Shown one piece after another: positions 1 through 64,000 of a DNA stretch of 64,000 nt (positions within the stretch are counted from its first letter, which is position 1; each line of letters opens with the position of its first letter). The notes under the pieces are model-generated. The model was given only the letters and a program-made list of their open reading frames with translations. It was not told the DNA's origin and searched no databases. The DNA is from Hemileia vastatrix. Its lineage: Eukaryota > Basidiomycota > Pucciniomycetes > Pucciniales > Zaghouaniaceae. A program made the translations under genes and the position numbers. The DNA lies in NCBI GenBank assembly GCA_030280995.1, contig JASXTE010000018.1:372001-436000 (forward strand). The letters run 5' to 3'.

Positions 1-384
1 ATTGCCTATAAAAAGGCCTTGGATAATCCCCTGTAGCTCATCACTTACTATATACTCAACAATTTAAATTTAATTTTATTACATTTATTAGTATTTTTTA
101 TTAGTATTACAATATAATTAAAGATTTTATATAACAATTAAAAGGTTGCCTTAAGTCTGATAGTAATTAAAGTGTTTGCCGCGCAGAACCCTTTTTTAAA
201 AAATATTAATATTAATAAAACCAATTTTGTGTCACCTCTCAAATCACTTGTCGTTGCTTTCTCTTAAATAGATTAAATAATTTCATTTGTTTTTATTTCT
301 TTTATTTCTCAATCACTATTTCCTTCTTGTCCTCCTCTCTCTTCTTCCCTCTTTTCTTATCTCTTCTAGACAACTGACGGACAT
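1..384. other. AT-rich stretch without a gene
   Basis: No open frame with coding character, no splice-site pattern and no match to any repeat elsewhere in the window. The right part is pyrimidine-rich and runs into the microsatellite. Confidence 0.5.
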
Positions 385-949
385 ATTTTTATTTTTATTT
401 TTATTTTTATTTTTATTTTTATTTTTATTTTTATTTTTATTTTTATTTTTATTTTTATTTTTATTTTTATTTTTATTTTTATTTTTATTTTTATTTTTAT
501 TTTTATTTTTATTTTTATTTTTATTTTTATTTTTATTTTTATTTTTATTTTTATTTTTATTTTTATTTTTATTTTTATTTTTATTTTTATTTTTATTTTT
601 ATTTTTATTTTTATTTTTATTTTTATTATTATTTTTATATTTATATTTATATTTATATTTATTTTTATTTTTATTTTTATTTTTATTTTTATTTTTATTT
701 TTATTTTTATTTTTATTTTTATTTTTATTTTTATTTTTATTTTTATTTTTATTTTTATTTTTATTTTTATTTTTATTTTTATTTTTATTTTTATTTTTAT
801 TTTTATTTTTATTTTTATTTTTATTTTTATTTTTATTTTTATTTTTATTTTTATTTTTATTTTTATTTTTATTTTTATTTTTATTTTTATTTTTATTTTT
901 ATTTTTATTTTTATTTTTATTTTTATTTTTATTTTTATTTTTATTTTTA

Positions 950-980
<31 letters not shown>

Positions 981-1655
981 TTTATTTTATTTTATTTTTA
1001 TTTTTATTTTATTTTATTTTATTTTAATTTTAATTTTATTTCATTTTTATTTCATTTTTATTTTATTTTTATTTTTATTTTTATTTTTATTTTTATTTTT
1101 ATTTTTATTTTTATTTTTATTTTTATTTTTATTTTTATTTTTATTTTTATTTTTATTTTTATTTTTATTTTTATTTTTATTTTTTTATTTTTATTTTTAT
1201 TTTTATTTTTATTGTTATTTTTATTTTTATTTTTATTTTTATTTTTATTTTTATTTTTATTTTTATTTTTATTTTTATTTTTATTTTTATTTTTATTTTT
1301 ATTTTTATTTTTATTTTTATTTTTATTTTTATTTTTATTTTTATTTTTATTTTTATTTTTATTTTTATTTTTATTTTTATTTTTATTTTTATTTTTATTT
1401 TTATTTTTATTTTTATTTTTATTTTTATTTTTATTTTTATTTTTATTTTTATTTTTATTTTTATTTTTATTTTTATTTTTATTTTTATTTTTATTTTTAT
1501 TTTTATTTTTATTTTTATTTTTATTTTTATTTTTATTTTTATTTTTATTTTTATTTTTATTTTTATTTTTATTTTTATTTTTATTTTTATTTTTATTTTT
1601 ATTTTTATTTTTATTTTTATTTTTATTTTTATTTTTATTTTTATTTTTATTTTTA

Positions 1656-1686
<31 letters not shown>

Positions 1687-1760
1687 TTATTTTAATTTTA
1701 ATATAATTTTAATTTTAATTTAATTTAATTTTAATTTTATTTTAATTTTATTTTTATTTT
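385..1760. repeat. Giant (ATTTTT)n hexanucleotide microsatellite
   Basis: About 1.3 kb of nearly uninterrupted ATTTTT units. Breaks near 627-660 (ATTTAT variants), 974-1064 (mixed ATTTT and ATTTTT) and around 1180-1215; from about 1681 it degenerates into ATTTTA and TTTTAA. Frames that read as alternating Leu-Phe are artefacts of the repeat. It lies where the 3' LTR of the neighbouring element E1 would be expected, so that end of E1 is lost or displaced. Confidence 0.97.
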
Positions 1761-1893
1761 TAACTACTTAACTACTAACATACTAAAAAATTTAAAATGA
1801 AAATAAGATGAAATAAACAAAATAATATGAAATAAATAATTATTACAAATGTTATCCCCAGCCAATTGAGGAGCTGATCCCCTGATACCTTAC

Positions 1894-1919
1894 CCACATC
1901 CAAGTGCACCTTGATGTGG
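1894..1919. other. CCACATC...GATGTGG hairpin
   Basis: Inverted repeat with arms CCACATC-AAG and CTTGATGTGG around a TGCA-type loop. A second, diverged copy is at about 2073-2097; matching copies lie in N1 (about 32347-32372) and N2 (about 58046-58071), always just after a GCCAATTGATGAGCTGATCC-like block. Confidence 0.6.
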
Positions 1920-2268
1920 ATACACAATTAAATATTTTTAAATGATTTATGATAAAAGAAATTAGAAATTAATGAAAATTATAAAAAATGAAACACAGAG
2001 ATAAATTAAATAAATATAAAAAGAAATAGCATTGCCCGGCCAATTGATGAGCCTTTCCCCACTAATGCTTTCCCACATCCAGGTGACCCTGATGTGGTAT
2101 CACCATAATTTATTTTTGTGATTTTCCATCTTTAAATCCTGATAGCCCCCATAAAAAAATTAAAAGAAAAAAAGAGAAAAAAAGAGAATAATCTAAAACT
2201 ACAATTTAACACAACCATAAACACAGCAATCAGAAGAAAAGAAAATTAAAAGTCCAATCCAAATAAAT

Positions 2269-2324
2269 GATCACTGGGTGGGCTCCCTCCAATAAGTAAA
2301 AATAATGAGAGACCACCAGTGATC
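2269..2324. other. Long GATCACTG...CAGTGATC hairpin
   Basis: Arms GATCACTG-G-GTGG-G-CTCCC and (G)GGAG-A-CCAC-CAGTGATC enclose an A-rich loop of about 20 bases. Copies in N1 (32590-32645) and N2 (58288-58343) keep the arms while the loop varies slightly. Confidence 0.65.
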
Positions 2325-2453
2325 CACCCCCACTCCAAGGACACAAAGAACCTGTCCAAAACCAGCTTAAAGTCATAGTGGACTAAAACCTAAGTAACAA
2401 AACCAGAAATTGGATTTAACTAGTACAAACAAAATACTTGAAAGAGACATTAT

Positions 2454-2495
2454 GGGGTATCTGTTCTACAGAGCAGCCAGCTCATCAGTTACCCC
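2454..2495. other. GGGGTAACTG...CAGTTACCCC hairpin, first copy
   Basis: Stem of about ten base pairs with a roughly 22-base loop containing AGCAGCCAGCTCAT. Here one arm reads GGGGTATCTG. The motif recurs two or three times in each related element. Confidence 0.6.
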
Positions 2496-2714
2496 CACAC
2501 TTGCCAAAATAAAATCTAGAAGCCCCCCCAGGTTACCTTCTAACAAAAACACAACCTCCAACACAGAAACCCAAAACAAATAAGCATGGAGAGTCCGGCA
2601 CTTGAAGACCAAACAAATTTCCAGTTTGAAGTCTTAGACGACTGAAAAACTATGAAGAAAAACTAATACTAGAGTTCAACCAAATTAAGAGAAGGGGTTG
2701 AAAACAGAAAATCT

Positions 2715-2755
2715 GGGGTAACTGTTGATAGAGCAGCCAGCCCATCAGTCACCCC
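2715..2755. other. GGGGTAACTG...CAGTCACCCC hairpin, second copy
   Basis: Same design as the copy at 2454; T-to-C in the right arm turns a U-A pair into a tolerated G-U pair on the minus-strand RNA. Followed, like the others, by CCACACTTGCCAAAATAAAAT. Confidence 0.6.
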
Positions 2756-2869
2756 CACACTTGCCAAAATAAAATATAGAGGCCCTGCCCATGGTTACCC
2801 TCTAACAAAAAGTTTCCAACAACAGATTCACAGCATCACCAAAAAAATCCAAAATTAAAGAATGGTCCA

Positions 2870-2890
2870 CAGTTTATCCTCATTGTGGAG
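2870..2890 (-). other. Small stem-loop directly after the E1 pol stop
   Basis: In element sense: CTC-CACAAT-GAG followed by GATAAACTG, a member of the STCYNNNAWGAS/TAAACTR family. It begins on the base after the TGA at 2891-2893 that ends the integrase tail. Confidence 0.65.
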
Positions 2891-4015
2891 TCAGTCTTCT
2901 TCACTTCTTGTGCCTGTAGGGTTAAACCTCTTCACCTGATCCGCAGCTAATCTCTTCTTTAGAACTGCACCATCCTACTCTTTCTAAAAATAAGAACTCC
3001 AGAAACTTGAGATTCGACCCTGTAAGGTCCATTCCATCTGTCAGAAAACATCTTTCCCCACTGACTCTCCAAACATCTATTATACACCAAAACCAAACAA
3101 CCAGGTTTCAAGGGATTCCTGAGTCTATGAGCCAACTTCTTGTCCCAGTATCTGACTGATTTATTTCTTATCTTCATCATACTAGAGTATGCCTTCTCTT
3201 GGAATTCCTCTTTACATTCTAACTGTTGCATCCTGGCACGGAGAAAAGCTTCTGTTGAGCACACATTGTCCCAGTCAATTCCAAGATAAGAGACAGCTTC
3301 CAAATCCACTGGTAAAAAAGCTTTCTGACCAAAAATCAATTCATAAGGGGAATAGCCAGTTGTCCTTTTTACAGTGACCCTATCAGCAAATAACACCAAG
3401 GGTAAATAATGCCTCCATTTTTCAGCACTATCTCGGCACATCTTCACCAAAGCATTCTTCATAACTTAATGGCCTCTTTCAACCATTACTTCAGCTTCAG
3501 GATAATAAGGTGTATCCACCCTTACTTTAGAACCAATACTTGCCACAGCTTCTTTGAATTCATCTCCAAACTCTGGTCCACCGTCAACAGTCACCAACTT
3601 CATCAACCCATACCTAAATACCCATTCTTACTTCAAAAACTCGGCCACATTAATGGTAGTCAAATTAATCAGAGGCGCTGCCTCCACCCAACCAGACAAA
3701 TCATCCCTGGAACCAATCACATATTTATACCTGCCTTCTTTAATGTGGGCGGAATCCAAACTGACTCTTCCAAACATAGATGATTCCCCAGTAGCACGGC
3801 CAACCTCTTTAGGTTTCAAGTGATTCCTTCTTTGACATTCTTCACAAGATTGAACCCAACCCTGCACAGCCAACTTCATACTTGGCCACAAAAATCTGTC
3901 AGCTACTCTTCTATAATGCTCTCCAAAGCCTCTATGACCAAGGTCTTCATGCAAAGACTTAAACACCAACTCTTGACCCTTCTTCTGAGTCATCACTAAT
4001 TAAAGATTTGGATGT
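2891..4015 (-). pseudogene. pol: E1 pol: integrase domain, broken
   Basis: Integrase inserts the cDNA copy into the host chromosome. The N-terminal zinc-binding pattern is visible as H and H in LHEDLGHRG and C and C in CEECQRR. The catalytic D,D,E core shows as LDSAHIK, TVDGGPEF and YYPEAE; the C-terminal part has WNGPYRV and a tail that aligns with the AADQIKRL tail of E2. Two nonsense codons interrupt the core: one after AEFLK and one in ERGH-stop-VMK, the second explained by CAA to TAA. A frameshift near 3000 precedes the tail. Compared with E2 and E5 it is the same fold but another subfamily (GQKAFLPVDLE instead of GQRAVLPIDLE). Not functional as it stands. Confidence 0.85.
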
Positions 4016-4295
4016 CTACTACTCATTTACATCCTTCCTGACACATAGAAGCCAGGACTCTTTTTCTTGATTGTTGCCCTAGTATCATCATCACAAATAT
4101 CTGTCCTCTCAAAGGTTAAAATAAATTAAGACTTTAACACCAACTCTTGACCCTTTTTCTGAGCAGCCACAACTTGAGGATTTGGATGCCTCCTCCTCAT
4201 TAACCTTCTTCCTGACACATAGAAACCAGGACTTTTCTTCTTGATTGCCAACTAAGTATTATCATCACAAATATCTGGCCTCTCTAAGGTCAACA
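3955..4295 (-). repeat. Tandem duplication of about 175 bp in the E1 pol spacer
   Basis: The segment at about 3957-4120 is repeated at about 4132-4290. Both begin with AACACCAACTCTTGACCC and contain CCTGACACATAGAA and TATCATCACAAATATCT. It adds a second copy of the spacer just upstream of the integrase and disrupts the frame there. Confidence 0.75.
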
Positions 4296-5249
4296 GATAT
4301 TCAACCATAATTAAATAAAACCCAGTATGACCCCAGGTCTCATCTTCAAAATCCAATAACACGACATCCAAGGGAAAAACCCTATCATCAAAATAACCAG
4401 TGTACACATGAGCAACACAACCAGCCCATCTGGGACACCAATCTCTAAGCTTTGGTAAATCCCTTCCCTTCCATTGAATCCTATGAGAATCCAGTTCACT
4501 AAAAAACACACCATTCTCCAGATTTAAGCCATCCCAAACAACAGCCCCATCTTCATCAACAAAAACATCCTGATCACCAGAATTAATATCAGAAACATCC
4601 AGTTTATCCTCTTGGCAGAGGACAGAACAATCACCCAGTTTAGCCTCATGGGGGAGTTGAGAAAAATCTTCAGCACCCTTTGTGCTGGCTCTAAAAACTA
4701 GGACATCTTCATCAAACTCTTCAGGATCAGAATCTTCATCTGTGGGCAGTCTTCTTGACAATCCATCTGGAATTGTAAAAGTTTTACCTGGCTTGTGCAC
4801 CAGGTCAAAAAAAAAAGTTGAATAAATGACACCCAATTAGTCATTGGAGCATTTGGAAGACTATGTGTCTTGATCATTTGAACCAGAGATTTAGCATCCA
4901 CCTGCAGCTCAAAATGCTTCCCCCACAAAACAGTTTATAGCTTCTTTAAGCTCTTTGCTACGCCGCACAATTCCAAATTTGGCTGATAATACCTTGATTC
5001 CACCAAAATTAAAACCACAGACTCATAACTTACTGGCCTGAACTTCCCATCTTTATCTTCCTGAGACAAAACAGCACCAGCAGCAATATAACTTGAGTCC
5101 ACCACCAGATACATTTTTCCAGATTCCCTTCCGTACTACAACTTGTGAAGAATATTACCTTCATCCACCACCTTCTTCAACTTCTGAAATGCCTCTTCAC
5201 ACTCTTCAGTCCATTCCCACTCTGCATCTTTCTTGGTTAACCTCCTTTA
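4252..5249 (-). pseudogene. pol: E1 pol: RNase H and post-RNase H spacer
   Basis: RNase H removes the RNA strand during reverse transcription. Minus-strand reading shows WTEECEEAF, the first acidic site in VVDSSYIAAGAVL, a glutamate in NLELCGVAKSL and a third acidic residue in ELQVDAKSL. Next comes FDLVHKPGKTFTIPDGLSRRL, the usual basic LSRR linker to the integrase, then an acidic spacer (SDPEEFDEDV). Stops lie in HKL-stop-YGR and KKL-stop-TVL, and a frame change at about 4830-4860. Two small stem-loops (4600-4623 and about 4636-4656) are embedded in the coding spacer, where they read as CQEDKLD and PHEAKLG. Confidence 0.8.
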
Positions 5250-6420
5250 AGGTTAATCCAACAAAGAAAAATCTTTAATAAAAATCCTGAAATACACACA
5301 AACTCCCAAAAATCCTCTGACTTTAGTAGTATTTTTAGGCCTTGGCCATGACTGAATTTTATTAACCTTCTTCTTTGCCATAATCCTACCTTCTTTACAT
5401 ACCACATGCCCAAGAATTTCCAGAGCCGGAACACAACAACAAAATTTTGACCCAGAAATGGTCAAACCAGCCTCTTCAATTCTAAACATTACTCTCTCCA
5501 GAGTAATTGCATATTCCCAAACAAACCTCCTTATACCTGGGTTTTCTTTCAGCACTTCATTTCCATAATCAGTGGAGGGTCCTTTAATTACACTATCATC
5601 AATAAAAATACCAGTATGAGTAGGTACCTCATCCTGCAAAATTCAAGCCATCTGTGCTTGAAAAACTGCAACTGAATTAGTTGCTCCTTGAGGCAACCTA
5701 GTGAGCTGAAATCTCCCCAGAAGAGTCTCAAATGTAGTGAGTGGCCGTGAATCAGTGTGAAGTTCCCTTTCATCATAACCACACATAATATCACCCAAAA
5801 CATAACACAGCCTTCCAGAAAAGGCTTCCACAAAGTCTTCTGCACTTGGAGGCATCCCCGCATCCTTGATAGTAACTCTATTCAGGGCTCTAAGATAACG
5901 AACAAACCTGATATTTCCATTCTTCTTTTTAAAACAGAAAACTGGACTTGAGTAACTAGAAGTTGATTGTTCATACAATCCAGTCCTGACTCTTTCCCTA
6001 ACAAACTCCACAAAAACATCACATATAGCAGCAGGAATTGGAATAGGTTTGATTTCCCATTGTTCATGACAAACCACAGGAATCAAGTAAGGTTCCCCAT
6101 AAGAGTGTTTCAACACACCCCCTTCCTCTTCAACAAATGCCACCGCCTTCTCCCTTAGCACAATAATGTGCAACAACAACTTCTTTTCCTCCTCATATAA
6201 CCAACCATCAGGACCAAAATTAACAACCTTCAACCTTTTTATTGTCACTCTAGCAGTTTCCTCAAAATCAGGAGGATTCTTCACTAGAGGAGTACAGTAC
6301 AGATCTCTTGACAACGGAGTTCTCTTCAGTGGAGGATTCAATCCTACAGGCATAGGCTCATTGACAGGCCTGATTTTCTGCACCACCTTCTTATACTTTT
6401 CAGCTCTACCATCAACTTAA
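5250..6420 (-). pseudogene. pol: E1 pol: reverse transcriptase
   Basis: Copies element RNA to DNA. Reading 6386 to about 5250: YSSPVFCFKKKNGNIRFV, LRALNRVTIKDAGMPPS, LGDIMCGYDERELHT (first catalytic Asp), FQLTRLPQGATNSVAVFQ, then in another frame GIFIDDSVIKGP, which carries the FIDD form of the YxDD box, followed by NPGIRRFVWEYAITLERV and LGHVVCKEGRI. The second half begins about 5640, so a nonsense or frameshift separates the halves (AQMA-stop). Catalytic residues are kept although the frame is broken. A long proline-rich N-terminal extension (LNPPLKRTPLSRD) precedes the domain, as in E2, E3 and E4. Confidence 0.88.
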
Positions 6421-7280
6421 GGGATCTTAAGGACGTCTTCTTCACCAGACCTGGAACAAAAACCAAAGGTTTCATCATTGCTCACATGTGTGGCCAAAGT
6501 AACGTTTTTGAAAGGTGCAGAAGAAACCCTAGTGGTGCACAATTGGGAGGACTTACTTTTACTCCCCAATCTCACCACTCCAAAGCTTTTCTGCAATCCC
6601 ACATCTTCATCTTCATTACCATCTACCAAATCTTCAAATCTTGATTCATCTTCAGAATCACATTTTCTACTACTGTGCAGTTTATCCTCATGCAGGAGGT
6701 CCAAAACTAGATCTTGCTGATCTTCATTCTTAAAATATTTGTGCAGTTTAACATCTTGCTTGAGGTCCAAAACAAGATCTTGCTGATCTTCACATAAATA
6801 ATTTTTGTCTTCTTTCTTCATTATCTTCAGATTTTTTTTTTTGATTTTCTTGAATTATCTTAAAATTTTTCTTTTCTTTTCTTGGGTTTACTTCTTGCCT
6901 ACAAAAATAACCAGGGGTTTCCCCAATGCTCACAGACATGGCCAATGTAATGTTTTTGAAAGGTGTAGAAGAAACTCTAGCGGTGCACAATTGGGAGGAC
7001 TTACTTTTACTCCCCAATCTCACCACTCCAAAGCTTTTCCGCATATCTTTCAATAAAGATATATAACCCATTTTACTTTTTTCACTTGAATTAAAGTTAA
7101 TTGAAAATTTTGAGAAAGAACAAAGACTTGATAAAAAACTTGAAGAATACTTGCAAATAAGAGAAACATTAAAAAGAGAAAGTTGAAAATCCACTTGGTA
7201 TTTCTCCAAGGAAGCTGACCTACTACAACCTGGGATTTCCTCAACTTGGGGAGAGGTTGTAGCACTTGGGTGATCATCCC
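6421..7280 (-). pseudogene. E1 pol: protease-RT linker with duplicated module
   Basis: Low-complexity, Glu/Lys/Asp-rich linker. A module reading VVRLGSKSKSSQLC...RVSS.PFKN.TLA occurs twice, at about 6590-6470 and about 7040-6920; E4 has the same duplication. Two small stem-loops (6678-6700 and 6744-6766) read as LLHEDKLH and LKQDVKLH. A run of stops and frame changes makes it unclear whether this was one polyprotein or a non-coding spacer with re-initiation at the RT. Confidence 0.6.
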
Positions 7281-7637
7281 TCATAATTCTAAAAAAGCCA
7301 GACTCTCTCTAGAGACTGCACCACACTCCAAAACTCCTGAGTCGGCACCTACTTTACTCCTCCTACAACAATCCATGCATTGGCACATGGAAGACCAACC
7401 ACGCCTTGTTTCCCAACCATCATCTCCAGGAGATGATAACCTCATGTGAAGCCTTCTCTCATCTTTACCAGTTAACTCCAAACTAATCCCCATTTCAAAT
7501 TGATAATCAATTCTTGCCTGGAAATCCATCAAGAATGGCCCACCTAAAACAGCTTTTACATTACCTTTAGCAATGTAAAAATGAGCCTTTCTGGAGGCTC
7601 CACCAACATCCAACTTAACAAATATGGAGGTTCCCGT
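7281..7637 (-). pseudogene. pol: E1 protease, C-terminal part
   Basis: Retropepsin flap and C-terminal strand region: GTSIFVKLDVGGASRKAHFYIAKG, then VLGGPFLMDFQARIDYQFEMGISLEL. The matching N-terminal part with the DSG active site is at 19253-19523, on the other side of E2. The segment ends at the CCGT duplicated by E2 insertion (7634-7637). Confidence 0.8.
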
Positions 7638-8880
7638 TGTAGACCGCTCTAAAGTACTAAGCAGTAGACACAATGCAAGATGGGTTGGTTTTCCATTTCA
7701 ATTTCTAAAAAGAAGCGCCTGCCATTCTTATTTTTAAAGACAGCGCAATATTGTGTAACACTAATATTTGATTAGAAAGTTTAAACGATGAGAGATGAGT
7801 CTTAGAGATCAGGAAAACAAGTATTACTATCTGAATATTTCTATTCTTAATAAGCGCTAATATCCACAGCTACTCCCTCTTGAAGCGCTTTCTTGAATAT
7901 GCCTTATTATAGCAATAAAATAACTCTAATAATAGCTACTCCTACTAAATCTATATATTCTCTCTATGTTGCGCTCTTTTCACTACACTATATGAAATAC
8001 ACACACAGACGCACAAATGGTAAAAGACTCAGAAAATATCTTTTATTTGCTATTCTATTTTACTTATATATATATTTCTCTTCTCTCTATCTATATATAT
8101 ATTACTCTCCTTATCTACCAAATAGTCCTCCCTTTTTATATTTTTCCAGTACTCAAGACACAGTTTGCTAGTGGATCTTCAGCGCTGGCTCTAGCGCCAT
8201 ATTAGTAAAACAATAGCTAAGTTATTAGTAACTACATACACCGCTTGTAACAACTACGGCGCCTAAAACATACCCTATGATTACTAACGCTAGTATTAAC
8301 TTGTTTCACTCATACTCCACATATGCGTTTTTTTTGACTCTACCTTTGTTGTTGTTTTTTTTTTTCAGCGCTAATTTCAGTTTTGACCCACTCTAACGCT
8401 GATCCTAGCCGCCTTGACTCTTGGGTAGTTTTTGCAATCAAGTCCCCACTCTCCTTTCTTTAATACTAGATTCATAGTTTTGACAATTTGCTTAACTAGT
8501 TAGCCTTCCTTATTATCTGTTTCAGTAAGTTACCCGACTAGCCGCGGTACAGTATACTATGCACTTGAATTGTCCTCAAGTCATATCTCTTTTCTTTAAT
8601 GTGTAACACATAATTATTGGAAAGTCCGAATCCATATTGTTTAGCGCTTTACGGTCCTAAATTAGTAACACACAATTCCCCATTGTGCGGCACATCTCAC
8701 TACAAAATCCAAGTGCACAGACCCTTAATCCTTTTCTGTGCTTCCATTTTCTTTGTTATTTGAAACACACAAATACATATTATATTTAAGCACTTCCTAC
8801 TGCGCTAACTTCCTTTTTTCTTCCTGGACTACGCGTGCTGATTGGTCTAAAATTATGCTACCTGCGAGGCGCATACCACA
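7638..8880 (-). repeat. E2 3' LTR
   Basis: Starts TGTAGACCGCTCTAAAG and ends GCATACCACA on the plus strand, so TG...CA in element sense. Matches the LTR at 18041-19252 along its length. Rich in AGCGCT-type sites. Contains a CTATATATA-rich stretch at about 8075-8110. Confidence 0.92.
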
Positions 8881-8892
8881 TCCTCCCTCTAC
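8881..8892 (-). other. E2 polypurine tract
   Basis: Element-sense GTAGAGGGAGGA immediately before the 3' LTR, the normal place for plus-strand DNA priming. It overlaps the start of the promoter-like block for gene A. Confidence 0.75.
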
Positions 8893-8921
8893 TTGCGACT
8901 GTCCCCAGGAGCCCATAAATA
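8891..8921 (+). promoter_or_regulatory. Promoter-like block of gene A (TATA-type)
   Basis: ACTTGCGACTGTCCCCAGG followed by ATAAATA, about 77 bases before the ATG at 8998. The equivalent place in E5 (51754-51783) reads ACTTGGGACTCTCCCCAGG followed by TATAAAAA. Conservation between otherwise diverged copies, correct spacing, and a pyrimidine-rich leader support a promoter for the antisense gene. Confidence 0.6.
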
Positions 8922-8997
8922 CCTGCGTCTCGCAGAGTTTTCTTCCTCCATCTTCTGTCTTCTTCTCTTTTTATTTGTCATCTTTTTTTTTCTTATA

Positions 8998-10028
8998 ATG
9001 AATACTAGAAGTAACAATCCTACCACTGAAACTACCACCAACGTCATGGACGCAATTTGACAGTTTGTGCGCACTCAGCTCCCTGCTGCTTTACCAACAA
9101 CGCCCGTAACTACACTGATGGGTGGGACAAGATGCACCCGCTGCATTGAAAATGGCATAACTCCTTGTCATTTCTCAAAAACCTGTTGTGGCAGTAATTT
9201 CTTCACTGTAAGTCATCTTCACTTTCCTTCCTTGTTGTTACTAACCTTTCTTTTCTTTCCCTTTTTTTTTGTTTTAGTCATGCGATTACTGCAAGACTCG
9301 CAAAAAGAAGTGTAGTTACAATGGGCCACCCACCGTTGCATGCCTGGACTCTAACACCTCCACTACTAAAATGATGAGTTAAATGACCATCAAGCGCCCG
9401 GCACCTGCTCCTGTTACCCCACCTGTTAACAAACAAACCAAGGTTGGTTACTGCGAACCTACACCCAATAGCATTGCTTCTGTCCCAAGATCTCTCTTTT
9501 CGGAGGAGAGTACTGTAAGTCTTCTTTTCCTACTTCTTCCTTTATTTTATTTTTTTTTTATATCAGAATGCGCCAGGCACACCTTACGCTGAAACGCCAC
9601 CACCAACGAACGTTCCTCTATTCCTTCCAGCCTTGGAAGAAGATCCCGTCTGGGATACTGCTCCTATTCCGGAGTGTACTCCTCATACACCCACCCCTGA
9701 CTGTACAATTATGCAGCCAGTCTTCGATACAATTATCCCGGATGAATGGCCCGTAAAAACTACTCCGGTCACCGATGATGAAGAGCCCGCCGCGGCTCAA
9801 AACTGGGAATTTGCAGAGCACATTGCCTGCGTACCATATGATGCAACCATGCGTTGTATGAACAATATGATAGTCACCGTTGAAAAATTTCTCAAGGAAG
9901 TCCCGGTCTATACTCGCACCGAGTATGACGAAAGAAAACAGCTAGTCACCACCTTGCAGCAAAACATGCAAGAGGCTGTTTACAACTGGGCTTTCTGTGT
10001 TCCAATCTATGAGGACGCAGAATACTAA
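8998..10028 (+). pseudogene. Accessory gene A of E2: spliced Cys-cluster protein, one nonsense codon
   Basis: Three exons: 8998-9207, 9278-9514, 9567-10028, with GTAAGT...TTTTAG and GTAAGT...TATCAG introns of 70 and 52 bases, all joins in phase 0. Exon 1 ends CTRCIENGITPCHFSK and exon 2 starts SCDYCKTRKKKCSY: two C-x2-C-x6/7-C halves, like a Zn2Cys6 cluster with a long linker and a basic KKK stretch. The remainder is Pro/Thr/acidic, with a helical-looking C-terminus (IVTVEKFLKEVPVY) ending DAEY. No signal peptide or membrane segment. Stops: TGA at 9058-9060 if the first ATG is used (the ATG at 9118 avoids it and fits E5 better) and TAA at 9380-9382, where E5 has CAA. Likely DNA- or RNA-binding; function unknown. 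Confidence 0.72.
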
Positions 10029-10486
10029 AAAAAAAATCTTCCTTGTATATAGTACCTGTAAATTGTATTTAATCTTGTAAAAAAAAAAACTGTAATATTA
10101 TTATTTTATTTTCCCTTAATTTTCCTGTGAAAATTCTACAACTGCGAGATGAGTTGCCTTCAGAAATTATCATCCTTTTTCTAAGCAGAACCCTTCTACT
10201 AAATGCTTGAGATTGTTGCTACTTTCTATAGCAGCAAATACTTCCCCTGTGTCGCAGATGCATGCGCTCTCTTGTAATTTTCAGATCTTCGCAATATATG
10301 ACTTTCCCTTGACTGCGACAGATTTGCCTTTCCTTGGGTCCTTCATTATGACAAAAAATTTTCCCTATCTTTATAGAAACCATCTGGCGCTCAAGTCAAA
10401 CATGGCGCACTGGTGACTTCTCTACAATGCCATGTTATCTTATAAATAACCCTTCTAATAATCTAGATCTCTTTCATCCAAATATT
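10029..10486. other. Spacer between genes A and B
   Basis: No gene. The first 120 bases are A/T-rich with several poly-A runs, suitable for a gene A 3' end. TATAAATA at 10441-10448, 39 bases before the gene B ATG, is a good TATA candidate for gene B. Confidence 0.55.
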
Positions 10487-11283
10487 ATGACTCAATATTG
10501 TACCGTCCCAAAAGATCAAGCGTGCTTGTTTTGTAAATGCCGCAACTTCCATTGTACATTTTCTAAACCTCGGGGGAATGCCTCCTTTGGACCTGCCTGT
10601 GAAAATTGCTTTAGATACTGCAAAAATTTCAACATCTCTTTAAACCAGAATACTCCTCTGCCTGCTGGTTATATCCGCTTTCCACCTAGCTCTACTAGTA
10701 GCGCTCCCATAGCTACAACCACTAGTCCCACTATTTCCACTAATAATAATGTTCCTTATGAATCTCCATTGCTTCCTAGTTTTCCCAGGTGCAAAATATC
10801 TATTCAGCCTAGTGCTACACCTTCTTCCACTCCAAGCTCTAATGCTTCTATGCACTCAGGCTCCACTGCAGCTTCTCCTGACGCGGTTACCATTACTTTG
10901 CCATCAGCGCACCCACAAAACTTATTAGCAAGTAAGTATCCTTTATTATACTTATGCTTCCTTTACCCGCTGACTCTTTTTCAGGCTTCAATGAATCCAT
11001 CTCCCTGGGATGGGTTCCTATTCCTTTACCCTTTGTCAATTCCATGAAAATGTTTTCCAGACTTCGTCTTATATATGACGCTATGTCTCTATCCTACTCT
11101 AACGCACCAGCTTTTTTTGATGCTGAAATTGAAGCTTGCTATACCCATATAGAAATGATAGGTCAGCTAATGAAAGAAATCAGCTCATCAACTATTCTTG
11201 GATTCCCTGCCGATCCCCGTCGCTTTGTCATGCCTGAATACTGGAAAGGATATCCTATTAGCTTTCACTCTGATACTGAATAG
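10487..11283 (+). CDS. Accessory gene B of E2: intact spliced Cys-cluster protein
   Basis: Two exons, 10487-10931 and 10985-11283, joined across a 53-base GTAAGT...TTTCAG intron within a Ser codon; about 247 residues. The start MTQYCTVP is chosen because E5 begins at the same place and is not open upstream. N-terminal ACLFCKCRNFHCTFSK and PACENCFRYCKNF form C-x2-C-x6-C and C-x2-C halves; the last Cys, present in E5 (CDNCFRYHKTC), is Phe here, although an extra Cys lies three residues after the second. Then a Ser/Thr/Pro-rich stretch (about residues 70-145) and a conserved C-terminal domain (LGWVPIPLPFVNSM, LRLIYDAM, HIEMIGQLMKEISS, GFPADPRRFVMPEYWKGYP). Resembles short fungal C6 proteins; related to gene A in the Cys region. 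Function unknown. Confidence 0.8.
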
Positions 11284-11864
11284 CCCACTAGCGCTTTTCC
11301 TTATGAGCCTCCTCTGTCCATTCTCCCTGTACATAGTCTTTGTATATTTTTCATGCTATGCCTTCACATAATCTTTTTAGACATGGCTCTATTCTATTAC
11401 ACCTGTCTTCCATACTTTTAGAGCGCCTAACTTTGCTCCCTCTACTTTCTTTAAAAGACTGTAAACCCAAAAAAAATCATAAATAAACCTTCATATTGTA
11501 AAACTTTACCGCCTTTACTGCGATACAGCAATATACCATGTAAAATAAGAATTGAACTGTAGAGCGCCTCATCTATAAATTGCTATTCCACTCCTGGTTA
11601 ATTAACCCATTAGCTAAATCCCCAGCGTCTTTTGCGTTTACATGATACACATCTCCTTTAATCCAATTACCTATTTTGTCATGTCCCTTTGAGCAATGAA
11701 AATATCAGATTTCATTTTCCTCTGCACCCTCATCTAAGCGCTTGTGCCAGTTGCCTGTTCAGCCATAGTCCACTTAACTTCCAGTTAGCGCCCTCTATCC
11801 GTCACAACTGTGTCAAAAGCCTCCTGTGAGTCCTCTTAGAAAAACAAAACTTAACATAACTTGT
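11284..11864. other. Convergent spacer between gene B and E2 pol
   Basis: No gene. Holds the likely gene B terminator (AATCATAAATAAACC near 11476-11490) and the 3' end of the pol-side transcript. Partly collinear with E5 54238-54681, which shows both copies share one architecture. Confidence 0.55.
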
Positions 11865-11921
11865 TAGTTTAACCTCTTCCTGGAGGTATTATTCTGGTAG
11901 TTTTTTCTCATTCCAGAGGTT
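11865..11921 (-). other. Pair of small stem-loops at the E2 pol stop
   Basis: In element sense, CTCTGGAATGAG + AAAAACTA (about 11896-11921, still coding) and, right after the TAA at 11889-11891, ACCTC-CAGGAA-GAGGT + TAAACTA (11865-11888). E5 has a similar doublet at 61895-61953. Confidence 0.65.
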
Positions 11922-13137
11922 ATCTTGTATCACTGGAACACCCCTTGGGTAGAGTCTTTTGATCTGATCTGCAGCCACACGTTGCTTCCACTCAGTACCA
12001 TCCAATTCCTCCAGTAAATAAGACCCTCCAGTTATCTGCTTTCTTATCCTATATGGACCGTTCCATCTGTCAGAAAACATCTTGAACCATTGGCTTTCTA
12101 AACTTCTATTATAAACCAAAACCAAATCTCCTGAATTCAATGGCTTCCTTAAACTATGCGCTAAACGCTCATCCCAATATTTAACTGACTTGTGACGGAT
12201 CTGCATCATTCTTTCATACGCCTTCTCCACAAACTTGTCTTTCCTTTCAAGCTGCGCTACCCTCGCTAGAATTAAATCTTCAGTTGAGCACACTTTATCC
12301 CTGTCACATCCTAGAAATGATCCAGCCTCCAGATCAATAGGTCATACCTCCCTTTGACCAAACATCAGTTCATACGGTGAAAACCCTGTTTTCCTTTTAA
12401 CTGAAATCCTGTCCACAAACAAAACTAATGGCAAATAGTTCTTCCATTTTTCCCCATTATTTACACATAGTTTAACTAGCCCATCTTTTATAACTTGATT
12501 CCCTCTTTCTACCATTCCCTCTGCTTCAGGATAATATGGTGTTGCAACTCGTAACTTTGTGCCAATACCTTTTACTACCTCTTGGAATTCTCCAGAAAAT
12601 TCACCTCCTTCATCTACAGTTACCATCTTAATTACCCCATACCTGTAAATCCATTCTTTCTTCAAAAATTCAGCTACATTACTCGCCTTGAGATTTACCA
12701 ACAGCACTGCTTCAATCCATCCTGATAGATCATCCCTGGCTACTACCAAGTATTTAAATCGTCCTTATTTTATATGAACTGCATCTAAACTGACCCTACC
12801 AAAAACAGTATCTTTTCCTGTCGCTCTTACTTCCTTTCTCTTTTGGCTTTCTGTAACTCCTGCGCTGGCATTCAGGACAAGATTTAACCCAATCTCTTAA
12901 TTCATTTTTCATATTGGGCCACCAGAACCTTTCCCTAACTCTGCAATACGTCTCATCTTGACCTCTATGTCCTAAATTCTCATGTAACTCCCTGAGTATC
13001 ATCTCCTTCCCTTACCTAGTTTGAACAACTAACTGAGGGGACAAAGCTCGATTCTTCCATAACTTCCCATTTTTAATAAAATAACCTTTAGCGCGCTTCT
13101 TAATTTTGCGCCAACCCTTTTTATTGCAAAAATCTGG
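11889..13137 (-). pseudogene. pol: E2 pol: integrase
   Basis: Zinc-binding part LHENLGHRG...CPECQRR (about 12990-12860), catalytic D,D,E core with VVARDDLSGWIEA, VTVDEGGEF and YYPEAEGMVERGN, then YLPLVLFVDRISVK, SPYELMFGQ and a C-terminal domain KPLNSGDLVLVYNRSLESQW...WNGPYRIRKQITGGSYLLEELDGTEWKQRVAADQ. No chromodomain is visible. Breaks: a stop/frame change at about 12750-12795 between the zinc part and the core, and another at about 12300-12340. Otherwise better preserved than E1 and E3 and useful as their reference. Confidence 0.88.
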
Positions 13138-14087
13138 TCAACTACTACCTTCCAAATATAACCTTAACAACTCTACTCCCTCATCAGTAGATGCGTCGTC
13201 TTCAGAATACTCCCCTTCTTTGAGATGAGTACTACTGTCTTGACTTCCCCTTGAATCATCTTCATCATCTGACTCTTCCACTACTTTGCCTTGTGCACTT
13301 CTTGTCGCTACATTAGCTTCAGCGTCCCCTAAATCCAGTTGCAGACTACCCTTGCTACAAAAATCATCATCAATATCCATTTTTATGTCATTAAGGATCA
13401 TCCGCATTACTAGTTTATTGTCATAACGGACAATACTGCCTGCTAGTTTATTGTCATCGCGGACGTTACTGTTAAATCTTTCATAACAATAATCTACCCC
13501 ATTTACCCATTTCTTATCTTCTTCCAATTCTTCCTCTTCCGAGTCTTCTTCACACAGCAGTCTTCTTGACAATGAATCCGGCATAGTGAACAATTTTCCC
13601 TGTTTATGGACTAAATAAAAAGAAAACAAATTAATCTGCGCTACCCACCTCGTCATGGGCGCATCTGGTAGACTCACTACTAATCATTTATACCAATGAT
13701 AGCGCATCAACCTGCAGCTCAAAATGCTGCCCCCAAAGCATCCATTGTAGCTTCTTAAGAATCTTCGCTACTCCACATAACTCCAACTTGGACTGAGAGT
13801 ACCTGGACTCCACTTTGGTAAAGGTATTAGACTCATAAAGGACAGGTCTATCATTACCTTCCTCATCATCCTGCATCAAAACTGCGCCCACCGCGGACAC
13901 ACTAGAATCTACCGCTAAAGTAATTTTCCCAGCGCCTGGTCCATACTCCAATTTCTTCAAAAGAATGTCTTTCCCTACAATCCTTTTCAATAACTTGAAT
14001 GACTCCTTGCATTCCTCCGTCCAATCCCATACAACATCTTTTCTTGTTAAGCGCCGTAAAGGTGAAGACAACAAGGCAAAATCTCAA
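13138..14087 (-). pseudogene. pol: E2 pol: RNase H and acidic spacer
   Basis: RNase H: ITLAVDSSVSAVGAVLMQDD, RPVLYES, SKLELCGVAKIL, HFELQVDALSLV. A stop follows LSLV at about 13686. The linker reads FYLVHKQGKLFTMPDSLSRRL, followed by a strongly acidic spacer (EEDSEEEELEEDKKW). Within it, two adjacent stem-loops (13411-13434 and 13444-13467) encode the repeated peptide R-D/Y-D-N-K-L, yet they match the same nucleotide motif found in non-coding positions elsewhere. Confidence 0.82.
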
Positions 14088-15172
14088 ATAAACATTCTTA
14101 CATAGGTACAGATGCCTAAAAACTCTATAACTTCCTTAGTATTTCTTGGTCTTGGCCACGTAAGTACCTTATTCATCTGTTTCTCAGCAACGATTCTCCC
14201 TTCCTTGCATACCACATGTCCCACTCTATCTAGCGCTGGAACACAACAAGCAAATTTGGACCCAGAAATCGTTAATCCTGCCTCCTCTATCCTAAATAGC
14301 ACTCTTTCCAGAGTAACCGCATATTCACAAAAAAACTTTATAATACGCGTATTCTCTTCTATCACTTCCCCATCGTAATCACTGGCTGGTCCTTTTATAC
14401 CGCCATCATTGATGAAAATTCCCACATGTTCTGGAATTTAATCCTGAAATATCCACATCATCGGTGCTTGATATACCGCCACAGAATTTGTTGCGCCTTG
14501 CGGTAACCTTGTCAACCTGAAGTTTCCCAGTGGTGTTTCAAACATTGTCATGGGTCTGGATGATTCATCCAATTTGCGCTCATTGTATCCTCCCATAATA
14601 TCACCTAATCCATAACATGCACGTCCCGCAAAAGAATCCACAAACTCCTCTGGCCTTGGTGGCATCCCTGCGTCCTTTACTGTAACCTTGTTTATTTCCC
14701 TAAGATCATGAACAACCCTTAATTTACCATTATGTTTAACAACAAAAAACACTGGACTTGAATAACTAGACATAGACTGTTCATAAAAGCCAGACTTTAA
14801 CCTTCCCCTAATTAATTAGGTATACTCTTCTCCTATGGCCGCTGGTATTGGAAAAGCCTTCTTCTGCCACAGCGCATGAGGTATAACTGGAACAATATAA
14901 GGTTTACCATAAGAGTGTTTTAACAAACCTCTTTCATCTTCTGAAAGCGCAATAGAATTTTCCCTAAGAAACATAACGTGTAACAACAACTTCTTTTCTT
15001 CCTGCGATAACCAATCCTCTGGTCCAAAATTAACCATCTGAAGCCTTTCCATTGTAATGTTACCAGTAGGCGCAAAATCAGGCAGAAACTTTGTTAAAGG
15101 GGTATCATAAGGATTCCTGGACAGCGCTGGCCTCTGCAAAGGAGGATTCAAATCAGGCATTGCTACATTCAC
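14088..15172 (-). pseudogene. pol: E2 pol: reverse transcriptase, catalytic Asp lost
   Basis: Proline-rich lead-in (LNPPLQRPALSRNPYDTPL), SSPVFFVVKHNGKLRVVHDL, REINKVTVKDAGMPPR, GLGDIMGGYNERKL (first Asp kept), FRLTRLPQGATNSVAVYQ, then GIFINDGGIKGP. The last reads FIND where E1 and E4 have FIDD: the first Asp of the metal-binding pair is Asn, explained by one G-to-A change, so polymerase activity should be lost. Stops at FQD-stop-IPE (about 14437) and in RMFI-stop-DFA (about 14084). A further frame break at about 14774-14816 separates the lead-in from the fingers. Confidence 0.87.
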
Positions 15173-15488
15173 AGGTTTAACCTTAACAGCAACTGTTTTA
15201 TACTTTGATGCAAAACAACTCTTTCTGATTTCTTCATTAAATAAAATAAAACCCTTTTAATATAACTACGGGTTGCACCTAAATCCTGTTTTTGTCTTTT
15301 CTTTTTAATGTAACTATAACAATATCCGTAATCAAAGAAATTAAAAACCTTAGGTATAATACATTCTACAGTAGTATTCCCAAGACACCTATGAAGTACC
15401 ACTTTACGTATCCCTGCTTGTTGGACTGACTGGTCACTATCCGGGTCCCTCTCATCCTGGGAGATAGTAACACCTAAAATGCCAGTCC
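15173..15488 (-). other. E2 protease-RT linker
   Basis: Short weakly coding linker (SYIKRVLFYLMKKSERVVLHQSIK and similar), continuing the polyprotein between protease and RT. No recognisable domain. Much shorter than the duplicated linker of E1 and E4, which marks E2 as another subfamily. Confidence 0.5.
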
Positions 15489-16370
15489 CTAATGAAAATG
15501 TTGGCGCCTTCCTGGCGGTCGCCCTATCTTGTCATCTGAGACTTCCTCATGAAATTCTCTTTCTTTCTCTAACCACGCAGCTCCAGAGTACTTAGTTTCC
15601 CAGCCACCATACTTGGGCGCTACTAAGACTGCTGTTACTGGAACACCATCATCACCCAAAATCCTTATTCCAATAGTCTTATTCAAACAATAATCTATAG
15701 TTGCAGATTATTCCATTAAAAATGGCGTGCCTAAAACTGATTTTACTACACCCATTGAAAAATAAAAATGTATATCCCTCGTCGCTCCTGCAACTCTAGT
15801 GCATACATATTCTGCTACACCTATAACAGGTAACCTGCCTCCACCAATTCTTGCGACAGTTCCTTCACCGTCTTTAACAGGAAGACCTAACTCAACTGCA
15901 TCATCCACTGACACCACGTTGATTTTTGAACCTGTATCTACTAACGCTTTAATTTGCTTACCATTTACAGAAATTGTTAAATACCCTAAGAGTCCTGCAT
16001 AATGTCGCGCCCTAGGTATTCCAACAATTGGCTGAAATTTCTGCTGTTTAACATCAAACTCAGCGCAATTAGCAATACTTTGCTTCCTACACTTATCCAC
16101 AATTCCATTCACTACATCCAGGGCTACTGCTGTCAGCATCCCCAATGGAACAGAGACTGTAGTCTTCGAGCATTGCGCAACTAAATCCTTGGCTGCTTTA
16201 GGAAAATCAGAGTGAACCAAACACTGCATTATCCATTTAGGTTGAGTCTCCTTTGCACCAGCTTTTGCTCTTCCAGGTGGGTTCTTTGGTGTATTGTGCC
16301 TTTCTCCTGGCATTCCTTCAGCAGGTAACGCTCTTTGCTGTACTACCTCTGATTCCTCCAACATTGCCAT
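15489..16370 (-). pseudogene. pol: E2 protease (retropepsin)
   Basis: Aspartic protease that cuts the polyprotein. Active-site loop ALVDTGSKINVVS (Asp-Thr-Gly), flap region GGGRLPVIGVAEYV, and the conserved VLGTPFLME near the end. A stop after FLME (about 15707) precedes the tail TIDYCLNKTIGIRILGDDG...GAAWLEKEREF. Upstream the frame continues as an acidic/basic linker to gag. The active site is complete, unlike E3. Confidence 0.85.
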
Positions 16371-16382
16371 TTGATCTTCTAC

Positions 16383-17798
16383 CTAGTGATCCACGCCATA
16401 ACCACCTGGTTCCATACCCTTCATTTCAACATCCTTCATATGTGAAGGTGTATTCTCTCTAGTAGTATACCCTACTTCCTCCATATCCTCTGGATTCGCA
16501 TACCTAGCACCAGCCCTTCTTGGCCTAGAAACTGTAGGTGGGGCCATTTTCTTGTGATTTGCTGCGAACATCTCCAAACGCGCTGCTGTGAGTGGCGCCG
16601 CAACTGCTCCCTCTTTTACTTTTAAATTCAGCACTGCGCAAGTAACTGCAAAATTGACTGACTTCGTATCCTTGCCTTTTTCTTTAATTTCGGGCTCTTT
16701 ACCCTTGTTTGACCTGCCTTCCATAGACTTTTTATTAATATGATCAATGACCATGGCTTGCATCCCTCGATTCTTGTCTTTAACAAGCTTAGTGCTGTCT
16801 TCCAACATAAGTGTAGTCCTGTCCTCATAAACTACCTTTTCCTCTTTATCCCTTTGAAGCACATTACACCTCATCCTAATATGCCCCTCTTTATTACAAT
16901 AATATCACACAATAGCAGAAAAACGTGAAGGTTGAGGAGAACTCTTGGGCCTAAACAATTCTTTCCCCTTTGCCGCTTCAATTATCATTTTCTCCAACTC
17001 ATCAATCCTTGCCATAACTGAATCTGGCTCCTTAGTGAAAACTTTATCTTTAGGTGACAACATCTAAGGAGGCAATCGTGCACCAGACTCATCTTCATTC
17101 ATCTCCTCATTATCCAAAGCAACCCTAGCTGCGCGACGCTCAACTCGACGCAACTTCATTTCAGCTTCCACCTCCATTTCTACTTCTTCTAATCCAGGGT
17201 ACTTATAATTTCCATCCCTTTTTTTAACCAGTTTTCCTTTGTTATCCAAGCGCCTTTTTGCCCAGTCTTCAACTTCTGGCGCTAACGCTTCACAAAACCA
17301 AGGTAAAGATGCATTAGCATCACTAAAGTCTTCATTACTAACTAAATATTCCACTATTCGGTCGAATTCTTCCCTAAATCTTTTAAATTCCTTAGGGTCT
17401 CAAGCACCCCCTTTAGCTTTAACTCTTTTTACCAAGATATCCAGGTCCTTCATTGTGTACCTAGTTTCCTGGGTAACCTTTGGCCATCTCTTGAGCATCT
17501 GTTCTTTTAGGGCTGGCCAGTCTCGCTCTTCATGCCCTTTTAGATCCTCTAACTTGTCTTTGCACTCATTAGTTACAAAAAATAGTACTTGACATACCAT
17601 ATTGTATTCAGTCGCTCCATGAACTTCAGCTGCGTCTTCAAACCTGCTTAAATACTTCTTGGTATTAATGCCCACAAAACACATGCTTTCCTCTTTACAC
17701 CTAATGATCTTAGTTACCGTCTTTGACAACGATGTCGAAGAATTGGGCAATTTAACCCTCTCCTGACATCCCCTAGATGTAGTCGCAGTAGGATCCAT
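16383..17798 (-). pseudogene. gag: E2 gag (capsid and zinc knuckle)
   Basis: Start MDPTATTSRG at 17798. Capsid-like region CFVGINTKKYLSRFEDAAEVHGATEYNMV, then HEERDWPALKEQMLKRW, typical of fungal gypsy Gag. The zinc knuckle reads stop-YYCNKEGHIRMRC: its first Cys codon is TGA (16905-16907), while E3 keeps C-x2-C-x4-H-x4-C. Further stops at 17400-17402 (after KAKGGA) and 17064-17066. A charged C-terminal tail links to the protease. Confidence 0.82.
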
Positions 17799-18020
17799 TC
17801 CTGAAATATAAAATCAAAACAGAGATCACAAAAGCACACACTTGGTAATTAAACCTGACTATATTCACCATGCAGCCCTATGCTATCCTCTGATAACGGC
17901 TATTGATCCACTTGTTGTAGACCCTACAACTCTTCTGCTGAAGCGCTGGCTTGATTACCTCCTCTTGACAAAACCCTGAAAAACCAAACAATCTAATCAA
18001 AAAATACTAGTTAAAATTAT
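17799..18020 (-). other. E2 5' leader
   Basis: Untranslated stretch between the primer site and the gag start. No feature besides short A/T-rich runs. Confidence 0.5.
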
Positions 18021-18038
18021 TCCACTGTTGTGACACCA
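18021..18038 (-). other. E2 primer binding site
   Basis: Element-sense TGGTGTCACAACAGTGGA, two bases inside the 5' LTR. It starts with TGG, as expected for pairing with a tRNA CCA end, but differs from the tRNA-Lys-type site of E4, N1 and N2. The tRNA is not assigned; the acceptor complement would begin GTCACAA, which is Ser-like. Confidence 0.65.
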
Positions 18039-18040
18039 AC

Positions 18041-19252
18041 TGTAGAGAGCTCTAAAGTACTAAGCAGTAGAAAAAATGCGAGATGGGTTGGTTCTCCTCT
18101 TCAATTTCTAAAAAGAAGTTCCTGCCACTCTTATTTTTAAAGACAGCACAATAATGTGTAACACTAATATTTTATTAGAAAATTTATAAGTTGAGAGATG
18201 AGTTTTAGAGATCAGGAAAAACAAGTATTACTATCTGGATATTTCTATTCTTAAAAAGCGCTAATATACACAGCTACTCCCTCTTGAAGCGCTCTCTTTG
18301 AATATTCCTTATTATAGCAATAAAATAACTCTAATAATAGTCAATCCTACTAAATCTATATATTCTTTCTATGTTGCACTCTTTTCACTATACTATATGA
18401 AATACACACACAGATGCACAAATGATAAAAGACTCAGAAAATATCTCTAATTCATTTATTTTATTCTTCTTATATTCTACTTACAAAAAGACTCCCTATC
18501 TCTATCAAATAGTCCTCCTTTTATATTTTTCCAGTACTCAAGACACAGTTCCCTAGTGGATCTTCATCGCTGGCTCTAGTGCCACATTAGTAAAACCATA
18601 ACTAATCTATTAGTAAACTTTGTACACTGATTGTAGCAACTACAGCTCCTAAAAAATACCCTATGATTACTAACACTATTATTAACTTGTTTCACTTATG
18701 CTCCACATATGCGCTTTTGACTATACCTTTGTTATGTTTCAGTGCTACTTTCAGGTTTGACCCATTCTAAAGCTGATCCTAGTTGCCTTGACTCTTGGGT
18801 AGTTTTGTGATTGATTCCCCACTCTCCTTTCTTTAATACTAAGCTCATAGCTCTGACGATTCACTTAACTAGTTAGCCTCTTTATTACCTGTTTCAGTAA
18901 GTTTACCCAACTAGCCGCGGTGCAGTATACTATGCACTTGAGTCATCCTTAAGCCATAACTCCTTCCTTAATGTGTAACACATAATTATTGGAAAGTCCA
19001 AATCCATATTGTTTAGCGCTTTATGGTCCTAAATCAATATCACACAATTCCCCATTGTGCAACACATCTCACTACAAAATCCGAGCGCACAGACCCTTAA
19101 TCCTTTTTTGCGCTTCCATTTCCTTTGTTCTTTGAAAAATGCAAATACATATTATATTTTAGCACTTTCTACTGCGCTAACTTCCTTTTTTCTTCCTGGA
19201 CTAGGCGCGGTGATTGGTCTAAAATTATGCTACCTGTGAGGCACGTACCACA
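18041..19252 (-). repeat. E2 5' LTR
   Basis: TGTAGAGAGCTCTAAAG...GCACGTACCACA on the plus strand. Direct repeat of 7638-8880, about 30 bp shorter, with many base differences. Followed by the second CCGT of the target duplication. Confidence 0.92.
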
Positions 19253-20400
19253 CCGTCAACTCCATTACATGACCACCTAAACATATTAAATTCCCACCAA
19301 TTCCAGTCTTTATGGGGAGACCCAAGTGAGTGGCCTCAAACAAAGAAATCAGGTTAATTTGTGAACCTGAATCTACAAATGCCCTAGCCTCCTTTCCATT
19401 CAGGGTGACGTTGACATACCCTAGAGGTGCAGAAATGTGCGTGTCCAACCCCTCTCCAAACATCTCCGCAGAATCACATATGTATTCCACTTCTCCAGAA
19501 GATACCCATCTCCTGGTAATCAACTAGTTCTGTCTATCAGCCAACCCAGGACTGATAGCATAGAACTCCCCATAAGTCAGAGAAACATGACCCTGATTCA
19601 TCCTATCTAGAACAGAGTCCATAACATTAGATTGGCCAGAGACTACTGGCCTCTCAAAGTAAGCCCTTGGCTTCACTACATTGGTCCTAGAAGTTTCCTT
19701 AGCACCAGAACCACCAACAGATTTCCCATCTTCAGGAATCAAACCAGATCCCTCACCAAAACCTCTGACCCCATCAGGCCATGGCAGTAAAGCCAACAGA
19801 ACCTCCTCCTCAGAGTCAGAGTCTACATCCATAGGCATTGGCTCACCATTAAGGTCCAATGCTTCAAAGCTAGGAGGGCCCATATTAGCAATCTCCTTCT
19901 GCATTTTATACAGCTCATCTTTGCTGTACTTCTTCCTAGCTGCACCCAGCTTAGGATCCACCTTAGAGGAATTAGGCTTGGGTTGGGCCTGAGAGCTGCT
20001 CTTTGGCCTACCTACCTTACATGCCTCTACATCATAAACACCAGCCAAGCACTCACCACTTGACTGTCCTCTGAAAGATTATAATTCTAGTCCACCAAAG
20101 GATGTAGAAAGAGGGACTTTTTTCACCTCCTTCCCTTTCCCCTTGCCGACTTCATCATGCTTAGTAGAGGAATTCCCCTGATAAGGAATCTCCTCAAATC
20201 TTAGCCTCCACTGATTGAGACCAGCCCTTCCCCTGACCATATCCACAGGAGCCTGCCCCTCACTGGGCTTGACAAAGTGACCATCAGGGAACTTGAATAC
20301 CCTGCCATCAAATTCTACTTTGCCCTCTGAAACATCTCTGTTCAGGGCCCAACAGTCATTGGACTTATGTCCTCTCCTTCTGCAATAAGAGAAAATTCAA
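19253..20400 (-). pseudogene. gag: E1 gag C-terminus and protease N-terminus
   Basis: From 20400 down: a zinc knuckle that has lost a Cys (SYCRRRGHKSNDC), GRVFKFPDGHFVKP, SVYDVEA-like linker, YSKDELYKMQKEIANMGPPSF and a conserved SLTYGEFYAISP; then the protease: VSSGEVEYICDSAEMFGEGL, GYVNVTLNGKEARAFVDSGSQINLIS. The active site is Asp-Ser-Gly, as in E4. A stop (ADRQN-stop) lies between the Gag-like and protease parts at about 19522. The N-terminal half of Gag is deleted: the knuckle joins almost directly to the LTR. Confidence 0.82.
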
Positions 20401-20424
20401 GGGTCACTCCTACCTGCCTGCCTA

Positions 20425-21479
20425 AAGCGAGTTGGAGTAAAACCAGAAGAAAAACCCCTGTCCCTTTAGAAAAATGGAGTGAGATTTACCTGTTACAGTA
20501 AATTGTTTCCTGTTACCACAAATCCCTTTTCTAAACACACTTGACTGCTTAATCAGTCAAGAAAGTAGTCTCCAGAAAGACTAAAAAACCAAAGAGCTGA
20601 AATGCAGACTAATGTTCACACCAGAGAAAGAAATGATACTTGATGTAGGTTTCAAATCCACACCAGAGACAGCAATGACACTTGCTATAGCTTGCAAGAC
20701 TATAACAGAGAAAACAATTGCTAAGCTAAGTTAAATGAAGAACTTACTTGCAAAAAAACACAGCTAAATTGTGGCCAACAAACAGTGAAAACTGAGTGAG
20801 GAACCAGGATATCACTGCCAGATGGTTGAATGATAATTAAGGTTGCCCCCAAACTGTCTTATTCACTATATACACACAGACTAGTAATCAAGAGTCCATG
20901 CACACCTGCAAATCCGGTGTTCCTGACCACCAAATTGCATAAAACCACCCTAGAAGCGCTTCCAGCCCTCTATCACTGAAGCAGGCAGTCCGCCCAGCAC
21001 TGGGAAGCCTGCCTGAGGCAGCCTGACCACCCTGAAGCCAGAAAACCACCAAAAACACCCAAACTACTTAGAAAATTCACCTACAACTACTAAAACCCTT
21101 AAAACACATAATTACACTACAACAACATTGTGACATGAAATGTAGAGGAAATTCCGCTCTTTCCAATGGTACTAAGCACTTAACTCTAAGACTTAAGGTT
21201 AGCCCCTTAAACACAAAAAACAAAATTTAACAGCAATCTTTTAAAAATGAAAAGTGAGATATTATCCCCCAAATACTTATGCTATGAAAAATGTCCACAA
21301 GACATAAAATATAGAGAAAAACCAAGCTATCCAATGGTAGCCTCCAGATCCCTGTAGTCCCAATATTTTCTGCAGAATTCCAGAAAAATACCTAATTATT
21401 CAACAATTCCATTTAAGGCATACCAAAACAACACCAAAAAAACCAACAAAGGGCTTAACCAATGTTGGAAGACCACAGT
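20425..21479 (-). repeat. E1 5' LTR, U5 end deleted
   Basis: Homologous to the E4 LTR and to the solo LTR at 38083-39185 (CGAGTTGGAGTAAAACCAGA ... GGAAGACCACA). The first 40 or so bases, the primer site and the gag N-terminus are missing in one deletion. Contains the GC-rich island at about 20990-21045. Its outer end touches satellite DNA. Confidence 0.82.
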
Positions 21480-21669
21480 GTAACATCACCTGGTATGCAT
21501 TTGGCACACAATTTTTTTCTATACTTATATAATTAATAATATAATGGTGACCAAAAATTAATCAAATGATATTTATGAGTTAGGCACAAAGATAAAATAC
21601 CAGTAGACATGTTTGTAAGAAATACCAGATGAACTGAAGAAAAATTCTACCCTAGCTACTCTCCATCAT

Positions 21670-21715
21670 AAAAGTGTCCAGCACAAGTTTGGCCAAACTT
21701 GTGCTGGACACTTTT
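21670..21715. repeat. Perfect 46-bp palindrome of the satellite
   Basis: Left arm AAAA + GTGTCCAGCACAAGTTTGG, followed by its exact complement. Could form a 23-bp cruciform stem with no loop. Perfect here and at 24104-24149; others carry one to several mismatches. Confidence 0.95.
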
Positions 21716-24103
21716 GGTCAGGTGCAGTCAGATAAAAGCAATTCTCTCTATGGAAATGAAGATACATTTTTGATAAATAATTACACTAGAAGTAGTTTGA
21801 TATGTGAAAATTGCCATCCTGAAGTTTTGGTAAAGCTCAAGTGGATTTTTTCTTATTTTTACAAAAAAGAAAATTTAGTGCAAGTTTAGCCCTGATTGTT
21901 CTTATTTGATCCATCATCTCTTTTTTATGTTTATGGCAGGAATTTTACTTCAGATTTTTATTTTCATCTTTGATTTCTTTTATTTCAATTTATTCCCCTC
22001 ATATTGTTTTTGGATAGAAATTTATTTTTTGTAAAATAAATCATTTTCATATATTTTTACCTTTATCTAATAATATTATAAAAGGTGTAATATCACCCAG
22101 TATTCATTTGGCACACAAGTTTTTGCTATACTGATAATATTACTAATATAATGGTGACAAAAAATTAATCAATTGATAAATATGAGTGAGGCACAAAGAT
22201 TGAATAGCAGTGGACATGTTTATAAGATATTCCAGATGATTTAAAATGACTTGCACCCTGGCTACTCTCCTCGATAAAAGTTTCCAGCACAAGTTTGGCC
22301 AAACTTGTGCTGGACACTTTTGGTTGCATGCCATCAGATGCAATCAATTCTCTTTATGCAAATGAGACTGAATGATCACTCCATCATTGCACTAAAAGTA
22401 GTTTTATATGGACAAATTGTCCCCCTGAAGTTTTTCCAAACCTAAGGTAGACAATTTTTTACTTTTGTAAAAATTAAATTCAATCCTTGTCAATCTATGA
22501 TGGTGCCCATTTTTTCTGAAGATTTTACTGGCTCATGATAGCAGAAATTATACTTAATATCTTTATTTCATGTTTGATCTCTTTAATTTTAGTTTTACCC
22601 TTTTATTTATCCTTTAGCTTTTAAATATCAATTTTATTTTTTTAAAACTGATAATTTTCACATTTTTTACATTTATCATATAATATTATGAAGGTTGTAA
22701 AATCATCCAGTGTACATTCAGTACACATTTTTTTGCTATACTAAAAACATTAATAATATAATGGTGACTAAAAATTAATCAAATGATAATTATGAATGAC
22801 ACAGAAATATTAAATACCCATAGACATTTTTAAAAGGAATACAAGATTAACTGAAGACAACTTGCACCCTAGCTACTCTCCATCATAATAATGTCCAGCA
22901 CATGTTTGGCCAAGCTTGTGCTTGAAACCTTTGGTTGCATGCAGTCTGATGGGATAAATCTACTCAATGGAAGTTTAAATGAATTTTTTCTCAATCATTG
23001 CACAAGAAGTAGTTTTATACTGCTATACTATCCTCCTGATTTTATGGAAAACCTCAGGTGGACACATATATTAATTTAAAAAAAATGAAAATATATTCCA
23101 AATCTAGAACTGGTGGTGCAAATTTGGTCTGGAAACTCAAATTATCTTTGATGGCAGAAATTTTATTTGAATGTTTAATTTTATATTTAATCACTTTTAT
23201 TTTACTTTTTTATTCCTCTTTTTGCTTTCAAATATCAATTTATTTATTGTAAAACTAATACTTTTCATATTTTTTTTACTTTTATTTAATAAGATTATTA
23301 AAGATGTAGCATCTCCAAGTATGCATTTGGCTTACAAGTTTTTTCAACACTAATAACATTAATAGTATAATGGTGAAAAACAATCAATCAAATGATAAAT
23401 ATGAATGACACAGAAAGATCATATACAAGTGGATTTGTTTATAAGGAATACCTGATGAACTGAAGAAGACCTGCACCCTAGATACTCACCATCAAAAAAG
23501 TGTCCAGCATAAGTTGGGCCAAACTTGTGCTGGACACTTTTGGTTGCATGCAATCAGATGGGATAAATTTACTCTATTGAAATGAAAATGAGTTTTTGCT
23601 CAATCATTGCACAATAAGTAGTTTGATATTGCCAAAATTTCCTCCTGATGATTTTTAAAACCTCATCAGGACACTTTCTTTGGTTTAACAAAAAAGAAAA
23701 TATAGTCTAAGTTTAGCCCTGGTGGTGCACATTTGATCTAACACAACTACTTGTTATTGATAATGGGAATTTTCCTTAGATTTTTTTTTCTTATTTGATC
23801 CCTTTTATTTTACTTTTTTATTGCTCATATTGCAATGGATATCAATTTTTAATTTGTAAAATAAATAATTTTCATACTCTTATACCTTTATTTAATAATA
23901 TATGATTAAAGGTGGAACACCGCCTGGTATGCATTTTTCACACAAGTTATTACTATATTAATTATGTTAATAATATAATGATGACAAAAAATTAATCAAA
24001 TGTTAAATTTAAATGACACAGAAAGATCAAATAACAGTGGAAATGTTTATAAGAAATACCTTTTGAGTTTGAGAAGATTTTATGTATGCCTACTCTCAAT
24101 TAT

Positions 24104-24149
24104 AAAAGTGTCCAGCACAAGTTTGGCCAAACTTGTGCTGGACACTTTT
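24104..24149. repeat. Second perfect copy of the 46-bp palindrome
   Basis: Identical in both arms to the copy at 21670 although the surrounding units differ. Confidence 0.93.
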
Positions 24150-27100
24150 GGATGCATGAAGTCATATGAGATAAATTCTCTCTATGGCAATGAAAATGAT
24201 ATTTCACTCAATTATTGAAGTAAAGAATGTTTACTATTGTAAAATTGTCCCCTGGAAGTCTGTCCAAACCTCAGATCAAAAATTTGTTAGCTATACATAA
24301 AAGTAAATTTAGCCCAAGTCTTGACCTAGGGGTCCCCAACTATCCCAACATTACTTCTTGCTCTTCATTGTAAAAATTTTACTTGTATTTTTTATTGCGT
24401 ATTTAATCCCATTTATTTTAATTTTACTTTTCTATTACTCTTTTTAATTTTAAATATCAATTTATTTTTTTAAAAACTAAACATATTCATATTTTTTTAA
24501 CTTTATATAATATCATTATTAAAGGTGTAACATCACCAATTTTGCATTTGGCATGCAGGTTTTTGCTATACTAGAAACATTAATAATATATATGGTGACA
24601 AAAAATTAATTATAAGATAAATATGAATGACAAAAAAAAGATAAAAAACCAATAGAAATGTGAAAAAATAAAAACTGATGTAATGAGGGGCACTTCCACC
24701 CTAGCTACCCTTCATCATAAAAGTGTCCAGCACAAGTTTGGCAAAACTTGTGCTCAACACTTTTGGTCAGGTGCAGTCAGATGGGATCAATTCTCTCTGT
24801 GGAAATGAAATTAAAGAAATGCTAAATAATTACATTAGAAGTAGTTTGGAATGGATGAATTATTCACCTTAAGTTTTTCCAAACCTCAGGTAAAAAATTT
24901 TTTATCTTTTAAAAAAATTAAATTTTGTCAAATTTAGCCCTGATGGCACCCATTTGTTTCAACACCTCTACTGGCTCTTGATGGCAGGAATTTTCCTTGA
25001 ATTTATATTTTTCATATTTGATTTCTTTTACTTTACTTTTTTATCACTTATGTTACATTTGGATATTAATTTATAATTTTGGAAAAAAAATCATTTTCAT
25101 ATTTTTTGAACATTTTTTAATAATATTATAAAAGGTGTAATATAACATGGCATGCATTTGGCACACAATTTTTATATATACTAATAAAATTAATAATATT
25201 CTAGTGACAAAAAATTAATCAGATAATAAAATATGAATAACACACAAAGATCAAATACCAGTGGACATATTTTAAAAAAATACCAGTTGCACTGAAGAAT
25301 AACTGTACCCTAGATACTCACCATGAAAAAAGTGTCTGGCACAAATTTGGCCAAACTTGTGCTGGACACTTTTGGTCAGGTGCAGTCAGATGGGATCAAT
25401 TCTCTCTATGGCAATGAAAAAAATTATTTGATAAAAAACTTCAATAGATGCAGTTTGATATAGATGAATTGTCCACCTAGAGTTCATCCAAACCACAGGT
25501 ACACAATTTTTTATCTTTAAAAAACAGTCAATTAAGTACAATTTATCCCTGATGGCTCTCAATTGCTTCAACATCTCTTCTGCTCTTTGATATTAGGAAT
25601 AATAATTGGATTTCTTTTTTCATATTTGATCCCTTTAATTTAATTTTTTATTCCTCATATTGCTTTGGGATATCAATTAATAATTTTTAAAATAAATAAT
25701 TTTAATATTTTTATACATTTATTTAATAATATTATAAAAGGTGTAACATCACTCAGTATGCATTTGGCACACAATTTTTTGCTATACTTATAAAATTAAT
25801 AATATAATTGTGACAAAAAATTAATCAAACAATATATATGAGTGAGGCACAAAGATAAAATACCAGTAGACATTTTTGTAAGAAATACCAGATGAACTGA
25901 AGAAAAATTCTACCCTAGCTACTCTCCATCATAAAAGTGTCCAGAACAAGTTCAGCCAAACTTGTGCTGGACACTTTTGGTCATGTGCAGTCAGATGGGA
26001 TCAATTCTCTGTATGGCAACAAAAAAATTTTTTTATCAAATTTCACTAGAAGTGGTTTAGTTTAGCTGAATCATCCACCTGCTGTTCTGCCCAATCTCAG
26101 GTGTATGATTTTTTATCTTTAAAAAAAAGGTCACTTATTACAATTCAGCCCTGATGGCTCCCATTTGCTTTAACAGCTCTACTGGCTCTTGATAGCAGGA
26201 ATTTTCCTAGTATTCTTTTCATATTTAAACTCCTTGATTTTAATTTTACTCTTTTAATCCTCTTTTTGCTTTTAAAATTCTATTTAATTTTTATAAAACT
26301 AATCATTTCCATATTTATTTACCTCTATTTTAAAATATTTTTGAATGTATAACTTCACCCGGTATGCATTTGGCACACAAGTTTTTGCTATACAAATAAC
26401 ATTAATAATATAATGGTGATAAAATATTCATCAGATGATAAATATGAGTGATAAAGTTTGATCAAATGCCAGTAGAAATGTTTATGAGAAATACAAGATG
26501 AAGGAACTGAAGAAAAATTCCACCCAAGCTACTCTCCATCATAAAAGTGTCCAGCACAAGTTTGGCCGAACTTGTGCTGGACACTTTTGGTCATATTCAG
26601 TCAGATGGGAGCAATTCTCTCTATGGCAAAAAAAAAAATTTTTTTATCAAACTTCACTACAAGTAGTTTTGTTTAGCTGAATAATCCACCTGTCATTCTT
26701 CCCAACCTCAGGTGTATAATTTTTTATCTTTAAAAAAAAGGTCACCTATTACAATTTAGCCCTGATGGCTCCCATTTGTTTCAACACTTCTACTGGCTCT
26801 TAAGAGCAAGAATTTTACCAGTATTTTGTTTTTCACAATTGATCTCTTTTATATTAATTTTACTTTTTTATTTCTGTTTCTTTAAAAAAGATCTATTTAA
26901 ATTATTGTAAAGCTAATTATTTTCATATTTTTTTACCTTTATTTCATAATATTATAAAAGTTGTAACATCACCTGGTATGCATTTGGCACATGAGTTTTT
27001 TCTATACTTATAATATTAATAATATAATGGTGACAATAAACTAATCAAATGATATATATGAGTGAGGCACAAAGATCAAATACCAATGGACATGTTTATA

Positions 27101-27698
27101 AGAAATACCAGATTAACTGAAGAAAAATTCCACTCTAGCTTCTCTCCATCATAAATGTGTCCAGCAAAGGTTTGGCCAAACTTGTGCTGAACACTTTTGG
27201 TCACATACAGTCTGATGTGATCAATTCTCTCTATTGCAATGAAAATGAATTTTTCTTCAATAATTGCACTAGAAGTTGTTTGATATGGCAAAATGGTTCT
27301 TCTGAAGTTTTGTTAAACCTCGTTTTGGCACCTTTTTTGTTTTTCAAAAAAGAAATTACAGTTCAAGTTTAGCGCCACTGGTGGGCATTCACCCCAATAT
27401 GTCTACTTGCTCTTGATGGCAAGAATTTTACTTTAATTTTTTATTTCATATTTGATCCCTTTAATTTTACCTTTTTATCCCTTATACTTCTTTTGCATAT
27501 CAATTTATTTTTTGTAAAACAAATTATTTTCATATTTTTTTAGCTTTATTTAATAATATTCTAAAAGGTGTAACATCACCAAGTATGCATTTGGCACACA
27601 AGTCTTTGCTATACTTATAATATTAATAACATAATGGTGACGAAAAATCAATCAAATGATAAGTATGAATGAGGCACAAAGGTCAAATACCAATGAAT

Positions 27699-27914
27699 CA
27701 ATAGTTTATTTTAATATTATAAATTTTTTGATTAAATAAAATAGTAATAATGAATTATATTTTTCATTTACAATTCCATTCTAATGATTCCCACTGCACA
27801 AAAAGGGTGCACTCAGTCCTTTCTTTACTGCTTGTGCATATATTTTATTGCCCACAGTACTACAATTTTTTGTAGTGATTATCCCACATCTGATTCAGGA
27901 ATATTTTTAAACAA
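27699..27914. other. AT-rich spacer
   Basis: Nothing recognised; satellite similarity stops at about 27698. Confidence 0.5.
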
Positions 27915-28115
27915 TAGGGGGTATCAAAGTTAAAAATGTGTAATTATTTAAAAGGTATTTCACAACACAAAAAGAAAGCCACAAACTTGACATTAATCCT
28001 TAGTAAAAAGGTGTTTTTGGGGGACAATATGGCATATTTTAAAAAAAATCATGCTTGACTTGGTTGAAGAAAGAGGTATTGTAAAATGGAAGATTTCCAA
28101 CTTTGATACCCCCTA
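27915..28115. mobile_element. Short TA-flanked inverted-repeat element (MITE)
   Basis: Perfect 17-bp inverted termini TAGGGGGTATCAAAGTT / AACTTTGATACCCCCTA, about 201 bp apart, no coding capacity. If the outer TA is the target duplication, the termini begin GGGGGTATC. The pattern suits a Tc1/mariner-type (Stowaway-like) MITE. Only one copy is in the window. Confidence 0.65.
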
Positions 28116-28449
28116 ATATGAGTTTTTTTTACAAAAGACCTTATCATATCCAATATCACACAAAAAATACAACCTGTTTTTGTATTAAAACCCATTAATT
28201 ATTGAGAAATTGTTAAAATAATTAGATTAGACCCTGGCACAGCTAGATCCATACCAACCAACCTAAAGTCTTTTCAATATTGAAAAAAATTAAATAAAAT
28301 TATGATATCATACTAAATTATGGTCACCAACCATAATTCAGCACTTCTCATTTGCTCTGCCACAAAATGAGTGCATGTAGCATTTTTCTACTGTCAGACT
28401 GTTTTTCTTCCTTCCCTCACACCTATATAGTCCAGAATGAAAATTTAGT
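28116..28449. other. AT-rich spacer
   Basis: No gene or repeat recognised. Confidence 0.45.
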
Positions 28450-28860
28450 ATGAGTTTTGGTCAAGTTGGTTTGCCAGTGTTATTTGTATGCAATATGAAT
28501 TCATATTGCATATTTATATTTATGCATAAAGTATACTTATTAAGCATCTTTTTTTTGCATTTTTCAATCATAATGCATATTTATTCATATGCATATGCAT
28601 ATTTATTATACAGATTTATATGCATATTAATATATTTTATTCATATACATATATGCACCTTTTTTTGCATATTCAATATGCATATTCACTATGAATATTT
28701 TTATGCATATTTTTATGCATATTTATTCTTCATAGTCATTATGCATACACTTTGGATACACATTTCACATCAATTTTTAACATGCAATAAGTATCCACCA
28801 TGCAAATTCAAATGCATATGCATCTATATCAAACACACAACATATATTCAAGTTTAATAT
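28450..28860. repeat. ATGCAT/TGCATAT-rich low-complexity tract
   Basis: Many TGCATAT and ATGCAT words. A perfect 26-bp palindrome centred on GAATTC lies at 28487-28512 (TATGCAATATGAA and its complement). The open frame here is a composition artefact. Confidence 0.7.
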
Positions 28861-29280
28861 TTGAATATTAAGGTATTCTAAGTGATGTTGTTCAACATTT
28901 TTCCAAACCTGAGATTAACTGATGTTCAATGTGGTTCCTAAGCTCTGCTCAAGGAGGGATTTTTCTGGGTTCAATCTGTGACAGTTTATTTTTTCAATGT
29001 TTTTTCATCTGGTTTAAAAAAATATTTCTGACTGTTTCAGGATGGTTTCGCAACAGTTTCCTGATAAATTCCTGATAGTTTCAAATAGAGGGAACTGCTA
29101 GCACTTCACCCCCATATTTCCTGTGGTGCATGTCCCTGATTTGGGCACTCCATCTGCCAATATTCTTCAGCTAAGTTGCCCACCTTCTGCTATGCCTACT
29201 GTAGCTTTCTGATTCACCAGACAGCCGCTCCTCTATCCAGTCTAAACACATCTTGATTTCTCCTCTAACAATGTTAATAC
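28861..29280. other. Unassigned stretch
   Basis: No gene. Repeated words around 29000-29090 (GTTTC, CTGATA, CAGTTT) but no clear repeat unit. Presumably the truncated 3' side of E3 or older sequence. Confidence 0.4.
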
Positions 29281-29435
29281 TACACAATTTAGCTCAAGTG
29301 CTAATACCAACTGCTTGTTAAGCCATAGTTACTTCACCATTGCTAGCGCCCCATTCGTCACAGATGCATCATAGCCTCCTAAAAATATAATAACTGATGA
29401 TATTTTATAATATTCCTCAAGTAAAAAGGTATTGT

Positions 29436-30283
29436 TAGTTTATCCTCATCCCAGAGGTAATTCTTATGTTACTGATATCCCACTTGAGTAGAATCTTTTG
29501 ATTTGATCAGCCGCTACACATAACTTGCATTCAGTGCTGTCCAAATCCTCCAGTTATCTGCTTCTTGACCCTATAAGGTCCATTCCATCTGTCCGCAAAC
29601 ATTTTTCCCCATTGAATTTCAAGACTTCTGTTGTATACTAATACCAAGTCCCCTTGTTTCAATTGTTCCCTCAATCTGTGTGCTAAACTCTCATCCCAAT
29701 ATTTCACTTACTTTTCCCTAATCTGCATCATTCTTTCATATGACCTCTCCACAAACTTGTCCTTTCTTTCAAGATGTTCCAATCTTTCTAGAATTAAGTC
29801 CTCAGTTGAGTGCACTTAGTCTCAATTATTTCCTAGGAAAGATCCAGATTAAAGATCTATAGGTAATACTGCCCTCTGACCAAACATAAGTTCATAAGGT
29901 GAAAAACTTGTTGTCCTTTCAACTGAAATCCTATCTACAAATAAAACTAAAGTTAAATAACTTTTACATTTTTCCCCATTAGTTCGACATAGTTTAACTA
30001 GTGCATCCTTAATTACTTGATTCCCTCTCTCAATCATACCTTCTGCTTCTGGATGATATTTTGTTGCAGCTCAAATATTTGTGCCAATCCTTTTAACAAC
30101 TTCTTTAAAATCTCCAGGGAATTCAGCCTCTCCATCCACAGTAAAAATTTTCATTACTCTGCATCTATATACGCATTCATTCTTTAAAAACTAAGCTACA
30201 TTACTTGCCTTAAGATTTATCAAAGGTGCTGCTTTAACCCATCCTGACAGATCATCCCTGGCTAAAACCAATTATTTTAAATT
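29436..30283 (-). pseudogene. pol: E3 pol: integrase, core and C-terminus
   Basis: Readable pieces: EGMIERGNQVIKDALVKLC, LVLFVDRISVERTTSFSPYELMFGQRAVLPIDL, ARLSLEIQW-like C-terminal part, SDRWNGPYR. Multiple stops and frameshifts. The last catalytic region and GNQ motif remain recognisable. A stem-loop, CTCTGGGATGAG + GATAAACTA (29436-29459), lies at its end. Interrupted at 30283 by N1; continues at 36100. Confidence 0.78.
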
Positions 30284-31152
30284 GTAGACAATCCTATAGT
30301 ACTAGCTATAGGCCTTAACCAAGGGAGTTGGAGTAAAACCAAAAAGAATAACCCTTGTCCCTTTAGAAAAAACAAGTGAGATTTACCTGTTGCAGCAAAT
30401 TGGAGATCTGTTTGCTAGACCCTCTAATCAAAAACTCTTGACCCCTTTAAAAGTGAAGATAATAGTCCGAGACAGACTACCAGAAAGAGTTGAAATGAAC
30501 AGTAATATATTCCAAAAAACACAAGCAAATGAGACAGTAAGGAACAGAGAGGCGATGAGATAAAGAGATAAGATGATTCCCCTAAAAATCTTCCCACACA
30601 CCACCATCATACAGCCAGTACACAGACCACCCTGACCAATCCGCCACCCAAAATCCAGCCAAATTGAATAAAAAGCCTCAAGAAGCGCTCCCCAACCTTC
30701 TAAAACAGAAGCGGGCGGGCCGCTTCTAGGCCCATAAACACCCTAAAAACCCTAAAAACCTATAACTTCACTAATAAACAAGATAAACACACATACGACA
30801 TACCAAAATGAAAAGAAAATAAAGAACAATAATCTTAGACATAATAAGTGACCCTAGCTTAAGGCTACATAAGCACCACTAAGCAATAAACATCCAATAA
30901 ATACCAATAATAACACCATAACTACCCTATAAAACAAGGTAACCACCCATAAGTGATACCAAAATGAAGAGAAAAGAAAGGAGATTAAGCTGAGACATAA
31001 TAAGTGAACCTAGATTAAGCCTCCATAAACACTACTAAATATCACCTAAAGATGAAAAAAAACACTAATAACACCATACCCCAATAACACCCTACATACC
31101 AAATACCCCCAAATATGAACTCCAAAGGCCTACCCAGGTTTGGATCACCACA
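30284..31152 (-). repeat. N1 3' LTR
   Basis: TGTAGACAATCCTATAG...GTTTGGATCACCACA on the plus strand. The first about 150 bases (U5 side) match the E1/E4 LTR family; the rest differs. Shorter than its 5' partner, mainly around the GC-rich island at about 30705-30735. Confidence 0.9.
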
Positions 31153-31162
31153 TCCTCCCTCC
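31153..31162 (-). other. N1 polypurine tract
   Basis: Element-sense GGAGGGAGGA immediately before the 3' LTR; identical in N2 (56745-56754) and close to that of E2. Confidence 0.75.
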
Positions 31163-31474
31163 AATCAAGAATGTCCCCATTCTTCCTTCTCCAAAAAAAA
31201 TGTTCAAACAACTCTTCAGAATCTTTACAAACAGCCCATTTCCCTCTTCCACCAGATCTTATTCCATCCTAAGTGAACTTCTGAACCAGAAATCCAAGCT
31301 TCTTCTTTAAAACTTCTCTTGCACCATGCCTTTAAATTAAATCTATCTCTTTGAAAAGAATCTCTTTCTTCTGTTCCTGAATTCCAACTCTGGCTGTACC
31401 AGCCTCCAACAATGAAAAGAGATATCCAGTTGACAAGTCTTCCTGACTATAACCTTCTACCAGCATAAACAATT

Positions 31475-32200
31475 TCCTCATTTTATAGTCTTGGGGGACT
31501 CACAGCCCTCAGTTTAAAGTCTTGGGGGACTAGCAACCCTCAGTTTAAAGTCTTGGGGGACTAACAGCCCTCATTTTATAGTCTTGGGGGACTCCAAAAA
31601 TCCTCAGTTTATAGTCTTGGGGGACTGCAAAAACCTGAATCACAGCACCCAGAACCAGAGATCAACCAGAAAAAGATTTAGAAAAGTAACTAACTTTCTG
31701 GGGTAACTGTATATAGAGCTGCCAGCCCATCAGTCACCCCCAAACTTGCCTTTACAAAATTCAGAAGTTCCCCCTTGGATATTTCTGCCCTTACACTTCC
31801 ACATCACACTGCCTCCCATTCCTCAGTTTATAGTCTTGGGGGACTTCACTATCAAAAATCCTCAGTTTAAAGTCTTGGGGGACTAACACAGTGTTCAGTT
31901 TAAAGTCTTGACAGACTATTTCTTGAAAAAATCTTGAAACCAGCCAGTTTAAAGTCTTGGAGGACTACTAGATCCACAGTAGTAAAATTAAATTCTTGAA
32001 TAAATCTTTAACAAACAGCCGGTTTTAAGTCTTGGAGGACTAACATAATTTTCAGTTTAAAGTCTTGATGGACATCAAAAATTTTTGAGCCAGTAATTAA
32101 AAGATCAGTTTAAAGTCTTGAAGGACATTCCAGAAAAAAAATCTTGAAGATATATCCCATGATTAAAAAAAAATTCAGCTTGAAGTCTTGAAGGACCTTC
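31475..32200 (-). repeat. N1 array of about 13 small stem-loops
   Basis: Plus-strand unit CAGTTTAAAGTC-TTGGGG-GACT with 10 to 60 bases between units. The stem AGTC/GACT and the flanking CAGTTTA are almost constant; the loop varies (TTGGGG, TTGGAG, TTGATG, TTGAAG). Further single copies at about 32690, 32949, 33244 and 33544. A GGGGTAACTG hairpin (31700-31740) sits inside the array. Confidence 0.85.
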
Positions 32201-32589
32201 CAGAAAAAAAGTCTTGAAGATATATCCCATAAATCCCCAAACCAAAAATCCTCAAAGCCAAAACATTTAACCTCTTTAACAAATAAAACAAAATAAAATG
32301 GTATACCCTAGCCAATTGATGAGCTGATCCCCTGATACCTTACCCACATCCAAGTGCACCTTGATGTGGTCACACCTAAAAAAAATTTAATTTTTTATTT
32401 TTATTTTGACTCCTCCTCTTCTACCAAAAACATTGCCAGAGCCCTATCTTGAGCCTTTCAACAAACATAGCCTCCATAAAAACATAAAAAGAAAAAAAAG
32501 AGAAAAAAAGAAAATAATCTTGAATCCACCACTTTGGCATCCAACACCCTTGAACCACATAGCAAAGATAGCTCCAGGTCATCAGAAGA

Positions 32590-32645
32590 GATCACTGGGT
32601 GGGCTCCCTCCAATACGTAAAAATGATGGGAGACCACCAATGATC
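32590..32645. other. N1 long GATCACTG hairpin
   Basis: Same structure as 2269-2324; right arm has CCAATGATC, one mismatch. Confidence 0.6.
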
Positions 32646-32781
32646 CACCACCAATCCAAAAGCATCAAAGGACATCCAAGGCAATCCAGTTTAAAGTCAT
32701 AGAGGACTAAAAAACTGAATCACAAAAAAACAACACTAGAATTCAACTAGAAAAAAACCAAAGGCTTGAAACAGACATTCT

Positions 32782-32823
32782 GGGGTAACTGTTCTACAGA
32801 GAAGCCAGCTCATCAGTTACCCC
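32782..32823. other. N1 GGGGTAACTG hairpin
   Basis: Perfect ten-base arms GGGGTAACTG and CAGTTACCCC. A third, decayed copy starts at 33046. Confidence 0.62.
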
Positions 32824-33543
32824 CACACTTGCCTAAATAAAATCTATAAGCCCCCCCTGGGTACCTTCTAACAAAAGCACAACATCCAACAAAATTAAAC
32901 AAAACCAATAAGCATGAGGGGTCCAGCACTTGAATTCCAAAAGAATTTCCAGTTTAAAGTCATGGTGGACTAAAAACCTGTTAAAGAAAAAAACCAATAC
33001 TAGAATTCAACAAAATTAAGAGAAATGGTTGAAAACAGACAATTTGGGGTAACTGTTGATAGAGCAGCCAGCCCATCAGTCACGTCCACACTTTAAAAAT
33101 AAAATATAGAAGCCCCACCCCTGGGTACCTTCTAACAAAAAGGATTTTCCAACACAAATCTTCTCCCATAAAAAACCAAAACCATTAAAAAACCATTAAA
33201 ATTCTTGTAAGCCAAAAAAATCCAATTTAGAAATAAAATTTTGCAGTTTAACCTCTTGCTGGAGGTGAAATAAAATCAATAATCTTCATTTTTATCTTCA
33301 TTTTATTTTAAATAAAATATCCATCTTCACTTGAATTTTTCTTTTCTTCCATCTTCATTATACTAAGATTTTTTTTTTCATTACGGGCAGGCTGCCTGAC
33401 GTCGGAGGTGCCGCCTGAAGCGGCCTGGCCTCCCTTTTTTATATAGAGACTTGAACCAGAGAGACTGATAAGAATTGGAAAAAACAAAAAAATCCTGACC
33501 AAATACACAGAGGCCAAATTAAGCAAAACCAAAACAAATTATG

Positions 33544-33566
33544 TAGTTTATCCTCATTTCAGAGGA
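33544..33566 (-). other. Stem-loop directly after the N1 gag stop
   Basis: Element-sense TTCCTC-TGAAAT-GAGGA + TAAACTA, one base after the TGA at 33568-33570. Another copy is at 33244-33266 (CCTC...GAGG stem). Confidence 0.65.
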
Positions 33567-33567
33567 A

Positions 33568-34950
33568 TCAGATTCTTGAAATCCCAAGGTTGAAACCAAT
33601 AAGTTTGCCCCTAGGGCTTGAGCCCCCTAAGCTCCTCTTCCAATTCTGATATCCCAAAATCAGACCTCCAAAAAAATCTTCCATCCTCCTCCATACACTG
33701 AGTCTTCCATAGTTCACATCACCAGAATCAATAAATTCTCCACCCTGTGAAACATCTGGAACCTCCACCACCTCTTTAAAATCAACCTCCATACCAGTGA
33801 CATCCAAAACATCACAATGTTCCTCTTCCCTATAGGAATCTTGCTTAGAATCTGCAAAATCCTCCAGAATAACATCCATAACATTAAAATAAAAATCCTC
33901 CTCCAAGAAGAGACCTTCTGATCTTGAGGGAAACCCCTGAAAATAATGTTCCTCTATGAGAAAATGATCCAAGACAGAATCCATCTGTCCATCCAAAAAC
34001 TCAACTGATAAATCCTCCTCCAATAAGCCATAATCTGTACTTGAGACAGAAAAATAATCATCAATCAACAACCATTCATCCACCACAGATTCCTTCTAAA
34101 TGTCCCAAAATCCTTCTTCATGACCAGACAAGTCCTCCTTCCCACATAATTTACCCAACCTTTAGGAAATACACTCATCCTCCAGTGTGTACATTTCCAA
34201 AACATCCAGTGAAGCACATTCCTGAGATCCCATGGCATCCTTTGGAAAAGAAAAATAATTTTCAAAAACATCATCAGAGTCCCCATCTTCCAAAATTGAT
34301 GGCTCCAACACCTCCCTAGAAACTGATTTTTCCACCACAGTCTCCTGAACCTCTCCATCAAACAGGATTTCATCTACAGATTCCACATCCCTATCGATCA
34401 TACCATCCAAATATCCCAAAATAACCTCCTTCAGAATAGCCATACCAGGAATCCTATTTTCCCCATTTGGAAGAGTCTTCATCAAGTCAGACTTGAAAAG
34501 AATATTCATAACCTCCACCTTTACATACCTACACATGGCACTCCAAAATATATACTTGGCTGCATCTTCATGTGGTAATATATCATTATATACCAGATAA
34601 TCCAGAGCCTCCTCAAACTCCTCCATAAATTCCCCATACTGAGAAAGAGAAGTTACACCACCTTTCAATTCCCAATTCCTAGCAATCCCATGAAGGTCCA
34701 CCATTGAGAAAGTAGTAGGCCACCTTTTAACCATTTCAATCTTCAACTTTCCCCAGTCCTGACTCCTATATCATGCCATGCCAGAAACTTCCTTCTCCAC
34801 CTCCCTAGTACCAATGAAAAAGATTACTTGCCTAACCATGTCCAACAGTGAGGCCCCATCAATCTCAGCAGCAACCTCAAACCTAGCCAAAGACCCCTTT
34901 TCATCATCCCCTAAAAACCTTGAACCATCATAAGACTGAATCCTAACCAT
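33568..34950 (-). pseudogene. gag: N1 gag-like gene with acidic C-terminal extension
   Basis: Begins MVRIQS-DGSRFLG at 34950. N-terminal half aligns with E4 Gag: FEVAAEIDGASLLDMVRQVIFF, REVEKEVSGMA, MVDLHGIARNWELKGGVTSL, FKSDLMKTLPNGENRIPG, AILKEV. No zinc knuckle follows; instead a strongly acidic tail (EDGDSDD, LLEEDLSVEFLDGQ, VILEDFADSKQD) ending GISRI-stop. Stops at about 34783 (TGA in GMA-stop-YRS), about 34160 and 34085. The fold suggests a capsid that could be packaged with an autonomous partner; the role of the acidic tail is unknown. N2 is homologous throughout. Confidence 0.78.
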
Positions 34951-35168
34951 CCTAGCTATTCCAAGTTACAGCCTCCAATCTCTACCAAAGATAGCCAATG
35001 TCCCCTCCAAGAGCCTTAGAGACCTAAGAGGGACCAAAACAAACAGAAAAGAAGACCCCTAGAACAATCGCAAAGAGATATAGCACCAAATTCAAAATAC
35101 ACCAAAGGAGATCCACCAAAGAGAGAAGCCTAGATCAACAGAGATTCCAAAAAGCCAACAGATTTGTA

Positions 35169-35185
35169 CCCCACGTTGGGCGCCA
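35169..35185 (-). other. N1 primer binding site (tRNA-Lys type)
   Basis: Element-sense TGGCGCCCAACGTGGGG, four bases inside the 5' LTR. This is the classical tRNA-Lys(1,2) primer sequence of retroelements. Confidence 0.82.
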
Positions 35186-35189
35186 GAAA

Positions 35190-36099
35190 TGTAGAAAATC
35201 CTATAGTACTAGCTATAGGCCTTGACCAAGGGAGTTGGAGTAAAACCAGAAAGAATAACCCCTGTCCCTTTAGAAAAAACAAGTGAGTTTTACCTGTTGC
35301 AGCAAATTGGAGATCTGTTTGCTAGACCCTCTAATTAAACACTCTTGACCCCTTTAAAAGTTAAGATAATAGTCCCAGAAAGACTACCAGAAAGAGTTTA
35401 AATGAACAGTAATATATTCCAACAAAACACAATCAAATGAGACAGTGAGGAACAGAGAGGTGATGAGATAAAGAGATAAGATGATTCCCCTAAAAATCTT
35501 CCCACACACACATCATACAGCCAGTGCACAGACCACCCTGACCAATTCCCCACCCAAAATCCAGCCAAATTGAATAAAAACCCTCCAGAAGCGCTCCCCA
35601 ACCTTCTAAAACAGAGGCGTGCGGGCCGCCTGATATTGGAGGTGCCACCTAGGGGCGGGCGGGCCGCTTCTAGGCCCTAAAACACCCATACAACCAATAA
35701 AAACCCTAAAAACACTAAAAACCCATAACTTCACTAATAAACAAGATAAACACACATAAGACATACCAAAATGAAAAGAAAATAAAGGAAAATAAGCTAA
35801 GACATAATAATTGACCCTAGATTAAGCCTACATAAGCACCACTAAGCAATAAACATCCAATAAATACCAATAATAACACCATATCTACCCTATAAAACAA
35901 GGTAACCACCCATAAGGGATACCAAAATGAAGAGAAAAGAAAGGAAATTAAGCTGAGAAATGATACATGACCCTAGCTTAAGCCTCCATAAACACTACTA
36001 ACTATCACCTAAAGATGAAAAAAAACACTAATAACACCCTACATACCAAATACCCCCAAATATGCACTCCAAAGGCCTACCCAGGTTTGGATCACCACA
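35190..36099 (-). repeat. N1 5' LTR
   Basis: TGTAGAAAATCCTATAG...GTTTGGATCACCACA on the plus strand, about 910 bp, matching 30284-31152. Contains the GC-rich island at about 35615-35680. Confidence 0.9.
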
Positions 36100-37105
36100 A
36101 CGTGTCCTTCTTTCATATGAACCACATCTAAGCTGATCCTTTCAATGATAGTATCTTCACCTGTTGCTTTTCCCTTTTTTTAGGGCTTTCTGTAACTTCT
36201 GTGCTGAAATTCTGGACAAGATTAGACCCAATCCTTGCCCTCTGCTTTCATATTAGGCCACCAGAATTGTTCCTTAATTCTCCTATAAGTCTCATCCTGT
36301 CCCCTATGTCACAATATTTTGTATAATTTTCTAAGAATCTTCTCTTTTCTACCTGTATCTGATATAACCTATTGTGGTTTAGAAGAGTGTTCTCTCCATA
36401 ACCTTCCATTCTTAATAAAATAATCTTTAGTGAAATCCCCTATCTGGCACCAAGTTTCTTCATCAAAGTCTCTGGTTTACTATCAACTTCTAGATATGCT
36501 TTCTGCCAGTCTTCTTGCTTTGCTGAATCTTTGATTAAATCTCTGCCTTCTGACTGCGTATTAATTTCACAACCACTGCTCAATTCATCCTCTTCTTCTG
36601 AATCCAAAATTACTTCATCTAGTGCTCCTCTTGTTATCATGTTAGCTTTTACATTCCATTCTTGCACTTTTATCTTCTCATGATAATCTCTGTCATGATT
36701 ATCTTTCCTAAATTATCATAGTTTTACCTCATTGCGGACACCGCTTGGTGATAGATTATTGTCTTCCCAGATTCTTGTCATTAGTTTTATGTCTTTGCAG
36801 ACATTTCTATTCCTAAACCTTTGATAAAAATAGTTTATTCCGTTTATCCACTTTTTATCTAATCATTTGCACCAAAGATAGTGCATCAAACTGCAACTCA
36901 AAGTGTTGCCCCCAACGCATCCATTGCAACTTCTTTAAAATCTTTGAAACCCTACACAACTCTAAATTGATAGTACCTACACTCTACCTTTGTAGAAGTC
37001 ATTTACTCATAAAGGACAGGCCTATCACTTCCTTCCTTGTCCTCCTTCATTAAAACTGGGCCTAGTGCAGACATACTTGAATCTACCCTTATATTAATCT
37101 TTCCA
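36100..37105 (-). pseudogene. pol: E3 pol: integrase N-terminus, spacer and RNase H
   Basis: Integrase zinc region and spacer, then an acidic spacer (ALDEVILDSEEEDELSSGCEI) and RNase H remnants ending at the MITE (about 36870-37105, e.g. RPVLYE, HFELQFDAL). Many stops. A stem-loop with stem ATGTC/GACAT lies at 36782-36804 and another at about 36717, in the same spacer position as the pair in E2. Confidence 0.7.
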
Positions 37106-37344
37106 CACTACGCAATATAGGGGGTGGACTTGCTAGCAAGTCCCCAACCTGAACTCAGACTGAACTCATACTATACTCATACTGAACTCTACTTGAAGAT
37201 CCACCTAAAACTGTTCTTCTGAGTTGTGTTCATCCCTAATTGTATGGTTCCTTTGTCAATAGCTCAATTTTTGTTCAATCTGTGGTGAATTTGAGTCCAA
37301 GGTTGCCAACTTGCTAACAAGTCCTCCCCCCGTATTGCACAGTG
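37106..37344. mobile_element. CACTA-like MITE, 239 bp
   Basis: Ends CACTACGCAATA and (inverted) CACTGTGCAATA, flanked by a 3-bp duplication CCA (37103-37105 and 37345-37347). Subterminal palindrome GGACTTGCTAGCAAGTCC near the left end and a degraded version near the right. No coding capacity. The empty site is preserved in E2 and E5 RNase H. Confidence 0.8.
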
Positions 37345-38082
37345 CCAGTGCCTGGCCTATATTCCAGTTTCTTTAAAAGAATATCTTTTCCTATAATCCT
37401 TTTTAACAATTCAAAGGACTCTTCAAATTCCTCTGTCAAATCCCACACAACATCATTTCTTGTCAAGCGCCTCAACAAAGAAGATAACAAGGCAAATTCA
37501 AAAGTAAAAATCCTCACATATGTACAAATATCTTAAAACCCTCTAACTTCCCTAGCAGTTCTTGGTCTTGGCAACGTAAGTACCTTGTTTTTCTGTTTTT
37601 CTGCAAAGATGCTTCCCTTTCTAAACTCAACATGACCAAAAATATCTAGCTCTGGTACACAACATGAAAATTTTGACCCAGAGACTGTCAAACCAGCCTC
37701 CTGTATTCTAAAAATTACCCTTTCAAGTGTAATTGCATATTCTCAAATAAACCTCCTAATTTTTGGGTTCTCCTCTAGAACCTCCCCTTCATAATCAGAA
37801 AAGGTTTCTTTTATACAACTGTCATCAATGAAAGTTCCTACATATTTCAGAATTTCATCCTGCAATATCTACACCATCTGGGCCTGATACATGGCCACTG
37901 AGTTTTTAGTGCCCTGTTGTAACCTTGTTAGCCTGAAGTGCCTCAACGGTGTTTCAAACATAGTTATAGCTCTCAACAACATATCTAACTTGACTTCATT
38001 GTATCCTTCCATTATATGCATATCCTGAAAAATATTCCACAAATTCCTCTGGTTTTGGTGGAAATCCTGCATCCTTAAATAT
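37345..38082 (-). pseudogene. pol: E3 pol: RT palm/thumb and RNase H start
   Basis: From 38082 down: PKPEEFVEYF-like fragment, EGYNEVKLDM, FETPLRHFRLTRLQQGTKNSVAMYQAQMV, a YxDD region in another frame, EYAITLERVIF-like text, then LLSSLLRRLTRNDVVWDLTEEFEESFELLKRIIGKDIL. LPQG reads LQQG. Heavily frameshifted; no active polymerase. Confidence 0.75.
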
Positions 38083-39185
38083 TGTAGACAATCCTATAGT
38101 ACTAGCTATAGGCCTTGACTAAGGGAGTTGGAGTAAAAATGGAGCGAAAAACACCTGTCCCTTTGAGAAATACCAGGTGAGATTTATTTGCTACAGCAAA
38201 TTAGAGACTTTTACTATACCCCTTCCAACACACTTCTTGACTTCTTAAAAAGTCAAGACAGTAGCCAATAGCAGACGACTGAGAACCAAAGAAACAGAAA
38301 CCTGAAATGCAGAAAGATCCACACCAGAAAAACACAACACTGTGCACTTGTTGCACAGAAAACAGCAATAATACTTGATGCAGGCTGAAAAGCTACACCA
38401 GAGAAAACAGTTGCCAAAGTTGAGTTAAATGAAGAGCTAAACTTGCAACAAACACAGCCAATTGTGGCCAAAAAACAGTGAAAACTGAGTGAGAAACAAT
38501 TATATAACTACCAGATGGCTGTCTGATAATTAAAGTTTACCCAAAATGTCTTATTCAGTATGTACACACAGACCACCCTCTAAAAAAATCCATGCACAGC
38601 AACGAATCTGGTGCTTTTGACAGCCAAATTGAATAAAAACCCTCTAAAAACGCTCCCCATCCTTCTATAACCAAGGCCGGCGGGCCTCCCAACGTCAGGA
38701 GCCCCACCTAGAAGCAGCCAGACTTCCCTGAAGCCAGAAAACTGCCAAAAACCTCCAATAAAGCCCAAAATACTTTGAAAAATCAACCACGACTACTAAA
38801 ACCCTTAAAACACAAAATTAAGCTATGAAAACATTGTGAAATAAAGTATAGAGCCAAATTAGCTCTACTTAATGGTACTAAGCACTTAACCCTAAGACTA
38901 AAGGTTAGCACGTAAAACATGAAAAACAAAATCAAACAGCTATCTTTCAGAAATGAAAAATGAGGAAATGACCTCTTAAAACTTAAAAGATTAAAAATGT
39001 CAGCAAGACACAAAATATAGAGAAAAACCGGGGCTATCTAATGGTAGTACCCATGTACCCATAGTCCCAATATTCACTGAATAAAACCAAAATAACACAT
39101 AATTATTTAACCAATGCCAATTAAGACATACAAAAACAATGCCAAACAGACCAGAAAATTCCTCTTCAAATTTTGGAAGACCACA
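38083..39185 (-). repeat. Solo LTR of the E1/E4 family in E3 RT
   Basis: TGTAGACAATCCTATAG...TTTGGAAGACCACA, about 1.1 kb, no internal sequence. The interrupted RT resumes on both sides at the position corresponding to E2 14670-14690. The four-base flanks (ATAT, CCAT) are position-consistent with a 4-bp duplication that has diverged. Confidence 0.87.
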
Positions 39186-40194
39186 CCATTACCTTGTTTA
39201 TCTCTCTCAAATCATGAAAAACTCTTAACTTGCCATTATGCTTGACAACACAAAACACTGGACTTGAGTAGCTTGACATTGACCTTTCATACCACCCAGA
39301 CCTTTACCTTTCCCTAATCAATTCCATTTATCCCTCTCTTATTGCTGCTAGTATAGGAAATACTTTCTTTTGCCATGGCGCATGAGGTATAACTGGAAAA
39401 ATATAAGGTTTCCCAAAAGAGCACTTTAATAAACCTCTTTCCTCTTCTGAAAATGCAATAGCTTTTCCCTAAGCACCTAAACATGAAATAATACTTTCTT
39501 TTCCTCTTGCAAAAACCAATATTCCAGTCCAAAATTAACCATCTGACTTATTTCTAGATTTATCCTACTTTTAGGTGTAAATTCCAGTGGAAACTTTGTT
39601 GAAGGTGTATCATAAGGATTTCTTGATAGCCCTAGCCTCTGCAAAGGAGGGTTCAACTCTGGAATTTGTACATTTACTGGTTTAACCTTAACTGCTACTA
39701 GTTTATACTTTGATGCTAGACAGCGCCAACTGCTGCCTTTGTTACTTAATATTAGACCTTTTCTAATGAAACTCTGAGTTTTACCTGCATCATATTTTTG
39801 TCTTTTCTTTTAATATAAGCATAAAAAAATCTATAATCAAAGAGATTATAAATTCCAGGAAAAATTCATTCTATAGTAGTATTAGCAAGTCACATGTGAA
39901 GCCCCACTTTACATATCCCTTCTTGGACTGACTGATCACTATCCAGGCTCTCTTACACTGGGAGATAGTAATATCTAGTAGAACCAGCCCCTAATAGAAA
40001 GATTGGTGCCACCCTGGCAGATGCCCATTCTCCTCCTCATAGAACCCTCCTTCCTTCTCTAAACTCACAGATCCGAAATTCCTGGTTTCCCAGCCACCAT
40101 CCTTAGGTGCTACTAAAACCACTGTTACTGGAATACCATCATACCCCATAATCATATTTCCTGCAGTTTTATTCAAACAATAATATATTGTTGC
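39186..40194 (-). pseudogene. pol: E3 pol: RT N-terminus, linker and protease C-terminus
   Basis: RT lead-in and fingers (KPVNVQIPELNPPLQ-like, SSPVFCVVKHNGKLRVF-like), linker, then NKTAGNMIMGYDGIPVTVVLVAPKDGGWET, which matches the E2 protease tail. Interrupted on the left by the solo LTR and on the right by the inverted one. Confidence 0.75.
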
Positions 40195-41262
40195 TCTGGT
40201 ATTCCAACATTGGAAGAGGCCTTTGTTGGTCTGTTTTGGTGTTGTTTTAGTATGCCTTAATTGGCATTGGTTAAATAATGGGGTGTTTTTCTAGTTTTAT
40301 TCAGTGAATATTGGGACTACAGGTATGTGGGTACTACCATTAGATAGCCCTGGGTTTTCTCTATATTTTATTTCCTCAAGTCATTTCTCATATTCTAAGT
40401 TTTAAGGGGTCATTTCCTCATTTTTCATTTCTAAATGAATGCTGTTTAATTTGGTTTTTCGTATTTTAGGGGCTAACCTTAAGTCTTAGTGCTAAGTGCT
40501 TAGTACCATTAGGTAGAGCTAATTTGGATCTATATTTTATTTAACAATGTTTTCATAGTTTAATTTTCTGTTTTAAGGGTTTTAGTGGTTGTGGTGGATT
40601 TTTCTAAGTATTTTGGGCTTTTTTGGAGGTTTTTGGTGGTTTTCTGGCTTCAGGGTGGTCTGGCAACCTCAATGTTTGACGGACCAACATCCTTGGTTTT
40701 AGAAAGCTGAAAAGGTTTTCTAGAGGTTTTTTATGCAATTTGGCTGTCAAAAGTGCCAAATTCGTTGGTGTGCATGGGCTTTTAGATAGTGGTCTGTGTG
40801 TACATACTGAATAAGACAGTTTGGGGAAGCTTTAATTAGCATAAAACCATCTGGAGGTGATATTATTGTTCTCACTCAGTTTTCACTGGTTTTTGGCCAC
40901 AATTGGCTGTGTTTGTTGCAAGTTTAGTTCTTCATTTAACTCAACTTTGGCAACTGGTTTCTCTGGTGTAGCTTTGCAACCTGCATCAAGTATTATTGCT
41001 GTTTTCTGTGCAACAAGTGCACAGTGTTTTGTTTTTCTGGTGTGGATCTTTCTGAATTTCAGTTTTCAGGTTCTTTGGTTCTCAGTGGTCTGCTATTGGC
41101 TACTGTCTTGAATTTCTAAGCAGTCAATAAGTGTGTTGGAAGGGGTATTGTAACAGTCTCTTATTTTCTGTAGAAAATAAATCTCACCTGGTATTTCTCA
41201 AAGGGACAGGGGTTTTTCTCTCCATTTTTACTCCAACTCCCTGAACTATAGGATTGTCTAAA
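40195..41262 (+). repeat. Solo LTR of the E1/E4 family, opposite orientation
   Basis: Plus orientation, about 1,068 bp. First dinucleotide mutated to TC, end reads GTCTAAA instead of TCTACA. It splits the E3 protease; E2 supplies the empty site at about 15705-15725. With 38083-39185 it forms a long inverted pair about 1 kb apart. Confidence 0.85.
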
Positions 41263-41840
41263 TCTCTGAATAATCCATCAAAAAAGGTGTTCCCAAAACT
41301 GGTTTACCACACCCATAGGAACATAAAAGTGTAGATCTCTTGACGCTCCTGAAACTTGTGTCTTTACATATTCAGATACCCCTATAACTGGTAACCTACT
41401 TCCTCCAATATCTGCAATGGTTCCTTTTCCATCTTTTACTGGCAAACCTAAATCCACAGAGTCCTCCTCTGAGACTATTTTAATCTTAGAACCAGTGTAT
41501 AGCAAACCTCTGATCTGCTTCACATCAATATTAACCATTAAGTATCCTAATGGCCCTTCATAATGTGGTACCCTTGCAAGTCCCACAGTTGTTTGAAATG
41601 AATGTTCCACCATGTAATAATCAACACAATTTGCAACTCTTTGCTTCCTGCATTTATCTACTAAGCCATTTTCTACATCTGGAGTGAATGCCGTTAACAC
41701 CCCCAAGGAACTGAAACTCTTGTTTTAAGACATTCTGAAATTAATTCTTCAGCTGCTTTAGGATATTCCGCATGAACTGAGTGCTGCATTCCCCATTTTG
41801 GTTAAGTGGCTGTTGCTCTGGCTTTAGCCCTACCTGGCGG
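41263..41840 (-). pseudogene. pol: E3 protease, active site lost
   Basis: Homologue of the E2 protease: MGVLTAFTPDVENGLVDKCRKQR, HYEGPLGYLMVNIDVKQIRGLLYTGSKIKIVS, GGSRLPVIGVSEYV, HFYVPMGVV. The catalytic Asp-Thr-Gly reads Tyr-Thr-Gly, so it is inactive even where the frame is open. Confidence 0.82.
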
Positions 41841-42898
41841 TGTGGTAATTAAAAGTTCAGTATGGCACCCGAGTTTATTATAAAGTTTTTTTGGTGAATG
41901 ATTATTGAGGTTGGAAAGTACAATCTTATTTTAAAATGCATATTAATTAAAATAAGTATTAAAAATGGTTAAAAAGGGTTGATTTTATGGGTTAAGATTC
42001 AAGAAATATTTACCATGCAGGAAATGCAAGTATAGGTCTAAAGCTGCATGAAAATTTAATTCAGGAGTCTCAAGAGCCTTTGTGAATTTTTCTGGAATTT
42101 TCACAATTTTTCTACTTTTTTTAATAATTTTATAAAGTATTTTTGATTATTTTTGATTTTTCATAATTTACCTAACTTTGATAGTTTATTACTAGTTTAA
42201 TAGAGCTGTGAAAGATACAAAAAGCAGAATGAAATATAAAGGAGATTTAGCTCTATCATCTTTAATTTTTCTAGATTTCTTATCAATAATTTAAAGGTTT
42301 TAATTGAGTCCGGAAGTCCATACAAGCTCCAGACAAGCTCTGTAATTTTGCGGTTAGGGAAAGTAGGGAGACTCAAAATTAGACAATATCTAAGAACTTG
42401 TATCATACAACAACCAAGAACCAAAAACCAACAATGCATATATAAAAATAAATAAAATTAATTTTCATAAAAAATTATCAACTTGTAATACCCTTATAAA
42501 TATAACACTTTTACATAACAATATATTAAATTAACTCATCATCATTAATAATAACTTATAGGGTACCATGTTTTAGGTCTTATCACTAGGGATCAGATTA
42601 TAACAACTAAATCTCATAAAAATAAAGGCTTGATAAAGCTATATTATTCAATCATTTATATAACTTTTCTAAAAACAGCTTTACTGTTGTGTTTTTCAAC
42701 CTCATTATATAGAAAATAGATTCTACATCTCATCAATTTTAATAAAAAATATTTTATTAGTCATTTTCTCTTCAATTAGAGGTTATAGCTTAGATAATTA
42801 TGACCTCCTTATTTACTTAAATTGACAGGGGTTTCTTTGGTTTATCTAACTCCCTTGGATTCCGCTTACAGCAAGGTGACTGTAAGAGTCTTTCTACA
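41841..42898 (+). repeat. Solo LTR of another family in E3 gag-protease
   Basis: Begins TGTGGTAATTAAAAG and ends GAGTCTTTCTACA; about 1,058 bp of AT-rich sequence with no gene. The last 70 bases (GACAGGGGTTTC, AACTCCCTTGG) resemble the U5 end of the E1/E4 LTR. E3 coding sequence resumes on both sides. Orientation is inferred from the TGTGG start and U5-like end. Confidence 0.72.
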
Positions 42899-44106
42899 GA
42901 AGATTCTTTGAAGTATTGTGCTTCACTCCAGGCATCCCTTCTGCCGGTAATTCTCTTTTCTGAGCTACCTCTGGCTCCTCTAGCAGTTGTTCTTCAATTT
43001 TCTGATCCATATAATAATCCATTTTATTTGCAGATTCATCTTCAATTTCTTCATCCTCAAGTGGTACTGGTGTATTCTCTCTCATATTGCACCCTACCTC
43101 TTCAAGGTCTTCTGGATTTGCATACTTGGAGCCAGCCTTTCTTTTCCTTATAACAATTGGTGGAGCCGTCTTATGTTTTTCTGCAAAATCTCCAACTGCA
43201 CTTTAGTGAGTGGCATTGAAACCACCCCCTCTTTGACCTTAAAATCCAATACATCACAAGTAACTGCAAAATTTACTGACTTTGAGTTTTCATCTGTGGG
43301 CTCCTTGCCCTTACTATACTTGACCTCCATAGTTTTCTTGTTTATATGATCAATTACCTTGGCTCGCATCCATTGATCCTTATCCATAACAAGTTTTGTT
43401 CCATCCTCTAACATCAGGGCTGTACCCTCTTCAAAAAAAAATTTATCTTCTTTGTCTTTTTGAAGCGCATTGCACCTCATCCTTGTATGACCTTCTTTAT
43501 TACAGTAATAACATACCATTGAAAAAAAACGCAACAGTTGAGGAGTTAATCTCGGCTTGGTTTTAGCTGCTTCACTCAATTTCTTCACCAACTCTTCAAT
43601 TCTTGCCATCACAGAATTCAAATCCTATAGTGTTGCCTTAGCTTTTGGAGTTGATACTGAGGAAGGTGATCTGGTACTAGGAAGAAACTCTATCACCTGT
43701 GCATCCTCTAAAGAAACCCTAGCTACTTGGTTCTCTACCCAACACAACTTCATTTCTTCTTCCACAGCCATTTCCACTTCCTCCAGCCCAGGATACTTAT
43801 AATCCTGTTGCTCTTTCTAACCAATTTTCCTTCATTATCAAGGTACCTTTTTGCCAAATTTTCAACCTCAGCTGCAAGCATCTCACAAAACCAGGGTAAA
43901 AACACACTAGTATCACTAAAATCTTTGTCACTGACCACATAATCTACTACCTGATCAAATTGTCAAAAATGTTTAAAATCTTTGGGGTCTCTAATACCCC
44001 CTTTTGATTTTGCCTTATTTAGCAAGATATCCAGGTCCTTTATCATATACCTTGTTTACTTAGTAAGTTTAGGCCATCTTTTCAACATTTGTGCTTTTAA
44101 AACCTT
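42899..44106 (-). pseudogene. gag: E3 gag fragment with zinc knuckle
   Basis: FCEMLAAEVENLAKRYLDNEGKLVRK, NSVMARIEELVKKLSEAAK, then an intact C-x2-C-x4-H-x4-C knuckle (CYYCNKEGHTRMRC), LQKDKEDK, DHINKKTMEVK and MRENTPVPLEDEEIEDES. The capsid N-terminus is cut off by E4 at 44106. It shows what the broken knuckle in E2 should look like. Confidence 0.8.
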
Positions 44107-45559
44107 TGTGGTCTTGGAACATTGGCAGAGCCCTTTGTAGGTTTATTTGGTATTGTTTTGGTATGCCTTAAATGGCATTGTTTAAAATATTGGGTGTTTT
44201 TCTGTAATTACGCAGCAAATATTGGGACTACGGGGAAGTGGGTACTACCATTTGATAGCCCCAGTTTTCCTCTATATTTTATGTCTTGTTGACATTTTTT
44301 GTAGTCTAAGTATTTGGGGAATAATTTCTCATTTTTCATTTTAAAAGATTGCTGTTGAATTTTGTTTTTCTTGTTTTATGGGATAACCTTAGGTCCTAGG
44401 GTTAAGTGCTTAGGACCGTTGGAATGAGCTGAATTTTCTCTATATTTCATGTCTAAATGTTGTTATAGTGTAATTATGTGTTTTAAGGGTTTTAGTAGTT
44501 GTAGATGATTTTTCTAAGTATATTGGGTGTTTTTGGTGGTTTTCTGGCTTCAGAGTGGTCAGGCTGCTTCAGGCAGGCTTCCCGACGACGGGCGGACCAC
44601 CTGCCTCAGTGCAAATATTAATACTACCAGGATGTGGGTACCACCATTGGATAGCCCCAGTTTTTATCTATATTTTATGTCTTGTTGACATTTTTTCATA
44701 GTCTAAGTATTTGGGAAATAATTTCTCATTTTTCATTTTAAAAGTTTGCTGTTGAATTTTGTTTTTTGTGCTTTATGGGCTAACCTTAAGTCTTAGGGTT
44801 AAGTGCTTTGAACCGTTGGAATGAGCTGAAGTTTCTCTACATTTCATGTCTCAATGTTGTTATAGCATAATTATGTGTTTTAAGGGTTTTAGTAGTTGTG
44901 GATGATTTTTCTAAGTATTTTGGGTGTTTTTGGTGGTTTTATGGCTTCAGGGTGGTCAGGCCACTTCAGGCGGGCAGACCACCTGCCTCAGTACTAGAGG
45001 GTTTGGAAGCGTTTCTAGGGAGGTTTTATGCAATTTGGCAGTCAGGAAGGCCAAATTTGTGGGTGTGCATGGGCTCTTAGCTAGTAGTCTGTGTGTATAT
45101 AGTGAATAAGACAGTTTGGGGCAACTCTAATTATCATACAACCATCTGGAAGTGATATCCTTGTTCCTCACTCAGTTTTCACTGTTTTCTCGCCACATTT
45201 GGCTGTGTTTGTTGAAAAGTGAGTTCTTCATTTAACTTAACTTAGCAACTGTTTTCTCTGGTATAGTCTTTCAAGCCATATCAAGTATTATTGCTGTCTC
45301 TGGTGTGGATTTGCATCCTACATCAAGTATTATTGCTTTCTCTGGTGTGAAAATTGGTCTGCATTTCAGTTCTGTGGTTTGGTAGTCTGTCTGCAGACTA
45401 ATTTCTTGACTGATCAGGCAGTCAATTGTATTGAAAAAGGGGCTTTTGGTAAACAGGAAGCAATTTACTGTAGCGGTTAAATCACACTTATTTTTCTCTC
45501 TGGTTTTACTCCAACTCCCTTGGTCAAGGCCTGTAGCTAGTACTATAGGATTGTTAACA
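44107..45559 (+). repeat. E4 5' LTR with an internal duplication
   Basis: TGTGGTCTTGGAACATTGG...GGATTGTTAACA. About 390 bases are present twice in tandem (about 44215-44605 and 44608-44995), both ending in the GC-rich island with ACCACCTGCCTCAGT. Without the duplication it would be about 1.06 kb, the usual size of this family. Confidence 0.88.
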
Positions 45560-45563
45560 TTTC

Positions 45564-45580
45564 TGGCGCCCAACATGGGG
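45564..45580 (+). other. E4 primer binding site (tRNA-Lys type)
   Basis: TGGCGCCCAACATGGGG, four bases after the LTR; one change from the N1 site. Confidence 0.83.
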
Positions 45581-45652
45581 TACGGCTCTGCTAGTTCTTT
45601 GGAATCTCTGTTGTCTTTGATTGGCCCTTTCTTGTGATTTTGGACTGGAAGA

Positions 45653-46555
45653 ATGGCTTCTGGCTCTTCTATTCCTGTGGTGACTGTCAGTGGGGGGGAG
45701 GGTCCTCCTGCTGTAATGGTTAGAGAATGTGTTAGGATTAAAACTTGAGATGGTACCAATTTTAATGGTGAAGGTGTGAAGTGGTTTCTGGAGAAGTATG
45801 AAACTGCTTCTGGTGTGGATGGTACTTCTTACCTAGACATGGTGAAGGAAATTATTGCCTTCATTGATAATAGGGCAGTGGAGAAGGAGGTCGTGGCCAT
45901 GCCTGGCTACAGGAAGAGGGATTGGAAGCTACTGTGTAGGGATATGGTAGATAGATGTAGTGTCAGGCTCACTATGGTGGATCTGAACAAGGTTGTCAGT
46001 GAATGGCAGTCTTTTGGTGGTGTTGGAAGCTTGCATAGTTACAGGAAGTTTCTGCTACAGTTTGATCCTGTGGTGAAATACTTGGTGGAAGTTGAGGAGC
46101 TGGCACATGAAAAGGCTGCCAAAGATGTTTTTTGGTCTGCCCTGGCTAAAGAAGTCAGGATGGATGTGTTGGATGAGCTATCAAGGAAAGACTTGATGAA
46201 GACTCTTTCTAATGGGGACCAGAAGTTTCCAGCCTTTGACAAGGTGAAGGAGGCGGTGGAGGCCCATTTGAAGTTATTGGTAGTGGACACCTATCAAGAG
46301 GGGTGTGCCAAATATGTCAGAAAAGTCAATGAGGCTTTGGCTGAAGAGGAGAGTAGAGGAAAGAAGGAGGAAAAGAATATAGTGAAGGTGCCTAAAAAGG
46401 AGAGGGAATCAGTGGTGGAACAGTTGGCTGACCTGAAAAAACAGCTACATATTTTTGTTCAGGAGGCTAAGAAGGTTAATAAGGCTCCTTCTCAGCCCAG
46501 AGACATTGAAAAGTGGGCTGGTGGAAGTGATTCTTAGGTCTGCTCTTACTGCAGT
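45653..46555 (+). pseudogene. gag: E4 gag, N-terminal part
   Basis: Start MASGSSIPVV at 45653. A TGA at 45746-45748 stands where N2 has Trp (IQSWDG), i.e. TGG to TGA. Then the capsid: FLEKYETASGVDGTSYLDMVKEIIAFIDNRAVEKEVVAMPGYRKRDWK, MVDLNKVVSEWQSFGG, VFWSALAKEVRMDVLDELSRKDLMKTLSNGDQ. A basic and acidic coiled region (EEESRGKKEEKN, VEQLADLKKQLHIFVQEAKK) precedes the zinc knuckle. A TAG (about 46534) just before CSYC is explained by CAG to TAG. The MITE inserts inside the knuckle. Confidence 0.87.
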
Positions 46556-47442
46556 CACCACGCAATATGGGGGGAGGACTTGCTAGCAAGTCCGCAACTT
46601 GAAGTCAGATGGAAATCAGATGGAACTCAGACTGAAGTAATACTGAACTTTCACCTGAAGTATCACACAAATAATAATGGATCTATATTGAAAACATAGT
46701 GAAAGTGTGAGGATAACTGAATGGAAGCCAGAAAAAATCATTCCATGAGTCTACTCGATGCAAAGTATTTTTTGAAGCAACTTATTTAAATAATACTCTA
46801 TTAAATTAAGTTGATCAATAAAAATTGATTGACAATATTGCAATTCTTAAATACAATAATTTTATTAAAAAATTTCAGATTACATATAAAAAAAATCTGT
46901 GACTTTTTCTATTACTTACAACTGTTTTTACAGAATTGAAAACTATGTTTCAGCTAATATTTTATGGAAGTGAACTCTGTTCTTCGCCCAAAGAACTGAG
47001 TTCATCCTCCTATTTTCACACTCTGTTTGCACCAATCTCCATCCCTTTCAATTCTATCAACACATGCTTGTCTTCCCTCCCCTTGCCTTTTGCTATCCTC
47101 CCAGCCCCATTGTATGCCATCCTCTTTTGATCCCCATTTCACCCCTCTCAACCTCTCCCAGACCCTTTTCTTCATTTAAAATGCCTCGGAACCCTTAATC
47201 TTCCCTTCCAACTCTTTCCCAACCTTTTTGCTACCCCATATACCTTTCCTCACCCCTCTCTCCAGCCTTTCAAACCCTTGTAGACCCATTTGTGTTCACA
47301 TGAGCTTCAAGGTGTGTTCAAAGTAAATTCAATACTTCTTAATGATGGTTTCATCACTTTCTCAATGTGTGCTCAAAAAGATATGAATTAGGGTTCAAGG
47401 TTGCGGACTTGCTAGCAAGTCGGCCCCTCATATTGCGGGGTG
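46556..47442. mobile_element. CACTA-like MITE, 887 bp, in the E4 zinc knuckle
   Basis: Inverted termini CACCACGCAATATG and CACCCCGCAATATG, flanked by a 3-bp duplication AGT (46553-46555 and 47443-47445). Both subterminal regions carry the palindrome GACTTGCTAGCAAGTC. About 40 bases of each end match the 239-bp element at 37106. No transposase frame seen inside. Confidence 0.83.
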
Positions 47443-48264
47443 AGTAGGAGGGGACATAAGTGCAATTATTGTTGGGCTTTCAACAGAGATGTGTCAGAGG
47501 GAAAGGTGGATTTTGAAAGTAGGGTTTTTAAGTCCCCTGATGATCAATTTGTGAAGCCCAGTGAGGGGAAGGCTCCTTTTGATTTAGTCACGAGAAGGAC
47601 TGGTCTCAATCAGAGGAGGCCAAGGTTTGAGGAGAATTCTGATAAGTGGAAGTCTTCTGTTAAAGAAGATGATGATGTCAAAGGAAAAGGGAAGGAGGTT
47701 AATAAAGTCTCTTTTTCTACTTCCTTTGGTGGGTTGGAATTATATTCTTGTGGTGGACAGTCAAGTGGTGAATGCTTGGCTGGTGTCTATGATGTAGAGG
47801 CAGGAAAGGTGGGAAGGACTAAGGGTAGCTCTCAGACCCAACCAAAGCCTAAGGCTTCTAAGGCGGATCCTAAGCTGAGTGCAGCTAGGAGGAAATACAG
47901 CAAGGAAGAGCTGTACAAGATGCAGAAAGGTATTGCTAATATAGGCCCCCCTAGCTTTGGTGAATTGTACATGAATGGAGATCCAATGCTTATGGATGTG
48001 GATTCTGACTCTGAGGAGGATATTCCTTTGGCTTCATTGGCAAGGCCTGACAGAGTTAAAGGCTCTGGTCCTCAGTAAAATTCTTGGATCAAGGTAGTGA
48101 AGCCAAGGGCTCACTTTGAGAGGCCAGTAGTTTATGGCCAATCTAATGTTATGGACTCTGTTCTGGAAAGGATGAACCAGGGTCAGGTTTCCCTCACTTA
48201 TGGAGAATTGTATGCTATCAGTCCAGAGTTTGCTGATAGACAAAAGAAGTTGTTGACCAGAAGA
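47443..48264 (+). pseudogene. gag: E4 gag, C-terminal part
   Basis: Continues the knuckle across the MITE: CSY-C before it and RRGHKCNYC after it give C-x2-C-x4-H-x4-C. Then DVSEGKVDFESRVFKSPDDQFVKP, CLAGVYDVEAGKVG, YSKEELYKMQKGIANIGPPSFG, MDVDSDSEED, and after a stop (GSGPQ-stop) VKPRAHFERPVVYGQSNVMDSV and SLTYGELYAISP. Ends at a TGA at about 48264 replacing the Trp seen in E1. Confidence 0.82.
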
Positions 48265-48873
48265 TGAGTCTCTTCTGGGGAGGTAGAATACATATTTGAT
48301 TCTGCTGAAAAGTTTGGAGAGGGGTTGGAAAACTCATTTTTCTGCTCCTCTGGGATATGTCAATGTCACTCTGAATGGCAGGGAGGCTAGGGAATTGGTG
48401 GATTCAGGTTCTCAGATCAACCTGATTTCCTTGTTTGAGGCTACTCATTTGGGCCTCCCCATCAAAACTGGTATTGGTGGGAATTTGAGAGGTATAGGTG
48501 GTCATGTCACTAAGTTGATGGGAACCTCCAAATTTGTGAAGTTAGATATCAGTGGAGCCTCCGGAAAGGCTCATTTTTAAATTGCTAAAGGTAATGTTAA
48601 AGCTGTTTTGGGTGTGCCATTCTTGATGGATTTTCAAGCAAGAATTGGTTACCAATTTGACATGGGAATCAGTTTGTAGTTGACTGGTGAAGACGAAAGA
48701 AGGCTTCACATGAGGTTGTCATCTCCTGAAGATGTTGGTTGGGAAACCAGGCCTGGTTTGACGTCCATGTGTCAATACATGGATTTTTGCAGGAGAAGAA
48801 AAGAAGTTGGTTCCAACTCTGGATTTTTGGAGTGTGTCTCAGGCTCTAGTGAGAGTCTGTCTTTTTTAGAGTA
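48265..48873 (+). pseudogene. pol: E4 protease
   Basis: VSSGEVEYIFDSAEKFGEGL, frameshift, SAPLGYVNVTLNGREARELVDSGSQINLISLFEATHLGLPIKTGIGG, KLDISGASGKAHF, VLGVPFLMDFQARIGYQF, ending LSFLE-stop. Active site Asp-Ser-Gly. Stops after KAHF and ISL. It provides the uninterrupted reference that places E2 inside E1. Confidence 0.85.
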
Positions 48874-49717
48874 ATGAGGGCTGATCACCCTAGTGCTGCA
48901 ACCTCTCCTCAAGATGAAGAAATACAAAGTTGTAGTAGGTCAGCTCCCTTGGAGATATACTAAGTGGATTTAAGACTTTCTCTTTTTAATGTTTCTCTAC
49001 TCTGAAAGAATTCTTCAATTTTTTTATCAAGTCTCTGTTCTCTCTCAAGATTTTCAATTAATTTTAATTCAAGTTCAAAAAGGAAGATGGGTGATATATC
49101 TTTATTGAAAGATATGCGGAAAAGCTGTGGAGTGGTTAGATTGGGGTCTAAATGTAAGTACTCCCAATTGTGCACCACTAGGGTTTCTTCTACACCTTTC
49201 AAAAACATTACCTTGGCCACGTCCATGAGCATTGGGGAAACCTCTGGTTATTTTTGTAGGCAAGAAGAAAACCCAAGAAAAGAAAAGAAAAATTTAAAGA
49301 TAATTCAAGAAAATCAAGAAAAAAATCTGAAGATAATGAAAAAAGAAGATTCAAAATATTTTTGTGAAGATTGTGAAGATCAATTTTTGGGCCTCCAGCT
49401 AGAGGTTAAACTGCACAAATTTTTGAAGAATTAAGATCAGCAAGATCTAGTTTTGGGCCTCCCGCATGAGAATAAAATGCACAATTTTAGAAGATGTGAT
49501 TCAGAAGAAGAATCAAGATTTGAAGTTTTGGAAGATGGAAGTGAAGATGAAGATGTTGGATTGCGGAAAAGATTCAGAGCTGTGAGATTGGGAAGTAAAA
49601 GTAATTCCTCCCAATTTTACACCGCTAGGGTTTCTTCTACACCTTTCAAAAACATTACCTTGGCCACACATGTGAGCAATGGGATCTGGTGGAGAAGACG
49701 TCCTTAAGATCCCTTGA
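48874..49717 (+). pseudogene. E4 protease-RT linker with duplicated module
   Basis: The VVRLGSK...RVSSTPFKNITLAT module occurs at about 49125-49225 and about 49585-49670, as in E1. Between them lie Lys/Glu-rich repeats and two small stem-loops, CTCCAGCTAGAG + GTTAAACTG (49391-49413) and CTCCCGCATGAG + AATAAAATG (49457-49480). Confidence 0.6.
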
Positions 49718-50707
49718 GTTGATGGTAGAGCTGAAAAGTACAAGAAGGTGGCACAGAAGATTAGGCCTGTCAATGAGCCTCTGCCTGTAGGTTTGAATCC
49801 TCCGTTTAAGAGACCTCCGTTTTCAAGAGATACGTACTGTACTACTCTGGTGAGGAATCCTCCGGATTTTAAGGAAACTTCTAGAGTGACAATGGAAAGG
49901 TTGAAGGTTGTTAATTTTGGTCAGGATGGTTGGTTTTTTGATGAGGAAAAGAATTTGTTGATGCACCTTATTGTGCTGAGGAAAAGGCGGTGGCATTTTT
50001 TGAAGAGGAAAGGGGTGTGTTGAAACACTCTTATGGGGAACCTTACTTGATTCCTGTGGTTCGCCATGAACCTTGGAAAAAAAAATCTATTCCAATTCCA
50101 GTTGCTATCCGGGATGATTTTGTGGATGTTGTTAGGGAAAGAGTCAGGACTGGATTGTAAGAAAAATCAACTTCTAGTTACTCAAGTCCGGTTTTCTGTG
50201 TTAAAAAGCCAAATTGAAAGCTAAGGGTGGTGCATGGTCTTAGAGCCCTGAATAGAGTTACTATAAAGGATGTGGGGATGCCGCCAAGTGCGGAAGACAT
50301 TGTGGAAGCCTTTGAGGGAAGGGTGTGTTATGGTTTGGGGGATATTATGGAAGGTTATGATGAAATTGAACTTCACACTGATTCACAGACACTCACAAAA
50401 TTTGACGCTCCTCTGGGAAGATTTCAGATCACTAGGTTTCCTCAATGAGCAACTAATTCAGTAGCAGTTTATCAAGCACAAATGGCTTGGATTTTACAGG
50501 ATGAGGTGCCTACTCATGCTGGTATTTTTATTGATGACTGTGGAATTAAAGGACCTTCCACTGATTATGGAAATGAGGTGCTCAAGGAAAACCAAGATAT
50601 AAGGAGATTTGTTTGGAAATATTCAATTACTCTGGAGAGAGTATTGTTTAGAATTGAACAGGATGGATTGAACATTTCTGCGTCAAAGTTTTGTTGTTCT
50701 GTTCCAG
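49718..50707 (+). pseudogene. pol: E4 reverse transcriptase, truncated
   Basis: AQKIRPVNEPLPVGLNPPFKRPPFSRD, frameshift near 49980, EKSTSSYSSPVFCVKKPN-like fingers, LRALNRVTIKDVGMPPS, YGLGDIMEGYDEIELHTDSQ, FQITRFPQ-stop-ATNSVAVYQAQMAW (Gly to stop), GIFIDDCGIKGPSTDYGNEV, DIRRFVWKYSITLERVLFRI, ASKFCCSVPV. Catalytic Asp residues intact. Cut at 50707 by E5. Confidence 0.86.
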
Positions 50708-51743
50708 TCTAGACAGTTCTATAATACTTAGCTATAGACACAGGGTAAGATGGGTTGGTTCTTCTTAATTAAAATAAGCGCCTTCCACTCTAAGAAAATA
50801 AACAGTGATAACTGTTAGGTGATGATATAAGAAAAATTAGAAAAGTAGAGATAAGAGTGGCACAACAGCCCAGTTACTATCTATTCTCAGCTACTCCCTC
50901 TTGAAGTTCTGTACACAAATACTATCCTTACTGCAGAAATAAAATTACCTTTCAGCGCTCTTCTCACTCTACAATCCTAAAAATCCTAAGTATTGTTACT
51001 TGATTACTATATATAATAATTATTACTCTCCTTTTTATATATTATTATATATCTCCCTTTTTCTTCCATTTCCCATAGAGATCCCTTTCCTTATATATTA
51101 TCCCTATGTTTTCTCCTTATCAGCTTTCTCCTACAGGTTTCAGTGCCCAAGTTCTAGTCCCCTCTCTTTAGTAGCCTGTATGTACAACTTTATTGCCCTG
51201 TAGCAACTCATAACTACTACCGTGCTCTAGCTATACCTACCCTAAGCTTTATAAAGAAGACTATGTATAGTATAACCTGTACCGCCCCCACTTAATGTTG
51301 CTCTAATAGTAAAGAGCTCACTTACTAACGCATGACTTGTAAGTATTATCCTTGGGCTACCCACCAATATTTGCTTTATGCGTATGTGTGCTCCTTTTGC
51401 CCTGACTTGTTGCATTTTCTTAGTTGACCTTTTTGACCAGCGCTAGCGCTGCTGCTTAGTTAGCTCTTCCTAATGAAACACATACTTAATTATCTTGATA
51501 CTGCCCTACTAGCCCCACATGATAACCAGCTGCATGCATTTTGCTAAGCACATAGTTATACTATGAACTCCATGTCCATACTATGCCGCTTTTCAACATG
51601 TAAACCCATACTGAAAGAGTGACACCCATAATTCTCTGTGCTTCACTTAATGACATAGAAACCCCTTAGTTCCTATATTCCCCTTTTTAGAAATTACTGC
51701 GCTTCATGCGTTTTTCACGTGCTTATGTGAGACACGTACCACA
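50708..51743 (-). repeat. E5 3' LTR
   Basis: Starts TCTAGACAGTTCTATAAT (TG mutated to TC) and ends GACACGTACCACA. Its reverse complement, well preserved, is at 54682-55737. Short matches to the E2 LTR at both ends (TAAGATGGGTTGGTTCT; CACGTACCACA). Confidence 0.87.
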
Positions 51744-51753
51744 GTCTCCCTTT

Positions 51754-51783
51754 ACTTGGGACTCTCCCCAGGTGCTATAAAAA
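51754..51783 (+). promoter_or_regulatory. Promoter-like block of gene A'
   Basis: ACTTGGGACTCTCCCCAGG then TATAAAAA, 110 bases before the ATG; matches the E2 block at 8891-8921 in an otherwise poorly conserved leader. Confidence 0.6.
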
Positions 51784-51892
51784 CCCTAATGCGCTTCTTG
51801 CTTATCTTCCTCACACCTCTCCTCTCTTCAACCATCTTCTCAAAAAAAAATTAGTAATTTTTCCTTCTTCTTTTCTTTTCTTCTTTCTAGAT

Positions 51893-52892
51893 ATGACTAC
51901 ACCTCATACAAGCATAGGTACCATGCTTACTAACATTTGTTGCTGTGAAAGATGTAGGGAGAATGGAGTCCCTGCATGTGAATTTGCCAGAGCCCTCCGT
52001 GGTGGTGGGTACTACAAGGTAAGTCCCTTCTCTCCTTATTACTCTTCAACACTTAAAAATTTTCTCTCCCCCTTTATTTATTTATTTTTTTTACTTTTAG
52101 TCATGTAATTTTTGCAAACAACACAAAAAGAAATGTAGCTACGACTGTCCACCCATCACTACAGAGGTTGATCCAAATGCTTCCGCCACAAACTTGATGC
52201 GTCAAATGACCATCAAACAACCCCTCCCTGCTGCTGAAGCAGCGGCTACACCAAAACGTTAAAGGGTCTTCCATCGGGCTCCCACGCCTGAGGAAACCAG
52301 TTCTCCTCACCATTCTCTTTTCTTAGAAGAGACCTGGGATACCGTAAGCATCTTTCTTTCTCTTTATTCATAATTGCTAACTTTAATCTTTTCTTTCATC
52401 TTTTACAGGACGGGCCAGCAACACCTTATGCTGATACACCTCCAGATCCTCCGTTGTTCCTAGAAGAAATAATGGATTGCGATGTCTCCCTAACTCATGA
52501 AATCTTTCTTCCAGTGAAAGAGCCAGAGCCCCAATGGCCTGCCTTCCCTGCGCCGTTCCCCCTTGTGAATTTCTTGACTCTTTTGCTCCCACCATTGAAA
52601 AATTTGCAACAGATGATGCTGAAAAAGTGTACAATCAAGACACCTTGATGCTCAAATTTGCTCCCCTCCTCCTGAAACGTGGCAAGTACTTGATCCTGTG
52701 GTAGCCTATCCCTACTTCTGCACGGTCAACAGAGTCAATACTGCCTTCAACGCAGTATTTGAATATCTGGATGATACTCCTGCGTTGGGGGACAAAAACT
52801 TTCATAATCGCATAGCTCAGGTGGATCAACTGAATTCCATCTGTAATGAAGTCCTCAACAATTGGGAGTATGCCTTCCTAAATTGTCCTTAA
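51893..52892 (+). pseudogene. Accessory gene A' of E5: Cys-cluster protein, degenerate
   Basis: Exons 51893-52018, 52101-52343 and 52409-52892 with GTAAGT...TTTTAG and GTAAGC...TTACAG introns at the same positions as in E2. Cys pattern: CERCRENGVPACEF at the end of exon 1 and SCNFCKQHKKKCSY at the start of exon 2. RQMTIKQPLPA matches E2 MTIKRPAPA. TAA at 52260-52262 breaks exon 2 (E2 keeps a sense codon there). Exon 3 has two frameshifts; its frames together give CEFLDSFAPTIEKF and FEYLDDTPALGDKNF...LNNWEYAFLNCP, homologous to the E2 C-terminus. Conserved introns and Cys residues, despite decay, show the gene belonged to the ancestral element. Confidence 0.72.
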
Positions 52893-53467
52893 TTGTAAGT
52901 CTTATTTATTTTCCTTTAAAAAAATCCTTTAATCCTTTTTCAGCACTGAAACTCTTTTCCTCCTTTCTTCAGTCCTTCTTAAATCCTTTATTTATTTGTA
53001 TTTTACTTATACCCACATTGTAAATATTTGTTAAAAAATAAATAAATAAATAAAACTTAACCCTAAAAAAACAAAAAAAGAAAAAAAAACTTAAACTTGT
53101 GAGAGATGAGATGACATCATTTTGTGTTATAACCTTGAGAGATAAAAAGAATCCTACTCCTTCTAAAAGTAGCGCACATATCCCTTAGATGCCTGCAGAA
53201 AAAAAAAATTGAAAGCATTGACTGTAAGACAATCCTTCTCCTTATACAATGTTTCCAACCAGTTGTCAGATCTTCCCAAGATCTGGCGCCAATACTAGTG
53301 GGACCTATTCCATAAACTTGCGCTTCCTTCATGGCTACAAGAAACAGCTTCTTCCTGTGATGTCTCTTGATTGCATCTTCATTACTACTATCTAACCTAT
53401 AGATATAGTGCTCTAAAGTATTTTCTAATACTTCATTATCTTTCAATTATCACGGCATAGTATAAGC
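52893..53467. other. Spacer between genes A' and B'
   Basis: No gene. A poly-A rich and TAAATAAATAAATAAA stretch around 53035-53060 would suit a 3' end. Several CTATAGATATAG words at about 53398 are a weak TATA candidate for gene B'. Confidence 0.5.
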
Positions 53468-54228
53468 ATGACCCAATACTGTACTGTACCTAGAGATCAA
53501 TTGTGCACCTTCTGTCAGTGCTGTAATTTCAATTGCACTTTTTCTACACCCAGAGGTTATGCCAATATCAGACCCGCCTGTGATAACTGCTTTAGATACC
53601 ATAAAACTTGCACTTTTTCTCATAACCTTCCATCCTCTAATAATGGATTTATACAATTCCCTCCTGGTAATACTTCTAGCGGTCCTACAGTTATTGTCAG
53701 CTCTAGTAATACAACTCTTCCTACCTATTCTTGAAGAGAAATTTCTATTCATCCAAAAATAGAATCTCCTCCTCCTTATGGTATCAACATTCCTATGCAA
53801 ACATCCGCCTCAGCCATCAACACTGCGCCTCTAATTTCTCCTCCTTCCGTGTGGCCCGCGTACCTGCTAGCTAGTAAGATCTATATACTGCCTTGTCTAA
53901 CTAGTACTAAAGAAGACCCGCTTATCCTTAGGTTTCTACAAATACATTTATTTAGGATGGGTTCCAACCCGCTACCTTTTGTACATTCCATGCGCATCTT
54001 CTCTCATCTTCAGCTAATCTATGATGCCATGTCATCTTCCTATGAAACTTCCCCTGCTTTTTCTAATAGTGAGCTTGGCTCCCACTATGAGCATATTGAG
54101 TTAATTGGTCAACTTATGAGCAACATCAGCTCATTGTCTATCTCTGGTTATCCTGCCAATCTCAATAGTTTTGTCATGCTGAGGAATGGTAGGGTTATCC
54201 TGCTAGCTTTGATAGTGACCCTTCCTAA
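53468..54228 (+). pseudogene. Accessory gene B' of E5: Cys-cluster protein, degenerate
   Basis: Exon 1 53468-53873, GTAAGA...CTTAG intron of 58 bases at the same codon as in E2, exon 2 53932-54228. N-terminus MTQYCTVPRDQLCTFCQCCNF, CTFSTPRGYANIRPACDNCFRYHKTC: a full C-x2-C-x6-C...C-x2-C-x6-C set, so E5 keeps the Cys that E2 lost. Broken by TGA at 53732-53734 and by single-base deletions near 53965 and 54182. C-terminal LQLIYDAMSSSYE, HIELIGQLMSNISS, GYPANLNSFVM match E2. Confidence 0.75.
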
Positions 54229-54681
54229 CATGTTTTAAACTTCTTTTTTAAGTAATACTTGCTATTATCTTAACTTCAGCGCCCTAAGCTTTTAAATATC
54301 AAACTTCTTCTACTCTAAATAAATAAATAATAAATATGGATCTTTTCCACTCCTAGCGCTAGCCCTTTTTCTTGCGCTAAAAAGCTAGAGAGCTATTCTC
54401 CCTCTACTTTCTTTAAAAGCCTTAAAACCTAGTATGTTAAAGGATATACTCACCACCTTATTGTGCTTACAATATCTCATAAACATGTAATAGATTTGAC
54501 TCAGACGCTTCATCTGCCAATCATGCTTCAGCCATATTTGTGTCACCTTTTCTAAACTCCCAGCAGATTCTTTGATTTTCCCAATAAGACGTTCCTCTAG
54601 TCTAATTTCTTACCTTATCATATCTCCTCGGATGATGTTAGGAGATTGAGAACTTTTTTTTCACTGTTCCTGATTGAGCGC
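54229..54681. other. Convergent spacer of E5, left part
   Basis: No gene. Collinear with E2 from about 11284 (CTCCCTCTACTTTCTTTAAAAG is shared; CTTCATCTGCC versus CCTCATCTATA). Confidence 0.6.
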
Positions 54682-55737
54682 TATGGTATGTGTCTCACAA
54701 AAGCACGTGAAAAACGTGTGAAGCGCAGTATTTGCTACAATGGGGAATATAGGAACAAAGGGGTTTCTATGTCATTAAGTGAAGCACAGAGAATTATGGG
54801 TGTCACTCTTGCAGTATGGGTTTACATGTTGAAAAGCAGAATAGTATGGACATTGAGTTCATAGTATAACTATGTGTTTAGCGTAAGGAATGCAGCTGGT
54901 TCTCACATGGGGCTAGTAGCACAATATTAAGATAAGGAAGTATTTGTTTAATTAGGAAGAGCTAAAAACGCAGTAGCACTAGCGCTAGTTAGAAAGATCA
55001 ACTAAGAAAGTGCAACAAGTCAGGGCAAAAGGAGCACACATACGCATAAAGCAAATATTGGTGGGTAGCCAAAGGATAATACTTACAAGTAATGCTTTAG
55101 TAAGTGAGCTCTTTACTATTAGCGCATCATTAAGTGGGGGTGGTACATGTTTTAGTATACATAGTCTTCTTTAGAAAGCATAGGGTAAGTATAGCTAGAG
55201 TGCGGTAGTAGTTATGAGTCGCTATAAGGAAATAAAGATGTACATACAGGCTACTAAAGAGAGGGGAATAGAACTTGAGCACTGAAACCTGTAGGAGAAA
55301 GCTGATAAGGAGGAAAAATAGGGATAATATATAAGGAAAGGGATATCTATGGGAAATGGAAGAAAAAGGGAGATATATAATAATATATAAAAAGGAGAGT
55401 AATAATTATTATATATAGTAATCAAGTAACAATACTTAGGATTTTTAGGATTGTAGAGTGAGAAGAGCACTGAATGGTTATTTTATTTTGGCAGTAAGGA
55501 TAGTATTTGCATACAGCGCTTCAAGAGGGAGTAGCTGAGAATATTATGTGCTTGACTGAGAATTGATAGTAACTGGGCTGTAGTGCCACTCTTATCTCTA
55601 CTTTTCTAATTTTTCTTATATCATCACCTTACAGTTATCACTGTTTATTTTCTTAGAGTGGAATGGGCTTCTTTTAATTAAGAAGAACCAAACCATCTCG
55701 CGCTGTGTCTATAGCTTAGTATTATAGAACTGTCTAC
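54682..55737 (+). repeat. Inverted solo LTR of the E5 family
   Basis: Reverse complement of 50708-51743 along its whole length, ending AGAACTGTCTACA. Flanks GCGC (54678-54681) and GCGG (55738-55741) suggest a 4-bp target duplication with one change. Together with the 3' LTR it encloses genes A' and B' in a 1-kb inverted repeat. Confidence 0.85.
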
Positions 55738-55799
55738 AGCGGTTTTTCTAATTGCTTATTCAGGCTTGGTTCTCTAAATACCTTGTTAACGTCTCCCAT

Positions 55800-56744
55800 T
55801 GTAGACAATCCTATAGTACTAGCTATAGGCCTTGAACAAGGGAGTTGGAGAAAAACCAAAGAGAAAATCCCCTGTCCCTTTAGAAAAAAAAGTGAGATTG
55901 ACCTATTGCAGCAAATTGGAGATCTGTTTGCTAGACCCTCTAATTAAACACTCTTGACCCCTTTAAAAGTGAAGATAATAGTCCCAGACAGACTACTAGA
56001 AAGAGTTGAAATGAACAGTATTATATTCAAATAAAACACAAGCCAATGAGACAGTGAGGAACAGAGAGGCAATGAGTAAAGAGATAAGATGATCCCCTAA
56101 AAATCTTCCCACACACGCATCATACAGCCATTGCACAGACCACCCTGACTGATTCCCAACCCAAAATCCAGCTTTCCCAGCCTTTTTCATGCATAAAAGT
56201 GCATTTAAGAGCCTCCCCAAAGCCCAGGCGGGCACACCGCTTCAAGGAGAAATGCCGCTTAGGGGCGAGAAGGCCACTTGGGGGAGGGTGGGCCGCTTCT
56301 AGGCCCTAAAACACCCATTTAAGCAATAAAACCCTTAAAACCCTAAAAACCAATAAATTCACTAATAAACAAGATAAACACACATAAGACATACCAAAAT
56401 GAAAAGAAAATAAAGTAAAATAAGCTGAGACATAATAAGTGACCCTAGTATAAGCCTACATAAGCACCACTAAGCAATAAACATCCAATAAATACCAATA
56501 ACAACACCATAACTACCCTATAAAACAAGGTAACCACCCATAAGAGATACCAAAATAAAGAGAAAAGAAAGGAAATTAAGCTGAAACCTATTAAGTGACC
56601 CTAGCTTAAGCCTTCATAAAAACTACTGACTATCACCTAAAGATGAAAAAATCCACTAATAACACCATAACCCCAATAACACCCTACATACCAAATACCC
56701 CCAAATATGCACTTCAAAGTCCTACCCAGGTTTGGATCACCACA
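55800..56744 (-). repeat. N2 3' LTR
   Basis: TGTAGACAATCCTATAG...GTTTGGATCACCACA on the plus strand. GC-rich island at about 56228-56300. Confidence 0.9.
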
Positions 56745-57069
56745 TCCTCCCTCCAATCAATAATGTCCCCATTCTTCCTTCGCCAACAGCCAAGTTTGAA
56801 CACCTCTCCAGAATCTTTACAAACAGCCCATTTATCTCTTCCACCAGATCCTATTCCATCCTAAGTGAACCTCTTTTCCAGCAATCCAAGCTTCTTCTTT
56901 AAAACTTCTCTTGCACCATGCCTTAAAATTCAATCTATCTCTGTAAAAAAAAATATATTTATTCTGTTCCTGAATTCCAACTCTGGCTGTACCTGCCTCC
57001 AACGATGAAAAGTGATATCCAGTTGACAAGTCTTCCTGACTATAACCTTCTACCAGCATAAAAATTTCA

Positions 57070-57900
57070 TCATTTTATAGTCTTGGGGGACTCACAACCC
57101 TCAGTTTAAAGTCTTGGGGGACTAACAGCACTCATTTTATAGTCTTGGGGGACTCCAAAAATCCTCAGTTCATAGTCTTGGGGGACTGCAAAAACCTGAA
57201 TCACAGAACCCAGAACCAGAGATCAACCAGAAAAAGATTTAGAGAAGTAACTAACTTTCTGGGGTAACTGTATATAGAGCTGCCAGCCCATCAGTAACCC
57301 TTACACTTGCCTTTACGAAATTCAGAAGCTCCCCCTTGGATTTTTCCGCCTTTAAACTTCCACATCACACTGCCTCCCATTCTCAGTTTATAGTCTTGGG
57401 GGACTACACCATCAACAATCCTCAGTTTAAAGTCTTGGGGGACTAGCACAGTGTTCAGTTTAAAGTCGTGACGGACTACTTCTTGACAAAATCTTGAAAC
57501 CAGCCAGTCTAAAGTCTTGGAGGACTACTAGATCCACAATAGTAAAATTAAATTCTTGAATAAATCTATAACAACCTGCCAGTTTTAAGTCTTGGAGGAC
57601 TAACTGAATTTTCAGTTTAAAGTCTTGATGGACATACAACCCTCAGTTTATAGTCTTGGGGGACTAACAGCCCTCAGTTTAAAGTCTTGGGGGACTAACA
57701 GAATTTTCAGTTTAAAGTCTTGGGGGACTCCAAAAATCCTCAGTTTATAGTCTTGGGGGACTTTCCATAAAAAAATCTTGAACCCATAATTAAAAGATCA
57801 GTTTAAAGTCATGAAGGACTTTCCAGTAAAAAAATCTTGATGATATATCCCATAATTAAAACTTAAAAAAAAATTCAGCTTGAAGTCTTGAAGGACCTTC
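57070..57900 (-). repeat. N2 array of about 16 small stem-loops
   Basis: Same unit as in N1 but more copies: an extra block at about 57645-57765 repeats units from the left part. A GGGGTAACTG hairpin lies inside (57261-57300). Single copies follow at about 58385, 58648, 58944 and 59246. Confidence 0.85.
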
Positions 57901-58287
57901 CAGAAAAAAATATTGAAGATATATCCCATAAATCCCCAAACCAAAAACCATCAAAGCCAAAACATTTAACCTCCTTTAACAAATAAAACAAAATAAAATG
58001 GTATCCCCCAGCAAATTGATGAGCTGATCCCCTGATACCTTACCCACATCCAAGTGCACCTTGATGTGGTAACACCTAAAAAAAATTTAATTTTTATATT
58101 GTTTTTGACTCCTCCTCTTCTACCAAAAACATTTCCAGAGCCCTATCTTGAGCCTTTGAACAAACATAGCCTCCATAAAAAAATAAAAGAAAAAAAAGAG
58201 AAAAAAAGAAAATATACTTGAATCCACCACTTTCACAGCCAACACCCTAAAACCACATAGCAAAGCCAGCTCCAGGTCAACAGAAAA

Positions 58288-58343
58288 GATCACTGGGTGG
58301 GCTCCCTCCAATAAGTAAAAATGATGGGAGACCACCAGTGATC
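58288..58343. other. N2 long GATCACTG hairpin
   Basis: Arms as in E1 at 2269; loop AATAAGTAAAAATGAT. Confidence 0.62.
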
Positions 58344-58479
58344 CACCACCAGTCCAAAAGCACCAAAAGACATCTAAGGCAATGCAGTTTAAAGTCATAG
58401 AGGACTAAAAACCTGAATCACAAAAAAACAACACTAGAATTCAACTAGAAAAAAACCAAAGGCTTCAAACAGACATTCT

Positions 58480-58521
58480 GGGGTAACTGTTCTACAGAGA
58501 AGCCAGCTCATCAGTTACCCC
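58480..58521. other. N2 GGGGTAACTG hairpin
   Basis: Perfect ten-base arms; a further copy at 58745-58785 with CAGTCACCCC. Confidence 0.62.
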
Positions 58522-59268
58522 CACACTTGCCTAAATAAAATCTAGAAGCCCCCCCTGGGTACCTTCTAACAAAAGCACAACATCCAACAAAATTAAACGA
58601 AACCAATAAGCATGAGGGGTCCAGCACTTGAATGCCAAAAGAATTTCCAGTTTAAAGTCATGGTGGACTAAAAACCTGTTAAAGAAAAAAAACCAATACT
58701 AGAATTCAACAAAATTAAGAGAAATGGTTGAAAACAGAAAATCTGGGGTAACTGTTGATAGAGCAGCCACCCCATCAGTCACCCCCACTCTTGCCAAAAT
58801 AAAATCTAGAAGCCCCACCCCTGGGTACCTTCTAACAAAAAGGATTTTTCAACACAAATATTCTCGCATAAAAAACCAAAACCATTAAAAACCATTAAAA
58901 TTCTTGAAAGAGAAAAAAAATCCAATTTAGAAATAAAATTTTGCAGTTTAATCTCATGCTGGAGGTTAAATAAAACCAATAATCTTCATTTTTATCTTCA
59001 TTTTCTTTTAAATAAAATACCCATCTTCACTTGAATTTTTCTTTTCTTCCATCTTCATTATACTAAGATTTTTTTTATTACATTTCAGGTGGGCTGCCCG
59101 ACGTCGGAGGTGCCACCTGAAGCGGCCTGGCCTCCCTTTTTTATATAGAGACTTGAACCAGAGAGACTGATAAGAATTGGACAAAACAAAAAAATCCTGA
59201 ACAAATACATAGAGGCCAAAATAAGAAAAACCAAAACAAATTAAGTAGTTTATTCTCATTTCCAAGGA

Positions 59269-60650
59269 ATAAGATTCTTGATATCCCAAGGTTTAAACCA
59301 ATAAGTTTGCCCCTAGGGCTTGAACCCCCTAAGCTCCTCTTCCAATTCTGATATTCCAACATCAGACCTCAAAAAAATCTTCCATCCTCCTCCATACACT
59401 GAGTCTACCATAGTTCACATCACTAGAATCAATAAATTCTCCACCCTGTGAAACATCTGGAACCTCCACCACATCTTTAAAATCAACCTCTATACCAGTG
59501 ACATTCAAAACATCACAATTTTCCTCTTCCCTACAAGAATCCTGCTTAGAATCTGCAAAATCCTCCAGAATAACATCCAAAACATTAAAATAAAAATCCT
59601 CCTCCAAGAAGAGACCTTCTGATCTTGAGGGAACCACCTGAAAATAATTTTCTTCTATTAGAAAAAGATCCAAGACAGATTCTTTCTGTCCATCCAAAAA
59701 TTCAACTGATACATCCTCCTCCAATAAGCCATTATCTGAACTTGAGAAAGAAAAATAATCATCCCACAGCAACCATTCATCCCACACAGATTCCTTCTCA
59801 ATATCCCAAAATCCTTCTTCATGACCAGACAAGTCCTCCTTCCCACATAATTCACCCAAACTTGAGGAAATACACTGAATCTCAAGTGTGTACATTTCCA
59901 AAACATCCAGTGAAGCACATTCCTGAGATCCCATGGCATCCTTTGGAAAATAAAAATCAGTTTCACCAACATCATCAGAGTCCCCATCTTCCAAAATTGA
60001 TGGCTCCAACACCTCCCTAGAAACAAATTTTTCCACCACAGTCTCCTGAACCTCTCCATCCAACAGGATTTCCTCTCCAGATTCCACATCCCTATCCTTC
60101 ATATCATCCAAATATCCCAAAATATCTCCTTCAGAATAGCCATACCAGGAATCCTATTTTCCCCATTTGGAAGAGTCTTCATCAAGTCAGCCTTGAAAAG
60201 AATCTCCATAACCTCCACCTTTACATCCCTACCCATGGCACTCCAAAATATATACTTGGCCTCATCTTCATGTTGTAATATATCATTATATACCAGATAA
60301 TCCAGAGCCTCCCCAAACTCCTCCATAAATTACCCATACTGGGAAAGAGAAGTTACACCACCTTTCAATTCCCACTTCCTAGAAGTCCCATGAAGGTCCA
60401 CCATTGAGAAATTAGTAGGCCACCTTTTATACATATCAATCTTCAACTTTCCCCAGTCCTGACTCCTATATCCTGCCATGCCAGAAACTTCCTTCTCCAC
60501 CTCCCTATTACCAATGAAAAAGATAACTTGCCTAGCCATGTCCAACAGTGAGGCCCCATCAATCTCAGAAGCAACCTCAAACCTAGCCAAAAAACCCTTT
60601 GCATCCTCCCCCAAAAACCTTGAACCATCCCAAGACTGAATCCTAACCAT
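59269..60650 (-). pseudogene. gag: N2 gag-like gene
   Basis: MVRIQSWDGSRFLGEDAKGFLARFEVASEIDGASLLDM at the start, MAGYRSQDWGKLKIDMYKRWP, MVDLHGTSRKWELKGGVTSLSQYG, then a TAA where N1 has GAA (about 60330), MEEFGEALDYLVYND, FKADLMKTLPNGENRIPG, a one-base deletion near 60125, and the acidic tail (LLDGEVQETVVEKFVSREVLEPSILEDGDSDD, LLEEDVSVEFLDGQ). A second deletion at about 59365 shifts the end, and the terminal stop seen in N1 is a sense codon here. Comparison with N1 shows the breaks are independent, so the gene was intact in a common ancestor. Confidence 0.8.
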
Positions 60651-60868
60651 CCTAGCTATTCCAAGTTACAGCCTCCAATCTCCACCAAAGATAGCCAAAG
60701 TCCCCCCCAATAGCCTTAGAGACCTAGGAGGGACCAAAACCAACAGAAAAAAAGACCCCTAGACCAACCACAAAGAGATATAGCACCAAATCCAAAATCC
60801 ACCAAAGGAGATCCACCAAAGAGAGAAGCCTAGATCAACAGAGATTATAAAAATCCAACAGATTCGTC

Positions 60869-60885
60869 CCCCACGTTGGGCACCA
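60869..60885 (-). other. N2 primer binding site
   Basis: Element-sense TGGTGCCCAACGTGGGG, one change from the N1 site. Confidence 0.8.
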
Positions 60886-60889
60886 GAAA

Positions 60890-61815
60890 TGTAGATAATC
60901 CTATAGTACTAGCTATAGGCCTTGACCAAGGGAGTTGGAGAAAAACCAGAGAGAAAATCCCCTGTCCCTTTATAAAAATAAGTGAGATTGACCTGTTTCA
61001 GCAAAATGGAGATCTGTTTGCTAAACCCTCTAATTAAACACTCTTGACCCCTTTAAAAGTGAAGATAATAGTCCCAGACAGACTACTAGAAAGAGCTGAA
61101 ATGATCAGTAATATATTCCAACAAAACACAAGCCAATGAGACAGTGAGGAACAGAGATAAGATGAGTAAAGAGATAAGATGATCCCCTAAAAATCTTCCT
61201 ACACACGCATCATACAGCCAGTGCACAGACCACCCTGACAGATTCCCCACCCAAAATACAGCTTTCCCAGCCTTTTTCATGCATAAAAGTGAATTTTAGT
61301 GCCTCCCCAGCGTCCAGGCGGGAACACCGCTTCAAGGAGGGATGCCGCCTAGGGGCGGGAAGGCCGCTTCTAGGCCCTAAAACACCCATACAAGCAATAA
61401 ACCCCCAAAAACCCTAAAAACCCATAATTTCACTAATAAACAAGATAAACACACATGAGACATACCAAAATAAAAAGAAAATAAATTAAAATAAGCTGAG
61501 ACATAATAAGTGACCCTAGCTTAAGCCTACATAAGCACCACTAAGCAATAAATATCCAATTAATACCAATAACAACACCATAACTACCCTATAAAACAAG
61601 GTAACCACCCTTAAGGGATACCAAAATGAAGAGAAAAGAAAGGAAATTAAGCTGAGACCTAATAAGTGACCCTAGCTTAAGCCTTCATGAATACTACTAA
61701 CTATCACCTAAAGATGAAAAAGTCTACTAATAACACCATAACCCCAATAACACCCTACATACCAAATACCCCCAAATATGCACTTCAAAGGCCTACCCAG
61801 GTTTGGATCACCACA
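60890..61815 (-). repeat. N2 5' LTR
   Basis: TGTAGATAATCCTATAG...GTTTGGATCACCACA on the plus strand, matching 55800-56744. GC-rich island at about 61318-61375. Confidence 0.9.
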
Positions 61816-61894
61816 CCATCTGTCACAACTGCACCAAAATACTCTTCTTGAGACCTCTTTTGAAAATAAAACCTTTTTCCTTCTTTAACAATGT

Positions 61895-61953
61895 TAGTTT
61901 ATACTCACTCCCAGAGTTTATATTTTTGTGATAGTTTACTCTCATTCCGGAGA
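61895..61953 (-). other. Pair of small stem-loops at the E5 pol end
   Basis: Element-sense CTCCGGAATGAG + AGTAAACTA (61932-61953) and CTCTGGGAGTGAG + TATAAACTA (61895-61918). The pol stop TGA falls inside the first. Confidence 0.6.
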
Positions 61954-63137
61954 TTCTGTATCTACTGGTATTGCTTGTGGGTAGAGTCTTTTGATCTGAT
62001 CAGCCGCAACTCATTGCTTCCATTCAGTACCATCTAGTTCCTCCAGTAAATATGAACCCCCTGCTATCTGCTTTCTTATCCTATGAGGACCATTCCGCCT
62101 ATCCGCAAACATCTTGCCCCATTGACTTTCTAAGCTTCTATTATAGACCAGAACTAGGTCACCTGGTTTTAATAGTTCTCTTAACCTATTCACTAAATGC
62201 TCATCCCAATACTTAACTGATCTATCACTAGTTTGCATCATTCATTAATATGCCTTCTCCAAAAATTTGTCCTTCCTTTCTAGCTGCGCTACTCTAGCCA
62301 AAATTAAGTCTTCATTAGAGTGCACCTGATCCCAGTCACACCCTAGAAAATATTCAGCTCCAGATCTATATGTAAAACTGCCCTCTGACCAAACATTAGT
62401 TCATATGGCAAGAATCCTGTAGTCCTTTTAACTGACATCCTGCCTGCAAACAACAACAATGGTAAATAATTTTTCCACTTTGCTCCATTAGTTTCACATA
62501 GCTTTACAAGCTCATCTTTAATGACTTGATGTCCACGTTCAATCATCCCTTCACCTTCAGGGTAGTATGGAGTTTCAACTCTAATTTTAGCACCAATACC
62601 CTTGATTACATCTTGAAATTCGTTTGCAAACTTAGAACCCCCATCCACTGTTACCATTTTCATCACCCCATAACAATAAATCCATTCCATTTTTAAAAAT
62701 TCTGCTACATTACTTGCCTTAAGATAAACTAGAGGTGCCGCTTCCACCCATCCTGACAAATCATTCTTGGCTACTACCAAGTATTAAAACCGTCCTTCTT
62801 TAATATGGAACGTATCCAAATTGATCCTTCCAAAGATAGTGTCTTCACCAGTTGCCTTACCTTTCTCCTTAGGCTTTCTGTAACTCCTGTGCTGACATTC
62901 TGGACATGATTTAACCCAATATCTAACTTCACTTTTCATATTAGGATACCAAAACCTTTCTTTGACTCTTTGATAGGTTTCATCTTATCCTCTATTTCCT
63001 AGATTCTCATGCAACTCTTTTAGAATCTTCTCTTTTCTGTACCTATCTTCTACAACCAACTGTGGTGTTGAAGCCTGTTTCTTCCATATTTTATTATCTT
63101 TGATAAAATATTTCTTAGCGCTCTTTTCTATCCTGCT
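61946..63137 (-). pseudogene. pol: E5 pol: integrase
   Basis: Zinc region (HENLGN...CPECQHRSYRKPKEKG), then VVAKNDLSGWVEAAPLVYLKASNVAEFLKMEWIY, VTVDGGSKF, YYPEGEGMIERGHQ (D, D and E present), SPYELMFGQRAVL region, HLVNRLRELLKPGDLVLVYNRSLESQWGKMF, NGPHRIRKQIAGGSYLLEELDGTEWKQ, then a stop (His/Gln region) and RVAADQIKRLYP tail. Frame breaks near 62250-62340 and 62790. Very close to E2 over its whole length. Confidence 0.85.
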
Positions 63138-63164
63138 CCATTCTATTTCTGCACGATTGCTAGG

Positions 63165-64000
63165 TCAGTTACTTCCTTCCAAATATAACTTTAACCATTT
63201 TAACACCTTATTCTCTAATATTTCCTTGTCTATACTTTCCCCTTTGGTTGAAATATCACTTTCTTCACTACATTCTGGATCACTATCAGTATCTGAGTTA
63301 TCAGATCCAATTTCCTGCCTATTTTGAGTTATTACTCTAGCTTCAGCATCTAGCCCCTTATCTTTTTCCCTGAAAATCACATTAAAATTCCTTTCAAAGG
63401 TTTCCTTATTTCCTAAGTTATCCTGAACTTGTTTTCCAGGTAGTTTAAATTCATCACAAACTTGCACCTTTAGTAGTTTAGAGTCATCGCTGAATTCATC
63501 CTTAAAACTCTGATAACTATAGTAAATCCCATTTACCCACCTTTTATCTTCTTCAAATTCTTCCGCTTCAGAATCCTCTTCACATACAGGACTTCTTGAT
63601 AAAGAATCAGGCATTGTAGAAGTTTTTCCCAGCTTATGGACTAAATCAAAAGAAAACAAATTGATTTGCACTACCCACCTGGTCATAGGCACATCTGGTA
63701 AACTAGGACTACTAATCATTTGTACTAATGACAGCGCCTCAACCTGCAATTCCAAGTGCTGCCCCCAAAGCATCCATTGCAATTTCTTAAGAATTTTCAC
63801 AACTCCACAAAGCTCCAACTTTGACTGAGAATACCTAGACTCCACCTTTGTGAACGCTTTAGACTCATACAACACTGGTCTATCATTCCCTTCCTCATCC
63901 TCTTGCATCAGTATTGCGCCGGCGGCAGACACACTAGAATCAATTGCTAGAGTAATCTTACCAGTGCCTGGCCCATACTCCAACTTCTTCACAGAATATC
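63165..64000 (-). pseudogene. pol: E5 pol: RNase H and acidic spacer, cut by the window end
   Basis: Open from the window end to 63165: ITLAIDSSVSAAGAILMQEDEEGNDRPVLYES, SKLELCGVVKILKKLQW, HLELQVEALSL (third acidic site Glu instead of Asp), LVHKLGKTSTMPDSLSRS, then a 150-residue acidic spacer with two stem-loop derived segments (VCDEFKLPG and FSDDSKLLK, about 63440-63500), ending LKLYLEGSN-stop. The best-preserved pol segment in the window. Confidence 0.87.

What the first reader, a model, noticed from the sequence alone, without database searches (positions are those of the whole stretch)
8881..11283. Ty3/gypsy retroelement carrying two antisense Cys-cluster genes between pol and the 3' LTR
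E2 is bounded by LTRs and a target duplication, so genes A and B are inside it. They are on the strand opposite gag-pol, next to the 3' LTR. Plant gypsy elements such as Grande and RIRE2 are known to carry antisense extra ORFs in this place, but I know of no described fungal element with a pair of C6-like proteins. They may regulate the LTR or counter silencing, or bind nucleic acid during the cycle; that part is inference.
Basis: partly seen in the sequence, partly recalled or inferred. Interest (0 to 1): 0.88.

Follow-up and report, generated by a model that had tools for sequence, protein, structure and literature searches.

The report
Jumping gene with two reverse-strand regulators
A family of copy-and-paste jumping genes in a huge fungal genome carries, back to front beside its end, two spliced genes for zinc-cluster-like proteins that show signs of selection and may help the element steer or escape its host's control.

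Summary
E2 (7638-19252, minus strand) is a Ty3/gypsy element with LTRs and a 4-bp target duplication, nested in an older element. Two plus-strand genes lie between integrase and 3' LTR: A (three exons), B (two). They belong to the element: 37 of the 40 best pol copies carry B beside pol. The order LTR-A-B-integrase recurs in a second family in the window and in two E1-family copies; B with integrase in a third. Between families both evolve as proteins (dN/dS 0.17-0.31; third-position excess). None of 90 introns was precisely lost; antisense placement shields them. Both carry a C-x2-C-x6/7-C-x14-C-x2-C-x6-C module near the fungal Zn2Cys6 cluster; one fragment of A just reaches Pfam's cut-off. 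New: AGCGC is dispersed through E2 and E5 noncoding DNA (GCGC 38-44% of CpGs against 6-11% in controls), with a lower share in A and B. I read A and B as DNA-binding regulators of their own family, working like Arabidopsis VANC; binding is inferred, and the E1 family lacks this motif. Antisense extra ORFs are known in plants and fungal Boty; this pair was not met in eight paper searches on the subject.

The parts
7634..7637 (.). target-site duplication CCGT, left copy
   Evidence: matching copy at 19253-19256; empty-site homologue reads CCAT
7638..8880 (-). E2 3' LTR, rich in AGCGC/AGCGCT sites
8881..8997 (+). purine run (minus strand, PPT) at the LTR edge, then gene A's leader; TATA-like CATAAATA about 34 nt from the LTR edge; a stretch of 41 bases at the edge is 83% identical in E5
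8998..10028 (+). gene A, exons 8998-9207, 9278-9514, 9567-10028; zinc-cluster-like protein, 302 codons; window copy carries two in-frame stops
10427..11283 (+). gene B, exons 10427-10931, 10985-11283; zinc-cluster-like protein, 267 codons, open in the window copy, which lacks the sixth cysteine
11284..11888 (.). spacer between B and the end of integrase, AGCGC-rich
11889..17798 (-). E2 gag-pol (broken): integrase, RNase H, RT, protease, gag; gag assigned by place only
18041..19252 (-). E2 5' LTR
19253..19256 (.). target-site duplication CCGT, right copy
50710..51744 (-). 3' LTR of second family E5
51893..52900 (+). gene A2 of E5 (degraded), first intron at the same place as in A; end approximate
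53468..54238 (+). gene B2 of E5 (degraded)
61643..64000 (-). pol assigned to E5 (integrase, RNase H), separated from B2 by an inverted LTR copy (54681-55738) and the inserted element E4 (about 55797-61643)

Best explanation
A and B are constitutive accessory genes of a Ty3/gypsy clade, transcribed from their own promoters on the strand opposite gag-pol, spliced, and translated into zinc-cluster-type nucleic-acid-binding proteins. They most likely enter the nucleus and act in trans on their own family, binding short AGCGC sites scattered through LTRs and spacers, and either activate the LTR or keep silencing marks off it, as VANC does for VANDAL transposons. Shown: element membership, architecture in several families, protein-level constraint between families, intron retention, motif enrichment. 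Inferred: expression, zinc and DNA binding, the link from protein to motif, and the sign of the effect.
For: Membership and order. Second family, same order and intron place. Third family, B plus integrase with a gap of about 615 bases. E1 family, LTR then A' then B' then integrase in two fetched copies. Constraint: B of four E2-family copies against B2 and B3, dN 0.41-0.47, dS 1.4-2.5; A against A2, dN 0.42-0.49, dS 1.8 to saturated. Mismatch at codon positions 1/2/3 in nucleotide alignments: B .24/.19/.45.22/.16/.45.28/.09/.43; A .36/.15/.45. Module: Zn_clus is the best Pfam match of A, B, A' and B'. Motif: GCGC is 28 of 63 CpGs in E2 LTRs plus spacers and 14 of 33 in E5 LTR, spacer and inverted LTR; 0.38-0.44 in LTR and spacers over 30 E2-family copies; 47 of 117 in 8 stretches taken as E5-family LTRs, 40 of 90 in the six that align end to end. 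Controls: 13 of 203 elsewhere in the window, 11 of 98 in 24 kb of other genome. AGCGCT: 25 in the window against 2.1 expected, 14 of them in E2 and 8 in E5. Precedent: VANC21 sits in noncoding regions of VANDAL21 and binds a short motif (PMC5735166, passages).
Against: No expression, binding or methylation data exist here. The motif was found by looking, then tested, although it repeats in another family. E1-family DNA, with A' and B', has no GCGC excess (1 of 28 and 0 of 33 CpGs in the window, 3 of 30, 0 of 13, 0 of 16, 2 of 15 in L058-L061), and its LTRs gave no clear motif. The third family has few CpGs: GCGC 2 of 10 and 3 of 5. GCGC is also raised in E2 gag-pol, 31 of 122, and per kb A and B are not free of it: 4.0 and 4.4 against 7.3 in the LTR over 30 copies. 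Full-length A and B score 14.2 and 12.9 bits against a Zn_clus cut-off of 21; A2 and B2 fragments gave no match. Within E2 the replacement/silent ratio falls from 3.50 (private) to 1.59 (shared) for A, but a wrong-frame control falls from 2.55 to 1.61; for B, 3.45 to 2.40 is not significant and wrong frames do as much. Two copies with A and B deleted share a breakpoint.
Confidence: 0.45

Rival explanations
1. A and B repress or meter the element (copy-number control or exclusion of relatives), binding the LTR to damp transcription or interfering with particle assembly.
For: Same anatomy and motif data as the best reading; sequence cannot tell an activator from a repressor.
Against: Families with the genes look abundant (1389, 1446 and 6645 first-look candidates for E2, E5 and E1 queries, not counted copies), which a net repressor does not predict strongly.
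Confidence: 0.2
2. A and B are nucleic-acid chaperones or pre-integration-complex factors acting on RNA or cDNA, not on chromatin; the GCGC sites are unrelated.
For: Cys-rich modules with basic residues could serve RNA as well as DNA; Pfam support for a DNA-binding zinc cluster is weak; the E1 family has the genes but not the motif.
Against: Separate, intron-bearing antisense genes rather than a gag-pol product; the motif excess in E2/E5 is left unexplained.
Confidence: 0.18
3. Passenger host transcription-factor genes caught by one element lineage, with no use to the element.
For: Zn2Cys6 genes are common in fungi (recalled).
Against: B beside pol in 37 of 40 copies and the pair in several families with constrained evolution; no homologue at E<=1 in a 5.8-billion-protein collection, whose share of fungal proteins I do not know.
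Confidence: 0.07
4. The antisense transcript itself matters (dsRNA or interference); the reading frames are incidental.
For: Suggested as a possibility for plant antisense ORFs (PMC7264820, part 2).
Against: Open spliced frames in some copies, codon-position bias and dN well below dS between families.
Confidence: 0.04

Closest known systems
Plant Ty3/gypsy elements with antisense extra ORFs between pol and 3' LTR (Grande gene23, RIRE2, Retand TRP28)
   Same: Place and opposite orientation; own promoter and nuclear protein reported for Grande; DNA binding predicted for TRP28 (PMC7264820 parts 1-2; PMC11963269 passages).
   Different: Different proteins as far as described; here two genes with introns and zinc-cluster-like modules. 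The word intron does not occur in the Retand paper's main text. No sequence comparison was made.
Boty/BcGypsy1 of Botrytis cinerea with antisense brtn
   Same: Fungal element with an antisense extra gene in the same place (PMC7264820; PMC8365987 passages; Zhao 2011 itself not read).
   Different: One gene named, not two; no zinc-cluster module mentioned in the passages seen; sequence not compared.
Arabidopsis VANDAL/VANC anti-silencing system
   Same: Element-encoded protein plus a short motif accumulated in the element's own noncoding DNA; related families have different motifs (PMC5735166 passages; PMC10398659 abstract).
   Different: VANC sites form tandem repeats while AGCGC sites here are dispersed; VANDAL is a DNA transposon (recalled); binding is shown there, inferred here.
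Fungal Zn2Cys6 transcription factors
   Same: Six cysteines in two CxxC...C halves with basic residues; best Pfam match is PF00172.
   Different: 14-residue loop; no Fungal_trans match in A or B; no significant match to solved structures for the two modules tried.

Membership tests
Ty3/gypsy LTR retrotransposon | two LTRs, short target duplication, polypurine tract | tested here: met
Ty3/gypsy LTR retrotransposon | domain order protease, RT, RNase H, integrase | tested here: met
   integrase E 5e-6 but under the curated cut-off; no RT tree built
[quoted passage not shown]
   37 of 40 best pol copies have B sequence, many of them broken
LTR element with conserved antisense extra ORFs (aORF-3R) | transcribed from its own promoter | not testable with these tools
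   TATA-like box and conserved leader only
Fungal Zn2Cys6 (PF00172) proteins | match above Pfam gathering score | tested here: inconclusive
   one 105-residue A fragment 21.1 vs 21 bits; full A 14.2, full B 12.9, A' 18.3, B' 14.2 and 13.0; A2 and B2 fragments none
VANC-type anti-silencing system | short motif enriched in the element's own noncoding DNA | tested here: met
   for E2 and E5; not met in the E1 family, undecided in the third
VANC-type anti-silencing system | element protein binds the motif and removes silent marks | not testable with these tools
   no binding or methylation data
VANC-type anti-silencing system | homology to VANC | not tested
   the likeness claimed is of working, not descent

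The most novel reading that the evidence does not exclude
A clade of fungal LTR retrotransposons carries a two-protein, family-specific anti-silencing or activation system: antisense, intron-bearing zinc-cluster genes whose products recognise a motif that has accumulated across the element (AGCGC in E2/E5; perhaps GCGG clusters in the LTRs of the non-autonomous elements E3/E4), an independent counterpart of plant VANC in a retroelement.
Probability: 0.3. Interest if true: 0.88.

Novelty: new variant of a known kind. Interest (0 to 1): 0.74.

Why it matters
What the antisense genes of LTR elements do is called unknown in the plant review read here. This genome offers thousands of first-look candidate places, several diverged families, constrained proteins and a candidate cognate motif, so the question becomes directly testable. 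It also shows a neat constraint: the antisense strand lets a retroelement keep introns through an RNA cycle. If the motif link holds, large TE-driven fungal genomes may have grown partly through element-encoded escape from control.

Tried and rejected
Protein homology: B and A (spliced) against 5.8 billion proteins gave nothing at E<=1 among 665 and 771 candidates. PDB sequence search: nothing significant for the A module and the E1-family B' module; best row for the latter AlcR, E 0.21. Idea that A2/B2 sit in a TIR element because of the 1-kb inverted arms 50710-51744 / 54681-55738: set aside, since the arms are LTR copies and the second has flanks GCGC and GCGG that would fit a decayed solo-LTR insertion; whether other E5-family copies have the inverted arm was not tested. 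CGG/CCG as an enriched site in E2: not enriched. GCGC excess as mere survival of a slowly decaying CpG context: disfavoured, because A is of the same age and has 3 of 39, and CpG is kept in 0.59 of 30 copies at 22 noncoding/integrase GCGC sites against 0.49 at 36 other sites. E1-family LTR motif: none convincing. Structure prediction was not run: spliced proteins and these loci are outside what that tool takes. Host: fungal (24 Fungal_trans matches from 46 candidates, 0 of 14 control genomes); several of these matches are on small contigs that may be foreign. Eighteen contigs over 17 Mb among those seen recall rust fungi; untested. The first splice-site table was wrong because minus-strand loci were not turned; one search replaced it.

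Literature: ten searches, of which eight bear on antisense or accessory genes of LTR elements (89 was on VANC, 112 on AlcR). Seen: PMC7264820 parts 1-2 of 3; passages of PMC11963269, PMC8365987, PMC5735166, PMC5408684, PMC12210899, PMC4360782, PMC2447501; abstract and outline of PMC10398659; other papers as listings only. That the zinc-cluster pair is undescribed rests on those eight searches; most subscription papers are not held.

Full report
What is there. The window lies in a 748-Mb genome with fungus-specific transcription-factor domains, dense in nested LTR elements. E2 spans 7638-19252 on the minus strand: LTRs 7638-8880 and 18041-19252, 1079 of 1207 aligned bases identical, target duplication CCGT, inserted into E1, whose uninterrupted inverted homologue near 48.2-48.6 kb shows the empty site. 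Its pol gives protease, RT, RNase H and integrase in Ty3/gypsy order (integrase below its curated cut-off). Between integrase and 3' LTR, on the plus strand, lie gene A (8998-10028, introns 9208-9277 and 9515-9566) and gene B (10427-11283, intron 10932-10984). The window's A has two in-frame stops; B is open but lacks its sixth cysteine.

Is it part of the element? A search of the genome with A+B DNA scored 40 of 1389 candidates, all matching; the best 30, the window's own among them, were fetched. In all 30 the LTR inner edge and purine run stand directly before A; the LTR outer edge shows at its place in 24, and the flanking bases differ in all 30, two being nearly alike. That query favours copies with A/B, so I also searched with pol alone: 40 scored of 4131 candidates. 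Of these 40, the window's own included, 21 coincide with listed A/B matches, 20 of them 597-609 bases away and one 1531. For the other 19, 2-kb stretches at the expected place were fetched: 16 hold at least 469 bases of B, two hold only 93-94 nt of A (one with 70 nt of B's end), breaking at nearly the same base of A, and one holds nothing. So B is present in 37 of 40. A protein search with B gave 182 matches from 144 scored of 7824 candidates; about 155 rows were printed, many without a stop.

How wide is it? A second family, E5, is in the window itself: LTR 50710-51744, A2 from 51893, B2 53468-54238, same strand and order, first intron of A at the same place, proteins about 43-44% identical in the best stretches. 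The pol I assign to it (61.6-64 kb) is separated from B2 by an inverted LTR copy and the inserted element E4. Twenty-one further matches of at least 1.9 kb at 80-87% were listed (40 scored of 1446 candidates). A third family (L050) has B3 and integrase with a gap of about 615 bases; where A should stand lies a nested LTR. L051 holds a more decayed B. Of four E1-family copies fetched downstream of integrase, three show B' and one of these also A' within the stretch, with matching or similar cysteine spacing; the fourth shows none within 4.6 kb, part of it a microsatellite like that at window 287-1706. Upstream stretches of two of the three were then fetched: one shows the LTR and A' about 90 nt beyond it; in the other the LTR runs to the end of the stretch, which overlaps the start of the earlier one where A' lies. 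So two E1-family copies show LTR-A'-B'-integrase, and the order predates the split of these families.

Are they genes? Of the 30 copies, the spliced frame is stop- and indel-free for A in 5 and for B in 14. Between families, using four of the 30 E2-family copies, dN is 0.41-0.47 and dS 1.4-2.5 for B against B2 and B3; for A against A2 dN is 0.42-0.49 and dS 1.8 to saturated. These are protein-guided alignments, which favour low dN, near saturation, with one side decayed; nucleotide-only alignments agree, third positions changed most and second positions least in each sum. Within E2, shared variants of A hold fewer replacements than private ones (111:70 against 273:78, p 1e-4), but among five wrong-frame controls one falls almost as far (2.55 to 1.61, against 3.50 to 1.59 in frame); for B the drop is not significant (60:25 against 231:67, p 0.20) and wrong frames do as much. 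The case for selection therefore rests on the comparison between families. Introns: none of 90 (3 introns, 30 copies) was lost precisely; GT stands in 27, 23 and 30 and AG in 30, 29 and 28 copies; the copies were found with an intron-bearing query. Introns in sense would be spliced from the genomic RNA; antisense ones are not seen there. That follows from the retroelement cycle and was not tested.

What are the proteins? A: C-x2-C-x7-C-x14-C-x2-C-x6-C; B and E1-family B': C-x2-C-x6-C-x14-C-x2-C-x6-C; E1-family A' has x6 and x12. Zn_clus PF00172 is the best Pfam match: full A 14.2 and full B 12.9 bits; a 105-residue fragment of A from another copy 21.1 (cut-off 21), A' 18.3, B' 14.2 and 13.0; the A2 and B2 fragments gave none. 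Probes A and B each match both A' and B' weakly (E 2e-3 and 0.21; 8e-3 and 3e-5 in L060), so the pair may be old duplicates. I call them zinc-cluster-like; membership is inconclusive.

A candidate target. AGCGC or GCGCT (the palindrome counting twice) occurs 15 and 10 times in the two E2 LTRs against 1.6 and 0.7 expected, and 7 times in the 605-base spacer against 0.5. As a share of CpGs, GCGC is 28 of 63 in E2 LTRs plus spacers, 31 of 122 in gag-pol, 2 of 16 in B, 3 of 39 in A with its leader; 14 of 33 in E5 LTR, spacer and inverted LTR. In 8 stretches next to other E5-family A genes it is 47 of 117; six align end to end with the E5 LTR (40 of 90), one in part, one not at all. Controls: 13 of 203 in the window outside E2/E5 and 11 of 98 in six 4-kb stretches at round coordinates, one of which is E1-family sequence. 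Over the 30 E2-family copies the shares are 0.38 (LTR), 0.38 and 0.44 (spacers), 0.12 (A), 0.21 (B), 0.18 (integrase); per kb, LTR 7.3, spacers 5.4 and 7.4, A 4.0, B 4.4, integrase 2.9, none in A's leader. So the excess is strongest in noncoding DNA but not confined to it. Faster decay of other CpGs does not explain it well: CpG is kept in 0.59 of copies at GCGC sites and 0.49 at others outside A/B. E1-family DNA lacks the excess. In the LTRs of E3/E4, GCGG/CCGC is 18 of 28 CpGs, clustered, against 4 of 26 inside these elements and 19 of 98 in the random stretches; E1-family LTRs have 6 of 30. This is a lead for a different cognate motif, no more.

How it probably works. A's promoter seems to sit at the LTR edge: E2 and E5 share a block of purine run, leader and TATA-like box there. 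I propose that A and B are made from spliced antisense mRNAs, enter the nucleus and bind their family's DNA, activating the LTR or clearing silencing marks. The closest precedent in working is VANC, which sits in noncoding regions of VANDAL21, binds a short motif and causes loss of methylation (PMC5735166 passages). The steps from protein to motif to chromatin are inference; repressor and chaperone readings remain open.

Novelty. Antisense extra ORFs in this place are known in plants and in the fungal Boty (PMC7264820; PMC8365987 passages). A spliced pair of zinc-cluster-like genes with a dispersed motif was not met in eight searches on the subject. New variant of a known kind.

Noticed in passing
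21446-27722: Tandem array of units of about 606 bp, at least nine of them with a 46-bp near-perfect palindrome, next to the E1 5' LTR.
   Followed up: no
30283-35944 and 55797-61643: E3 and E4: two related, apparently non-autonomous LTR elements (no pol seen among their ORFs), sharing internal sequence with the E1 family, with clustered GCGG/CCGC sites in their LTRs.
   Followed up: partly
287-1706: Long C/T-rich microsatellite that, by comparison with L058-L061, probably lies inside the B'-integrase spacer of E1.
   Followed up: partly
L038 and L049: Two E2-family copies share a deletion breakpoint in A (about 9090), suggesting a deletion derivative that spread or recurrent deletion.
   Followed up: no
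window and six other genome stretches: Strong CpG depletion in most DNA looked at (observed/expected 0.02-0.17), less in E2 (0.50-0.71), E5 (0.27-0.39) and one stretch (0.43), as under cytosine methylation.
   Followed up: no
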